A stretch of DNA of 64,000 nt from Warburgia ugandensis (lineage: Eukaryota; Streptophyta; Magnoliopsida; Canellales; Canellaceae). The position numbers and the translations under genes are program-made. The notes under the pieces are model-generated. The model saw only the letters and a list, made by a program, of their open reading frames with translations, made no database searches and was not told the origin of the DNA. The DNA lies in assembly GCA_035236585.1 (NCBI GenBank), contig CP141128.1:51697257-51761256 (forward strand), in the 5' to 3' direction. Below are positions 1 through 64,000 of this stretch, one piece after another (position 1 is the stretch's first letter; every line of letters starts with the position of its first letter).

Positions 1-918
1 TTCTTTTCTTTTGAGTGAATCTTATAGTGAGGCCCCTTTGTAATTTGCAATTTCAATTTGAATTTTAAAAGGTTTGTATATTATAGGGCAAGTGCGAGAT
101 AAGGTGGCCCATGCTTGATCTTTATAAAAAAAACTCCACTATAAGTATCCCTCACTCCTTTTATTTCCTATATTAGGGTTTGCATTTAGAATAGTCTTGC
201 ATTGTTTGGTAAAATAATTGCATATAGAAAGCATATATGATAATTGATGCATTTTTAAGGTTTTGCATTCGTATACTATTTTAATTGCATTCTAAGGGCA
301 TGTTTAATGCATTAAGGTGATATATATGCTGATTGACCTACCATGGAGTATGGAAATTAATTAGTAAGGGCACCCTACCCCCACAAGATCAAGGGTGGAT
401 TTCATCACCACTCCTTGGCCCACCTAGGATAATCACCTCAAGTGTGCAACCCCACCTTCCAAGTTAATTTAAAATCAATTAGAAGAGACCTCTAGGGCCA
501 TCACATGCTCGTAGGGCCCTCTTACTAAGACGCAATCTATTGTCACTCCAATGGCTCTTAAGCACTGTAGTTATAGTAGTATCTTAAAATCCAAGTGATT
601 TTTCCACACCTTCTTTTGATGTTTGTGGAGGTCTAAACACCTCCTTACATGAGGATTGTATTAACCACGTTGCGCAGAACCTAACTAGTAAGCAATAGTC
701 AAATCTGAAGGAGAGGAGGAGCGTTATATTAGTCTAATTTAAAAGCATTATCCCCGCACAAATTTAAGAATATCAAAATATTGCTACTTATTAGCCTCAA
801 GTATTATATTGCGCCTTTTGTTTGTGCATCATTCTAGGAAGTTAGGTTGCATCATGTAGGTTAGTTTTTCCTCTTAAAGAAAAAAAAAAAAAAAAAAACT
901 CAACTTTGTATAGAATGA
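1..918 (+). other. Element 1 internal leader (untranslated)
   Basis: Non-coding leader upstream of the gag-like ORF. It aligns colinearly with the reverse complement of about 7,860-6,900 in Element 2, including the stretch around the first 120 bases. It contains the conserved hairpin module at 628-669 and an adenine run at 879-898, which sits where Element 2 has a long GA/CT microsatellite. No ORF of substance is present. The primer binding site of this copy lies left of the window. Confidence 0.7.
628..669 (+). repeat. Conserved leader hairpin module, Element 1 copy
   Basis: The core is GGAGGT, loop CTAAAC, ACCTCC, a perfect six-pair stem with a six-base loop, followed by a conserved run through TTACATGAGG and TTAACCA. 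The same module occurs in Element 2 (7,201-7,243, minus strand) and in giant LTRs A (16,638-16,680), B (47,554-47,592) and C (51,766-51,807, minus strand), always in the sense orientation of its element. The function is unknown; an RNA structure or a protein-binding site are both possible. Confidence 0.7.
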
Positions 919-1479
919 TTGGTTTCATTGTATATGAAGTTGAGAATAAAAGCCTATCAAAAAGGGGATAGATTTCATAGATTAGATGCATCGATGGATA
1001 GGTTAGATATTATGGAAAGTCAATTACTTAAGATAATAGCTTCTAGGCAAGCTGAGCCACAACCTCAATACCATAATGATTATACCTATTTTGACCATCC
1101 CTATTCCACTCCTTCATGACCCCCATCAAACTCCACAGACAATGAATACTATCAAGAGCCAGTGGATGCAGCTAATGCATTCACAAACCCTAGCAATTAT
1201 CATCCTAAGACTATAATGGATGGGCTAAGCATCATGAACAACCAGTCTCGGGATTACCAATATTAGGAAGAACCACAATGGTCCTACCCTGGTCAACACT
1301 ACCATGATTATTCAAAATATTAAGGTCAACCATCATGTGTTCAACCTGCTCAGTCCTTTTTCAGTGCCCCAATGCCACAGCAATACTAACCCTATGATTT
1401 GTTTCCTCTACAACATGAAGAACCACCATTATAAGAACAATAATTCTTTAAGAGAATAGAACAAGTTATAACTGCTAGC
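919..1479 (+). pseudogene. Element 1 gag-like ORF, N-terminal part, interrupted by Element 2
   Basis: The reading frame begins near 919 and has a run close to MDRLDIMESQLLK followed by a Gln/Tyr/Pro-rich region (QPQYHNDYTYF and similar). Several in-frame stops, for example near 1,117 and 1,264, show it is dead. The frame is cut at 1,479 by the insertion of Element 2 and continues at 10,037. It matches the minus-strand ORF of Element 2 (6,887 downward) along its length. The position after an untranslated leader suggests gag, but I see no zinc knuckle and no recognised capsid motif, so 'gag-like' is positional inference. Confidence 0.6.
1475..1479. repeat. Target-site duplication CTAGC, left copy (right copy 10,032-10,036)
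   Basis: CTAGC lies directly before the TG at 1,480 and is repeated directly after the CA ending at 10,031. A perfect 5 bp duplication flanking TG...CA is the hallmark of LTR-retrotransposon integration, and it fixes both ends of Element 2. Confidence 0.92.
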
Positions 1480-2384
1480 TGTTGATGTTTTCCGCAAGTG
1501 CACGAGCTATTGTAATATAGCTATGCAAATATAGGTCAATCCCACAAGGACTCACTTTAAATGTTGGAGTTTTACATAAAATTTAATTAATAAAAATAAA
1601 AATAATGAATATAACAGAAATAAACTAACAATAAAATAAAAATTCTCAATTTATTTAACTGCTGCAATTTACAGAATTTCTAAATCCAAGAAAACATAAG
1701 ATAAAACTAAACAAGCAGCCTTAGATATCATTACCCCTGGATAGGCAGAATAGGGATAAGGTAAAACCAGAATATTCAGGGACACATCTGTAAATAAAAT
1801 AGGGACTCAAACGGAATTAAAATGGGGATACAGACGTAATTAAAATGGGGACAGAGATGGAATTAATGAGATCATCCAAGGGCAGAATTGGAATTTTGCC
1901 TAATTTCTAGTTTTTAACAAAAACCATAGGAAAATCCAATGAGGAGAAAATTGGAGAGGGAGATGCAGAAGAAGGAAGAAGGGAGAAGAAGGAGGGAGGG
2001 AGGAGAAGAGAGGACAGGAAGGAAAGGAAAGGAGAAGTAGGAAGGAAACCCATTCCTTCCCCAGATCCGACTGGCAACGCAGAGAAACTAGAGAAGGGCG
2101 GTTGCCACCGGCGATGCTGGCCTGCGTTCTATCCAAATTAAGTGGGAGTTGAACGGCCAGTGGAGGGCTCTTCTAGAGAGATAAAAAATGACTCCCTTTC
2201 TGGGCGTCTTCTGGTTTAGGGCCGTCTCCGCCTAGCCGGTGATGAGTTGGGCTCCTGGTTTGGGCATGCTCTGGTTTTGGGTTCATGCCTGTAGAGGTGC
2301 GGCATGGCCAGTGGAAACAATGGAGAGCATAGGAGGAGATGACGACGCTAGGATCTAGTGATGATTTCAATCAATGGTGAACAT

Positions 2385-2515
<131 letters not shown>

Positions 2516-2753
2516 GGGCATGGTAGGGGTTGGTGCGATGATGGGGAAAAGAAACTTGGGAGTTTGTATGGTCCGGTTTTGGGCGTGGAGAAAGAACGAT
2601 AGATGGTGATAAGGAAAGGGAATTTGGAGACAACTTGAGGAGACTTCTACCAGTGCTGGAAAGGTGCATACAGGTCAAGTAGCCTGGCTTGTGCGGTAAT
2701 GGGGATGATGCGGTAAATTGGTAGAGCAAGAGAGGGAGAGTGAAAGAGAAGAA

Positions 2754-2898
<145 letters not shown>

Positions 2899-3572
2899 AG
2901 GTGTGATGGTGGGTGGAAAAAAAAAATAGAAGTGAAATGGTGCTTGAACAAAAACGAGAGAAGAAGGAGAAGGTGAAAACGTGAAGATGAAGATCATGAG
3001 GACAAGCAAGAAAGGTTGTTAATGTGAAAGATAGACGAATACACAAGAAAAACTCCAAAAACTTAAAAACTCCCAAGGAAGAAAACGTGAATGAGAAATA
3101 AAATAAGGAAACTTCAACTCTCCAAAAAAACACACTCCCCTCCACCTCCACAGTTCTCCTTTCGATAATAGTTTTCCCTTCCTTATTTTACTCTAACAAA
3201 CTCCTCTTCTTCCCATCTCTTTCAATTAGGACTCTTCCAATTAGGAATCCTCTTCCATTAGGAAACCTTCTTGCTCTTCACTAATCTGCACCGTTGATCC
3301 TTGAGAGATAATCTGTAACATTGATCCATAGCCATCCATGCCTCTTATAGTTAATCTGCAAAATAAAAGACTAAATTAAAATCATCTAAACTACACATTA
3401 ATCATCTAATAAACTCTAATGATCATCTAACCATTAATTTTGAGAAATTAAGGTTTGGATGGTCAATTTGAGCTAAATTTAAAATCAAGCTAAATTTTGC
3501 ACCTTTGAACGGTGAGATGATCTAATTGAATGCTAAACTAAGGGTCTTTTAGCCAAAATTAAACACTTAACA

Positions 3573-3584
3573 CACCCCCCAACC
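3573..3584 (-). other. Polypurine tract of Element 2
   Basis: In element orientation GGTTGGGGGGTG lies immediately before the 3' LTR start TGTTAAG. Element 1 has GGTTGAGGAGTG at the same place (12,846-12,857). This is the usual plus-strand priming site of LTR retrotransposons. Confidence 0.8.
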
Positions 3585-5330
3585 AGCATTTTGCAAATCC
3601 CGAGCAAAACATGCAGACAACTATTTTACACAAACCTGGTACAAGGTGCCACTTTCGTAAGTACTCACGATTGTATTTAGCACATGCAATAAGCCCTTGA
3701 ACTCCTAGGTTACCCCTAGTGGATGAGTTAGGCCTTGTGAGGGTTTACAGTGAATATACCCACAAAATTCAAAAAAATCGAGTCCCCTATTTTATCTCAG
3801 AGAAATCTCATTCATTAGCAATTTTACTAGTTTTTCACAACTTAATGAAGAGGATTTGACAATTTTACACACCATACACATATTAAAGACATTTTATTTG
3901 AGCTATTCCCTAGAGTGCTTATGTGTGTGTACAGCCACATAAATCTTGACTTCTAACTGGATATGCTTACATTCCATTGAAAATATGCCTTGACCTCAAA
4001 TCCTCACAACTATACACTCAAAAATAAAACTCTCAGATAAGGGGTTAAACATATTTCTCTCACTATGTGACCGAATCCAAGAAGTTGATGGTTCACATAA
4101 TTCTTTTAAATGCTCATGAGACAAATGAAAGTGATCCCTAAGAGTGGATGTTATCACCAAGAATATTATGGGTCTTTTACCTTAATTCTTTCTTTTTATC
4201 TCCTCTTTAAGGCTATGTCCACCTAAGATCAATAGGTCTTTACTTAGGATGAAATGTTGGCTTAGGACAGGTTTAAAAAAAAATTATCAAGATTTCAAAG
4301 GTTCAAAATTGAGTAGAAGTCTTCAATGAATATCTGCTAGGACAACTTTTCTTGTTGGTTTGTACTTAAAGTGAATTTCTCTTTCAAACTTTGGTCTTTC
4401 TTTTCTTTTCTCCTTTTTTTTCACTTTTCTTTTTCTTCTTTGGAAGAAAGACAACTAATTGTTCTCACTTCTTTGACTTTTTGTCCTATTTTTGAACTTT
4501 TTTACTCTACTCATTTTGAAGATGGGTAATGGTTATTTATTTTGGTTTATTCTGGGTTAAGGTGAATGGAGTTAAGAAAGAGAGAGGCTTAATAACAAGC
4601 TCAAAAGGCTAACTAGTGGTATACTATATTGAGTAGGCTTTATGTCTCTAGGCTGAGGAAGGATGGCCTATATCATTTCCTAGGTTTCCTAAAGCCTATC
4701 AGATTTAATAAAATTCTGGAATTAAAGCTATACTCCTCTTTATACTTGATGTTTAACCAAAACAAAGATAACAGGATCACACTAATGTATGTATACTGAA
4801 GAAAGTATGGAATTACTTATAACTCTCTAAAAGAAGATAGTCTCAAACTCTCACTAAGTTATAGGTCTCCACTGGTTTTTCTTAGGGTCTCTAAGTCATA
4901 CCTTTATATTAGTCTTAGTTATGTGCTGTGTATAAATGGTTTCCGAGAATTAACTTTCATAAAATGCTTCAACACATGCATGAAATGCAAAACTAATCAT
5001 ATGCATTCCCATTAAGTGGTGAAAACAGTATATTTACTAAATTCTAAACATCCAGTTCTCATCACTGTAAGGGAACTCTACTTTAAAAACTTTTCTTTTC
5101 TTTTTTCAAAAATTTTCATTTTTTTTTTAACTCAAGAAAATTCAAAATCTCTAGTGCATCTACACCCCCAAACATAAATGAAACATTGTCCATAATGTTT
5201 GAAAACATAGGATTCTATATGAAAGTGGAGTGATGTAGACTCTAAACCTTTGGGTTGCCTCCCAATAAGCGATAAGTTTAACGTCTTCAGTTAGACATTA
5301 CCTAACCTAACTTTCTAAAACTAGAGCTAA
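3585..5330 (-). other. Element 2 non-coding 3' internal region
   Basis: A 1.7 kb stretch between the end of the gag-like ORF and the polypurine tract, where an autonomous element would carry pol. I see no pol motif. It is colinear with 11,140-12,845 of Element 1 and with about 40,000-41,569 of Element 3, so it is a real shared part of the family rather than random filler. It contains a conserved small hairpin at 3,705-3,719. Confidence 0.7.
3705..3719 (-). repeat. Conserved CTAGG/CCTAG hairpin, Element 2 copy
   Basis: In element orientation this reads CTAGG-GGTAA-CCTAG. The same stem with loop GATAA is in Element 1 (12,713-12,727) and with loop GGCAA in Element 3 (40,118-40,132). In Elements 1 and 2 it lies about 120 bases before the polypurine tract. 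The function is unknown. Confidence 0.6.
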
Positions 5331-6887
5331 CTAGGTCAGCTTTATTTGTCCTAAGCCCAACCCTATAATGAAATGGTGAGATTTCTCATGCCACTTCAAA
5401 ATTTCACAGTAATCCATATATGGCCTCCACTTTGAAACTTTAGGTGGTGATATGAATATCATACAGTAGATGACCGCAATTGTGAAGGTAGTGGGACCAT
5501 ATTGATGATCCCCCATCTTCAATATTTCATGGTAGTCAATATAATTGCTCCACCTCAAAAAGTGAGGTGAGGGTAACACAATGATTACATGAACTACCGT
5601 GTATTTCCTTGGACCATATGGTGACAAATAGTCCTTGTCTTGACCAAATTGAGGGATAATAATGACCATTCTATTCAATTTATCTTTTGCCTCCATGTCC
5701 TTATCATTGTCCTGAACTAGGGTAATAACCTGACTCCGCCCTTCTCTAATAGGTTGTTCTTGTATTACTAGAGGCAGGGACAAGGTTTGGCTTAAACTCT
5801 GGTTATCTTCTAATGTGTACCCTAGAGTAGGTTGGTGCATATCAACTAACTCTGCTTCTACTTGTTTGATAAGCATAAGTACAGTAGCAATTGGGCCTAT
5901 ATTATCTGATGTTTGTTCAAATAAGGTTGATGGGTACCAATCAAGTACATCTTCTACATTGAAAGGCACAATCTAAATTTCATGCTTTATAAGAGGATCT
6001 ACTTTGGCTTGCCATCGAGAAGTGTCCATCAGAGGCATAGTATCCAACAACTCATGCACCTCCTCAATAGATGTGTCTTCATCAAAGTCATAAAAATAGG
6101 TAGGACACGCATCTAGAGGATTAGGGTTGGATTTTTCTAAAGCTTTATTTTCTTCATCAATGGGAGTCTCATCATTATTAGAATCAGGATATGGCTCAAG
6201 TATATCGAAGTTGGAGATTTCTAAGGATGGTTGTAGACTTTGTGGCTCATAAGGATCATAGGAAATTTCCATCCTAGTGTCAAGAATAAATGGCTCTATA
6301 TTCCCCCTAATTTGTTTCAATGTTTCCTCAAATTCCTCCCTCCCTTGGTTTTATTTCCTCAGTGAAATCCTCCATCATTTGTCTTATTTTCTTATTCCCT
6401 TATGCTATTATTTCACACACATGCTACATATTTTCTTCTAATAGTGGTTCCTCTCGTAGAGGAAATGACTCATAGAGTTGGTATTGTTGTGGCATTGGGG
6501 TATTGAAAAAGGACTGAGCAAGCTGAACACATAATGGTTGACCTTGATATTCTGAATAATCATGGCAGTACTGACCAGGGTGAGACCATTGTGGTTCTTT
6601 TTTATATTGGTAATCCTGAGACCATGATTGTTCATGATGCCTAGCACACCCATTAGAGCCTTGATAATTTGTCTCAGAATGAAAATTGATAGGATATGTG
6701 AATGCATTAGGTGCATCCACTGGCTCCTGATAGTATTCATTAAATGTGGAGCTTGATGGGGGTAAGGAAGGAGTGGAATAGGGATGCTTAGAATAGGTAT
6801 AGTCATTATGGTATTGAGGTTGTAGCCAACTTGCCTAAAAACTATTAGCCTAAGCAATTGACTTTCCATAAGATCTAACTTATCCAT
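5331..6887 (-). pseudogene. Element 2 gag-like ORF, broken
   Basis: Minus-strand coding remnant read in three main open stretches: 6,720-6,424 (Gln/Tyr/Pro-rich, with PQWSHPGQYCHDYSEYQGQP), 6,320-5,973 (acidic, with FYDFDEDTSIEEVHELLDT) and 5,969-5,331. Stops at the joins and a frameshift above 6,720 show it is not functional. The acidic part has the motif DE(D/E)TSI(D/E)EE repeated in the Element 1 copy, and the last part has two related units ending YIDYHEILK and YMDYCEILK. I recognise no zinc knuckle, protease or RT. It is probably the family's only protein, gag-like by position; its true role is open. Confidence 0.6.
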
Positions 6888-6906
6888 CTAGGCATCAAAT
6901 CTATCC

Positions 6907-6909
<3 letters not shown>

Positions 6910-6998
<89 letters not shown>
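6910..6998. repeat. (CT)n microsatellite in Element 2 leader
   Basis: About 89 bp of CT on the plus strand (GA in element sense), just upstream of the gag-like ORF. Element 1 has an adenine run at the same place. Confidence 0.97.
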
Positions 6999-7000
<2 letters not shown>

Positions 7001-7200
7001 AAAGATGAAATCTAACCTACATGATGCAACCTAACTTCCTAGAAAGATGCACAAACAAAGGGCACAATATAATCCTTAAGGCTAATAAGCAGCATATTGA
7101 TTTTCTTGAATTTGTGTGGGGACAATGCTTTTAATTAGCCTAATCTAATGCTCCTCTTCTTTAGATTTGATTATTGCTTACTAGTTAGGTTCTACACAAG

Positions 7201-7243
7201 GTGGTTAATACAACCCTCATGTAAGGAGGCATTTAGACCTCAC
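7201..7243 (-). repeat. Conserved leader hairpin module, Element 2 copy
   Basis: In element sense the core is GAGGT-CTAAAT-GCCTC, where the top T-G pair would be a U-G wobble in RNA. It lies in the leader between the primer binding site and the gag-like ORF, as in Element 1. Confidence 0.7.
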
Positions 7244-8150
7244 AAATGTCAACAGGAGGTGAGGGAAGAGCGAGGCTCTATTAGACAACCCTCAATAACC
7301 ACAGTGCTCAAAAGCCACTGGAGTGACAATAAATCTCGTCTTAGTAAGAGGGTCCTACGAGTATGTGATGGCCCTATATGTCTCTTCTAATTAATTTTAA
7401 TTTGAATTGAAGGGTAGGGTAGCGCACTTGAGGTGATTATCCTAAGTGGGCCAAGGAATGGTGATGAAATCCCATGATCTTATAGGGGTAGGGTGCCCTT
7501 ACTAATTAATTCCACACTCCATGGTAGTTCGATCAGCATATATATCACCTTAAAGCATTAACCGTGTCCTAAGATGCAATGAAAAGTAATAAACTAATTC
7601 AAAACCCTAAAAATGCAACAATTATAAAGGATGCTTCTATATGCAATTAAACTACTAACCAATGCAAAATTATTCTAAATGCAAACCCTAATCTAGAAAT
7701 TAAATGAGTGAGGAAACTTACAATGGTGTTTCTAATGAAGATCAAGTGTGGGCCACCTTATCCCACACTTGCCCTGTATTATACAACTCTTTAAAATGAA
7801 AATGGAAATTACAAATTACAAGGGTCCTCACTACAAGTTTCACTCAAAAGGAAAAAGAATAAAATAAAATCTTAATCTAGGAAAGCAAGGAAATTTCCAT
7901 GTTGATGAAGATTTTCTTGCCAATTTTCTCTACTTTCTTGTTTCCTTGGAAAAGAAAATGAGGAATAGGTACTAGTTTCAGGAAATTAGGTGGTTATGCA
8001 CTAAAAAAATTGAAAAATGCACCTAAAATTGCCTAAAATGTTGAAACTCTAATTTTTACACTTTTTTATTTTTTTTATTTTTTTCAAATTTTTTAATTTT
8101 TTGGAAATTTTGGATTTTTAATTAAATTTTATAAAAAATTGCTTTGCAAG

Positions 8151-8168
8151 TCCCCGGCAATGGCGCCA
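8151..8168 (-). other. Primer binding site, tRNA-Asp type, Element 2
   Basis: In element orientation TGGCGCCATTGCCGGGGA follows the 5' LTR end after a six-base spacer. It is complementary to the 3' end of plant tRNA-Asp as I recall it, apart from one mismatch (A for G at position 8). It fixes the minus orientation of the element and is a type of primer site seen in several plant Ty3/gypsy lineages. Confidence 0.8.
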
Positions 8169-8174
8169 AAAACT

Positions 8175-10031
8175 TGTTAATGTTTTTTGCAAGTGCACAG
8201 GTTATTGTAATATAGTTATGCAAATACGAGTCAATCCCATAGGGACTCTCTTTAAATGTTGGAGTTTTAGATAAAATTTAATTAATAAAAATAAAAATAA
8301 TGAATATAATAGAAATAAACTAACAATAAAATAAAAATTCTCAATTTATTTAACTGCTGCAATTTACAGAATTTCTAAATCCAAGAAAACATAAGATAAA
8401 ACTAAACAAGCAGCCTTAGATATCATTGTCCTTGGATAGGCATAATAGGGATAAGGTAAAACCAGAATATTCAGGGACACATCTGTAAATAAAATAGGGT
8501 CTCAGACAGAATTAAAATGGGGATACAGACGTAATTAAAATGAGGACAGAGATGGAATTAATGAGATCTTCCGAGGGCAGAATTGGAATTTTGCCTAATT
8601 TCTGGTTTTTAACAAAAACCATAGGAAAATCCAATGAGGAGAAAATTGGAGAGGGAGATGCAGAAGAAGGAAGAAGGGAGAAGAAGAAGAGGGAAAAGAA
8701 CGAGGGGAAGGAAAGGAGAAGTAGGAGGTCCCCGGATCTGACTGGCGATGCAGAGACACTGGAGAAGGGTGGTTGCCACCAACGATGCTAGCCAAAGTTC
8801 CATCCGAATTAGGTGGGCGTTGAACGGCCAGTGGAGGGCTCTTCAAGTGAGATAAAAAATGACGCCCTTTCTAAGCGTCATCTGGTTCAAGGCCGTCTCC
8901 ACCTGGCAGGTGATGAGTTGAGCTCCTGGTCTGGGCATGCTCCGGTTATGGGTTCGTGCCTATAGAGGTGTGGCTTGGCTGGTGGAGATGATGGGGAGCA
9001 GAGAAGGAGATGACGCTAGGATCTGGTGATGGTTTCAATCAATGGTGAAAGTGGGAGTGGGAGTGGGAGTGAGAGAGAGAAGGAGATTGAGAGAGAGAGG
9101 GAAAAGGGCGTGGTAGGGGTTGGTGCGATGATGAGGGGAAAAAACTTGGGAGTTTGTACAGTGTAGTTTTGGGAGTGGAGAAAGAACGATAGATGGTGAT
9201 AAGAAAAGGGAAGTTGGAGGCAACCTAAGGAGACTTCTACCAGTGCTGGAAAGGTGCAGACAGGTCGAGTAGCCTGGCCTGTCCGGTAATGGGGATGATG
9301 TGGTAAATTGGCAAAGCAAGAGAGGGAGAGTGAAAGAGAAGAACAAGAAAGAGAGAGATGGAAGGTGCAATGGAGGGTGGAAAAGAGAAACAAAAAAAAA
9401 TAGAAGTGAAATGGTGCTTGAACAACAACAAGAGAAGAAGGTGAAGGTGAGAACGTGAAGATGAAGCAAGAAAGGCTATTAATGTGAAAGATAGAGGAAT
9501 ACACAAGAAAAACTCCAAAAACTTAAAAACTCCCAAGGAAGAAAACGTGAATGAGAAACAAAACAAGGAAACTACAACTCTCTAAAAAAAAACACTCCCC
9601 TCCACCTCCATGGTTCTCCTTTTCATAATAGTTTTCCCTTCCTTATTTTACTCTAGCAAACTCCTCTTCTTCACATTTCTTTCAATTAGGACTCTTCCAA
9701 TTAGGAATCCTCTTCCATTAGGAAACCTTCTTGATCTTCACTAATCTGCACCATTGATCCTTGAGGGATAATCTATAACATTGATCCATAGCCATCCATA
9801 CCTCTTATAGTTAATCTGCTAAATAAAAGACTAAATTAAAATCATCTAAACCACACATTAATCATCTAATAAACTTTAATGATCGTCTAACTGTTAATTT
9901 TGAGAAATTAAGGTTTGGATGGTCAATTTGAGCTAAATTTAAAATCAAGGTAAATTTTACACTTTTGAACAGTTAGATGATCTATTGAATGCTAAACTAA
10001 GGGTCTTTTAGCCAAAATTAAACACTTAACA
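8175..10031 (-). repeat. Element 2 5' LTR
   Basis: The 1,857 bp partner of 1,480-3,572. It starts TGTTAATG on the plus strand next to the primer binding site and ends ACTTAACA before the CTAGC duplication. Apart from the microsatellites, the two LTRs differ by scattered substitutions and small indels, so the insertion is not brand new. Confidence 0.9.
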
Positions 10032-10036
10032 CTAGC

Positions 10037-11139
10037 CAAAAAGAAATGAGACAAGAGATGGAGAAATGGGTAAAGGAAATAAAACCAATGTGGGAAAGTG
10101 CGGACATAAAAATTGCTGAAATTATAAAAAGATCTAAGGAATTAAAGAAAATTGGTGATAATGAAGATCCATTTATTACTGATAATAGGATGAAAATTTC
10201 TTATGATCCATCTGAGACACAAAGTCCACAACCATTCTTAGAAACCTCTAACTCATATCTACTCGAGTCATGTCCTACTCCTTGTTATGATTATGATGAA
10301 GAGACTTCTATTGATGAAGAAAATGAAGTCGTAGAAACATCCAACCCATATCTTCTTGAATTGTCTCCTATTTATTTTTATGTCTTTGATGAAGACACAT
10401 CCATTGAGGAGATGAATGAGTTATTGGATACTGCGCCTTTAATGGATGCTTCTCAATCGCAAGCAAGAGTAGAACTCCTTACAGAACCTAATATTCCAAT
10501 TGAGCCTTGTAATGTAGAAGATGTACCTGATTAGAACCCAAAAAAACTTATTTGAACAACCATTAGATAGTAATTTAGGTCCATCTAAAATCTTGCATGT
10601 GCCAATAGAATAGAAAGCAAAAGAGTCATTTGATGTACATCAACCTACTCTAGGGTACACATTAGAAAATAACCAGGGTTTAAGCCAAACCTTATCCCCA
10701 CCTCTAGCAATACAAGAAGAACCTTTTAAGGAAGGACAAAGTCAGTTTATACTTCTATATCAAGACAATGTCAGGGAAATGGACGAAAAAGTTAACTTGA
10801 ATATAATAGTCATTGTTATCCCTCAATTTGGTTGAGAAAAGGGTCATTCATCTCCAAATGGTCCAACAAAATACACAGTAGCACATGAAGTCATTGTGTT
10901 ACCATCACCTCAATTTTCAAGGTGGGGGAATACTACCGTGAAATTTTGAAGATGATGGATCACTAATATGATTCCCCATAGGTAAAAATTGGGGTGATCT
11001 TCATTGTTTTAATGTTACCACGACCACAAATTTTAGGGTGGAGGCAATATATAAATTACTATGAGATTTTGAAGTGGCGTGAGAAATCTTGCCATTTCAT
11101 CTTAGGATTAGGATTAGGACAAATAAGCTGACTTAATTA
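10037..11139 (+). pseudogene. Element 1 gag-like ORF, C-terminal part
   Basis: This continues the frame broken at 1,479. A clear open stretch runs from 10,046 to 10,534 with a charged start (MRQEMEKWVKEIK) and two acidic repeat units, YDEETSIDEEN and FDEDTSIEEMNELLDT. From 10,535 to about 11,139 the frame is broken by stops but still aligns with 5,969-5,331 of Element 2, including the ending close to LGLGQ. As in Element 2, no known retroviral domain is visible. The insertion of Element 2 divides this ORF into two. Confidence 0.6.
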
Positions 11140-12845
11140 GCTCTCGGTTTAGAAAGTTAGGTTAGGCCATATCTGGCTGAAGATGTAAAACTTAGAGCTT
11201 CCTAAGAGGCAACCTAGATGTTTTTCAAATCTCCATCTTCTACATCCTTCCATTATCATATAGATCCAATGTTTTCCAACATGGAGGACAATGTTTCATT
11301 CAGGTTGAGAGGTGTAAATGCAAATAGAAATTTTGAATTTTCTTGAGTTTTTTTTTTTTCTTTTGAAAAAAAGAGATTGAAAAAAAAATTTAAGGTAGAA
11401 TTCCCTTACTGTGATGAGAATTGGATGTTCATAATATAGTAATTCCATAGTTTTCACCTCTTAATGGGATTGCATATGAGTAGTTTTACATATCATTCAT
11501 GTGTTGAAACATTTTATGAAAGTTAATTCTCAGAAACCATTTACACACATCAGATAATCAAGACTAATAGAGAGGTATGACTTAGAGACCCTAAGGAAAA
11601 TCAGTGGAGACCTATAACCTAGTGAAATAGATACCATCTTCTTTCAGAGAGTTATAAGTAATTCCACAATTTCTTCAGCATACATAAATTAGTGTGATCT
11701 TGTTATCCTTGTTTTGGTTAAACATCAAGAATAAATAGGAGTAATAGCTTTAATTCTAGAAATTTATTGAATCTAATAGGCTTTAAAAAACCTAGAAAAT
11801 GATATAGGCCATCCTTACTCATCCTAGAGATATAAAGCCTGCCCATATGTCATACCACTAGTTAGCCCCTTTGAGCTTATTATTAAGCCTTTTCGTTCTT
11901 AGCCCCAATTACCTTAATCCAAAATAAGCCAATAAAATAAATATCCATTACCCATTTTCAAAATGAGTAAAGTTAGTAGATAAAGTTCAAAATTAGTTGT
12001 CTTTCTTCCAAAGAAGACAAAGAAAAAGAAAAAGAAAAAAATTTAAAGAGAAAGACAAAAATATGAAAGAGATATTCACTTCAAGTACAACCCAAAAGAA
12101 AAGTTGTCCTAATAGATATTCAATTGAAGACCTCTACTCAATTTCAAACCTTTGAAATTCTTATACCCTTCTTTTCTGAACCTGTCCTAAGCCTACATTT
12201 CGTCCTAGTTAAAGACATATTGATCTTAGGTGGAACATAGCCTTAAAGAGGAGATAAAAAGAAAGAATTAAGGTAAAAGACCCCTAGTATTCTTAGTGAT
12301 AGCATCCACTCTCAAGGATCATTTTCCTTTGTCTCATGAGCATTCAAAAGATTTATGTGAACCATTAGCTTGTTGGATTTGGTCACATAATGAGAGAAAT
12401 ATGTTTAAACACCTTATCTGAGAGTATACCTATGAAGATTTGAGATTAAGACATATTTTCAATGGAATTTAAGCATACCCAGCTAGAAGTCAAGATTTAG
12501 TGGATGTACATGCACGCACTCTGAGATATAACCTAAATAAAATGTCTTTAATATGTGTATGATGTGTAAAATTCTCAAATCTTCTCATTAATTTGTGAAA
12601 AACTAGTAGATTGCTAATGAATGAGGATTCTCCAAGATAAAATAGGGTACTCAGCCTTATTGAATTTTATGGGTATATTTACTGCAAACCCTCACGAGGC
12701 ATAACTCGTCTACTAGGGATAACCTAGTGGTTCAAGGGCTTATTGCATGCATTAAATGCAATCATGAGTACCTACAAAAGTGGCACCTTGTACCAATTTT
12801 TGAAAAATGTCTTTTGCATGTTTTCCTTAGGACTAGCAAAATGTT
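11140..12845 (+). other. Element 1 non-coding 3' internal region
   Basis: No gene is seen. It is the sense counterpart of 5,330-3,585 in Element 2. The conserved hairpin CTAGG-GATAA-CCTAG is at 12,713-12,727. Confidence 0.65.
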
Positions 12846-12857
12846 GGTTGAGGAGTG
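12846..12857 (+). other. Polypurine tract of Element 1
   Basis: GGTTGAGGAGTG directly before the LTR start TGTTAAG at 12,858; same position and similar sequence as in Element 2. Confidence 0.7.
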
Positions 12858-14707
12858 TGTTAAGTATTTAATTCTGGCCAAAATACCCCTAGTTAATCAT
12901 TTAATTGGACCATCTAACTCATCAATTTGATGATTTTTGAGATAAAATATGAAATTTAGCTCAATTTGACCATCCAACTGTAAATTGTTAAAATCAAGAA
13001 TCAGATGATCATTAGAGCTTATCATGTGCTTAATGTATGATTTAGATGACTCTAATTTGATCTTTTATTATGTAGATTAACCAGAAGAGGAATGGATGGC
13101 TTAGATTAAATTTCAATGGTGCAAATTATCCTAAAGAGCACTGGATGGACTAGATCACTACAAAGATGGATAGGAGAGTTTTCTATAGGAAAATTGATCT
13201 CAATTGGGAATAATGGAGAAGATTTTATCAAAAGGGAAATAACATAGGAATGAGAAGGTGCAAAATAGAAGAAATCCCATGTTGGAGAGTCTTAACCATA
13301 GTGGAGACATGGATTTGAAAAAAGCGTAAATTTATATAAGAGGAAGATTCCTCTCTCTCTCCACCTCTCTTCTTCCCTCTTCTTCTCCTTCTCTCGTTCT
13401 CCCTCTTATCCCTCTTTTCCCCCTCTCAGCTATCTCTATCCCACACTCCCTCTCTTTCACTGTTCTCTAACTCGATCTCCCACTTTTGCTCTGTCTTTTC
13501 TCCTCCTCTCCCAAGTTCTCCCATCTCACTTCCTCTCTTGGCTCTCTCTTAGCTATAAGGAAGACCCACACATCCCCCTCTGACCTATCTTCTCTCTCAT
13601 GCTCCATCTCTCCCACTCCTATCTCTACCCCTGTCAAAAATCACCTCTCCTTCCTCTTTCCCTCATTCTCTCTTTACTCTACCTGTCGGTTTCTCCCTCT
13701 TCTCTCTTTTGTTCCCTTTCTCTCCCTCTCTCCCATCTACTTTCTCCCATTCTAACAAACACGTGTTACCTAGATAGCATGATAGCACCTCTATCTTTCA
13801 CTGCCCCTCTCCTCTGCTCCTCTCCTTTCTTTCCATCCTACCAGCACCGGCCAAGAGCTCCTTCTCTCCTACCTGACACAGCACAGACCGTCATCTTCTT
13901 CAATGCCAATCACCACACCGACTACTGCTTCTGTTTTTTATTCATTGTCCCAAATTCCAGAAGTTGGACAATGCCTAGATATCCTTCATTGTGCCAGATG
14001 ATGCCCCAGGATCCTCTGTTCTAGCATCGGCCCGACATAGCATCTGTTCTAGCACAACACGATGCCGTCCTCACTTCCCCACCCCAGCTACCAAGTTACC
14101 TTCACTAGCCACCGTCGATCATTGTAATGACCCTGAATTTTTGTAACTTATTAAGGCAAATTAATAAAGTTTGAATTTTTAGAAATTCTGGGCTGGAATA
14201 TTAGGTTATTGAAAATTTTCTTTTTATGAAAATTATATCATGAATTAAAACATATATATTATGGATGTACTTGGAAAACTGATCTAAACAACATTAAGTA
14301 CGTTCAATTCTGAGTTAAAATGAACATTCCTTAATTTTCTCCATTTAGGGGCAAAATGGTAATTTTACCAATATTCCATATCTAAGAAATAAGACCTCAA
14401 TATTCATGAAGTACTTAGAAATACGATTCCAACGCCACTAAGTACGCTCGATTCCGAGTTCGGACAAATAATGCCTATTTTTCTCCAATTTTAGAGTTAT
14501 AAGGGCAAAAACGTCTTTTTACATAAAAGTGGGGCCCACAAAGTGGGCCAACGTTCTAGAAGCAACAATAATTGCTCAGTGCATTATTGCTGGTAGTGGA
14601 GAATGTAGTGGAGATTGTAGTGGAGAATGGAGAATGCACTTGTAATAAAAAATTCTAAAGTAATAAAATATCTTATTAAAAGAAATGATAAAAAATTCAA
14701 ATTTGGC

Positions 14708-14714
14708 TATAAAT
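14708..14714 (+). promoter_or_regulatory. Putative TATA box of solo LTR A
   Basis: TATAAAT, about 585 bp into the LTR. Counterparts lie at 45,367-45,373 (B) and 53,700-53,706 (C, minus strand). Conservation among copies supports a promoter role; it has not been shown. Confidence 0.5.
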
Positions 14715-16637
14715 ATGTCCCAAAATTTTCCAAAAATTTTCACAACCTTAACCACGAAATTTCCAAATCTTCCTTGGAGTTTCAGCCCCAAATTCTCATT
14801 CATCCCTCCCCAATCTCTATTTTTCTTATTTCTCTCTCCTCTTTCTAAGTGGAACAAGAGACCTAAATTCAATTAGGCACTCCGTTCCAGGAAGAATCTG
14901 ATCAATTCCATCGTCCATAACCTCCTACACTAAATTATATACAAAAGCCCCAAATCAATTTCAAGATCCAACGGTTCCAACAACAGAAAACTACAAAAAG
15001 GTAGACAATCGGGCTATATTATCATCAACCGGTAATTCTCTCAAATTGAGCATCAAATATATGTTTTTTCTCCAATCAGGTAGGTGGAACTACTTCCCAT
15101 TCATATTTATTATGTTTTAGTGTAATTTTTATTTTTCTGTAATTTAATTTGAATGAAAAATGGTAAAAATAAAGTAAATACCAGCCCCTTCAATTTATGG
15201 TGATAGAGAGCTCAGATGGAAATTCTGAGTTTTCCAATCAATCCAGAAGGGTCAAAAACCCTTAGGATACAATTTTCAAGAAAATCTAACAAGGTTTGGA
15301 CCCTCAATTGAGAGAGATTAATTCTGATGGGCCCATATCAAATCTGGACCCTAGGAACGGCTGAAAACTTCAATTTAAGATTGTGGAGTCATATGAACTC
15401 CAAATTGAGATCAGAAAGAAGCTATGGAAAGCTTGTAATGTATAGTTTCTAATGAAGTCATAATATTTCTAAAAATTATATCTGTATTTTTCTGTATTTT
15501 TTTTTAATAAGTGTCCAATTTCTAAGATCTTCAAGATCTAAGGTGATCAGATCTTGGAAATTTATTTTAGTGATGATATAATAATGTAATAAAGTAATAT
15601 CTATGGTTAATTTGGATAGATCTTGGATAAAATAGGGGATCTACCCTTTATGGTAGAAAAACCTTAAAATAAAAAAATAAAAAAATTACAAAGGGACCCA
15701 CTTGATCAATGAGATCAAGTATGATCAGATCCTTGGGATGGATTAAAGGGATGATATTATGATGGAATCCAATTAGATCATGGATGAAATGTGACAAAAT
15801 CAAGTGGATATGATTTTTGGATCTTAATGGATTAAAAGCCCTAAAGGTAATTAAAACCCTTAATCTAAAGGAAAACACCTAAGATCTAATGGTTGGATCA
15901 TATTTAAAGGTTTATAATAATCTTAATAAAATTAGTTTAAATTGTCTTTTATTGGATATAGAAGTGTAAATGTGATTTATGTTCTAAGTTAGAAAGCATG
16001 ATAGTGTAATCTTTAAATTTTAGTATGATATGCCCTGAACGAGTAATTTGTTAGTAGATTTGATTATCTTAGGATCATGTTAGTGTAAATTAGGATTTAA
16101 ACATGATTTCATTACGATAAAAGATGTGTTTCATAACTTAGGATCATGTTAGTTTTTTTTTCACTAGCTTAAGTTACATTCATAGGAAGAATGTATATAG
16201 TTGTTAAACTTATATTTGATTTATGCTTTCAAGTTGATGAATTACTTATTGTCAAAATTTATTCAATTGTTAAGTAATTGTTAAGATATAAGGAGCATAA
16301 ATCACCAAAAATGTAAACTAATGAAATATAGAAATTCATGGACAACTAAGATGAATGAATGATTGTGACTTAATAAGGGCTATAGTTAGTAGGACAATAT
16401 AAGGAATGATTTATCATTTCCTTGGCCCAAAATAGGAAAATAATGAACATCCATGGATGACATTGTGCATATCCATGGAAATTAATTAAAATCAATTAGA
16501 GAAGGGACTTAAGGTAAAGAGCTCATAGGAACCTTGTCAAAGGTTGAGCTAGTACCACTCAGGTGGACTCGAACATTGTGGTTATAGGGGGTATACAAGA
16601 GCCAAGTGCTTTTCCCTCACCTCCCATTGACGTAAGA

Positions 16638-16680
16638 GAGGTCTAAACGCCTCCTTACATGAGGGTTGTATTAACCACTT
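16638..16680 (+). repeat. Conserved hairpin module, LTR A copy
   Basis: GAGGT-CTAAAC-GCCTC with the same downstream run as Element 1. Weaker similarity to the Element 1 leader extends over about 350 bp around it (16,370-16,740 against 360-720). Confidence 0.7.
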
Positions 16681-19600
16681 TTTGAGCAGACTTTAACTGG
16701 TAAGTACTAGTCATCCTGAAATAAGGAGGAGTTGTCTAGTGATAGGAAGAAATAAATTATCTTCAACCAAGTAAGACACTAACTGGTTGAATAATAATAA
16801 GAACATAAATAGATAGCAAATTATCTAACCCTAATAAAAATAGTAAGTGAGATAAGGATGATCAAACAAGATGAGATCTTGTATGATCAAAAACATTAAG
16901 GAAAAAGAAGCATCTATGTAAATTAGATTGTTATGTATGATATAGATAGTATTTGTATAGATGATATTAAACCCATGGATATAGGATATTCAAGGAAGAA
17001 AGATTCAGATCATCCTACATAAGGATGATCAAAAGACCATGTAGTATGCACCCTTAATTAGAAAAATGACATTATACATATGATTTGACAGATATATGTT
17101 GATCGAGACTATGGCAGATTTCAAGGAGTAAGAATACCTTATTGAGGTAGGTGGATTATTACGAATGCCTTTACATGAAGATACATGTCTAATACATGAT
17201 CTTATGTTTTGAAGTATTGACATGTATGATACCAATATATTAAGGTAAATACCTCAAATTGAAATATGATCCAACCAAATGATGAGGAAAATAAGTATTA
17301 AATAAGTTGAGAATTGAGAACAATCCTAAGTGAATAGGAAAGTAGAAAATATTCCAGCCCTAGTTAAACAGACAGATAGTCTGATATGTATAAGTATTAT
17401 TTTACATACAAGCTTGGAGGCTTGTGGTTTTGTTTTAAACAGGCATAAGCCTGGGGATGCTATGCTAAGAGAGTTAAGAGGGTTTGGCCACCCACTCTCT
17501 GAAACTTGATGATGTTGAATACCAAGCCTAAGAAAGGCTAAAAGTCGGGTGGGGCAATTATGGGAAGGCCACCACTGTGACAGCCATGGTCCTCCCATAT
17601 GGACATGGATATTGTAATTTCCGTTGAGAATGGTATAAGTGGATTATTGAACAGCTTATCCGGCCGCATTTGACGGATCGAGGCAAGCATAGTAGTCCTT
17701 GATTATTTTGCATTATGATGCATATGAAATTGGCATAGTGAAATGCCTTAAGGGATGGCATGATGAAATGCCGTGTAATTGTATATTACCAATATTTTTC
17801 CCAAGAAGGGAAAATCCCAAAGATAGTAACTGGCTGAAATACAAATCTCCTATAATGAAAGGAGTTGATCAGTTTTGTATGGAAATGATTATTATTTTTA
17901 CAATTTTAACAAATTTGTTCTTATATACTATGTATGTATAAAGGTGAACACAAATGATAAGGAAATGAGATGTTTATATAAATAATAGTGGTCTGTGAAT
18001 GTGTTTATGATAGAATGAATTATGGGATAGTTGAATATTGAGATTTTACTGTCAATAACTTACATTCTTATCCCCTACCAAGCATAGCTTGCTGAGATAT
18101 TGTAAATGTTCAAATGTTTACAATATCTCAGATACAGAGAAGGAGACTTAGGAGCTCAAGACTTGAAGAACTAGTGAAGAATAAGTAAAAAGGGTATATT
18201 CCTTGAAACATTGTATAGAGAGCATGTATTGTATTTAGAACTTTGTAATTTGACATGTGTATTTGGACAAGTATTGTAAGGATACAATGGGTTGTGTACT
18301 GTGAACCACTGGATGGATCCTGGAAGTTTAATAAAATCATATTCCTTCAATGGAATTTTATTTTGTACACAAATTGTACTTATGTTATGTATGAAGTGGT
18401 GACTTGGGTTTTCAAAACAAGTTTTAAAATAAAAGAATTTTCGTTGCTTTGTTTTGCAAAAAAAAAAAATTTACTAAGGGGACGCCCTTGTCTTTAAAAA
18501 AAATATATTATAAAATGTGTTTAAAAAAACCCGGGTCGTCATAGATCAACCCGAACACTAGAACTCCGCACTGCTTTCTCCCTTCGTCCCTATCTGAGAT
18601 CAACCCAACACCCAAACTGCATAAGCCCTTCTTTCTCTCATTTATTCTCCTCTATCACTAGCTAATCTTCACTAGCCATCTCTGCAGATCACAAGAGAAT
18701 TGGATTTTTCTCCATTTCTCCATTCTCCCCTTCTTTCCTTCTCCGCCATCTCCTCTGTCTCTATCTTCCCCTCCTTTGGCATCTTCTTCCCTACCTATTT
18801 CTATTTTTCGTTTAATCTGTTTTTTCCCTTAATTCCGATTCTACCCATCATTATTCTGACTTAATTCCATTTGAGTCCTCTTTTTAATACCCTCTATGTC
18901 CCTTTTCTATTCTAATTTTATTTTGTCTATGTTTTGCTTATCTAGGAGCTGCCCAATCTAAGCTAGATCAATTAAGGCTTAACCTAATCAATGAGTTAGC
19001 CTTAATCACAAAGATTTCTCTTTTTCTCCTCTACTTTAGATCTGATGTTCAATTAACTTTTAAATTTCATTATTAAGACATCCTTGAGCTTCATTAGCAT
19101 CTCTGATCTTTCATCTAAATTTCAAAAAGTAATCTAAACCATCCAAATCCCAAAATCACCATTTACTCCAAATCTTTAAGATTTTGAGAAATCTGACTAA
19201 TCCAACTAGCAGATCTTTAATCAAGGACATGTTGAAGATGTTGATGAAGGCTGATCAACTCCAATAATACCATATTTGAATAAATTGACCGTGAATAAGC
19301 TAAGGAAGTAAATTTTTTATGTTATTCTTTATTTTCTTTTTTTTGAACTAAAAATTATGTAACTTTTGGTAGTTGAATAGATCTGAACCTTTATTCCATT
19401 TCTAATAATTTTTTATTATATATTTCTAATTTTTTGCTTTAAATTTTATTAAAACTCCAAATTCTTAAAGCGAGTCTCTGTGGGATTGACTTGTACTTGC
19501 ATATGCTATACTATAATAGGTCGTGCACTTGCCGAAAACTCAATAGTAAAGACTAGGCGATAGGTGACAGTGTGCACATGCTTGTACCAGTTTCATCTGC

Positions 19601-19789
19601 AGTACTATTAGAAGCATGGTGCTAGTCTTAGTTACTAATTAGAGACATATTTCACCATCAATCAAAGATGCAATATGGGAGATGGTGAAGGTATGTAAAT
19701 AAGAGTTAGATATAACATAGTATGTCCCTTATCTTGTTTTATTTAAACTAGAGTAACTTGCTTCTTTTTACTTTATAATTTACCTTTTT

Positions 19790-21166
19790 TGTCACTAATG
19801 AGTACACGAAGAGTGCCTTACAAGGGGACGATGAACAATGGAGGAAATGGAAGAGTGAGATTGCTAAAAATTATATACTTCCAAATGCTCATGATCCATC
19901 GAAGCTCCAAACTATCCCTAAGTTATATTCTAGCTTCATTAATTAAGAAGCATGGAATCAATTTTTACAAACTTGCTTGTCTTCTGAGTTTGAGTTAATT
20001 TCAGTAGATAAAGTTTGATTTCTTTAATTATAAAAGTTGAATGTGCTTAATCACAAGTTCCTTTTATGTGTAGGCAAAGTGTATGAAAGGACAATGGTGC
20101 GTGCGACTAATCACATGCAGCACCATGTCTCTAGGGTTAGTTAAGCACAGTTAGAAGAACAAGAAGTACATGTGATAGTTCACTTTTCTGTCTAAATATG
20201 CTACACTTTTATTTCCTCTAATTTAGTGTCTCTCTTGACAACAAAAGAAGGCTAGGACCACGGAACCCATCGATCATGTCCTTCTCTAAAAAATTGTCCA
20301 TTCACATGGGCGTAACTCCTAGACCTTCCATTATATTATATAATATTGAATTGATCGTGATTTGATATTTACATGTACAGGAATAATTGACATAAGAAAG
20401 AGCAACTATGGGGACTTTGAACAACACTACTGCAAAGGGAGACATTCTTTGTAGGGCTATGGACAATAAGGATGAGCACCCTAGTTGAGTAAGGGCCTAG
20501 GATTATGGTGTTATTCCTTCCAAATTCTTCCCTAAAGCAAAGGCTACTACAGCAGCATACTTGGAAGAGTTGAAGAAGAAAATGCTTGATGAGTTATACG
20601 AGAAGGTCAAGAATAACTTTTATAAGGACCTTTGGAATTTGAGGCCTCCTAATGAGAATGTTGCCCCTCAACCCCCATCTCACAATAGTTATAGTGCTCC
20701 ATCAAAAGAACAATTAGAGGAGCATCTCTTCAAGGGAGATATCCCGATCAATGAAGTATTATTAACATGTTTGCTTTCTCGATGTTAAATTTCTTAGTAA
20801 AATTCATTATTATTGAGCTCATGTATGTATTATTTATGATTTATGGGTGGGTTAGTACATGCTACAGCTACATACAACTGATAACTATGTTGTTGTGGTT
20901 ATACTATACAAGGTTCTATCAGTCATGCTACATGATAGCTTGATTCATCCACATACTAAGCATGTGTGCATCATAGCCACCCTTCAACCAGATGCCCCCT
21001 ACCATCTCCAATAGAAGCAGTTGATTTTCATATGGTGGGGGATGCAATTAAATATTATGTTGTATGGTTAGATAAGTATATTAATGTAATGTTAACGAAG
21101 GTATGTACATGGTGTAATAGCCTCATTTTCAACAACAATTTTAAGGTATCAGTTATCTACATCTAA
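19790..21166 (+). pseudogene. TNP1-like / Ptta-En-Spm transposase-associated protein remnant
   Basis: Readable fragments: ALQGDDEQWRKWKSEIAKNY near 19,815, DEHPS*VRA*DYGVIPSKFF near 20,475-20,535 (matching the family's EHPGRVRG-x-G-V signature with stops), an ORF at 20,561-20,788 with a Lys/Glu-rich coiled-coil-like start, and VGDAIKYYVVWLDKYI at about 21,029-21,085, equivalent to the family's late GDAVGxFVxWP motif. Stops and frame changes show it is decayed, and introns may separate some pieces. The identification rests on remembered family motifs, so a profile search would settle it. Confidence 0.6.
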
Positions 21167-21429
21167 TTGTTAACCAAAAGCAGCATCAGGTGTCATTGAG
21201 GTTGCCCACCTCCCCTACAGCAAATTTGGGTACAACGATCATCCTGTCTCAGGTATTTAAGTCTATTTTTGAATATCCATGTCTTTTTTCTTATATATTA
21301 TTTATTACTAATATTTGCAACATTACAAGCATAGTGTAGAGATTAGGTGGAGGTTCCATCTAAGATGCCTCCGTTCCTGAGGGGATTGTACTAACTAATC
21401 AATGAAGCTAATGAATCAGCCCTGTAAGG

Positions 21430-22540
21430 ATAAAGGTCGGTATCTTTGGAGACGACATAGTTGAGGTTCCAGTCATAAAAGAGGACCTCTTAGCCATATG
21501 TAATATGGCTCAGCTGGAATACACACACACCATCATTTATATTGGGTAATGTAGTGTAACCACTCTGTAAAGAATCACAATGACATTACTTATTTGTAGA
21601 AAATGATAAGTATTTGACATTTAGTTTTTGCAAGTCTTTACACGATAAATTATAAAAGATTAGAGGTCAAAGACATTTATCTCTTAACTAAAGGAGCATT
21701 AACCCATGGACAAACAAATAAAAGATATCATACCTAGGTTCTTACATTTTGGGAAGGGACAGACATTACTAATTCCCTACAATAATGGATAAGTTATCAA
21801 ATATCTTACTAACTTGTGTCATTAAATAAACATAAAAATCTATATAAGTTTTGGAAACTTCATTTGAATGATTGTGTGTGTATAGGTCTCATTGGATGCT
21901 ACTAGGATTGGATGTGTATGGTGGGGCATGCATTTTTTTTTTTTTTCTTATGGAGTGCACATCTAAGGACCATAGACGAAAATGATCAACAAGTAGGTCT
22001 TTATTATTTTATTCATTATAGTAGCTAAACAGCTGATAATTACTGTCTTATTAATATATAATGTTTTTTAAAGAAATATATGTGCAATGCATGGTATAAA
22101 TGGGCAGAGTTGGAAAATGTAAACCATCCAACAAAACTCTCTTGAAAAAGGGTTAAGGTAAGGTTTACTAGTTTCTTTAGTTTTTTATTTTAACCTAAAC
22201 TTACAATTAGACATGAAATTTGTTACTTTTTTTGTTGTCTTTATTGTGCATTATCCTAAACAACATTCTGATCAGGAGTGTGGATATTATGTTTTAAGAT
22301 ATATGAGGACCCTTATTCACGAAGGACTTACAATCTCATAGCTTAGAAAGGTAAGACAAATTACTAATCATCATTTTTATAGTTTTCTACATTTCTTAAA
22401 TGACTTAATTAAATATATGTCTTAACTAATTTAATACATTGTTATGTATCTTACAGTCTGATTTGGGAAGTAAGAGTTACTCCTAGCTAGATCTAGATGA
22501 CATCAGAATGAAATGGACTAAATATATTTTGAATTTTAAA
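21430..22540 (+). pseudogene. ULP1-like (C48) cysteine protease remnant of the CACTA element
   Basis: The clearest part is HSDQECGYYVLRYMRTLI at about 22,264-22,317, which matches the catalytic-Cys block (Q-x-x-CGYYVxRYM) of the ULP1-like domains carried by plant CACTA elements. A later LDDIRMKWTKYIL (about 22,490-22,530) fits the usual C-terminal LDEVRxEWAxYV. Upstream pieces such as DDIVEVPVIKEDL are weaker. The reading is broken by stops and AT-rich presumed introns, so it is not functional. Confidence 0.65.
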
Positions 22541-22596
22541 ATATATATCAATGATGGTGTTGAATGTAAATACAAAATAGAACTTCATTTGTATAT

Positions 22597-25093
22597 TAGT
22601 GTAGCTTTAAAATTACTATCAAACACACGAATCAAAGTAGTAATTTGCATATGAGAGAGGTCGATCCCACAAGAACTCTCATGATATTTTTAATTGATTG
22701 GATCTTATTTAAGTTGCTTATCTTAGCCAAAGAAAGAGGGTTTTGATTAAACTAGGAATTTAAATAACATGGAATTGGAAACATACATTAAAATAAAAAC
22801 TACAACTAGATGAAACTTTCTAAAAATAAAGACATTTAATGGACTTAGAAACTTTCCTAACTAATATGCATTTTATAAAAGAAAATAATGCAAAACTAGA
22901 ATGAAAGAATCTAGGAAACTTTCTAAAAATGAAACTTTTCTAAACTAATGCTTTCGTAATCCTAAAACTTTCTAAAACTAAATTAGGAAAATTTCTAAAT
23001 CTAAACTAAGATGCAACTAACTAAACAAGTAATGCTAAACTATCCCGAAACAAGAGAACAACAAACCTCTTAAAGGAAAATCACCCAATTACCGTGCGCA
23101 TGACTCATGAAGTTGTGCGCATGGCCTATGAGTGAGAAAATGGCTGGACTGCATGAACTCAAAGCTTACTAACATGAGATCTAACCAAAATAGTAACTAG
23201 ACTATCTAAAAAGCTAAATGGGTTCATAAGGAATTAAGCAAATAAGGTTTATGGACTCCTAAAAATTATGAATGAATCATGAAAGGTAAAAAAACTTAAA
23301 TCAAACAAGGCATGGAATGATATGATGCATGTGATTCAAGGCATGAAATATGATCATAAAACTAAAAATTTAATGAAATTCAAGAATGGAAATAACCAAG
23401 AGAATCTTTGCATGAACCATAACTTTATTGGATGAAATTTGGTATATGAAATGTGCATATGTACATAGAAAACAAAGCTTTCATATACCATATGTACATA
23501 GAAAACAAAACTAATTTTTAGGATCATTCATGTGAAACCCAAAAATAAATCAAGAGAGTGAGAGCGAGAAGATTGGAAGAAATCAATAAGAACTAGTCCT
23601 AAATCTAAGTGAGAAACAAGGAAAAGATGGATGAAAAACAATAAGAATCAAAGCTACTATCCTCTTGGTTGTCACTATAGAGGAAAGATAACTTTGATCT
23701 TGAAGAATTCAACAAGAAAATTAAGAGAAGTGGAAGCAAGAATGAAAAGAGATCAAAGATGAACTATGTGTAAGAAACTTAAACAACAAAAAAAGCAATA
23801 AATAAGCAATGAAAGCAAGGAATTAAAGCAATGTACCAAAATGGAATTAAATTGCAAAAATCAAAGAAACAAAACAAGGAAAAGTGGTGGAAGACAAAGA
23901 AAAGTAGCCAAGATGTTGAAGCCCAAAGCTCTAAGAATTCCTCCAAGTAGATGTAGTCTATTTCAAGGAGTTAGAAGTAATCCCTCTACTTAAACTAAGT
24001 GTGGAATTCCATGGGATATTTATAGAGTTTTGCTTTCCAATATGATAGGATACTCTCCTACGAAGAAAAACGAGAATTTGAACTAGAACTTTAGGTAGGA
24101 AAGTTTGGTGGTTGAGTGGAGATAGAAGATTAGAAAGTGAGGTGAGGTGAGTGAGGAGGACTTTCTAAATATGAGCAAAGGAAAGGGGGAGGAGTTGAAT
24201 TACCACCTAGGATGAGGCGTGAAATTCCTTCTATTAAGGTATATCACATGATGAGATGGAAAGAAAGAGGTAGGAAGGTAAGGTGGTTGAGTGGGGAATG
24301 GATTTAGAAGGTGGAGTGGATGAATTTAGAAGGGGGGAGATGCCACCTTTTATGGAAGGTGGCATGGAACTCCTCCCTTTCTAAATGTGTGATGTCGTGA
24401 GTAGGAAAGAGAGAGAAAAGAAGGAAGAAAAGAGAGCGAAAGATAAGGAATTTTAACTTGGATTCTCTATTGATTGGTCCACTCATGCATGCATATCTTA
24501 CCATGTTGATTATCATCCAAATTTCTTTCTAATCATCTCTTGTAATTCACTATTTAGTATAGGATAATTGCTTTTTGGCTTGAATGGCATGGCTTCCTTA
24601 GGTTTCCTTATTAGACTAGGAAACTTCATGTATGGCTCCAATTCTTATACAAAGGTGGTGAAAATGCATGACTTTTTGCCCAAGCCCATCTTAGTTACCT
24701 TTAATACTTTCGATTGCTTCCTTGGACTTTAATTGTTTATCTTAAGATGATCTTAAACCTTGATTTAGTTTTGGAATGATGAAATTTAGGCCTTCGCCCT
24801 TCCCTTTTGATCTTGATCTTCAAATCCTACCTTTCTTGATATCAGCCGTTGGATCATCTTCTCAACACCTACAAAAAAAAGAGTAAAATTTCTAATCAAA
24901 TTCTAGAAAATTATGAAAACTAATTTACTTACTCTAGATTAGCTTCTAAACTTGAAAAATATCAAAACTTTGAATTATTAGGTTAAAAATGCATGTGCTA
25001 TAAAATTTCGATAAAACCCTAGAATAATGCCTATTATTTATAACACATAGACCACTAATTGGGTACCTTTTATACAAAACTGAGCTCTTATCA
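22597..25093 (-). mobile_element. Solo LTR H, distant relative of the Element 1/2 LTR
   Basis: 2.5 kb flanked by TATAT on both sides (22,592-22,596 and 25,094-25,098). In its own orientation it starts TGATAAGAGC and ends in CTACACTA. The left end carries a block resembling the LTR end of Elements 1 and 2 (GGTCGATCCCACAAGAACTC). No ORF of interest is present. A 33 bp period tandem duplication is at 23,456-23,509. It interrupts the CACTA element downstream of its ULP1-like remnant. Confidence 0.65.
23456..23509. repeat. 33 bp period tandem duplication in solo LTR H
   Basis: The segment beginning CATATGTACATAGAAAACAAA is present twice, starting at 23,456 and 23,489. Confidence 0.8.
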
Positions 25094-25315
25094 TATATGG
25101 ATGCCTTGTTTTTTACTTTTGATTGAAGTCTCATATGTGTGCTTCTTTATTTCAATGATACGGATGTTACAAGGTATGGAGAAGTTACAATGGGAAATGA
25201 TATAGAAGTGAATGCATGTACTATTTCGACTGCAAGAAAAATATGTACAAATATAAACCAACAAAAAATACATGAATTATGCTGGAAGTTTATATAATAT
25301 ATAAGAGGATTTTCC

Positions 25316-25700
25316 AAAAACCGTCCTATATTCAAAATAATATGAGAATTATAGGACCAATATAGGATAGTTTTCCCAAAACTGTCTTATATAATAATAA
25401 AATATAGGATGGCTTAGGAAAAACCGTCCTATATTTATCATATAATATAGGATGGTATTACTAGAACTGTATTATATTTTTCACTTAAAATAGGATAGTT
25501 CTTTCTGAACTGTCCTATATTTACATAATGATATAGGATGGTTTTGTCTAACCATCCTATATTGTATTATTATATAAGACAATTCATTGAACCGTCTTAT
25601 ATTGCTATTTATTTTATAAGACAATTGGGTATAAGACAGTTTAGTAACCATCTCACACATTTGATTTTAACCATCTTATAATCCACTCATCGTAGTAGTG
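25316..25700 (+). repeat. CACTA 3' subterminal repeats and terminus
   Basis: About six imperfect palindromes built from TATAGGATGGTT and its complement AACCRTCCTATA, later shading into TATAAGACAATT / AACCGTCTTATA. They end at GTAGTAGTG (25,692-25,700), with ACT following as a possible 3 bp target duplication. Such arrays are the presumed transposase-binding sites at CACTA element ends. Confidence 0.8.
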
Positions 25701-25734
25701 ACTTTCAATAAGGTTTCTCACATATTTGCACTAA

Positions 25735-26920
25735 CAGGATTTTTGATGAGAGAGTCAAAGTCAAAATATTTATTTACAATTTATTGCTTTGGGATCCCTC
25801 TAAACTTAATACCTTCCCTAAAGAGATTAAGGAAATAATCCTCAACATCCAAATTTTCAATAACACCCCTGATCAAGTTATTTCGGTCTCCGTTTGATGA
25901 TGGTCAGTTTTATGAAAATGCTACTTATAAACATATTAATTACTATGGTTCAAGGCTCTAAACCAAGACCAAACCCATGGAATAGTTTTTGGCGCATTAG
26001 TTGCCAACATCGTGTCAAGTTCCTTTGGCAACTGCTTCATAAAAACTCGTAGTTAGAAAGCGCGCACTTTGGTTGGCTTGATGATAACCAAAGAAAATGT
26101 CCTGTCTATCATGACACACAGGATAGTGAACAACATCTGTTTTTACAACAATGCATTCAACCAACGTTGCCCAAACTTTCATTCCATACAAGAAGCTCTT
26201 TTGTATTCGTTCAAAAAGGTAAGCAATAAGCTTCTTATAAACGTTTTTGGCAGATTGCGGTTGCATATCATATCTACTGCATTTGGTCAGCCAGAAATGT
26301 TGTTGTTCATGAAATTACTTATCTCAATCTACAAAACCTTATCAGAAACTAGAAATAATCAGTTTTTGACATTTCTAGTATTTGCTCCCGTGCTCCTTTA
26401 GGCTTCACTCAACACCAGAGAATCCGCTTGGCTTGGAACCAAAAGAGCTTTATCACTATTCAGAGGTCTTTATCACTAAAATGAGGAACCGACCACAACT
26501 TGGCTTCTCGCAGCTTTGTTTCATTGGGGCTGCTAAAGGAAATTTAGGCAGTACTGGACCAGGTAGAACCATCAGAGATCATCGTGGCCATTTTATCCTG
26601 GGTTTTGTCTTCCTAGGAAATCAAAGCAATAATGTTCTAGAATAGGAGGCACTTCACTTGGGCCTCAACCACGCTATAACAATTCATTGCGTCAACCAAG
26701 TGCTAGGAGACTCAAGTGGTAATAAACAACATGAAAAATTCACAGATGGCAAAGGAAAAGCAGCCATCCTGGTCAGCTTGGATGACGACGGGTGACTGCA
26801 AAAGCCGTCTCTAAAACTTTAATACCGTCTCCTTTGAACATATTTATGGGGAATGTAATCAAGCTGCAGATAGACTTGCTTCATGGGTAGTTAAGTTTAG
26901 GAGATACTTTTGTTTGTGGA
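25735..26920 (+). pseudogene. LINE remnant: zf-RVT and RNase H (RVT_3) domains
   Basis: Fragments read in order: DGQFYENATYKHIN near 25,895; a zinc-binding RT-linked stretch CPVYHDTQDSEQHLFLQQCIQ at about 26,099-26,160 (matching C-P-x-C ... E-x-x-x-H-L-F, with the second Cys replaced); then an RNase H-like region IGAAKGNLGSTGPGRTIRDH at about 26,523-26,582, GFVFLGNQSNNVLE followed by a stop at 26,643, EALHLGL, and FEHIYGECNQAADRLASWV at about 26,836-26,892. Stops and frameshifts abound. This order is typical of the C-terminal half of plant non-LTR retrotransposons. It ends about 700 bp before the LSM4 start codon. Confidence 0.7.
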
Positions 26921-26941
26921 GATCAATCTTAACCTTTCCTT

Positions 26942-26969
26942 TATATATATATATATAGCGTGTGTGTGT
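26942..26969. repeat. (TA)n and (TG)n microsatellite
   Basis: TA repeats (26,942-26,957) followed after GCG by TG repeats (26,960-26,969). Confidence 0.9.
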
Positions 26970-27044
26970 TAATCATGCAGCAGAAGGAGCAAATGACATT
27001 TGATTAGTACCAATAACTCTGGCTAAAATTATTGCTCTTCATCT

Positions 27045-27070
27045 ATAGATAGATAGATAGATAGATAGAT
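27045..27070. repeat. (ATAG)n microsatellite
   Basis: About six and a half tetranucleotide units upstream of LSM4. Confidence 0.9.
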
Positions 27071-27099
27071 ACCAGTGAAAAAAAAAAAAGAAAGAAAAA

Positions 27100-27643
27100 G
27101 ATTTCTCATATTTTGACATCCACCGGGACCCCCGCCTCATGACATCCCACCAATTAACCAGCAGGTGTTACAAAAACTGGCTGGTCGGGCATGAGCCTCT
27201 AAGTAGCAACAACAACCATCCCGTCTCAGGAGACAGTATCACTGGTAGTTAGTAGCAGCAACAGGCCATGTACTCTTTTTCGGCTCGCAAAAGCCCTTTG
27301 CCCTCCCAACTTCAAAACATTCACCGCCTTCTCATAAACCAATAGTTTTCTACTTTCGCACGTTCCAAACAGGTATTTTTCATCCTGCCGATTTTATTTC
27401 TTCTGTTGTCTTATGATTTTGATGATATTATTCTGTTCCCTTGTTCTTCAATTTTTGCCAGTCTCTGTGACTTCTTTTCTCAAATGGTACAAATTCTTGA
27501 CTGTTCAGAACTACACTAGACTTATGGCGGTTTTCGTTGTAAGTTCTCAAACCTAGGGTTTATTCCAGTTATGATGGAGTAGTTGCTTTATTTGGAATTT
27601 CCGCAGGAGTTCGTGACCCGGTCCGCGGTTCAGGGTTGCAAAA
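27100..27643 (+). promoter_or_regulatory. LSM4 promoter and 5' untranslated region with probable leader intron
   Basis: No clear TATA box is seen. The stretch 27,270-27,372 is C-rich and leader-like. A plausible 5' UTR intron runs from a GT donor at 27,373 (after AAACAG) to the acceptor TTTCCGCAG ending at 27,606, which would leave a 37 bp exon piece before and including part of the start-codon exon. The transcript start is not defined by the sequence alone. Confidence 0.5.
27554..27561 (+). promoter_or_regulatory. Telo-box-like motif in LSM4 leader intron
   Basis: TAGGGTTT, the complement of AAACCCTA, a motif frequent near the start of plant genes for ribosomal and RNA-processing proteins. 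Its activity here is inferred. Confidence 0.4.
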
Positions 27644-30600
27644 ATGGTATGCTTTTTGCTCGTTGACCAAGCTTTTGGGATTTTATATCTTATTTAAGGT
27701 GCTTTTGATTTGGGTATTGAAATTTTCAGTAGGTTTTTGCTGCTGAATGTTGGTTTCTAACCTTTATTTGTTTATTTTGATGATGTTATTCGTGTTGTAA
27801 TGTTTTCTTCAGCTTCCTCTTTCTCTACTAAAGACGGCTCAAGGCCACCCTATGGTAAGAGTCTGTTATCCTTCTTGTAACTTTCTAAGCTTTCTTTTTG
27901 CTATTTTTGTTAGAATATTAGGTGTGTTTTTTTTCCCACTACGTGGGCTTTCAGATCAAGATTGGAATCATACTGTCAAAATGGTATTGTTTAGATGGAG
28001 GGATATGGTGCAGACTTTCAAATTTTGTGAATTCTTTAGGTTCTTGTTTCTGGGTGTCTTTATTCACTTGAAATTCATGCCTGTATTAGTGTCTGTTGAC
28101 AGTTGGTGGAGCTGAAAAATGGGGAGACTTACAATGGTCACTTGGTGAATTGTGATACTTGGATGAACATTCATCTTCGTGAAGTCATTTGTACTTTCAA
28201 GGTAAGTTTTGCCCGAGTTCTACAACTTAGTGTTTATGTTTTGTTTTACATGATACAACTACTTTCAATCTAATATTTGGAATAACGTTAGATTCCTTTT
28301 TCTAGGATGGAGATAGATTTTGGCGAATGCCTGAGTGTTACATCCGTGGGAATACAATTAAGTATCTCCGAGTCCCAGATGAGGTATGTTTGAAAAGGTC
28401 TAGATATCTAATAGATTCTCTAAATTATTAATTTAATATATATTTCGCGCCTTCTGCTAGCATTTTCTTGTTAATACTATTCCATAAATATCTGTATAAC
28501 TGAATCTAGTGCAGTGCTTGCATTTTGTGCTAGATATTGATGTGAGTATTTGATTTTAAGTGTTATTATGCTAGAAGTTGACTTTTAGTTTTCTGGGTCT
28601 TAACTTTTTGTTGAAAAGCGATCAAATGTCAGTTTGTTTCTCCATTTGCATGATATCTTGTTGAATGTGTGACCAGACAATGTTTTGTCCAACTTGAGTT
28701 TTTTCTTATCTGTTGGGTTGGAATGCCTGTTGAATTATGAAGGATTATATAGGGCTTTGGTAAATGTGTGGATATCTGCAATATTCCCCAAAATCAGAAA
28801 CAGCTTACCATGTTAATCTAAGTGGATGAGTAGCCATTGATCGCTAAATAGGATAAAGTGCAGACTGTGCAAGAACTCAGCAGAGGTAAAACTCAGTTGA
28901 CTTGAGGAAGTCAATTTTGACTCAGGAATCTTTAGTAATTTTGTGTTTTATGTTTTAGGTTACCTCCATATCGATGTGGTATTTTACCCTATTTTGAAAC
29001 ATTTATTGAATTTGAGGTATTTATAGTGTTTTCAGATTACAATGGGAGCCTTGGCATAACGGTAGAGTTGCCGTCGTGTGACCTTGAGGTTATGGGTTCG
29101 AGGCATGGAGACAGCCTCTTGCAAAAAAGCAAGGTAAGGCTGCGTACGATAGACCCTTGTGGTCCGCCCCTTCCCTGGACCTTGTATATGCTGGAACTTC
29201 ATGCACCGGGCTACCCTTTTTATAGTGTTTTCAGATTAATTTTGTTCTTGATGCTTTACGGCTTCATGTTGATTGACTTGAATTCTGTATATGAACATAA
29301 AGTCAAAACTGCAATGAATTAGTCTTCACGTTTTTGCTCCCCTCAAATTTTGGGTGGTAAGAGAGAAGAAATGCAAGTGTAATGTGCTGATAACTTTTGA
29401 AAGTATAACATGCATACATTTTTATATAAGTTGCACCTTAGAGCCCATATGAAATTGATCATGGAGAAAAGAAAGCCTAAATAGTTGAAGGAGTTGCTTT
29501 TGTTTCTCAAATTCATCCATCTACTCCCTAAGCTGCCATTAAAAGTCCCTTTTTTTGTATTAGGGTTTTATTAGGAATACACTTTGTGTGAGCAACAATC
29601 TCAGTGCAATCAATTTTTGTTAAAAATTTTATGCTGGGATAATTCACCATTAGCTAAATAGGCCATTATGTGATTGGAAAAGAAAAAGGAAAATGAAGGA
29701 AACAATTGTTATGCATTGGAGGTACTGTCTGATTTTCAAGATCATCTTTCTACTTCCTAAGCTCATCAGAGCTCCTGTCCCCTTCTTTGATGTCAATGGG
29801 AGGCTTAATTCAGCAAGAAGTAAGTTGAGGCCAGTCCATCTTTTGTGATATAGGTACTGGGTTGATGCATTATTAGCCAAATCAGACATTTGATTGCTCC
29901 TTGAGGCATTCCCTTGTAAGCTGCAACTGTGGCAGTGTTCTTGGTGGAAGCACCTTAGTATTCTTTACTGAGCACTTTGTTGAGCTTGTGATGAGGGAAG
30001 TGCATCTCCCTCTGGTGATGGCATTGAGATTGGTTGCTGGCTGACCAGACATATTTTTCTTATCCATCTTTGTGATCAAGTATAAATAGACCATAATTTC
30101 AAACTCTATCCACTGGGAGTCAAACAGTTGATCTGCCGTCCTTCAACTCACTTCTCTGTGGTCCTGTGCCTATTTTTGGTAACAGTATGAGTCCACTTAT
30201 GAACATTTGTGCTGGGGGATGCTATCAAGCTTCAAAGGAGCAAAGGAAAGCAGAAGAGATCTGCAGCTAGCTTTTTGCCTATATTTGTCTAACTTTGGGA
30301 ATTGGTTTTTGTCATAACAAGACGATTTGTGGTTACACAACTTCATGTTTAGGAGTAATATGTTTTGCTGATAAGTTTAAATAGTTAAACATTTCAAATA
30401 CAAAATTGCTCCTGCTTTTATGCGCAGATTTTATTTCCTTTTTAAGATAGCACTTCTCCCAAAGATTTATCGAGAGTCATTCCTGCAGATAAGCTTCAGA
30501 TAGTTTGTTGTACTCCAGTTATACTTCAAGCAACTTAAGTACAGCTGTAGTTTTGGTAGATGATCTTGTAATTAAGGTCAGTTTGTGTATTAACAACAAC

Positions 30601-33600
30601 TACAACCTTTAAAAAGATTGTTGTGCTTGATGTTTCATAGCTAGGAGTAATTGAACTGTAGATGGTGGCTTATATCAGATATAGTTATAACATCAAGACA
30701 GAAACAGCTGCCAGAAAACAGTATGATTTAGATATTCTCATAACTTATGTGAGCGCAGTTCAATCTCAACAATTCTATTAGAAGGATCCAAGATGGTTTC
30801 AGAGAAAGAAAAAGCAAAGTGATATGCAAACCTCCACCATTGGGATATGTGAAGCTGAATTCTGCGGGAGCTTCATTTGGTAATCTAGGCTTACGTGGCA
30901 TTGGTGATGTGGTAAGAAATCACATGCTCTAGATACTTCTCTCATGTCCCTGACTAGTGGGTGATCACAGGTTGAGATTTAATGTTGCTTGGTCTCAATT
31001 TTAGAGGGATTGCGTTTCCCTGCTCGTAGAAGCAATTCCTCTAACCTTCAAGTGGTGGAGCAACAAGGGTACTTGTGGAGTGCTGCTTATTGTGATGAAG
31101 ATGAAAAGCTTTTAAATCTGTTTGTCATGTTTCATGTTTAAGAATGTGAGTAAATGACATAGGTATTGCTCTAGCAAAAAGAGGTTGTCAATTACTGATT
31201 TCTATCTGGGGCAATCTTTTGCACAATGCTTTAATATTGTTCTTGTAACACCATACACTGTCTTAATTGTTTAGGAAAAACCAAAAGAATCTGAGTGGAT
31301 AATTTCCAAAGCGAGAAGTCTGAATGATTCTTCCTTTTCACTTGTAAACCAGTCAAATTGATGACGGCAAAAATAAAAATGTAGCAGCTGCAATTGTCCA
31401 AACAACACTGAAGTGACTTGACAACAAATGGGAGAATATCTAGGTGAAAATCTTGCATAGATAATAGATGACTTGGAGATTCTAATATGAACTGAATTCT
31501 TTTAGGTATTGATGAAGGTGAAGCAACAAATAATTTTGGAACCCAACCATGACAAGTCCCTTAATGTTTCTTCTGGCAAATCCACCATTGGAAAGGGACT
31601 ATTTTGCAAAATATCTAGAAGCTCTGATCTTCTTGTTATGCTTTTAGTTGTTGAAGATGCAACAGATACTACAGGAACTGGTTAAATATTTTACACAATT
31701 GACTTATGCTGTTTCCTTTGGATGTTCTTTTTGCAAGTTACAATTAAAAGGTTGTTGCTGGTTGTGTTTACTGTCTCTCTTATGTGGGAATACAAAGAAT
31801 TGGAGGTAGCGGGAGAAATACTAGTGCCTAAGTTATCTCAGTATAAGATTGAAAACATAATTCTGAACACAATTTGGATAGAAGTCATATGATCAAACCA
31901 TTTGAGTTGAAGTTCGATTGGAGATTGGAATGTTATCACTCAGGCTAGAGATTAGAACTCTATCAAATCCAATCAAAACTTTAATTAGTCCATGTTTTCA
32001 AAGTTGTCATCCATATTGAACAGATGTATCAAGAAATGAAGCAATAAACCATTGCTAGGGTATGAAGGGTATAACAGAAGATGAACTATCATATTGTTTT
32101 TCTGGCACAAAATAAATAAATATCATATTATTTTGCTGCTGTCTTCAAAAGAAACTCATTCTGGGATATCTACCAGATGTTTATATAAAGAGTAAATTTT
32201 GTGACCTCAACATCCCTGTGTGATTCATATGTACACTACAATACTGGTAGAAGAAAATCCAATCCACAGGGAAGAAATATCCAAAGTTTGGTACTGACTT
32301 GCTCAGCCATTCAGCTAAGAGGTTTCTGATTAAAAAAAGGTCATTTGATCAACGACATTGATCAAGAAGACATGAAGAGAAGAAATATGTGTGAGACAGA
32401 ATCCAGTCAGGGAAAAAGGGAACATCTGATTGGCGTGATGCTTAAAGTGCAACAACAAGGAAATTAGTGAAACAGTCTGAAGGAAGAATCAACTGTTGAA
32501 AAAGTTTAGTAAGTTGGCAGACCAAGCAGATGACACTGAATTCTAGGCATGCAGTTATAGCTTCTTAGACTTCAACACAGACTGAGAATGCATGACTATG
32601 CATCAGGATCCAGATATGATTCCTTGCGGCCTCTATGCAGAATTCAGCTACATTAAATTCCAAAGAGGGTATTTTATGTTTCTCTGACTAAATAACGAAC
32701 TTCTACTGCATGGCCAATGATGATGAAAGATTATCAAAACAAATTTGCTTACTTCAACAAGAAAATTGTGGTAGGGGGAAGCCCAGTGCACGAAGCTCCC
32801 ACTTATGTGGGGTCAGGGAAAGGAACAGACCACAAGGGTCTATATTATGCAATCTTACCTGGTGCTCATGATATGACCTTCTGTGCTTCTCTTAAACCAC
32901 CTGTTGTGTTTTCCATGGAATTGAAGCGTTGTGGAATCATGTTCAGTTCTCTCTAGTATCTCAAATTCATTTACTATGTATAAATCCATTTTGTATTTCA
33001 AACTCTTTTGGACATCTGTTGTTATTGTCATTATTCTCTTAAACCAACTGTTATCTGTTTCATGAATTGAAGCACCCATGAATTGATTTGCATTTTTTCC
33101 TGGTATCCCTGAATCATTTATTAGAAGGGGAGCCTTGACTTAATGGTTGAGTTGTTGCCTTGTGACCTAGAGGTCACGGGTTTGAGGCATGGAAACAGCC
33201 TATTGCAAAATGCAAGTTAAGGCTGGGTACTAGAGACCCTTTGGGGTCCGCCGCTTCCCATGACTCTGCATACACGGAAGCTACGTGCACCAGGCTGCCC
33301 ATGTTTTTATCCCAGAAGCATTTACTGCTTTCAAGCATCTTGTCAACTCCTCTAGTCTCGCAAAAATTATTTGCCAATATTACCTTTGGCTTGTACTTTT
33401 GCAGTTCCATTTAACCTATTTAATTGACTTTAGTGATGGTTTTGGCATGGATTCCAGGTGATTGACAAAGTTCAGGAAGAGACTAACAAAAGTCGTTCAG
33501 GTAACCCGCCTAATACCTTCTTTTAGGTTGAAAGATCTGAATTAATTATTTTGAAACTGGCATCACTAAGCTAGGAAGTCATGTTTTTCTGTATTTAAAA

Positions 33601-35034
33601 TGAACAACAGTGTGCAATTGAATACACTATGTCTCTTCTCAACAAAGAATATTTATTACCTATGCAGAGTGTACTTGAAAATGCCCTCTGAACTAGTGAT
33701 GTGTCTGTTGCCTGCATGTGGTCAGGGCAATGGGGCAGAGATTTTTTCTGGTTTCATGCAAAGCTTTTTCTTTGGCATTTATCTCCAGATAATCATACCG
33801 CTGCTCATGCACATGCACATGCACATGCACATGCACATACCCACACCCCCTCCCAGCCACCCGCCCACCCACCCAAAACCTATTTGTGTAGGTGAATATG
33901 CACTGACTGATCGTGGTGGGGAAGGATATATTTCTTTGCAGCATGCTAATGAATTGTACAATCACATATATATTGTTCATATGTACATGCTTATATAGGT
34001 AATGTTGCATTTTAAATGTAATACCATAATAAAATATTTTTTGAACTATGATTTTATTTCTATTTTTTTTTTTCCAGGACATCACCTAGTATTTGAGGTA
34101 GTGCGTTTTTAGTTTGTTAACTATTGAGTGCTCTTTAGCTAAGGGCCTTCTACCCTAGTGTTGGAAGGAGCCCTTCCCATGCTTTATGACAGGTTTGAGG
34201 CTGCTTTCTGGAATCTGTCTGAACTTTCAGAAAGAACAGAAAAGAAATTATTTTAGATTGCTTACATAATCCAGAACATAATGGAAGTAATCTTTCTGTG
34301 ATAATGTACACAAAATTGGGAAGGATGAACCTGCAATGCTGGGATGAGGTCTTCTTGCATCCAAAGACACAACCATGAACTTGCTTGGGAGACCCAGTGT
34401 TCTAGTATTTTATCAGATCGGTGTGAACCATAATGCTGTTTCTGGTGGCCTTCATTCATGTGCTTTGGGCAATCATTTTAATTAAATTCCAACTAAAAGA
34501 AGATTAGATGTTAATGAAATTGAAGTTCTGATTTCTTTCCTTTGGTTGTTTGCCTTGTCTAGATCGGAAACCACCTGGTGTAGGCCGTGGAAGAGGAAGA
34601 GGTAGAGAGGAGGGCGGCAGTGGCAAGCCTGTTAAAGGCATTGGACGTGGACAAGATGATGCTGGAAAAGGCATGGGTGGCGGCCGAGGCAGGGGTGGAC
34701 CTGGCAATAAAGGTGGTGGTAGCAGAGGTATACATGTTGGCATTAGAAATTCTCGTTGCTTTTTCAGTGAGTGTGCGCACTCTTAACTCAATTGAACAAG
34801 AAACTCGCACTGAACTTGGTGACTTGCTTTTGAAGGAAAACTTGTATGGTACGTAGGACTGTCAAAATAGGAAACTTGTAGGTCAAGATCATTAGGAAGA
34901 AGTTCGAGGATATAGTGTTAGCAGTTCTCATCTTCAGCACTGCATATTCCTCCTCTCTGCTTCCTGAAGATCACTGATTTGCGTGCTTTTTCCCCTTTCA
35001 AACCTGAGCAGGTGGAGGACGTGGGCATGCATGA
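27644..35034 (+). CDS. LSM4: U6 snRNA-associated Sm-like protein LSm4 (7 coding exons, 150 aa)
   Basis: LSm4 is a subunit of the nuclear LSm2-8 ring that binds the 3' end of U6 snRNA in splicing and of the cytoplasmic LSm1-7 ring that promotes decapping and mRNA decay. Coding exons: 27,644-27,646; 27,813-27,854; 28,103-28,201; 28,306-28,383; 33,458-33,500; 34,563-34,727; 35,012-35,034. All introns are GT-AG and the frame is open throughout. The protein begins [15 protein letters not shown]. The Sm1 part spans about residues 13-48 ([20 protein letters not shown]), Sm2 about 60-74 ([15 protein letters not shown]), and an Arg/Gly-rich tail runs from about 89 ([17 protein letters not shown]) to the end GGGRGHA. 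Such RGG tails in plant LSm4 are known targets of arginine methylation. The length is a little above the roughly 130-150 residues usual for plants. Unusual features are the start codon as the last codon of its exon and a 5.1 kb intron 4. It looks intact. Confidence 0.95.
29040..29220 (+). mobile_element. Au-type SINE, full length, in LSM4 intron 4
   Basis: 181 bp. The 5' part is tRNA-like (GGGAGCCTTGGC at the start; a B-box-like GGTTCGAGGC near 29,095). The 3' part carries the Au core (AAGGCTGCGTACGATAGACC) and ends CCCTTTTT-like. An 18 bp perfect duplication, TATAGTGTTTTCAGATTA, flanks it at 29,022-29,039 and 29,221-29,238, proving retroposition. Au SINEs are widespread in flowering plants and are moved by LINE machinery. 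Confidence 0.9.
32773..32861 (-). mobile_element. Truncated Au-type SINE fragment, antisense in LSM4 intron 4
   Basis: The complement of the SINE 3' half, recognisable from the GTGCAC and GGGTCTAT blocks. The tRNA-like 5' half is missing and no duplication is evident, so it is an old or 5'-truncated copy. Confidence 0.7.
33121..33307 (+). mobile_element. Au-type SINE, older copy, just before LSM4 exon 5
   Basis: The same structure as the copy at 29,040, with more substitutions. Flanking repeats at 33,104-33,120 and 33,308-33,324 match at 15 of 17 bases (TATCCC.GAA.CATTTA). It ends about 150 bp upstream of the exon 5 acceptor. Confidence 0.85.
33804..33838. repeat. (ACATGC)n hexanucleotide repeat in LSM4 intron 5
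   Basis: About five and a half hexamer units, followed by a C-rich stretch of ACCC-type repeats up to about 33,880. Ala-His or Met-His readings through it are artefacts. Confidence 0.9.
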
Positions 35035-36912
35035 TACCAGTTTGAGGGAATGTGCTGTTTTTAGAGTCAGTAATCTCTCCACAAGTACCCAAATCACAGT
35101 GGATGCAAGATGTTCTATGCTTTTGGTTTTGCCTCTGGTATTTCAGATTGCAGGAAAGTTGGAAGTTGATGATGATGGGAAGTTTCACTTCCTTGGATCA
35201 GATGTTGGTTGAAAGGAAAAGGTAATCTTGGTGTTTGAAGATGGTTGTATCTCGGTGTTTTTAGCTTTGGATACCGTAATGATCCTAATATATCTTATGC
35301 GGTTGATGTGCTTCAAAAATTTCTGCTTTCCAAGCTTCATAGCTGCTGACTTTTGGTGCGATTTTTCATTTTTCACTGAAGTAAAAAATGGGAATTGCTA
35401 TATTTTGCACTTATCTCGAACAACTTGATGGACATAATATTGATAAAAATTGTCTTTCTCAAATGTTTGTGAAACAGTTCAATTTTCTTTTCACCTTTCA
35501 ACTATGAGAAATTGAAAGAGATCTGAGTTGCACCTTGCTGTACATTCTCCATTTATGAGTCCCCCTTGATGTAAGAATGAACAAGCGATCGAGTCCTGAG
35601 AAACCAGAACAATGTTAACACTTGCAAAATTTAAATAATAAGTATCAACCGGACAATCTGTGTATTATATAAGAAAACATGAAGCGTTAGTACTCAGGAA
35701 GTGATACATGTACACCTTTAGTTTCTCTTGTTAGTCCCTCAATAAATGTATGGACAGTTATTGCTTTAGGTGGACACGTCTAAATTGTCCGAGTGCTGCG
35801 CTTGACTGGAGTATGCTCCATAACATCATCTACTAAATTTTCGAGAAACTGCTTTTTGAAGTTATAGGATGGATTGGTGAAACATAAAACGGCAATCAGG
35901 ATGATTCAATGGATTGATAATTTTAGTAGCAGACGGGCATTATTTTAGATGGTCTCAATTCCTGAAGATTGACTGTGAACAACTGATCAGGAAGTGGACC
36001 AGGCCTTCCATAAGACATGGGGAGGGAAACGAAGTTGGGGTGCATTAGCTTACTAAGCTGAGATAATCAAGATAATTTTGCTTGGTTCGATAAACATCTG
36101 GACTTTACTAGCAATTGTTATGAAATGATGCTAATGGCACATGCGTAATAAGACTCGTGACTCTTTTTATTAGTTTCAATATTACTATAAAAAAGAAGAA
36201 GAAGAAAGACATTGTGAATGAACATCAGAAATCTGGTTACACTTTGTAGCTGTTCATTCCATTTAGTGATGGCTCATCAGCACGAGAAAGAGCAAGGTGT
36301 GCATATATCAATAAACTTGTCCTGATCCACCATGAAAATTTTGGAATCTACAAAAACATTCTAGGAGAGGTGATCTTTGAGAAGATCACAACGTGCTCAA
36401 TACTACTATTTGTTTCGCTCCCACCTATCCCAGGGATTAGCCCATTTCTTACTGCTAAATGCCTTTTTACAATGCCGATATCAAAAATCAATATCCACGT
36501 AGACTCCCTTTGCGTATATGAACTCGTATATATTTCTTGATTGCAAGTATCAAACCAATATCTAAGTTTTCACTCTTATTATCGAAGGTGACCTTGGTGA
36601 AGTAATAAAGTCTGATAATTTTCCATGGTGTTTTTCTAATGAGATCACCAAATGAAGAGTTACTTGTGGATGTCCTGCTTCTCCATGGTGTTTATCTAAT
36701 GAGATCATCAAATGAAGTGCTACTTGTGGGGATGGAGCTACTAATATTGAAATGTCGGCCCATTCAAAGGCTGACGAGTGAGCCAGGACTAGAGCTACAG
36801 ACCTCTCCACTATTCATAGATATCAACAATTCTAAGTACACTCTTAGAGGCTTATTTTAATTTTATTTTCCTTTTTTCTCTTTGTTTCTTGTATGGATCC
36901 CGAATAGTAAAA
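35035..36912 (+). other. LSM4 3' untranslated region and downstream flank
   Basis: No further gene is seen. AATAAA at 35,741-35,746 is a possible poly(A) signal, but nearer, weaker signals cannot be excluded. A 60 bp tandem duplication lies at 36,622-36,740. Confidence 0.5.
36622..36740. repeat. 60 bp period tandem duplication downstream of LSM4
   Basis: A unit beginning TCCATGGTGTTT starts at 36,622 and again at 36,682, with a few mismatches. The period is a multiple of three, so both strands stay open through it, but I recognise no protein. Confidence 0.8.
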
Positions 36913-38520
36913 GTGTGAGAATCTGGATTTTCTGAAATAGTTTTCATAATATCTTTTTAAAACATTAAGATACCCTTGAATTCTTTTTAAATCATTTTTG
37001 AAAAGATGAAAGCATCATATATTTATTTTCCAAAACCACTTCTTCAAAATCTAGGTGTTGCTAACAGAAAATTTCTCATACATTCAAAGTAAAATATGTA
37101 TAATAAGAGCACATTTAGGAACTATGTCACAGCCATAAATCAACTAATAATCCCATAAAAGTCTCACACATAACAATCAATGTTATTACATGTCCATCAA
37201 TAATAAACTTAAATAAGTGCTTTAAGTGTCTAAGTTCTACTAATCAAGAAATATCAAACTCACTCTACCATATGTTTATTAAATGCCTCTAATCCTTTGC
37301 AAGTCCTTTATCATTCAATCTATTCAAAACTCTAGAACCCTTGTTTGAAAAATATTATAGGGGTGAATATGAATACTGAATGGATAAATCCTTAAACCAA
37401 GTTTGAAAACCTCGGCAATCAAGTGGTACCTCATGATCAATATATTATATGAAAACTATTATTAATAACAAAGATTCTAAACAGTAGCACATGATTCAAA
37501 AATATCAAGTAATGTCTCAAAAGTGATTAGTAGCATTAGATAGAAATACATATTTTGATAACTATCAAACATAAATCATAATGGCAAAATCCTCCCATAA
37601 GCCATATAGGCATTGGTCTAAACTCTCAAGGATGATCGACATACATATCATGTCTTGATTTCAGAGGTGGTTACATTGTGGAAAACAACACCCATCTACT
37701 CTTGTCAGCAAATACTAACAAACTACACTACTCTAATAGGAGGCAGTTAGATCAGCAGTAGTATGCCCATGACACATACTTTCTTGAAGGGGCCATAACT
37801 TGATAAGTATCTTATTTGGAGGTTAGGGGCCAATTTGAACCCTCCTAGCATAGGCCCTTGTGCATAATTGTCATCACCTCACCAACTCCAACCACCAAAA
37901 TAACTCAACGCCTAAGTGTCATATCAAATATCTTACTCACATAGGGTCCACATATGAGCATATATCATATAACTAACATATATAACTTCCATTTATGAGC
38001 ATATATGACACAACTCACATATACAAGGTCCACAAAATAAGCCTCATATAACATGAGGATGATCATTCAAATATCATACTATCTTATAACATAGGGAAAA
38101 TCAAGACACTAGAGATATCCAATCGCATAAGCTCATTAGTGATCCTCGTGCACATCATAGATGGTATCCATAACTCATAAAGCGCAAAGTTGTGGGAGTT
38201 CACAAATCAATTAATTTCTCATAATCATGTCACATGCTTTTTTGCTTAATGCATAGCGATCTACTCCTAAAAATCTAAATCCAAAACAATATTTCAAAGT
38301 TCTTACTTACTACTATAACAAAATCAAATTGATTATGAAATTCTTATAACCTTTCAAATGCTCACTAAAGTGTTTTTAATCTAATTCAACTTCGTCATAA
38401 GTTTTTTGTTGTTGCAACTTTACAACTTAATAAATCCATACAACACATGCACACCTAGAGTAGATTACACATTGTATGAATATGACAATTCCTGTTAGGC
38501 TGGTTACTTATTTAGTTTAT
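36913..38520 (-). mobile_element. Probable LTR-like remnant I (end uncertain)
   Basis: It opens TGTGAGAATCTGGATTTTC, resembling the inverted 3' ends of the gypsy-type LTRs here. Near 37,832 it has the block GGCCAATTTGAACCCTCCTAGCATAG, here given with gaps as GGCCAA...CCCTCCTAGCATAG, which recurs in LTRs C and G. No matching 5' end or duplication was found, and no coding region is seen. Confidence 0.4.
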
Positions 38521-39590
38521 TCTTTCCTTTTTGGATACTAATTTAGTGAATTTTTTGGTTATTCAATCCCTGAATAAGACATCAAGTAGAAGAATAATCT
38601 TGTACATACTTTATCACTTAAAGTGTCTACTATCCAATCTAGTAACTAGTCTGATTTTTAGCCATTAGTTTGATGACTTAAATACCTAATTTCTAAAATT
38701 GGTTTATTCCATATTGTTACTTATCTAATAATATTACCATCCATATAATTTTTAATCCTAGATTATACTTATATGACAAATCTTTTCAGTTAACTCTCAA
38801 CTAGAAACTGCATCTGATAGCGAGTAACCTACCTTGTATATTGACCCTTTTCCTCTATCAATTCTCAATGAATTACACCAAATTTTAACTAAGACATCCT
38901 CCTCATGTGTAGGAACTGCTTTTAAATTTTCACTTAAAATATTTAAGGTTTGATACTTGAGCTGTTGAGGAATGTGTCATAGGGTTTTCAACTTGTCAGT
39001 CAGAATTGTAATTAGTAACTTACTAATTTTCCTTTGATCTTTTCTTAATTCATATATTTTACCATATTTTAAATGAGGTATTAATGACATATATGTTTTA
39101 GGTGATTTAAATTTTGTGGAAAAAATCCATTGTTTAGTGTTCAAATTAGAGGCATCTTTACTCATAGGTCTTTTAGTCAATAAGCAGGGTTGAAAATAAG
39201 TGAAAATAATAATGTTTTAATCACTACTTTTCCTTAATAAATTATTCATATTTTTAAGTAAGGAGCCTAGGAAACTTTTAATTGTTGATCTATGAACACA
39301 ATAATACAATTTTCTCAGCAATACACATCTTGTAAATATGCCAAAATGTGCAAAGATCCAACAACATTCAAACAGGCAGATAGTAAAACACAGTGTATAG
39401 AAACATGATGAAAATATGAGGCTTTTACTATGCAAATTGATGGAGATTTCATTAGTATGAAACATAAATAAATCTAACAACTCATGTGAAAATCACTTCC
39501 AAATCTCTATTTACATCATAGATGGAAAACAAGGTTGTAACTACCAAGATAAAAAGTATAAAGTATCTTTGAAAACAATAACAAGTCTTG
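38521..39590. other. AT-rich stretch with no recognised feature
   Basis: I see no gene, RNA or clear element boundary. It is probably more decayed repeat DNA, possibly the remaining part of remnant I or of the Element 3 LTR. Confidence 0.4.
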
Positions 39591-41569
39591 CTTGAAAAAC
39601 TTTGAAAATCCTAGTCTAATGGTTTATCATTCCCCTACCGAGTTTCTCCTCCTTTCCTTTTCCTTTTTCTTCTTCTTCCTTTCTCTCCTCCTTTTCTCCC
39701 TATAATTCCCAAGATTTCCAGCTCTCCCAGCCTTGGATTTCCTACAACCTATAATTTTTCTAGGGTTCGGCATCCCATTCCTTTATAGATTTTCTCCTTC
39801 ATGGTTCCCTAATTTGATTAGGTGTTTGAGTTCCACAATATTTCCTAATCCTCCATGCCTTAGCTAGGTGATTAGGTTCTTTGTATTTGGCCAAATTAGT
39901 GAAATAAACCTTAATTAGTGATATTTAAGTTAAATCAAGGTTAAACTACAAAGTATAGGTATATTATAGTTAATATTTCTATGTATATTAAATACTCTTA
40001 AACTTATATTTTGCTTGCCCTCGAGCAAAATTACAAAATAGAAAATTTCAAAAAATCCTAACCACTTTTGCAAGTGTTGTAATTTGTATTTAACATATGT
40101 TGAAAGCCTTTAAACCCCTAGGTTGCCCCTAGTGGGTGGGTTATAGTCTTGTAAGGGTCTTCAAAAAATGATACCCATAAACATTTCGAAACAAATACGA
40201 AAGTTCCTTCCTTTATCTCAAAGAATTTTCTTCTATCCTATATTCATTAAATATCTAACTTTAGTATGTTAATAAAAATAAATAATAGTTCAATATCCTA
40301 CCTTTATGCTAAAGATATTCCATTAATTGAAACCTTGGAATGTGAGTGTGTTAAAATAGCCAATATACACATAATTATAAGTCTCCAAGTAAATTAAACC
40401 TAAATTACCATCCAAAAGTATGCTTTGACTTCGAATCTCACATAATATAATTGACACTTGGAAATGGATAATTTTTTCATTAATATGTATGTAGGATAGC
40501 GTTCATCAAAGCCAAATTCTCACATATTTCATACAAAAGAATGATAACTTAGAAAAAATCTGATAATGGTCTCATGGAGAGGATACCTACTATTAAAAAT
40601 GTTTCACTTTAACAAAATCCCTACTTCTTTATAACCATATCCAAACCACAACACTCGTAAGATCAAGTTAAGACTTTTACTTGGACGAAATATTGGCTTA
40701 AGATTGGGTTACCAATGAAATGGTATAAGGGTATAGAAAGATCATTTTGAAGAACATGTAAAGGTCTTCTAGTGATGTATTCACAATTTTATTTTCACAC
40801 ATAAGAGTGAACATTCTTCTTTTATTGGCTATTTTTATTTCCTTTTCTCTATTTTTCAATTTTCCACTTTTGAATTTATATATATATATATATATATCCT
40901 TTCTTTTGACTTTTCTTCTTTTTGATTCCTCTTTGATGTTCATCTCTTGAACTATATTGTTCATACTTTTTCTTCAAGATGTTTATCCAATCATCTCTAC
41001 CTATTTAAAAAACAATAGGAAATAGACATATTATTAGGGTTGAATATGAGTAGAGGTTGATTGGCTAACAATTAAAAGCCTCAAAAGGGCTAACTACTAG
41101 AAAATAACACAAGGTAGGCTAAAGGCTTTGGTTTAAATAAAGAATATCTCTATCATTTCCTAGGTTACATATGACTCAAATATGTCAATAAACTGAAGAG
41201 ATATATGGTATAGTCTTTCATATGTTAGTTGACCTATAAAGAATAATGAGACCAATTAGGAAGTTATGCACGCTAAAGAAAAATTGACTTTATGTATAAC
41301 CCTCAAAAAGAAAGAATGCTCTAATGTCACATGGATTATAAGTATCTACTTATCTTCTTTAGGATCTAAAAGTTAAATGCACTCATCAACTTAAATTATA
41401 TACATAAGGCTATTCATGCAAAAATTATTTTGAATTCAAATTTTAATGAAAAGCTTTAGAAAAAGGATAACATAATGAAATAATTGTATACAAATATATT
41501 AATAAACTAAAATCCAAAGATAACATTGAATATTTAGAAAATTCAAATTCTCATCCTTGTAAAGGAACT
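39591..41569 (-). mobile_element. Element 3: third, diverged copy of the Element 1/2 family (partial)
   Basis: From about 40,000 to 41,569 the sequence is colinear with the non-coding 3' internal region of Element 2 (3,573 to about 5,060), including the CCTAGG...CCCCTAGTGG block and the CTAGG-GGCAA-CCTAG hairpin (40,118-40,132). To the left (about 39,590-40,000) is LTR-like sequence rich in pyrimidines. It breaks off exactly at 41,569, in the middle of a stretch that continues in Element 2 (GGGAACTCTACTT), because the gypsy element inserted there. The rest should lie beyond the right edge. Confidence 0.6.
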
Positions 41570-44466
41570 TGTGACACCCCGGGTTTTTCACAACAATATA
41601 ATAACAATTTTTAAAATACGTCAGGATCCCTATTTTAAAATTTGAATTTTTAAATCGACCAAAAACAAAAACTCGAATAAAAAGAATTTATTTCAAAATC
41701 TTGGAAGTCATACAACCACAAAATCATGGATTTAATTGTGAATTGATCTCCCCATTTCTACCAAAAATCCGACAGTCTCCTTTGTATTTTGGACTCTCGC
41801 ACATAGCATATGCGATACAACAACCACCTCATAAATACAATAACAAGGCATGACACATAGGAGACTCAGTCTCCATGCCCATCCATCTATCCAAATCAAA
41901 TATAATATTAGATAAAAACATATATTCCAAGGGTGGATAAGAAAATCAAGATATGACAACATTACCTAGGTCCTATCCACACACATCCCTCACATCCAAC
42001 ATGAATCCATATCCTTACATCTAGGTCACAAAATAAATCATACTAAAGTATAGTCCATAAGTCATAAACAAAGTAAGGTCTAAACAAATCTTATAGTTTC
42101 TGAAATATCCTCTGTACATTATTGGAAGTTGCCATCGCCTTTGTCTGCTCTGCTAACATATCAAACCTGTCGCTACTCTCTGTATTTGTGGCATTGCAAA
42201 ACAAACCAATGACTCAGCAAGCAATCACATGTGTAGGTGACCACATTTAATATCAAATACAAAATGTGGTGTGACATATAAAGATCAGGGTTTATGGTAA
42301 GGCTCATGAATGTGAAACATTCATATAAGAAGCTGAATCATCAGATATAAAAAATAATACAATACATGAATAAGGAGTTAGAATCAAAGATAATAACCGA
42401 TGGAGATATGATTTATCACCTAAAATGTAGAAGAATCATAACCAAATACCATGGCATATACAACATGAATAATGCAAGCTTATGTAACTAGTAGAGTGAA
42501 ATACCATCAAATCCATCATATCAAAACATGAATGCTTATCATGAATAATAGAGCATGCAAGCCAACCATGTCTCTTGAGTGTCCCACCACACTATCATAT
42601 TTGGTCATGAGTACTCATAGCAACCCTATGGGTTCCTCCCCTATAGCTCGCACACTAGGTAGCTCACTTAGCTCGTAGGCCTGCTTACATCTGGCCACCC
42701 ATATAGGCTTCACCTTGAGGATGTGTCGTCATGCTGTGGGTGCATCTAGGTATAACCATCCAGATTATTCTATAACTACATGTACACATAGAATACGTGC
42801 ATGGATCGCTATGTTGCAGCTGCAATCACTCTGGGGTATAAACCACTGTTGCTCCCCGTTGACACTGAAACAGGAGATGACTGTCCAACAAGGCATGGGA
42901 GTTGGTTGGACGTGCGTGGGTGGGCTGCCCATGATTACCACAAATATCACATCGTTTTCCCACATATTAGGGCGGGTGTTTATAATAAGTAAACTCAGAG
43001 GCCAGGTGGCCAACCCTACGACCCTCCTAACATAGCATCCACTAAGTAGAAACACCTACCATAAATTAGCGAAAACCTAAAATCAAGTATCAGAAATCCA
43101 TGCATAATCATCCTTGATAAAATCAAGTCATTAAGGTATTTTAATGTATTGATAATCATGCATCGAAAATCTACGTATAACATCCTCAAATAATCCAAAT
43201 TGATGGTGCATACAATATATCATGAACATTGAATGAATCATGTAAATAAAAAAGATGGTATGAACATCGATAACACATACTGAATGATAATCTCAAGAGA
43301 ATCATGAGCTTGGCATACATATCTATGCATCAAACTGTCCATGTGAATAAGGCCGTCAAGTGAGCCATCATGATTTATAAAATCATAGAAATACTAAATG
43401 TAGTCACCTACCTAAGAAAAAGAATAATTCGTTTGTACTTCTCCAATCAGTCGAACTCCAAATCTAGCTCAGTCCTCCATAGTCCTATCACATGAATACT
43501 TATCACATCTAGGTCATACTTAGAATCCAAATTATTTAAGTTGGATTCTTAATTACAATGACATTATACTTTTGCATCTCAATATGTATTGTTCAATACA
43601 ATCTAAGGGATCATAACCATGGAATTTTTAGGTGGGGCCCACCCTAATTGGGTAATCATTCAAATCACATAGCATTAGGCCCTCTATTAACTATTTCATT
43701 CCTCTTCTTAGTTATATCATCATGTATTTAAGAGCTATTAGGCTCATGTAATGCAAATCGTAGGTAATTTATTATTTAATTAACTAATCAAAAATTAATA
43801 TATGAAATTCATGCTCAATCTTATCTAATTATAGTCAAATCAACCAATCAAATAACTAAGAAAGTAATCTTACCTTAAGCAAGTCAATCTAGCTGTCTGC
43901 TTAGCTAGATCATCAACTGATTGCATCAATAGTGCTTGATTTTAGATATTCAAGTTGATCTAACCACAATTCTCCACCTGATTGCCCTAAATCGAATAAC
44001 AAATTTGTTGTTCTAGCTAAATAATCCAATTAAATAAATCTAGGTGGTATGGATTTTTGAATTTGATTCAATTTCATACTTGGATCTTCAGTTGATCTCA
44101 GTCGTTGATCAAAATAGGCTAAATCATCTCCATAGATGCTTCAGATCCAACATATCTCATATGACTCTTGATCTGCACTTCATATGGATTTTAACATACT
44201 ATTTAGATTAGAAAATAATGTTAGATCATCTTAGATCAAATGATTTGAAATTCTATTAATGGTTTGATCAAATCGATGATTGGATCTTCCCCAATCAACA
44301 TTTGGAAATATATGTTTTGTTCCTTGCATTACAAGGATCGCAAAGGATATTAGGGATCTCTGAGATCATTCTTAGATTAGTTAGAAATGAAGATTGAAGT
44401 TCTAGGTGTAATAGGGCGTACTAGGTCAACTCGGTTTCCCAAAATGTGTCGAGAACAAGTTGACTC

Positions 44467-44482
44467 GGTGAGTCGACTCACC
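44467..44482. repeat. 16 bp perfect palindrome in LTR G
   Basis: GGTGAGTCGACTCACC reads the same on both strands. It sits in the GC-rich U3-proximal part of LTR G. It might bind a dimeric factor; there is no further support. Confidence 0.75.
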
Positions 44483-45990
44483 CCTGACTCCCTAGGTGAA
44501 AGGGGAAATAGGGGGAGGAGGTGGCCGGTGATGGTTGTAACAAGGTCAGCACCTGAGCCTGAACTGAAGGGGAAGAAGGGTCCTTGCTCGCTGGCCCTCC
44601 CATGGCCTGGCTAAGCCAATGACAGGGAAAAGCAAGGGGGAAAAAGGGAGGTCGATGCTAACGCGTGGCTAGCCTGTGCGTGTTGGCATCATAGACTGAC
44701 TGTGCTACAAAGAACCCTGATCGGGGTGGGAAAAAGGAAAGGGAGATGGGGGATCTAGCCATAAAAAGGAAAGGAGTGGGACACAGGGTGTAATAACCCC
44801 AATTTTAGTTATTGATTGAGAAAATCAATAAAATTTGAGTTTCATAAATTTCGAACTGAAATATTAGGGTTATTTAGAATATACTTCTTATAAAAAGTAT
44901 AATTAATGAATAAGACATGTACAATTGAAATTAAACTTATCAAACCCTTCAAAATGACTATAAGCATGACAAATTCTGAATTCGGATGAAAAATCCTTAA
45001 TTTTCTTCATTTTTGGACAAAAGGGTAAAATAGTAATTTTACCCAAAATAAAAATCTGAGACATCAAAATTTAGAATGTGCTGAGAAATAAAAATCTAAC
45101 GATACTAAGTACGCTCAATTCTAAGATTATTGGAATAAACCCTAATTTTATATATATAAAGGGCAAAATGGTCTTTTTACACCATGTGGGGCCCACAAGG
45201 GACTCAAAAACTAATCCTATGGCCAGCCCACGTGAAATCATGGGTCAAAACATACCAGCTGGTCTTGGGGAAGAAAGTGGAGAATGGGAGAATCTAATGC
45301 TAAATTAATAATAAAAAATTTAACCATCATCATTACACATCATCATGAAAGAAGACCCAAAATGCCTATAAATACAACCCCAAAAATCTTCCAAAAATGT
45401 TCATAAAATTCCCACAAAATTTTCCTCACTTTCCCTGGAAATTTAGACCTAGATCCATCCCCAAAAACCCAAAACTCTCAAAAAGTCTCCCTCTTTTCAT
45501 TTTCTCTCTCTAGATTGGAACAAGAGACCTAAATTCAATTAGGCACTCTGTTCCAGATCCAATATCACAAATGCCATAGTTAAAAACTTCCTACCATACC
45601 TTAGCTACAAAACCCCCAAAGAAATTTTGAGATCCAATGGTTCAAACAACGGGAATCGCAAGAAAGGTGGATCTTTGGCTATATTATCATCAAAATGGGT
45701 ATTCTTTTAAATTGGACCATATAACCTACATTTTTCTCCAATCAGGTAGGTGAAACTACTTCCTGGACATTGTTATTATTGTTTGATGAAATTTATACTT
45801 TACTGTAATTTAATTGGGTGAAAAATGATAAAAAAATAAAGTAAATAACAGAACCTTCAATTCAGGACGATTGAGGGCTCATATGAAAAATTTGACCTTC
45901 CCAATCGATCCATAAGGGTCCAAAACCCCTAGTGTAAAATTTTCACTAAATTTCATGGATTTTTGGGCCCTCAATTGATAAGGGATTGAT

Positions 45991-46209
45991 TGCACGGTCC
46001 AAACAAACTATCCAATCTCCCGATCGGACCAAGTCCCATGGACGGCATGCGAGAAGCCGCACGCGTGCCCATGCAACGCATGCGACGTCATCCCGCGCAC
46101 ATCCATGGACATCGCTGGTGGGAGCGTCTGTCTCTCGTCTACGACGAACACGCGCGACGAACCGAGCGTTCTGCCCGGCTCATTTCCACCCGACTAATCT
46201 CGGCTGTCC
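45991..46209. other. CpG-rich insert unique to solo LTR B
   Basis: A and C run straight from the equivalent of ..CAATTGA..GATT to TTCYGATGGGCCC, while B has about 219 bp of GC-rich, CpG-dense sequence in between. Its origin is not recognised. The ORFs that cross it are short and overlapping, with no recognisable product. Confidence 0.65.
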
Positions 46210-47553
46210 ATTCCGATGGGCCCAGATCAAATCTAGGCCCTAGGAATGGACTATGAACTTCCAAATCTATTTCTAGAGTCATATGAACTCCAAATTGAGA
46301 TCGAAAAAAGGCTATGGAAAGCTTACAACCTCTATTTTCTTATGAAATAATAAAATAGAGAAAATATGTAATAAAACTTTCTGTATTTAGGAAACAAGTT
46401 TCCAATTGCTAAGATCTTCAAGATCTGAGATGATCAGATCTTGTAAATATGTTTTAATAATGATATAATATTAAAATTGAGTTATATAAATGGTTTATTT
46501 GGACATATATAAGAGATATTAAGGAATTTACCCACTATGGTGGAAAAACCCTAAAAATTTCAAAGGGACCCACTTGATCAATAAGATCAAGTGTGATCAG
46601 ATCCTTGGGATGGATGGAGCGGATGTTGATATGATGAAATCCAAGGAGATCATGGATGGATTATGACAAAAACAAATCAATATGATCTTTGTACCTTAAT
46701 AAAGAAAACCCCTTAAATATAGCTAAAACCCTTAATAAAAAGGAAAATATCTAAGATCTAATGGTTAGATCATAAGTAAAAGTCTCTAATAAACTTAATA
46801 TAATTAATTTACATTTATTTTATTTGATAAAAGAATTGTAAATGTGATTTATGTTATAAATTAGGAAGCATGATAGTGTAATTCTTGAATTTTACATGCT
46901 ATGCTCTAAATGTTATTAGATTGTTAAAATAGGCTAGAAATTTAATTATCTTAGGACCAAGTTAGGTTGAATTTGAGATTATAGCATGATTCCATGAGAT
47001 TACTAGTAAAATTTCATACGTTACATAACTTAGGATCATGCTAGTTTAAGTATAGTTTTATTCCATTAGGTTAAGTTACATTCATAGGGAGCATGTTAGT
47101 ATAAATGTTTGTTAAATTTATATTGGAGTCATGCTTTAAAGTTTATGATTTAATTGTTGTCAAATTTTATTAGTAGATTCAAATGTTAAGTAGTTGTTGA
47201 GATATAATGAGCATAAGTCACCAAAATGTAATCTAATTGGAAATTAGAGTTTCATGAACACATAAGAGGAAGGAATAACTTTGACTTAACATTTGTAAGG
47301 GCTATAGTTAGTAGGACAATATAAGGATTATCAAATCCTTAGCCCAAACTAGGAGAATAATAAACCCCATGAATGACATTGTAAATGTTCATCGGCTTAA
47401 TTAAAATCTATTAGAAAGAGTACTTAGGGTCAACATGCTTATAGGAACCTTATGAAATGTTGAGCTATGGTCACTCTAGTGAATGTTGAACATAGTGGTT
47501 AAGGGGGTTATCTAATAGAGTCTCGCTCTTCCCCTACCTTCTGTTGACGTTTT

Positions 47554-47592
47554 GAGGTCTAAACGCCTCCTTACATGAGGATTGAAGTAACC
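47554..47592 (+). repeat. Conserved hairpin module, LTR B copy
   Basis: GAGGT-CTAAAC-GCCTC followed by CTTACATGAGG, identical in its core to the LTR A copy. Confidence 0.7.
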
Positions 47593-50500
47593 TCTTTGTG
47601 TTCACCCATTCGGCTAGTAAGCCTTAGACAATTGAAAATAAGAGGAGCAGACTAGACTTAGGCTTAAATAAGTTACCTTCAACCAGCAAAATATTAACTG
47701 GTTGAATAATAATAGTAAGAGCATAAAAGGTTAGTAAATTACCTAACCCTAATAAAAACTGTAAGTAAGATAAGGATGATCAAACAAGATTCATTAGATC
47801 TTGGATGATCAAGAACAAGAACAATGAGAATATTATATTGTACTTAGTATGCATGCTTATTAGTATGCATGTGATAGTTCATTAGATTAGATAATCCAAA
47901 CCCTTGCTCAAAGATGATTCAAGGAAGAAAAACAAGATCATCCTCCTTAGGGATGATCCAATAACTGAACTTAGATCAAAGAAGAACTAGATGATAAAAG
48001 ATCTAGGACCTTGATCTTTATCAACATGTGTAGATTGTCAATCAATGGATCTATGAAAGATCAAGATCAAGGAGATTGACACACAAAGACTTAGAGATAG
48101 AAAAATACTTAGATATGAATGATCTAAAGATCATTCTAAACATTAGATCTAGTGATTAATAGGATTGTTCATAATTTATATATTGACAATATGTATGGAT
48201 GTACAGATTACATACATCGGTCAGGATCATGGAAGATTTGCGAAAAGGGTTCACTCCTTGAAGGTAGGAGGATTTGATGAATGAATTTACATGGGATGAA
48301 CATGATTGAACCCATGACCTTATGTTGACAAGAGTAATTGTTAATACTTGTATTAAATCCCCTGAAAACCTTATGATCCAACCAAACACTTATAAGATGG
48401 TTAAGGACTAGACTATAAGTGAATAGGGAACTAGAAGATATTTCAGCCCTAAGTAAACAGACAGATGGTCTGATATATATGAAATCTATTTTACATAAAA
48501 GCTTGGAGGCTTGTGAGTTTGCTTTAATAAGCATAAGCCTAGGGGGATGCTATGCTAGAGGAGTTATAAGGTTTTGGCCACCCGCTCCTTGAAATTTGAT
48601 GATACCTCGCTCTATGAGAGGCTAAAAGTCGGGTGGGGCAATTATGGGAAGGCCACCATTGTGAAAGTCCTATCCCCCCATATGGGCAGTGACATAATAT
48701 TTTCCACCGTGGTATCAGTGGTGAACAGGGCAATTATCCGTACGCGCTAGTACGGATCAGACTACAGCACGGTAGCCCTTTTGATTATTTTGCACTATGA
48801 TGCATATGAGAATAGGCATAATGAAATGCCTTATGTTTTAGCATAATGAAATGCTAGGTAATTGTATATTATCAATATTTCCCAAGAAGGGAAATTCCCA
48901 GTGTAAGATTAGCTGAAATATTGAATTCTCATATTGGAGAGAATTGATCAGCTTAGTTGGGAATGATATTTGACTACTTTCATAAATTTAACTGATTTAC
49001 CCATGTATAGTATGTATATATATGGATGTACATAACTTACAAAGTAAAGGGTAGAGACATGAACATGTTTAGGGATAATGGGATTATGAAGTATTGGAAT
49101 TACATTGTCAATTATTATGCTTTTTGAATCCCCTACCAAGCATTGCTTGCTAAGATATTATAAATGTTGCAATATCTCAAATACAGGGAAGGAGAGTTAG
49201 GAGCTCAAGACGATAGAAGATTTGAAGAGAATAATCTTCAAGGTATACCCTTGAAGACATGTATTTAGCTTTGTTTGAGAGTGTTATATTGTAATGAGAA
49301 TTTCATTGTATGGTGAGCTTTGAGTTTGGATTATGTAATTTGGACAAGTATTGTAATGGATTTGGTTGTACTGTAAACCACTGGATGGATTCTGAAATTT
49401 AATAAAAGTATATTCGTTCAATGGAATTTTATCTTGTTCAAAATTCTACTTATGTTATGTATGAAGTGATGACTTGGGTTTTACAAAACAAGCTCTAAAG
49501 AAAAGAATTTATGCTGCTTTGTTTTGCGAATTTTTTTTACACTATTAAGGGCCCTGCCTTTCAAAATACATTACAAAACATGTTACAAAAACCTGCGTCG
49601 TCACACCGGGGAGGTGATCGAGTCTTTGCTAGTCACTGGTGAACAACACTAGGGCGAAAAAACCAAGTGCGTGGCCTGAAGGGAAACCTGATCTAGGTTC
49701 TTGCCAACACTAGAGATGGGAACGACTGCTTGTTGGTGAAACTCGCTCTGGGTTATCTATCAATGCTGGAAAAAGGGAGGAAAACAGAGGAGGAGAAGTC
49801 ATCAGAGAATCCTAATATGGGTTTCTTTTTATCACCGAAAAAAGGGGAAATTCCAGGGAGGGGAACAGTTTTTGAAAAACCTAATAGGGGGGCTGCCTAC
49901 TGGTGTGGCGACCCGGGTTTTTATAACACATTTTATAATACATTTTGTAAAGATAGGGCCCTTAGAGTAAATTTTTTTTGCAAACCAAAGCAGCAGAAAT
50001 TCTTTTCTTTAGAATTTTTTTTGTAAAACATAAGTCACCACCTCATACATAACATAAGTAGAATTTTGTATAAGATAAAATTCCATTTGAAGGAATATTC
50101 TTTTATTAAACTTCAGGATCCATCCAGTGGTTCACAGTACACAACCCATTGTATCCTTACAATACTTGTCCAAATATACAATCCAAATTACAAAGTTCAA
50201 AACAATACATGTTCTAATACAATGTTTCAAGGGATATACCTTGATTACTTATTCTTCAATTGTTCTTCAAGTCTTGAGCTCCTAAGTCTCCTTCTCTGTA
50301 TCTGAGATATTGTAAACATTCGAACATTTACAATATCTCAGCAAGTTATGTTTGGTAGGGGATAAGAATGTAAGTTATTGACAGTATAATCTCAATATTC
50401 AAGTATCCCATAATTCGTTCTATCATAAACACATTCATTAATAACTATTAGTTATAAGGACATCTCATTTCCTTGTCATTTGTGTTCACCTTTATACATA

Positions 50501-51765
50501 CATATTGTATAAGGACAAATCCATTAAAAATGTAAAAATAATCAAGAATCATTTCTATACAAAGCTGATCAATTCCTTTCATTATAAGAGATTTCTATCT
50601 CAGCTAGTTACTATACAGGGAATTTCCCTTCTTGGGAAAAATATTGGTAATATACAATTACATGGCATTTCATCATGCCATCCTTTAAGGCATTTCACTA
50701 TGCCAATTTCATATGCATCATAATGCAAAATAATCAAGGACTACTATGCTTGCAGTCTAATCCGTATAGCGTGCCCGGATAACTGTTCAATAATCCACTT
50801 ATACCATTCTCAGTGGAAATTACAATATCCATGTCCATATGGGAGGACCATGGCTGTCACAGTGGTGGCCTTCCCATAAATGCCCCACCCGACTTTTAGC
50901 CTTTCTTAGGCTTGGTATTCAATATCATCAAGTTTCAGAGAGTGGGTGGCCAAACCCTCTTAACTCTCCTAGCATAGCATCCCCAGGCCTATGCCTGTTT
51001 AAAACAAAACCACAAGCCTTCAAGCTTGTATGTAAAATAATACTTATACATATCAGACTATCTGTCTGTTTATCTAGGGCTGGAATATTTTTGACTTTCC
51101 TATTCACTTAGGGTTGTTCTCAATTCTCAACTTAACCATTTAATACTTATTTTCCTCATCATTTGGTTGGATCATATTTCAATTTGAGGTATTTAGCTTA
51201 ATATATTGGTATCATACATGTTAATACTTCAAAACATAAGATCATGTATTAGACATGTATCTTCATGTAAAGGCATTCTTAATAATCCACCTACCTCAAT
51301 AAGGTATTCTTACTCCTTGAAATCTGCCATAGTCTCGATCAACATATATCTGTCAAATCATATGTATAATGTCATTTTTCTAATCAAGGGTACATACTAC
51401 ATGGTCTTTTGATCATCCTTATGTAGGATGATCTGAATCTTTCTTCCTTGAATATCATATATCAATGGGTTTCATATCATCTATACAAATACTATTTATA
51501 TCATACATAACAATCTAATTTACATTGATGTTTCTTTTTTCCTTATTGTTTTTGATCATACAAGATCTCATCTTGTTTGATAATCCTTATCTCACTTACT
51601 ATTTTTTATTAGGGTTAGATAATTTGCTATCTTTTTATGTTCTTATTATTATTCAACCAGTTAGTGTCTTACTTGGTTGAAGATAATTTATTTCTTCCTA
51701 TCACTAGACAACTCCTCCTTATTTCAGGATGACTAGTACTTACCAGTTAAAGTCTGCTCAAAAAG

Positions 51766-51807
51766 TGGTTAATACAACCCTCATGTAAGGAGGCGTTTAG
51801 ACCTCTC
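51766..51807 (-). repeat. Conserved hairpin module, LTR C copy
   Basis: The minus-strand counterpart of the LTR A module, with core GAGGT-CTAAAC-GCCTC in sense. Confidence 0.7.
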
Positions 51808-52447
51808 CTACATCAATGGGAGGTGAGGGAAAAGCACTTGGCTCTTGTATACCCCCTATAACCATAATGTTCAGAGTCCACTGGAGTGGTACTAGCTCAA
51901 CCTTTGACAAGGTTCCTATGAGCTCTTTACCTTAAGTCCCTTCTCTAATTGATTTTAATTAATTTCCATGGATATGCACAATGTCATCCATGGATGTTCA
52001 TTATTTTCCTACTTTGGGCCAAGGAAATGATAAATCATTCCTTATATTGTCCTACTAACTATAGCCCTTATTAAGTCAAAATCATTCATTCATCTTAGTT
52101 GTCCATGAATTTCTATATTTCATTAGTTTACATTTTTGGTGATTTATGCTCCTTATATCTTAACAATTGAATAAAATTTGACAATAAGTAAATCATCAAC
52201 TTGAAAGCATAAATCAAATATAAGTTTAACAACCATATACTAACATTCTTCCTATGAATGTAACTTAAGCTAGTGAAATAAAACTAACATGATCCTGAGT
52301 TATGAAACACATCTTCTATCATAATGAAATCATGTTTAAATCCTAATTTACACTAACATGATCCTAAGATAATCAAATCTACTAACAAATTATTCATTTA
52401 GGGCATATTATACTAAAATTTAAAGATTACACTATCATGCTTTCTAA

Positions 52448-52553
52448 CTTAGAACATAAATCACATTTACACTTCTATATCCAATAAAAGACAATTAAAA
52501 CTTAGAACATAAATCACATTTACACTTCTATATCTAATAAAATACAATTAAAT
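52448..52553. repeat. 53 bp tandem duplication in solo LTR C
   Basis: The unit starting CTTAGAACATAAATCACATT occurs at 52,448 and 52,501 with few differences. LTR A has one copy, so it arose in C. Confidence 0.85.
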
Positions 52554-54776
52554 TAATTTTATTAAGATTATTATAAACCTTTAAATATGATCCAACCATT
52601 AGATCTTAGGTGTTTTCCTTTAGATTAAGGGTTTTAATTACCTTTAGGGCTTTTAATCTATTAAGATCCAAAAATCATATCCACTTGATTTTGTCACATT
52701 TCATCCATGATCTAATTGGATTCCATCATAATATCATCCCTTTAATCCATCCCAAGGATCTGATCATACTTGATCTCATTGATTAAGTGGGTCCCTTTGT
52801 ATTTTTAGGGTTTTTCTATCATAAAGGATAGATCCCCTAATTTATCCAATATCTGTCCAAATTAATCATAGATATTACTTTATTACATTATTATATCATC
52901 ATTAAAATAAATTTCCACCTCAGATCTTGAAGACCTTAGAAATCAGACACTTATTTTCAAAATATAGAATAATTCAGGAATAATTTTTTAAAATATTATG
53001 ACTTCATTAGAAACTAGACATTACAAGATTTTCATAGCTTCTTTCCGATCTCAATTTAGAGTTCATATGACTCCACAATCTTAAATTGAAGTTTACAGCC
53101 GTTACTAGGGTCCAGATTTGATCTGGGCCCAACAGAATTAATCTCTCTCAATTGAGGGTCCAAACCTTATTAGATTTTCTTGAAAATTGTACCCTAGGAG
53201 TTTTGCACCCTTATGGATCGATTGGAAAGCTCAGAATTTCCATTTGAGCTCTCTATCACCATAAATTGAAGGCTCTTGTATTTACTTTATTTTTACCATT
53301 TTTCATTCAAATTAAATTACAGAAAATTAAAAAATACACTAAACCATAATAAATATATATGGGCAGTAGTTCCACCTACCTGATTGGAGAAAAACAATAT
53401 AATTGATGCCCAATTTGAGAGAATTACCGGTTGATGATAATATAGCCTAATTGTCCACCTTTTTGTGATTTTCTATTGTTGGAACTGTTGGATCTTGAAA
53501 TTGATTTGGGGTTTTTGTATATACTATAGTATAGGATGTTATGGACAATAATTGAATTTAGGTCTCTTGTTCCAATTAGAAAGAGGAGAGAGAAATAAGG
53601 AAAAGAGAGTTTGGGGAGGGATGAAGGGGAATTTGGGGTTGAAATTCCAGGGAAGATTTGAAAATTTCGTGGTTAAGGTTGTGAAAATTTTTGGGACATA
53701 TTTATATCCAAATTTGAATTTTTTATCATTTCTTTTGATAAGATATTTTATTACTTTAGAATTTTTAATTACTAATGCATTCTCCATTCCCACTACAATC
53801 TCCACTACCAACAATAATGCACTGAGCAATTATTGGTGCTTCTAGAACGTTGGCCCACTTTGTGGGCCCCACTTTTTATGTAAAAAGACCTTTTTGTCCT
53901 TTTAACTCCAAAATTGGAGAATAATAGGCAATATTTGTCCGAACTCAGAATCGAGCGTACTTAGTGGCGTTGGAATCATATTTTTAAGTGCTTCATGAAT
54001 ATTGAGGTCTTATTTCTTGGATATGGGATATGGGTAAAATTACCATTTTACCCCCAAATGGAAAAATTAAGGAATTTTCATTTTAACTCATAATTGAACG
54101 TACTTAATGTTGTTTCAATCAATTTTCCAAGTACATCCATAATTTCTATGTTTTAATTCATAATATAATCTCTATAAAAAGAGAATTTTCAATAACCTAA
54201 TATTCCAACCTAGAATTTCTAAAAATTCAAACTTTATTAATTTTCCTTAATAATTTACAAAAATTCGGGGTCATTACAACTGGAGCCAGGAACGGGGAAA
54301 CTACTAGGGACAAGGACCTCATGAGTTGGAAAAAGGGGGATCCAAGGAGGGGAGACAAGAAGATTAGAGAAAGAGGGTTTTTGGGTTGCCAAAATTTTCG
54401 GCAACCCCCCTCCCCCCTTTTTCTCTTCTGTCTCAGGCCATACCAATGTAGGGGGGAAGAGGAGCAGATGATGCATGGCAATTCAGTTGTCGCATCATGT
54501 GTCAAAGCACAAGGGGTGCCAATATCAATTTTGACCCCCCTGATTAGTAAAATCCCAACAATTTCCTACTCCGATGTCTGTTTTATGCAAAATTAGTGCT
54601 GTTGGAAATGTATAGACGAATACATTCCAAATTTGATAGTCCCAAGTCCAAACTTTGAGTTTACAAGGAGATCATTTTCATGAAACTCAATTTTCATGAA
54701 ATTAAAATTTGATTTTCTCTTCATCAAAATTATAATCTAATATATAGAAAATGACCCAAAATTGAGGGTCATTACA

Positions 54777-54791
54777 TTCTTCCCTCCTTAT
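54777..54791 (-). other. Polypurine tract of the gypsy element
   Basis: In sense ATAAGGAGGGAAGAA lies directly before the LTR start TGTAATGACCC. It follows a stretch reading GATGAAATTCC, the arrangement usual at the 3' end of plant chromovirus internal regions. Confidence 0.75.
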
Positions 54792-55499
54792 AGGAATTTC
54801 ATCCCTGAAATTCTTTCCATGTTATTCTTCAAATAATTCTAAAAGCATCCCCATATCACAAGATCTATAGATCGTACTAATAATTTCATGAGTCAACATG
54901 AATAAACAATTCCAAGCGATGTCATCCCCTTAGATAGCAAATCATATATATATATATAAACTGATGTATGTGTCAAATCATTATAAGTCAATAACTCATA
55001 TTATGGTTGGAACGTGTCATAACCACATATAATGCAATTAGTATAGACCATACTCTCATCTTGGAGTTAATCATTTGTGTACAACTTAGTATACGTAAAA
55101 TCACCATATCGACAACATTTGGAGTACCTCAACTCACATATATTGAATTTTATGCCAAATCTATTCCAAACACATTACCTCACCAATAGGCAATGTATAT
55201 CAATCAAACCATATCATATCAACTCATGAACAGGCAATATATGCCAATAAAAATCAGAGTATATCTGCTCATTAACAGGTAGTCTATGCCAGACAAAATC
55301 AATCCACCACATGACCATACTATGAGTATCTAAAAGCCTACCACTTAGAAGTCTGCCAGTGCCTCCAAACCCACCCTCATCGGTCACCCTCTTAGGCTAC
55401 CCTCATCGACTACTCACAAGTATAATTCATAATCCAAATTTCGATTCCACATAAGAAAATGCTTTCATACTAAACATATGTTACTGTCACACCTCTCAC
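54792..55499 (-). other. Gypsy element 3' internal stretch without recognised coding
   Basis: About 0.7 kb separates the last RT-like remnant from the polypurine tract. RNase H and integrase would need about 2.5 kb and are not seen, so they are probably deleted. A TA repeat is at 54,942-54,958. Confidence 0.5.
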
Positions 55500-56349
55500 C
55501 TTCATGAGAGATCAGGCTCATATACGTAATATAAAATAGCATCCATGTCACTACTATCTTGGAGAACTTCATAACCCAACGATAATAGTTCACCAAACTA
55601 AGAAAACTATCAACCTTAGTCACTAATTGGGCTAATCCTAGTTCATCATAGTCTCAATAAATTGTCTCTCTATCAATAGAGGTTTCTTGGTTAAGAATGT
55701 TCACCTTCTTTGACCATAATTCATCCTTTCATATAATCACATCAAAAGATGAGTCTTTAAGATACTCAAAATATTGTACGAGGATTTCTTGTGCTTTGCC
55801 AAGCCATGGAGTATACCAAAACATCATCCACTAACCTAATCATGACTCATCCAAGTGACCTTTAAAAATTCAGCCTGTCATATCCATACACACTGTTAGT
55901 GCATTAGTTTCACCAATTGATATAACCCAAAACTTGTAGTAATCATAACCAATTCTAAAAATCATCTTAAAGATAGCTTGCTCCACAATCCTCAGTTGGA
56001 AATCTGTGCATAGCAATAAGGATCTATCTCCCTTCTCATGAAGAAAACTAATGCACTCTTGAAGACCCACCAGTTCTGATAAGCCTTCGTCAAGTAACCC
56101 CCATAGATGGAACCTTTCCAGCTTAACTGAGGCCATTCTGTATGTCAACTTAGAACATGACACTATGTCTGATGCCAAGTCAACATCAACATTAATCTCC
56201 TGCTGCGAAAGATCCTGAAACCTCCTCAAGAAAGATTATGAATTTGTGCACACCACATGTGTGCTCAATCTGTGGCCGCTCTCTGTCATCTACTATCACA
56301 CTAAAAAAGAAGACTTGACACCTCAGGAAGTACTGCACTGCTTCAAGGC
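55500..56349 (-). pseudogene. Ty3/gypsy reverse transcriptase remnant
   Basis: Reading leftward: a pre-RT segment (RPQIEHTCGVHKFIIFLEEVSG at about 56,290-56,225, like the P-x-I-E-D-I-P-V-V-x-E-F linker), then YRMASVKLE, LLDEGLSE and a shortened fusion of RT blocks within 56,229-55,870 (KGDRSLLLCTDFQL then FRIGYDYYKFWVI). The catalytic block reads LVDDVLVYS at 55,832-55,808, and SFLSLVNYYR...FSKI follows near 55,600. Comparison with the usual order shows that the part between the LCIDYR block and the AFRTRYGHYEF block is missing. Stops and frameshifts abound; it is dead. Solo LTR D separates it from the protease remnant. Confidence 0.75.
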
Positions 56350-56354
56350 AGAAA

Positions 56355-59024
56355 TGTGATGACCCGGGTTTTCTCATGCATTTTTAAATGCTAAATTCCT
56401 AAGGTGGGATCCTGATTTGAAAAACAATGCAATGCAGTGGAAAATCTTTAGTTTTTAAACTCATTTTGAAAACCCCAAGTGTCATTTGCTTTCACAACAA
56501 TCAAAGTAGTTTTTGAAAAACTTCAGAAATCATAATGTTCTTCCTCAAGTCTATCCAGTCACAACACACAGCCCAACTGTAAATAAATTCATGTCCAAAG
56601 GGTTGAGAGTTTACTTACATGTATAATTGTCTTCTTTTTAATTCACTTGCTCGTAGCACTAATATCTCCTGAGGCGTCTTCTATTTGTGAGTGGAACTAA
56701 CCTGAAAAATGTTAAGGATAGGGTGAGTATATACTATACTCAATAAGATTCTATCACTACTAGTTTTACAATGCATGCTATGTTTAAAATCATATGCTCT
56801 TTAAAACATGTGCATGTTGAATCAATCAAGTTCAATATCGATATTAAAAACCACTCTCAAATCGGAATATTGACGACTTAAAGAAATAGCATAATCCAAG
56901 TCGAAAGTATCATATATCATAAACATAATGATATGCACAAGATGCTCAACTGAATCCAACTCATGGATATCTGGTATGGTATGGTTGACCAACCTCATGT
57001 CATGCCATATGCAATGCAAGTAAATCCACGAAACCATAGGGCCCAACTATGCCCACGACCTCGCTGTTGTGTGGTCCCTTGGTACCTGAGGACACTCGGT
57101 CATAGCCTCCACGGGGCATATGACACATCGACCCAATGCCGTGACACCAGTGGTAGCCCCCTGTACCACATGCAGTCGATGTAGGGACATTGCCCTTTTT
57201 GAACGTGGTACCCATTCCACTTAGTAATGGTAGAGACTGGGAGGCCACCCCAACCTCTTGGCATAACACCCACGAGCTTGCTAGCCCAAATCATATACGA
57301 TCAAACAAGCAAAAACATCTCTTTTTTCAAAACCTGTCCTCTTTGGGTCCCTCACAACTGCCTGGTCCTCACAATTGCCTACCCAGCGTCTTTTGGGCAC
57401 TCCAACATCTTTTGGTAACCCTCATGGACATGCAATTTTTCAAGAACTCAATGCTCACAAATCATGCAATATATGCAATTGTTTGCAAAGCATGTCTATG
57501 CATAATATATTTGTCATATGCATGCTAAATTAAATCATACTAAACAAGTCATATAACTTAAACTTAAAACATACATTCAAAACAATCATGGCTCTTTTTA
57601 AAAGTCTAGTAGCGATAGAGCACCTACCTCAAAGTCTCCTGTAGTCATGTCCTTTATCACTCAACCTGTCCTTGGGTCTTATTTATAAACTCTTGGGTAT
57701 GAATGAATACAAGGAGTCCTTATTAATTTCAATCTATTTAGACATTAGATCGTTAGATTTGCCTTTTAGGGTCCATGGTCCCTGCCTAATTTATTGTCAG
57801 GCTAGATCTTATGATATGGATCTATTATTCAATAGTTAAACTTTGTAATCTGTCCTTTGATCCTAATCTTTAAAGTCTCGTTAGGTCTGAGTGTCCCAGT
57901 TCCTGGGACACCCGTGCATCCTGGTTGAACTGCGACCGCCTCATGTGCGTGGGCCCAAAGGCCGTGCCAGGGACCGCATTTTGCATGCGCACATGCATGC
58001 TCAAGTGACGCGCTATGACGCGCATCATTGCATAGACGCACCTTGTAGCATGGCGCGTCTCAGCTCCCAGGGCACCCCGTGCATCCTAGTCGAGCTAGGA
58101 CCCATGCCCCATGTCGTGCATGTACCCGAAGGCCGCACCTGGGACAGTGTACGCACTGTCGTATGCTTGGAACCCACCCCAGGGACCCAGTCCCAGGCGC
58201 AGGTGGAGCATGGTGTCCTTGGGATGCCTGGTTCATGCAAGGCCGGCTGAACCGGCTTCGTCTTCTCCGGCTGGAAAAACTGGCTAGGGAAGGACCAGAT
58301 CTGGCGTGGATCTGGCCTGGGGAGCGTAAAATGGAAAGAAACAAGGAAAAATGGCTTACCTGGTTAGCTTAGGGACACCCTTTTCCCGATGGGTGTGCCT
58401 GCTTGCCGGAAAACTCAGAAGAAGGGGGGAAACCCCATTGCCAGACCGGAAAGGAGAAAGGGGCATGGGGAAATGGTAATGGCCGGCCTGACTTGGGCCT
58501 GGCCGTTGCCAGACAACACAGGGAGACGGGTTTGAGACGGGTTTCCAGTTTTTTGCCGGAAACCCCAGTCCCAAAATTGCTGGAAATCATGTTTTTGGAG
58601 AGGGGGATATGGGGCTTTTATAGAGGGGAGAAGGCAGTGCCCCTCAATGGCGGTGCCGCCATGGCGGTGGCAGATTTCTCTAGAAAAATTGGGATTTGAG
58701 GGTTTCTGGAGAAATCTGAGGAGGAAGACGACAGGGGGTGCCGTTATCAAAACGGCCTCCTACGTTTTTCGTCTTTTTCGTTTTTCTGTTTAAATTCCAG
58801 AACTGCCCCTGATCTTTAAACGGCCGTAACTTCTTCATACAAACTCTGTTTTGGGTGATTTTTGAGGCGGTGGATTCCATTTTTTGAGTAGAATCTAATG
58901 GTACCAGTTTCCTCACAAATTCCTTCATTTACTATTTTAAATAAAGTAAAACATTCAACACAGTTCTTTTCCTATAAAATGTCCAGTTTTTGTTAAAAAT
59001 AGCGTAAATTGCTCGGGCATTACA
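56355..59024 (-). mobile_element. Solo LTR D (2.7 kb) in the gypsy pol remnant
   Basis: On the plus strand TGTGATGACCCGGG (56,355) to CTCGGGCATTACA (59,024), with a perfect AGAAA duplication (56,350-56,354 and 59,025-59,029). It carries the donor-like motif (57,621-57,629, minus) and a GGCCACCCC block (57,242). A GC-rich stretch (about 57,880-58,700) gives many overlapping ORFs on both strands that look spurious; within it two related units (about 57,885-58,015 and 58,050-58,170) are tandemly arranged. Confidence 0.9.
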
Positions 59025-59029
59025 AGAAA

Positions 59030-59736
59030 TAACCCAAACCTTAGGATGACCCTTCCTACTCAAGAGTGAGGTCAATATCTATCTCGGTACACTAGAAGTA
59101 ACCGTCTCCTCACATCGATTGACTATTCTCCAATAAATAGAATCCATCCCAAGGATGATATCATAATCAACCAAATAGAGTAGGATGAGATCAATATTTA
59201 TCCTCTCACTTGTTATCTCCACTAACACCCACTGGAGGTACTTATAAGCTTCAATAACTCTTTCATTAGCATCATAACTTCTACCCAGAGACAGTCATCT
59301 ATATGCAGGCACATTCATTTGGGTGTCAATACGTAAAATACAAAAATGACTTGTTCTTGGATCAATGAGAATCCTAACATACTTATCAGCAATTAGAAAA
59401 ATGTTTTTCATAGCTTGGTTTAGGGCCTATGCTTGCCTCTAAGTAATGGCAATAACTCATCACTACCAATGTGGGGCTATCTCTGCTTTATTTTCAATTT
59501 TAGTCTATCTAACTTGTTGTCCTCTGGGACAATCTTTAAGGAAATACACTGACTCTCCATAGTCAAAACATCTACATGATTGCCATTGTCATGGTGGCTA
59601 CTAATGCTATTACCGCTGTTACGGTGGCATACCAACTCTAGGGCATAATTGTCCAAGTGCCGATCCTCACACCTAATGCACCTCTTGTCCGCATCCCAAT
59701 ACTACTCATGCAAATGTTGTTGGTTTAGTGGCCTCT
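59030..59736 (-). pseudogene. Ty3/gypsy gag zinc knuckle and aspartic protease remnant
   Basis: Reading leftward: KRCIRCEDRH near 59,690, equivalent to the pre-knuckle C-x-x-C-x-x-x-H motif; the zinc knuckle CFDYGESVYFLKDCP at about 59,574-59,530, where the second Cys and the His are both Tyr; the protease active site LIDPRTSHF (59,369-59,350), where the expected D-S-G reads D-P-R; and VDYDIILGMDSI near 59,175-59,140, the ILGMDWL block. Its position between the gag remnant (62.2-62.6 kb) and the RT remnant fits a gypsy gag-pol. The mutated catalytic and zinc ligands show it is non-functional. Confidence 0.8.
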
Positions 59737-59741
59737 GTAAA

Positions 59742-62230
59742 TGTAACATTCCTAATTTTTAAATCTGAAATTGAGTAAACTTTGGAAAATGTTAAATTAG
59801 GATGAAAAGAATATATTGAATTTTCATATTTTTGGAGTTTTATAAGTGAAAAACTTGATAAATATCAAATTATGTATTAAGACCTCCATAATTGGATTGT
59901 ACTTGAAAAGGTGATTCAACTAGTACTAAGTTTGCTGAAATTGGAGTTCGGATGGAGAAGATATATGGATTTTAAGATGAAGGGCATTTATGTAAAAGAA
60001 AACAAAATTTGCCTTAAACATGAGGCGTCATATTTGATACGAGCATCCTGCCCTATTTAAGTGAAATGAGAATAGACTTAATGGTTTGTTCCTGAACTTG
60101 ACAAAGAGAGGAACCCGATGGGAGAGAGTGAATAGGATAGGAAGAAGGGAGAAGAGAGAAGAGAAGAGAGGAGGAAGAGGATGAAAGAGAGAAGAGGGGA
60201 GAGAAACCCAATGCTAGAAAAACCTCGCATACCGATGGGAGTAAGAAAGAAAGGGGAAAACAGGGTTTTCGGGTCTGCCGAATTTTTAGACCATCATCGG
60301 AGATGACACTAGCTTAGATCGACAATCCGAGTCGATCATTTGGTCTAGCACGGTGAGATGAACAAAACCCCTAAGGTGATTAGGGAATTCGAGATTATCT
60401 AGACCATTGATAGGAGCAAAAACAGTGTGTGTGGCAAGATTTAAGGGTTCTAAGCAAAACAACGAGCAACCCGACAAATCCAATGGTGGAAAACACACAA
60501 AAACACTCTTAGGAGGTAAGATCAACAAAACCCAACTCTTGATTATTGATTTTTGGCTAAATTCGTATATTTTTATGCTAGATCTAAGTTTATAAATGAT
60601 CTAGCCATCCATTTTCTATCTAAACCTAGGATTAGGTAAGTAAGTACTTGATAAAGCTTGAAATTGATTGAGATTGTTGATCTAAGCTAGAAATCGATTG
60701 GACAATCTTAGCTATCTGATCAGGTTCTATTTTCACAATAACTTCTTGACATCTAATCGATGATCAGACACCACGAATGAGTTTTAAAGTATTGAAATTG
60801 CTGGGATATGGCACAAATTGAAGAGTCTAGATTGAAATTTATCAAAAAAACCTAAACCGTCTGACTGGACAGTAGAATAATAATGACTTGGCATTTCTGA
60901 TTTGTGATTAGATGCTACCATTGTATACCCCAATTTTTAATCAGTAAGATACTTTGAAAAATTTAAGACAAGGCCACTAAATAGTGAAAGTGACTTGCAG
61001 TCACTTAAGAAGAGTGGTGGATAGCCAATCTAGGGCTAATGACGTGGATTGGAAATTCAGTAACCATTAGGTCATTCAATTAGCTATCAACCAATAGCTA
61101 ATAAAATACACTTAGCATATAAATAAGCATTGTCACTTCGCCTTGTGATGATTAGTTCTAGGGAATAAGTTAGAGGGAGCTTTCAAACTAGAAAAGCTAA
61201 GAGAAGTCTTAGAATTGTATATCTAAATGTTTTTTTGTTTGTTACAAAGGTGTGACTTGTACACGAATTAAATAGATTATTGCATCTGTGAACTTGAAGA
61301 TACCCATTTGAGGTAGGTGAAATTAACATTGCTAAGATTTTACCTATATATGTATTTGTATATGAACTTCAAACATTGAAACAAGTCTTTTTAGTTTATA
61401 CGAAAGATTGAATGTGCATGCCAAAATTGAACCATGATTAAACTATTCATGCATAAGCTATGCATCATTGTGAGTCATGTGAGAAAATAGAATACTGATA
61501 CTAGGAAACTATGAATGGCTCGTATGAGTGAAGGGGGTCATTATGACATAGGCGGGCCTTTGGACTAGACAAGCTACCAGTTCCTGAGAGTTTAGCCCCA
61601 TTGTTTGGGGAGTTTGATGCATTTTGAGGGATTTGTTATGATATTGGTGGGCCTTTGGGCTAGACAAGCTACTAGTCTCTCAAGAGGAAAGCCTTGAGGT
61701 GTGTCTTTGGGTTTAACCCACTGTGCCGACTCACTGCGTCAATGAGGATAATATTGTTTTCTATGTACTTGATACACACAACAACACATTGGTATTTGAT
61801 ATTTGAAATTGCTCATAAGAGCAAAGACTAGTATTGGGAAATGTAAATGACTTGTAAGTTGGATATGCGATTTCATACTTTGCATTTCAAGGAATGTGAT
61901 TTAGTACTAATGCATTGATATTTCTTTGTTTATAGCATGCTGTAATGATCTTGATAAATATTGAACTTTCAAGTTAAATGATAATTGAGTGGTAGTTACA
62001 GAATTTAGCATGGACAAATTGATCTATATAGAATTATCATGATTTTATTTATATAAAATTGTGTCTTATTCTACTTACACAAGCGATTGCTTGCTGAGGC
62101 ATTGCTTTGGTTTGTAATGCCTTAGATTCACTATTAGTTACTCTTTAAAAATGATTTTTATTGGAGATCGATTTTGTTATGACAATGTTTTTTGTATTTA
62201 AAAAGTGTTAGAAAAACTTGGGTCATCACA
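59742..62230 (+). mobile_element. Solo LTR E (2.5 kb) in the gypsy gag-pol remnant
   Basis: TGTAACATTCC (59,742) to GGGTCATCACA (62,230), with a perfect GTAAA duplication (59,737-59,741 and 62,231-62,235). In sense it has CTAAGTTTGCTG and GAGTTCGGA near 59,925-59,955, a TATAAATA near 61,117, AGGTAGGTG at 61,311, and GCTTGCTGAG near 62,090. No coding region is seen. It splits the gag remnant from the zinc knuckle. Confidence 0.9.
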
Positions 62231-62599
62231 GTAAATGTATTGATGAAAGGGTCTCTTGTCCTTATTGGGCTGACCTAAATTATTCATGTTTTGAGTCTTT
62301 GCAGTCAGCCCTGGTCCTATGAGAATCCCTCTTTACATAGATGCTATGTTTGCCACCTTGCTACCAGTGTAGGACGCGCCACAATCACTAGATTTCACAA
62401 CACAGGTATCAACATATCATAATCTATCTATAGTCTCCTTCTTCATGGTGAAGGAGTTAGGGGTAAGTCTCCTCAACTGTGTATACTGGTTCAATACCAT
62501 TGAACTGTCTTATTTCTCTGCTCTATATTAACAAACTCTCTCACAGTATCACTAAATGCTCATAAAGCAAAGATATTGATCATTATAAGCCTTTCTAAG
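62231..62599 (-). pseudogene. Ty3/gypsy gag remnant
   Basis: Reading leftward from 62,599: KAYNDQYLCF, then fragments fitting EFVNIEQ...TV and YTQLRRLTPNSF of plant chromovirus gag proteins, followed by a Gln/Asn/Lys region (TKTQNMNNLGQPNKDKRPFHQ near 62,285-62,235, here partly in another frame). The frame is broken repeatedly. It joins in order with the zinc knuckle remnant across solo LTR E. Confidence 0.55.
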
Positions 62600-64000
62600 T
62601 GTAACAACCCTAAAATTTTGCTATTCCATGATCAGGTTATGAGTTTTCAAGAAGTATATTTGTTAATAGGATAATAATTTGGAACTAAAACTAAAACCAT
62701 TAGATAGTACTCAGAAAATGAGATCCAACGAGCCAAAGAATGTTGAAAACAGAGTCCAAATGAGGAAGTTATGGGACTTTGAAGTAAGGGGCAATACGAT
62801 AATTAAAAGATTAAAAAAAACTAAGAACATGAAATTGAAATTATAAAAATTGGATTCTACTCGTTAATACTAATCCAACGACACTAAGATTGCTGAAAAC
62901 GGAGTTCGGACGTATAATCGTTAATTTCCTTATGAAGGGTAATTTGGTAATTATACCAATGGGCCCCCCCCCACTTGTAGAAATATGGGTTCGATGATAA
63001 TTAAATGTTAGTTAAACATCACGTGTAGGAATCGTGTCTTATGTTTGAAAGCATGTTGGGAGGAAGGATGAGGAAAAACATTATGATTAACAGCAAACAT
63101 AAATTAATTAAAGGAAAAGATGAATAGAAAAGAAAATAATAAAAGGAGGGGTCATAATAAAAATAGATCGTATGATCTGTTGTCAAACCAAGAAACCTAG
63201 TAGCCATGAACTCGACAGAATCGAGGAAAAATCCAATGTGGAGAGGGGAGAAGGAAGAAGAAGAAGAAGAAGAAAAAAGGAGTAGGGAGATCTGTGCACG
63301 GGTAAAACCCAGTTATGTTGGAGAAGAAGAGTTGGGCGGGGATTTTTGTGTTGCTAGAAAAGATGGAGTTTGTCGGCAACAACGATGGAAAATAGCATTA
63401 TTTTTGGATGATTCAAATATAGGCATGCATTTTTCTAGTTTTTTTGATGATTGATTTCATTCTTCTTCCAAAAGTGGCTTGGATCTCACTATTACTTTTG
63501 TAAAAGTGGGTGTTGGTCAATTAGCATATGTTTTAGTTTTCGATTGTGGGTTTTTTTGGAAAGTAGTGTGGAAATCTCTATCTCAGATCTGAAATTAGCA
63601 TTTCAATATGTGCAAAATGTATGATGGAAGCTAAAAATCTATTTTTTCATTTTTCTTCTGTCATTAGGGGGTTTGTAGATGAAAGATTGGGAAGAAAAAT
63701 CTTGTACTCTTGATAAATCTAAGAAATTGAGATCTTTGGATCTCTAGAGCCTTCAGAAATCCAAAACTTCTAGTGGGGAGGAAGATGCTGGTTTGAAGAA
63801 GAAATGTGGTTCCTTATTGAATGATGAATGGAACAGTTTGGGACAAGTCAGGAAGAGAATGCAAGGAAGGAAAGAGACTCTTTGTTAAAATCTGCGAATG
63901 GGACATTAGTTTCCCCATTGTTTGACTGGGAATTAAAGAGTTTGGGCATTAATGGTTCAGTGGACCTGGGGACTGCTTATGGCAGAGTGTTGCGGCCAAG
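62600..64000 (+). mobile_element. LTR F, truncated by the window edge
   Basis: It opens TGTAACAACCCTAAAATTTT at 62,600 after CTAAG, which may be its duplication. It has the shared LTR block ACACTAAGATTGCTG...GAGTTCGGAC near 62,880-62,910. It interrupts the gag remnant. Whether it is a solo LTR or part of an entire element cannot be told here. The short ORFs at 63.2-63.45 kb and the polypurine-rich tract near 63,250 show no recognisable product. Confidence 0.65.

Follow-up and report, generated by a model that had tools for sequence, protein, structure and literature searches.

A conserved 27-nt core in a non-coding, presumed leader block common to two Ty3/gypsy-type retroelement lineages of Warburgia ugandensis

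Our analysis of a 64,000-nucleotide stretch of the Warburgia ugandensis genome (hereafter, the window) indicates that two kinds of plant retroelement probably share a non-coding block through past exchange, with a core inside that block probably serving some job in RNA. The first kind is represented by Elements 1 and 2, and the second by three solo giant LTRs, A, B and C; both have a homologous block of about 300 nt, in which the core is the most strongly conserved segment. We propose, with moderate confidence, a model in which this non-coding block passed by recombination, long ago, between two Ty3/gypsy-type lineages, namely the family of Elements 1 and 2 together with a pol-bearing relative (tRNA-Asp-type primer sites) and the giant-LTR families (initiator-Met-type primer sites). 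Purifying selection would then have kept a core of 27 nt, or up to about 38 nt, almost free of change, with the core most likely acting in cis as an RNA signal from within the presumed 5′ leader RNA, upstream of gag in both lineages.

The starting point was a sequence-only reading of the window, which had described five near-identical copies of a hairpin module, all in the sense strand of their element. The copies are real: GAGGTCTAAAYRCCTCCTTACATGAGG occurs exactly five times in the window (Table 1), as opposed to 0 times in 100 dinucleotide shuffles, and all five do lie in element sense. A covariance model of the region, which had been suggested as a check, recovered the same five copies when run on the window, and none further at E 0.01. 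Across the genome searched (1.12 Gb in 14 contigs), GAGGTCTAAAYRCCTCCTTACATGAGG has 17,555 matches at up to two mismatches (8,953 + 8,602), and a reversed GAGGTCTAAAYRCCTCCTTACATGAGG pattern used as a control has none under the same threshold. A scan of the window with Rfam 15 returned no match at the gathering score, and hence no known structured RNA family, and the core has no exact match in IMG/VR.

Table 1. Coordinates, in window positions, of the retroelements, homologous blocks, cores and H1 hairpins
Feature	Position	Strand	Basis or remark
Element 2, complete	1480..10031	-	ends by eye; LTR alignment
Element 2, 5′ LTR	10031-8175	-	
Element 2, primer site	~8174-8150	-	
Element 2, 3′ LTR	3572-1480	-	
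Element 2, target duplication CTAGC	1475-1479 and 10032-10036		
Giant LTR A, solo	14122..18543	+	duplication GATCA, counting an additional terminal T
Giant LTR B, solo	44789..49605	+	duplication CAGGG/CCGGG, one mismatch
Giant LTR C, solo	49904..54279	-	duplication CCAGT
Homologous leader block, Element 1	405..725, approximate ends	+	BLAST, alignment
Homologous leader block, Element 2	7137..7466, approximate ends	-	BLAST, alignment
Homologous block, giant LTR A	16411..16735, approximate ends	+	BLAST, alignment
Homologous block, giant LTR B	47330..47664, approximate ends	+	BLAST, alignment
Homologous block, giant LTR C	51705..52035, approximate ends	-	BLAST, alignment
27-nt core, leader of Element 1	628..654	+	exact match
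27-nt core, leader of Element 2	7215..7241	-	exact match
27-nt core, giant LTR A (LTR position 2517)	16638..16664	+	exact match
27-nt core, giant LTR B (LTR position 2766)	47554..47580	+	exact match
27-nt core, giant LTR C	51779..51805	-	exact match
H1, CAAGT loop, AAAATC/GATTTT stem (Element 1)	586..602	+	alignment, pattern classes
H1, CTC-loop form (Element 2)	7267..7279	-	alignment, pattern classes
H1, CAAGT loop, AAGAGC/GCTTTT stem (giant LTR A)	16597..16613	+	alignment, pattern classes
H1, CTC-loop form (giant LTR B)	47517..47529	+	alignment, pattern classes
H1, CAAGT-loop form (giant LTR C)	51830..51846	-	alignment, pattern classes
Putative TATA box CTATAAAT, giant LTR A (LTR position 586), upstream of core	14707..14714	+	function predicted

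Element 2 is nested inside Element 1, and giant LTR A splits the 3′ LTR of Element 1. The 3′ LTR of Element 2 contains long GA repeats (2387-2509 and 2761-2894) whose counterparts in the 5′ LTR (8175-10031) are short. Giant LTR C sits about 500 nt inside the 3′ LTR of a decayed gypsy-type element on the minus strand (54776-64000), which has a protease piece at 59082-59294 (RVP_2, 2.5e-05) and an LTR start, TGTAATGACCC, that follows a purine tract and resembles the giant-LTR start. The window also holds an imperfect, MITE-like inverted repeat of about 205 nt and 75% identity (25380-25584). Giant LTRs A and B have other identical stretches at 14850-14882 (33 nt) and 17535-17574 (40 nt), the runs ending at positions 761 and 3453 of LTR A; neither stretch has a BLAST match in Elements 1/2.

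The two kinds of element differ in most features by which lineages are recognized. Among 12 giant LTRs compared for a 5-bp target duplication, eight have a perfect one, that of A is perfect with an extra T, that of B matches in 4/5 letters, locus L024 has none, and L016 is a 3′ LTR. The giant-LTR primer site (TGGTATCAGAGC type) reads TTGGTATCAGAGC in L069 and L151 and is altered to TTGGTATTAGAGT in L070; we take TTGGTATCAGAGC to be complementary to tRNA-Met of the initiator type. A pattern combining the giant-type LTR end with this primer site has 6,776 genome matches at up to two mismatches, and a G-rich tract precedes the 3′ LTR in these elements. They carry a Ty3-type gag (L151, PF03732 at 5.4e-17 plus a zf-CCHC zinc knuckle at 1.2e-4; L070, PF03732 at 1.6e-10), and no recognizable pol frame was found among the open frames of the internal regions of L069, L070 and L151, small pieces lying outside the Pfam scan. 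The primer site of Element 2 is TTTTGGCGCCATTGCCGGGGAC, with similar sites in L011, L020 and L025, and is presumably of the tRNA-Asp type. L011 has its LTR end, primer site and leader in common with Elements 1/2 and carries gag (1.1e-22), RVT_1 (1.9e-21) and RNase H (4.5e-38), matches to gag, RT or RNase H being absent from the frames of Element 2 itself. The Gags of the two lineages are alignable over 63 aa only, at 25% identity and E 0.008, and a BLAST comparison of the Element 2 LTR with the giant LTRs gave no match. According to the available text of one paper, tRNA-Met primers serve most chromoviruses and never non-chromoviruses (PMC6317226). Because the primer sites fit this rule, the giant-LTR elements are likely to be Tekay/Del-like chromoviruses and Elements 1/2 Athila/Tat-like non-chromoviruses. 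The earlier suggestion that Elements 1/2 are a non-autonomous parasite of the giant-LTR family loses its footing here, given the pol-bearing relative L011 and the different primer sites and Gags, and it is further weakened by the three giant-LTR internal regions, themselves devoid of a recognizable pol frame.

Two sets of genomic copies were collected. The first comprises 20 loci (L009-L028) picked by hand from 100 exact matches listed, with about 5 kb on each side, and is therefore biased toward the motif; in all 20 the core belongs to one or the other lineage and is in sense, with three loci being Element 1/2-like leaders (L011, L025, L028) and 17 giant-LTR-like sequence. Within this set, L010, L018, L019, L023, L026 and L027 represent further giant-LTR families that can be aligned with A and B only from about mid-LTR onward, starting near B 2435-2495 (A 2186 in L026), just upstream of the block. 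L019 has the block twice within 3 kb in opposite orientation (4828-4973, minus; 7673-7817, plus), apparently in two LTR copies, inverted relative to each other, that belong to a third giant-LTR family. The second set was sampled through flanking sequence independently of the core, requiring an exact flanking 19-mer or 27-mer, anchors that occur 11,821 times (giant type) and 705 times (Element 1/2 type, or E-type) in the genome; it consists of 60 giant-type and 60 E-type copies which, with the five window copies, make 125. The core is in sense in 114/125 of these and antisense in none. The remaining 11 have no core within 7 substitutions and were excluded from pair counts; one of them, L054, has a one-base deletion and matched the core in a separate search, and another deletion copy, L031, was retained out of register and contributes three cells. 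The sense-only orientation claimed for the module thus holds. Its use as evidence of function does not, because collinear homologous blocks lie in sense by descent and orientation is therefore uninformative.

The module had been described as some 42 nt shared by elements that are otherwise hardly alignable. The sharing is confirmed, but the length is not: BLAST between Elements 1/2 and the giant LTRs aligned 65-273 nt at 74-85% identity (E 4e-12 to 5e-36), and by alignment the homologous block extends over about 300 nt; the elements are hardly alignable only outside it. Within the alignment, identity between E-type and giant-type copies, taken over 27 columns at a time, is highest at position 628 (0.855), close to the within-lineage values there (0.87 and 0.86); among the windows printed for regions outside the core it ranges from 0.39 to 0.74. 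Across four subfamilies (4, 15, 17 and 19 copies, the groups also used for the discordant sites below), 25 of the 27 core columns are invariant, and the next separate window has 19. The module is thus common to two different Ty3/gypsy-type lineages, in the presumed leader RNA of both, and conserved beyond its surroundings. Within the giant LTRs themselves, other pieces are conserved better than the core; A and B have 17 identical runs of at least 18 nt, of which the core is one and two reach 40 nt. It is rather the piece that the giant LTRs have in common with Elements 1/2.

Plain shared ancestry by recombination, with a core conserved by chance or recent spread and not by function, could in principle produce such a pattern. 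Retroelements are described as recombining across families in the accessible portion of PMC2410132, and the other long identical runs between the A and B LTRs are in keeping with this explanation. We nonetheless regard it as very unlikely: the core is nearly undiverged between the lineages when most flanking windows are only 40-70% identical, and 25 invariant columns were reached in just 27 of 20,000 column permutations, a test that ignores the clustering of conserved columns and in which one subfamily has four members only.

Our results do not support the hairpin proposed within the core, a GAGGT/RCCTC stem, as the selected feature. Among the 114 copies, 12 changes at pairs 1-4 of the stem preserve pairing, two of these being double changes, and 25 disrupt it; the counts are 11, two and 23 when the out-of-register L031 is left out. 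Of the two double changes, one belongs to L030, a copy that has decayed badly. Bases 7-10 of the loop show the same degree of fixation as the stem. Folding of single sequences gives the stem for three of the five window copies, namely A, B and C but neither of Elements 1 and 2, and an extended GTAAG/CTTAC stem is seen only when A and C, the A-type copies, are folded. Fold stability was not clearly stronger than that of shuffles, either for the five core copies (z -2.1 to +0.3) or for whole blocks (z -0.13 for Element 1, -2.20 for A and -1.55 for B). The closing pair, which varies between U-A and U-G and had been read as kept pairing, falls on a CpG, and its variation mainly reflects CpG decay. 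Variation in the core clusters at positions 11-12 and, among E-type copies, at 23-24, both CpG-type sites. The closing-pair dinucleotide among the first 100 zero-mismatch matches listed is CG in 57, TG in 33, CA in 7, and TA, AA and AG in one each, under a search pattern whose second place was restricted to A or G. The search for covariation therefore had a divided outcome. The proposed stem is mostly broken, and a weak signal is left when an outer helix added by RNAalifold is included. In the 60-copy alignment used (the first 65 copies minus five with no recognizable core), the covariation energy is small (-0.24 of -6.01); both-sided changes occur in three pairs (reached in 3/500 shuffles) and nine cells (1/500), and the covariation score was reached by 39/500 shuffles. 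We thus rejected this hairpin as the main feature, with its weak residual covariation signal noted.

A second, small hairpin, which we call H1, lies 25-42 nt upstream of the core and occurs in forms that cut across the two lineages. The A-type (AAGAGC/GCTTTT) and E1-type (AAAATC/GATTTT) subfamilies both have the loop CAAGT, and the B-type and E2-type subfamilies have AGAGC/GCTCT with the loop CTC. Eight sites are discordant with lineage, in that E1-type agrees with A-type and E2-type with B-type; seven of these fall at 591-600, in H1. When the full alignment is counted, with its gaps and unrelated flanks, 184 sites separate the lineages, and three support the third grouping. Since the H1 forms cut across lineages, at least one later exchange is suggested, and the simplest reading, which is suggestive, would be that H1 was swapped between the lineages after the subfamilies split. 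The discordance may reflect one or two events, and ancestral polymorphism is possible. In the CAAGT group, one pair is double-changed with pairing kept in 11 of 31 distinct rows (shuffles average 3.8 cells, and 0/500 reach 11), from 35 CAAGT-loop rows after L063, L071, L100 and L148, which belong to neither loop class, were dropped. The number of pairs with a both-sided change is one, as it is in 499/500 shuffles. This conservation of pairing is only suggestive because the signal is close to a single subfamily-level event on the tree. The innermost pair is lost to C-A in 9/22 giant-type and 6/35 E-type rows of the CTC form; the classes were defined by patterns touching the inner pairs, and 22 of the 114 rows are unclassified.

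The distribution of H1 raises the question of whether the core acts in packaging or dimerization, with the RNAs of both lineages entering the same particles and H1 being exchanged by template switching. We view such a signal as unlikely, even though both lineages have the block ahead of gag and share forms of H1, and conserved packaging and dimerization signals are reported for the gag-less BARE2 in the available text of PMC3735527. The Gags are hardly alike, the primer sites differ, and the core would also occur in the 3′ LTR part of the giant-LTR RNA. A stronger version, in which the two Ty3/gypsy-type lineages were repeatedly co-packaged and swapped leader hairpins by template switching, and the core is a shared entry signal for mixed particles, appears to us decidedly unlikely. 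Instead, we favor a host factor of the export, splicing or translation machinery as the presumptive reader of the core, because the Gags and primers differ while the core is the same.

An action at the RNA level is suggested by the position of the core, since a presumed leader position in both lineages makes a cis-acting RNA signal the most likely role. In Elements 1/2 the core sits between the primer site and the coding frames. In the giant LTRs it should lie inside the transcribed repeat region, given that CTATAAAT lies upstream (in LTR B at LTR position 578) and late AATAAA signals lie downstream (A 4209 and 4307; B 4613). AATAAA is also found upstream of the core (8/12 in A and 12/14 in B), and an RNA end ahead of the core is thus possible. 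A candidate splice donor, GTAAG, occurs about 33 nt downstream of the core in 46/58 giant-type and 41/56 E-type copies, with between-lineage identity in its window of 0.58-0.60, no better than that of the block.

Control at the level of DNA is a rival that we consider somewhat unlikely. Here the core together with an adjoining TTGACG would act as an enhancer or downstream promoter site in LTR and leader, and transcription of a shorter RNA that is translated would begin, as it does in barley BARE, from a second TATA-like sequence, ATATAAGG, which the giant LTRs have about 240 nt upstream. TTGACG, which we take to contain a bZIP-like TGACG, is found immediately ahead of the core in the majority sequences of E1-type, E2-type and A-type copies. 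ATATAAGG, exact in 10/17 giant-type loci, ends a stretch of 40 nt over which A and B are identical. BARE itself is described, in the part of PMC3735527 consulted, as having two TATA boxes with different RNA fates. However, TTGACG is intact in only 25/58 giant-type and 22/56 E-type copies, although much of this loss is CpG decay of dead copies. Moreover, about 900 nt separate the E-type block from the LTR upstream of it, and an upstream hairpin that keeps its pairing would be superfluous for a DNA site. An upstream open reading frame starting at an ATG within the core (CTTACATGAGG) is hardly credible as the reason for its conservation. The ATG is present in 5/5 window copies and intact in 51/58 giant-type copies, but it is kept in only 33/56 E-type copies, with T changed to C in 20, apparently as a subfamily; on this count we rejected the frame for the E-type.

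Several elements of our model have precedents, described here as they appear in the available portions of the papers cited. Recombination between retroelement families is already known (PMC2410132), as are conserved non-coding motifs in retroelements (PMC2829016). In the recombinant Athila lineages of Arabidopsis, as in our case, distant families exchange parts and the recombinants persist, but that exchange is within Athila and involves LTR, gag and env, whereas here a non-coding block is found in elements with different primer sites (PMC2410132). Sireviruses likewise have short, highly conserved motifs in otherwise divergent plant LTR retrotransposons; theirs are repeated boxes and junction motifs within one Ty1/copia genus, in contrast to a single core in two Ty3/gypsy-type lineages (PMC2829016). 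Non-autonomous elements retain the cis signals of their partner in BARE1/BARE2 (PMC3735527) and in Cereba/Quinta, the latter paired by LTRs, integrase, primer site and polypurine tract (PMC11302176). In the elements studied here, unlike Cereba/Quinta, the primer site and Gag differ and the leader block alone is common (PMC11302176). The RTE and MTE, which are cis-acting export elements in the RNA of LTR elements, and the CAR motifs are of the same size class, CARs being 160-285 nt with a short motif, and are read by host machinery, a likeness drawn from their description (PMC12786077). A search of the literature for four core strings as printed sequence found none, and one on shared non-coding regions returned no paper, wider listings being judged by title and abstract opening. 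A non-coding leader block with a constrained core, spanning lineages with different primer sites, looks like a new variant of these known phenomena.

In the text available to us, the presence of CAR-like motifs in plant LTR elements is called unclear and RNA export is said not to have been studied directly in plants (PMC12786077), and little is said to be known of packaged RNA outside BARE (PMC3735527). The 17,555 near-exact copies in one genome offer a large natural sample for studies of decay and selection. If the core is a functional leader signal in both lineages, it would provide a concrete sequence with which to test RNA export, translation and packaging of plant retroelements. If our model is correct, it would also mean that non-coding signals, besides genes, are traded between distant retroelement lineages.
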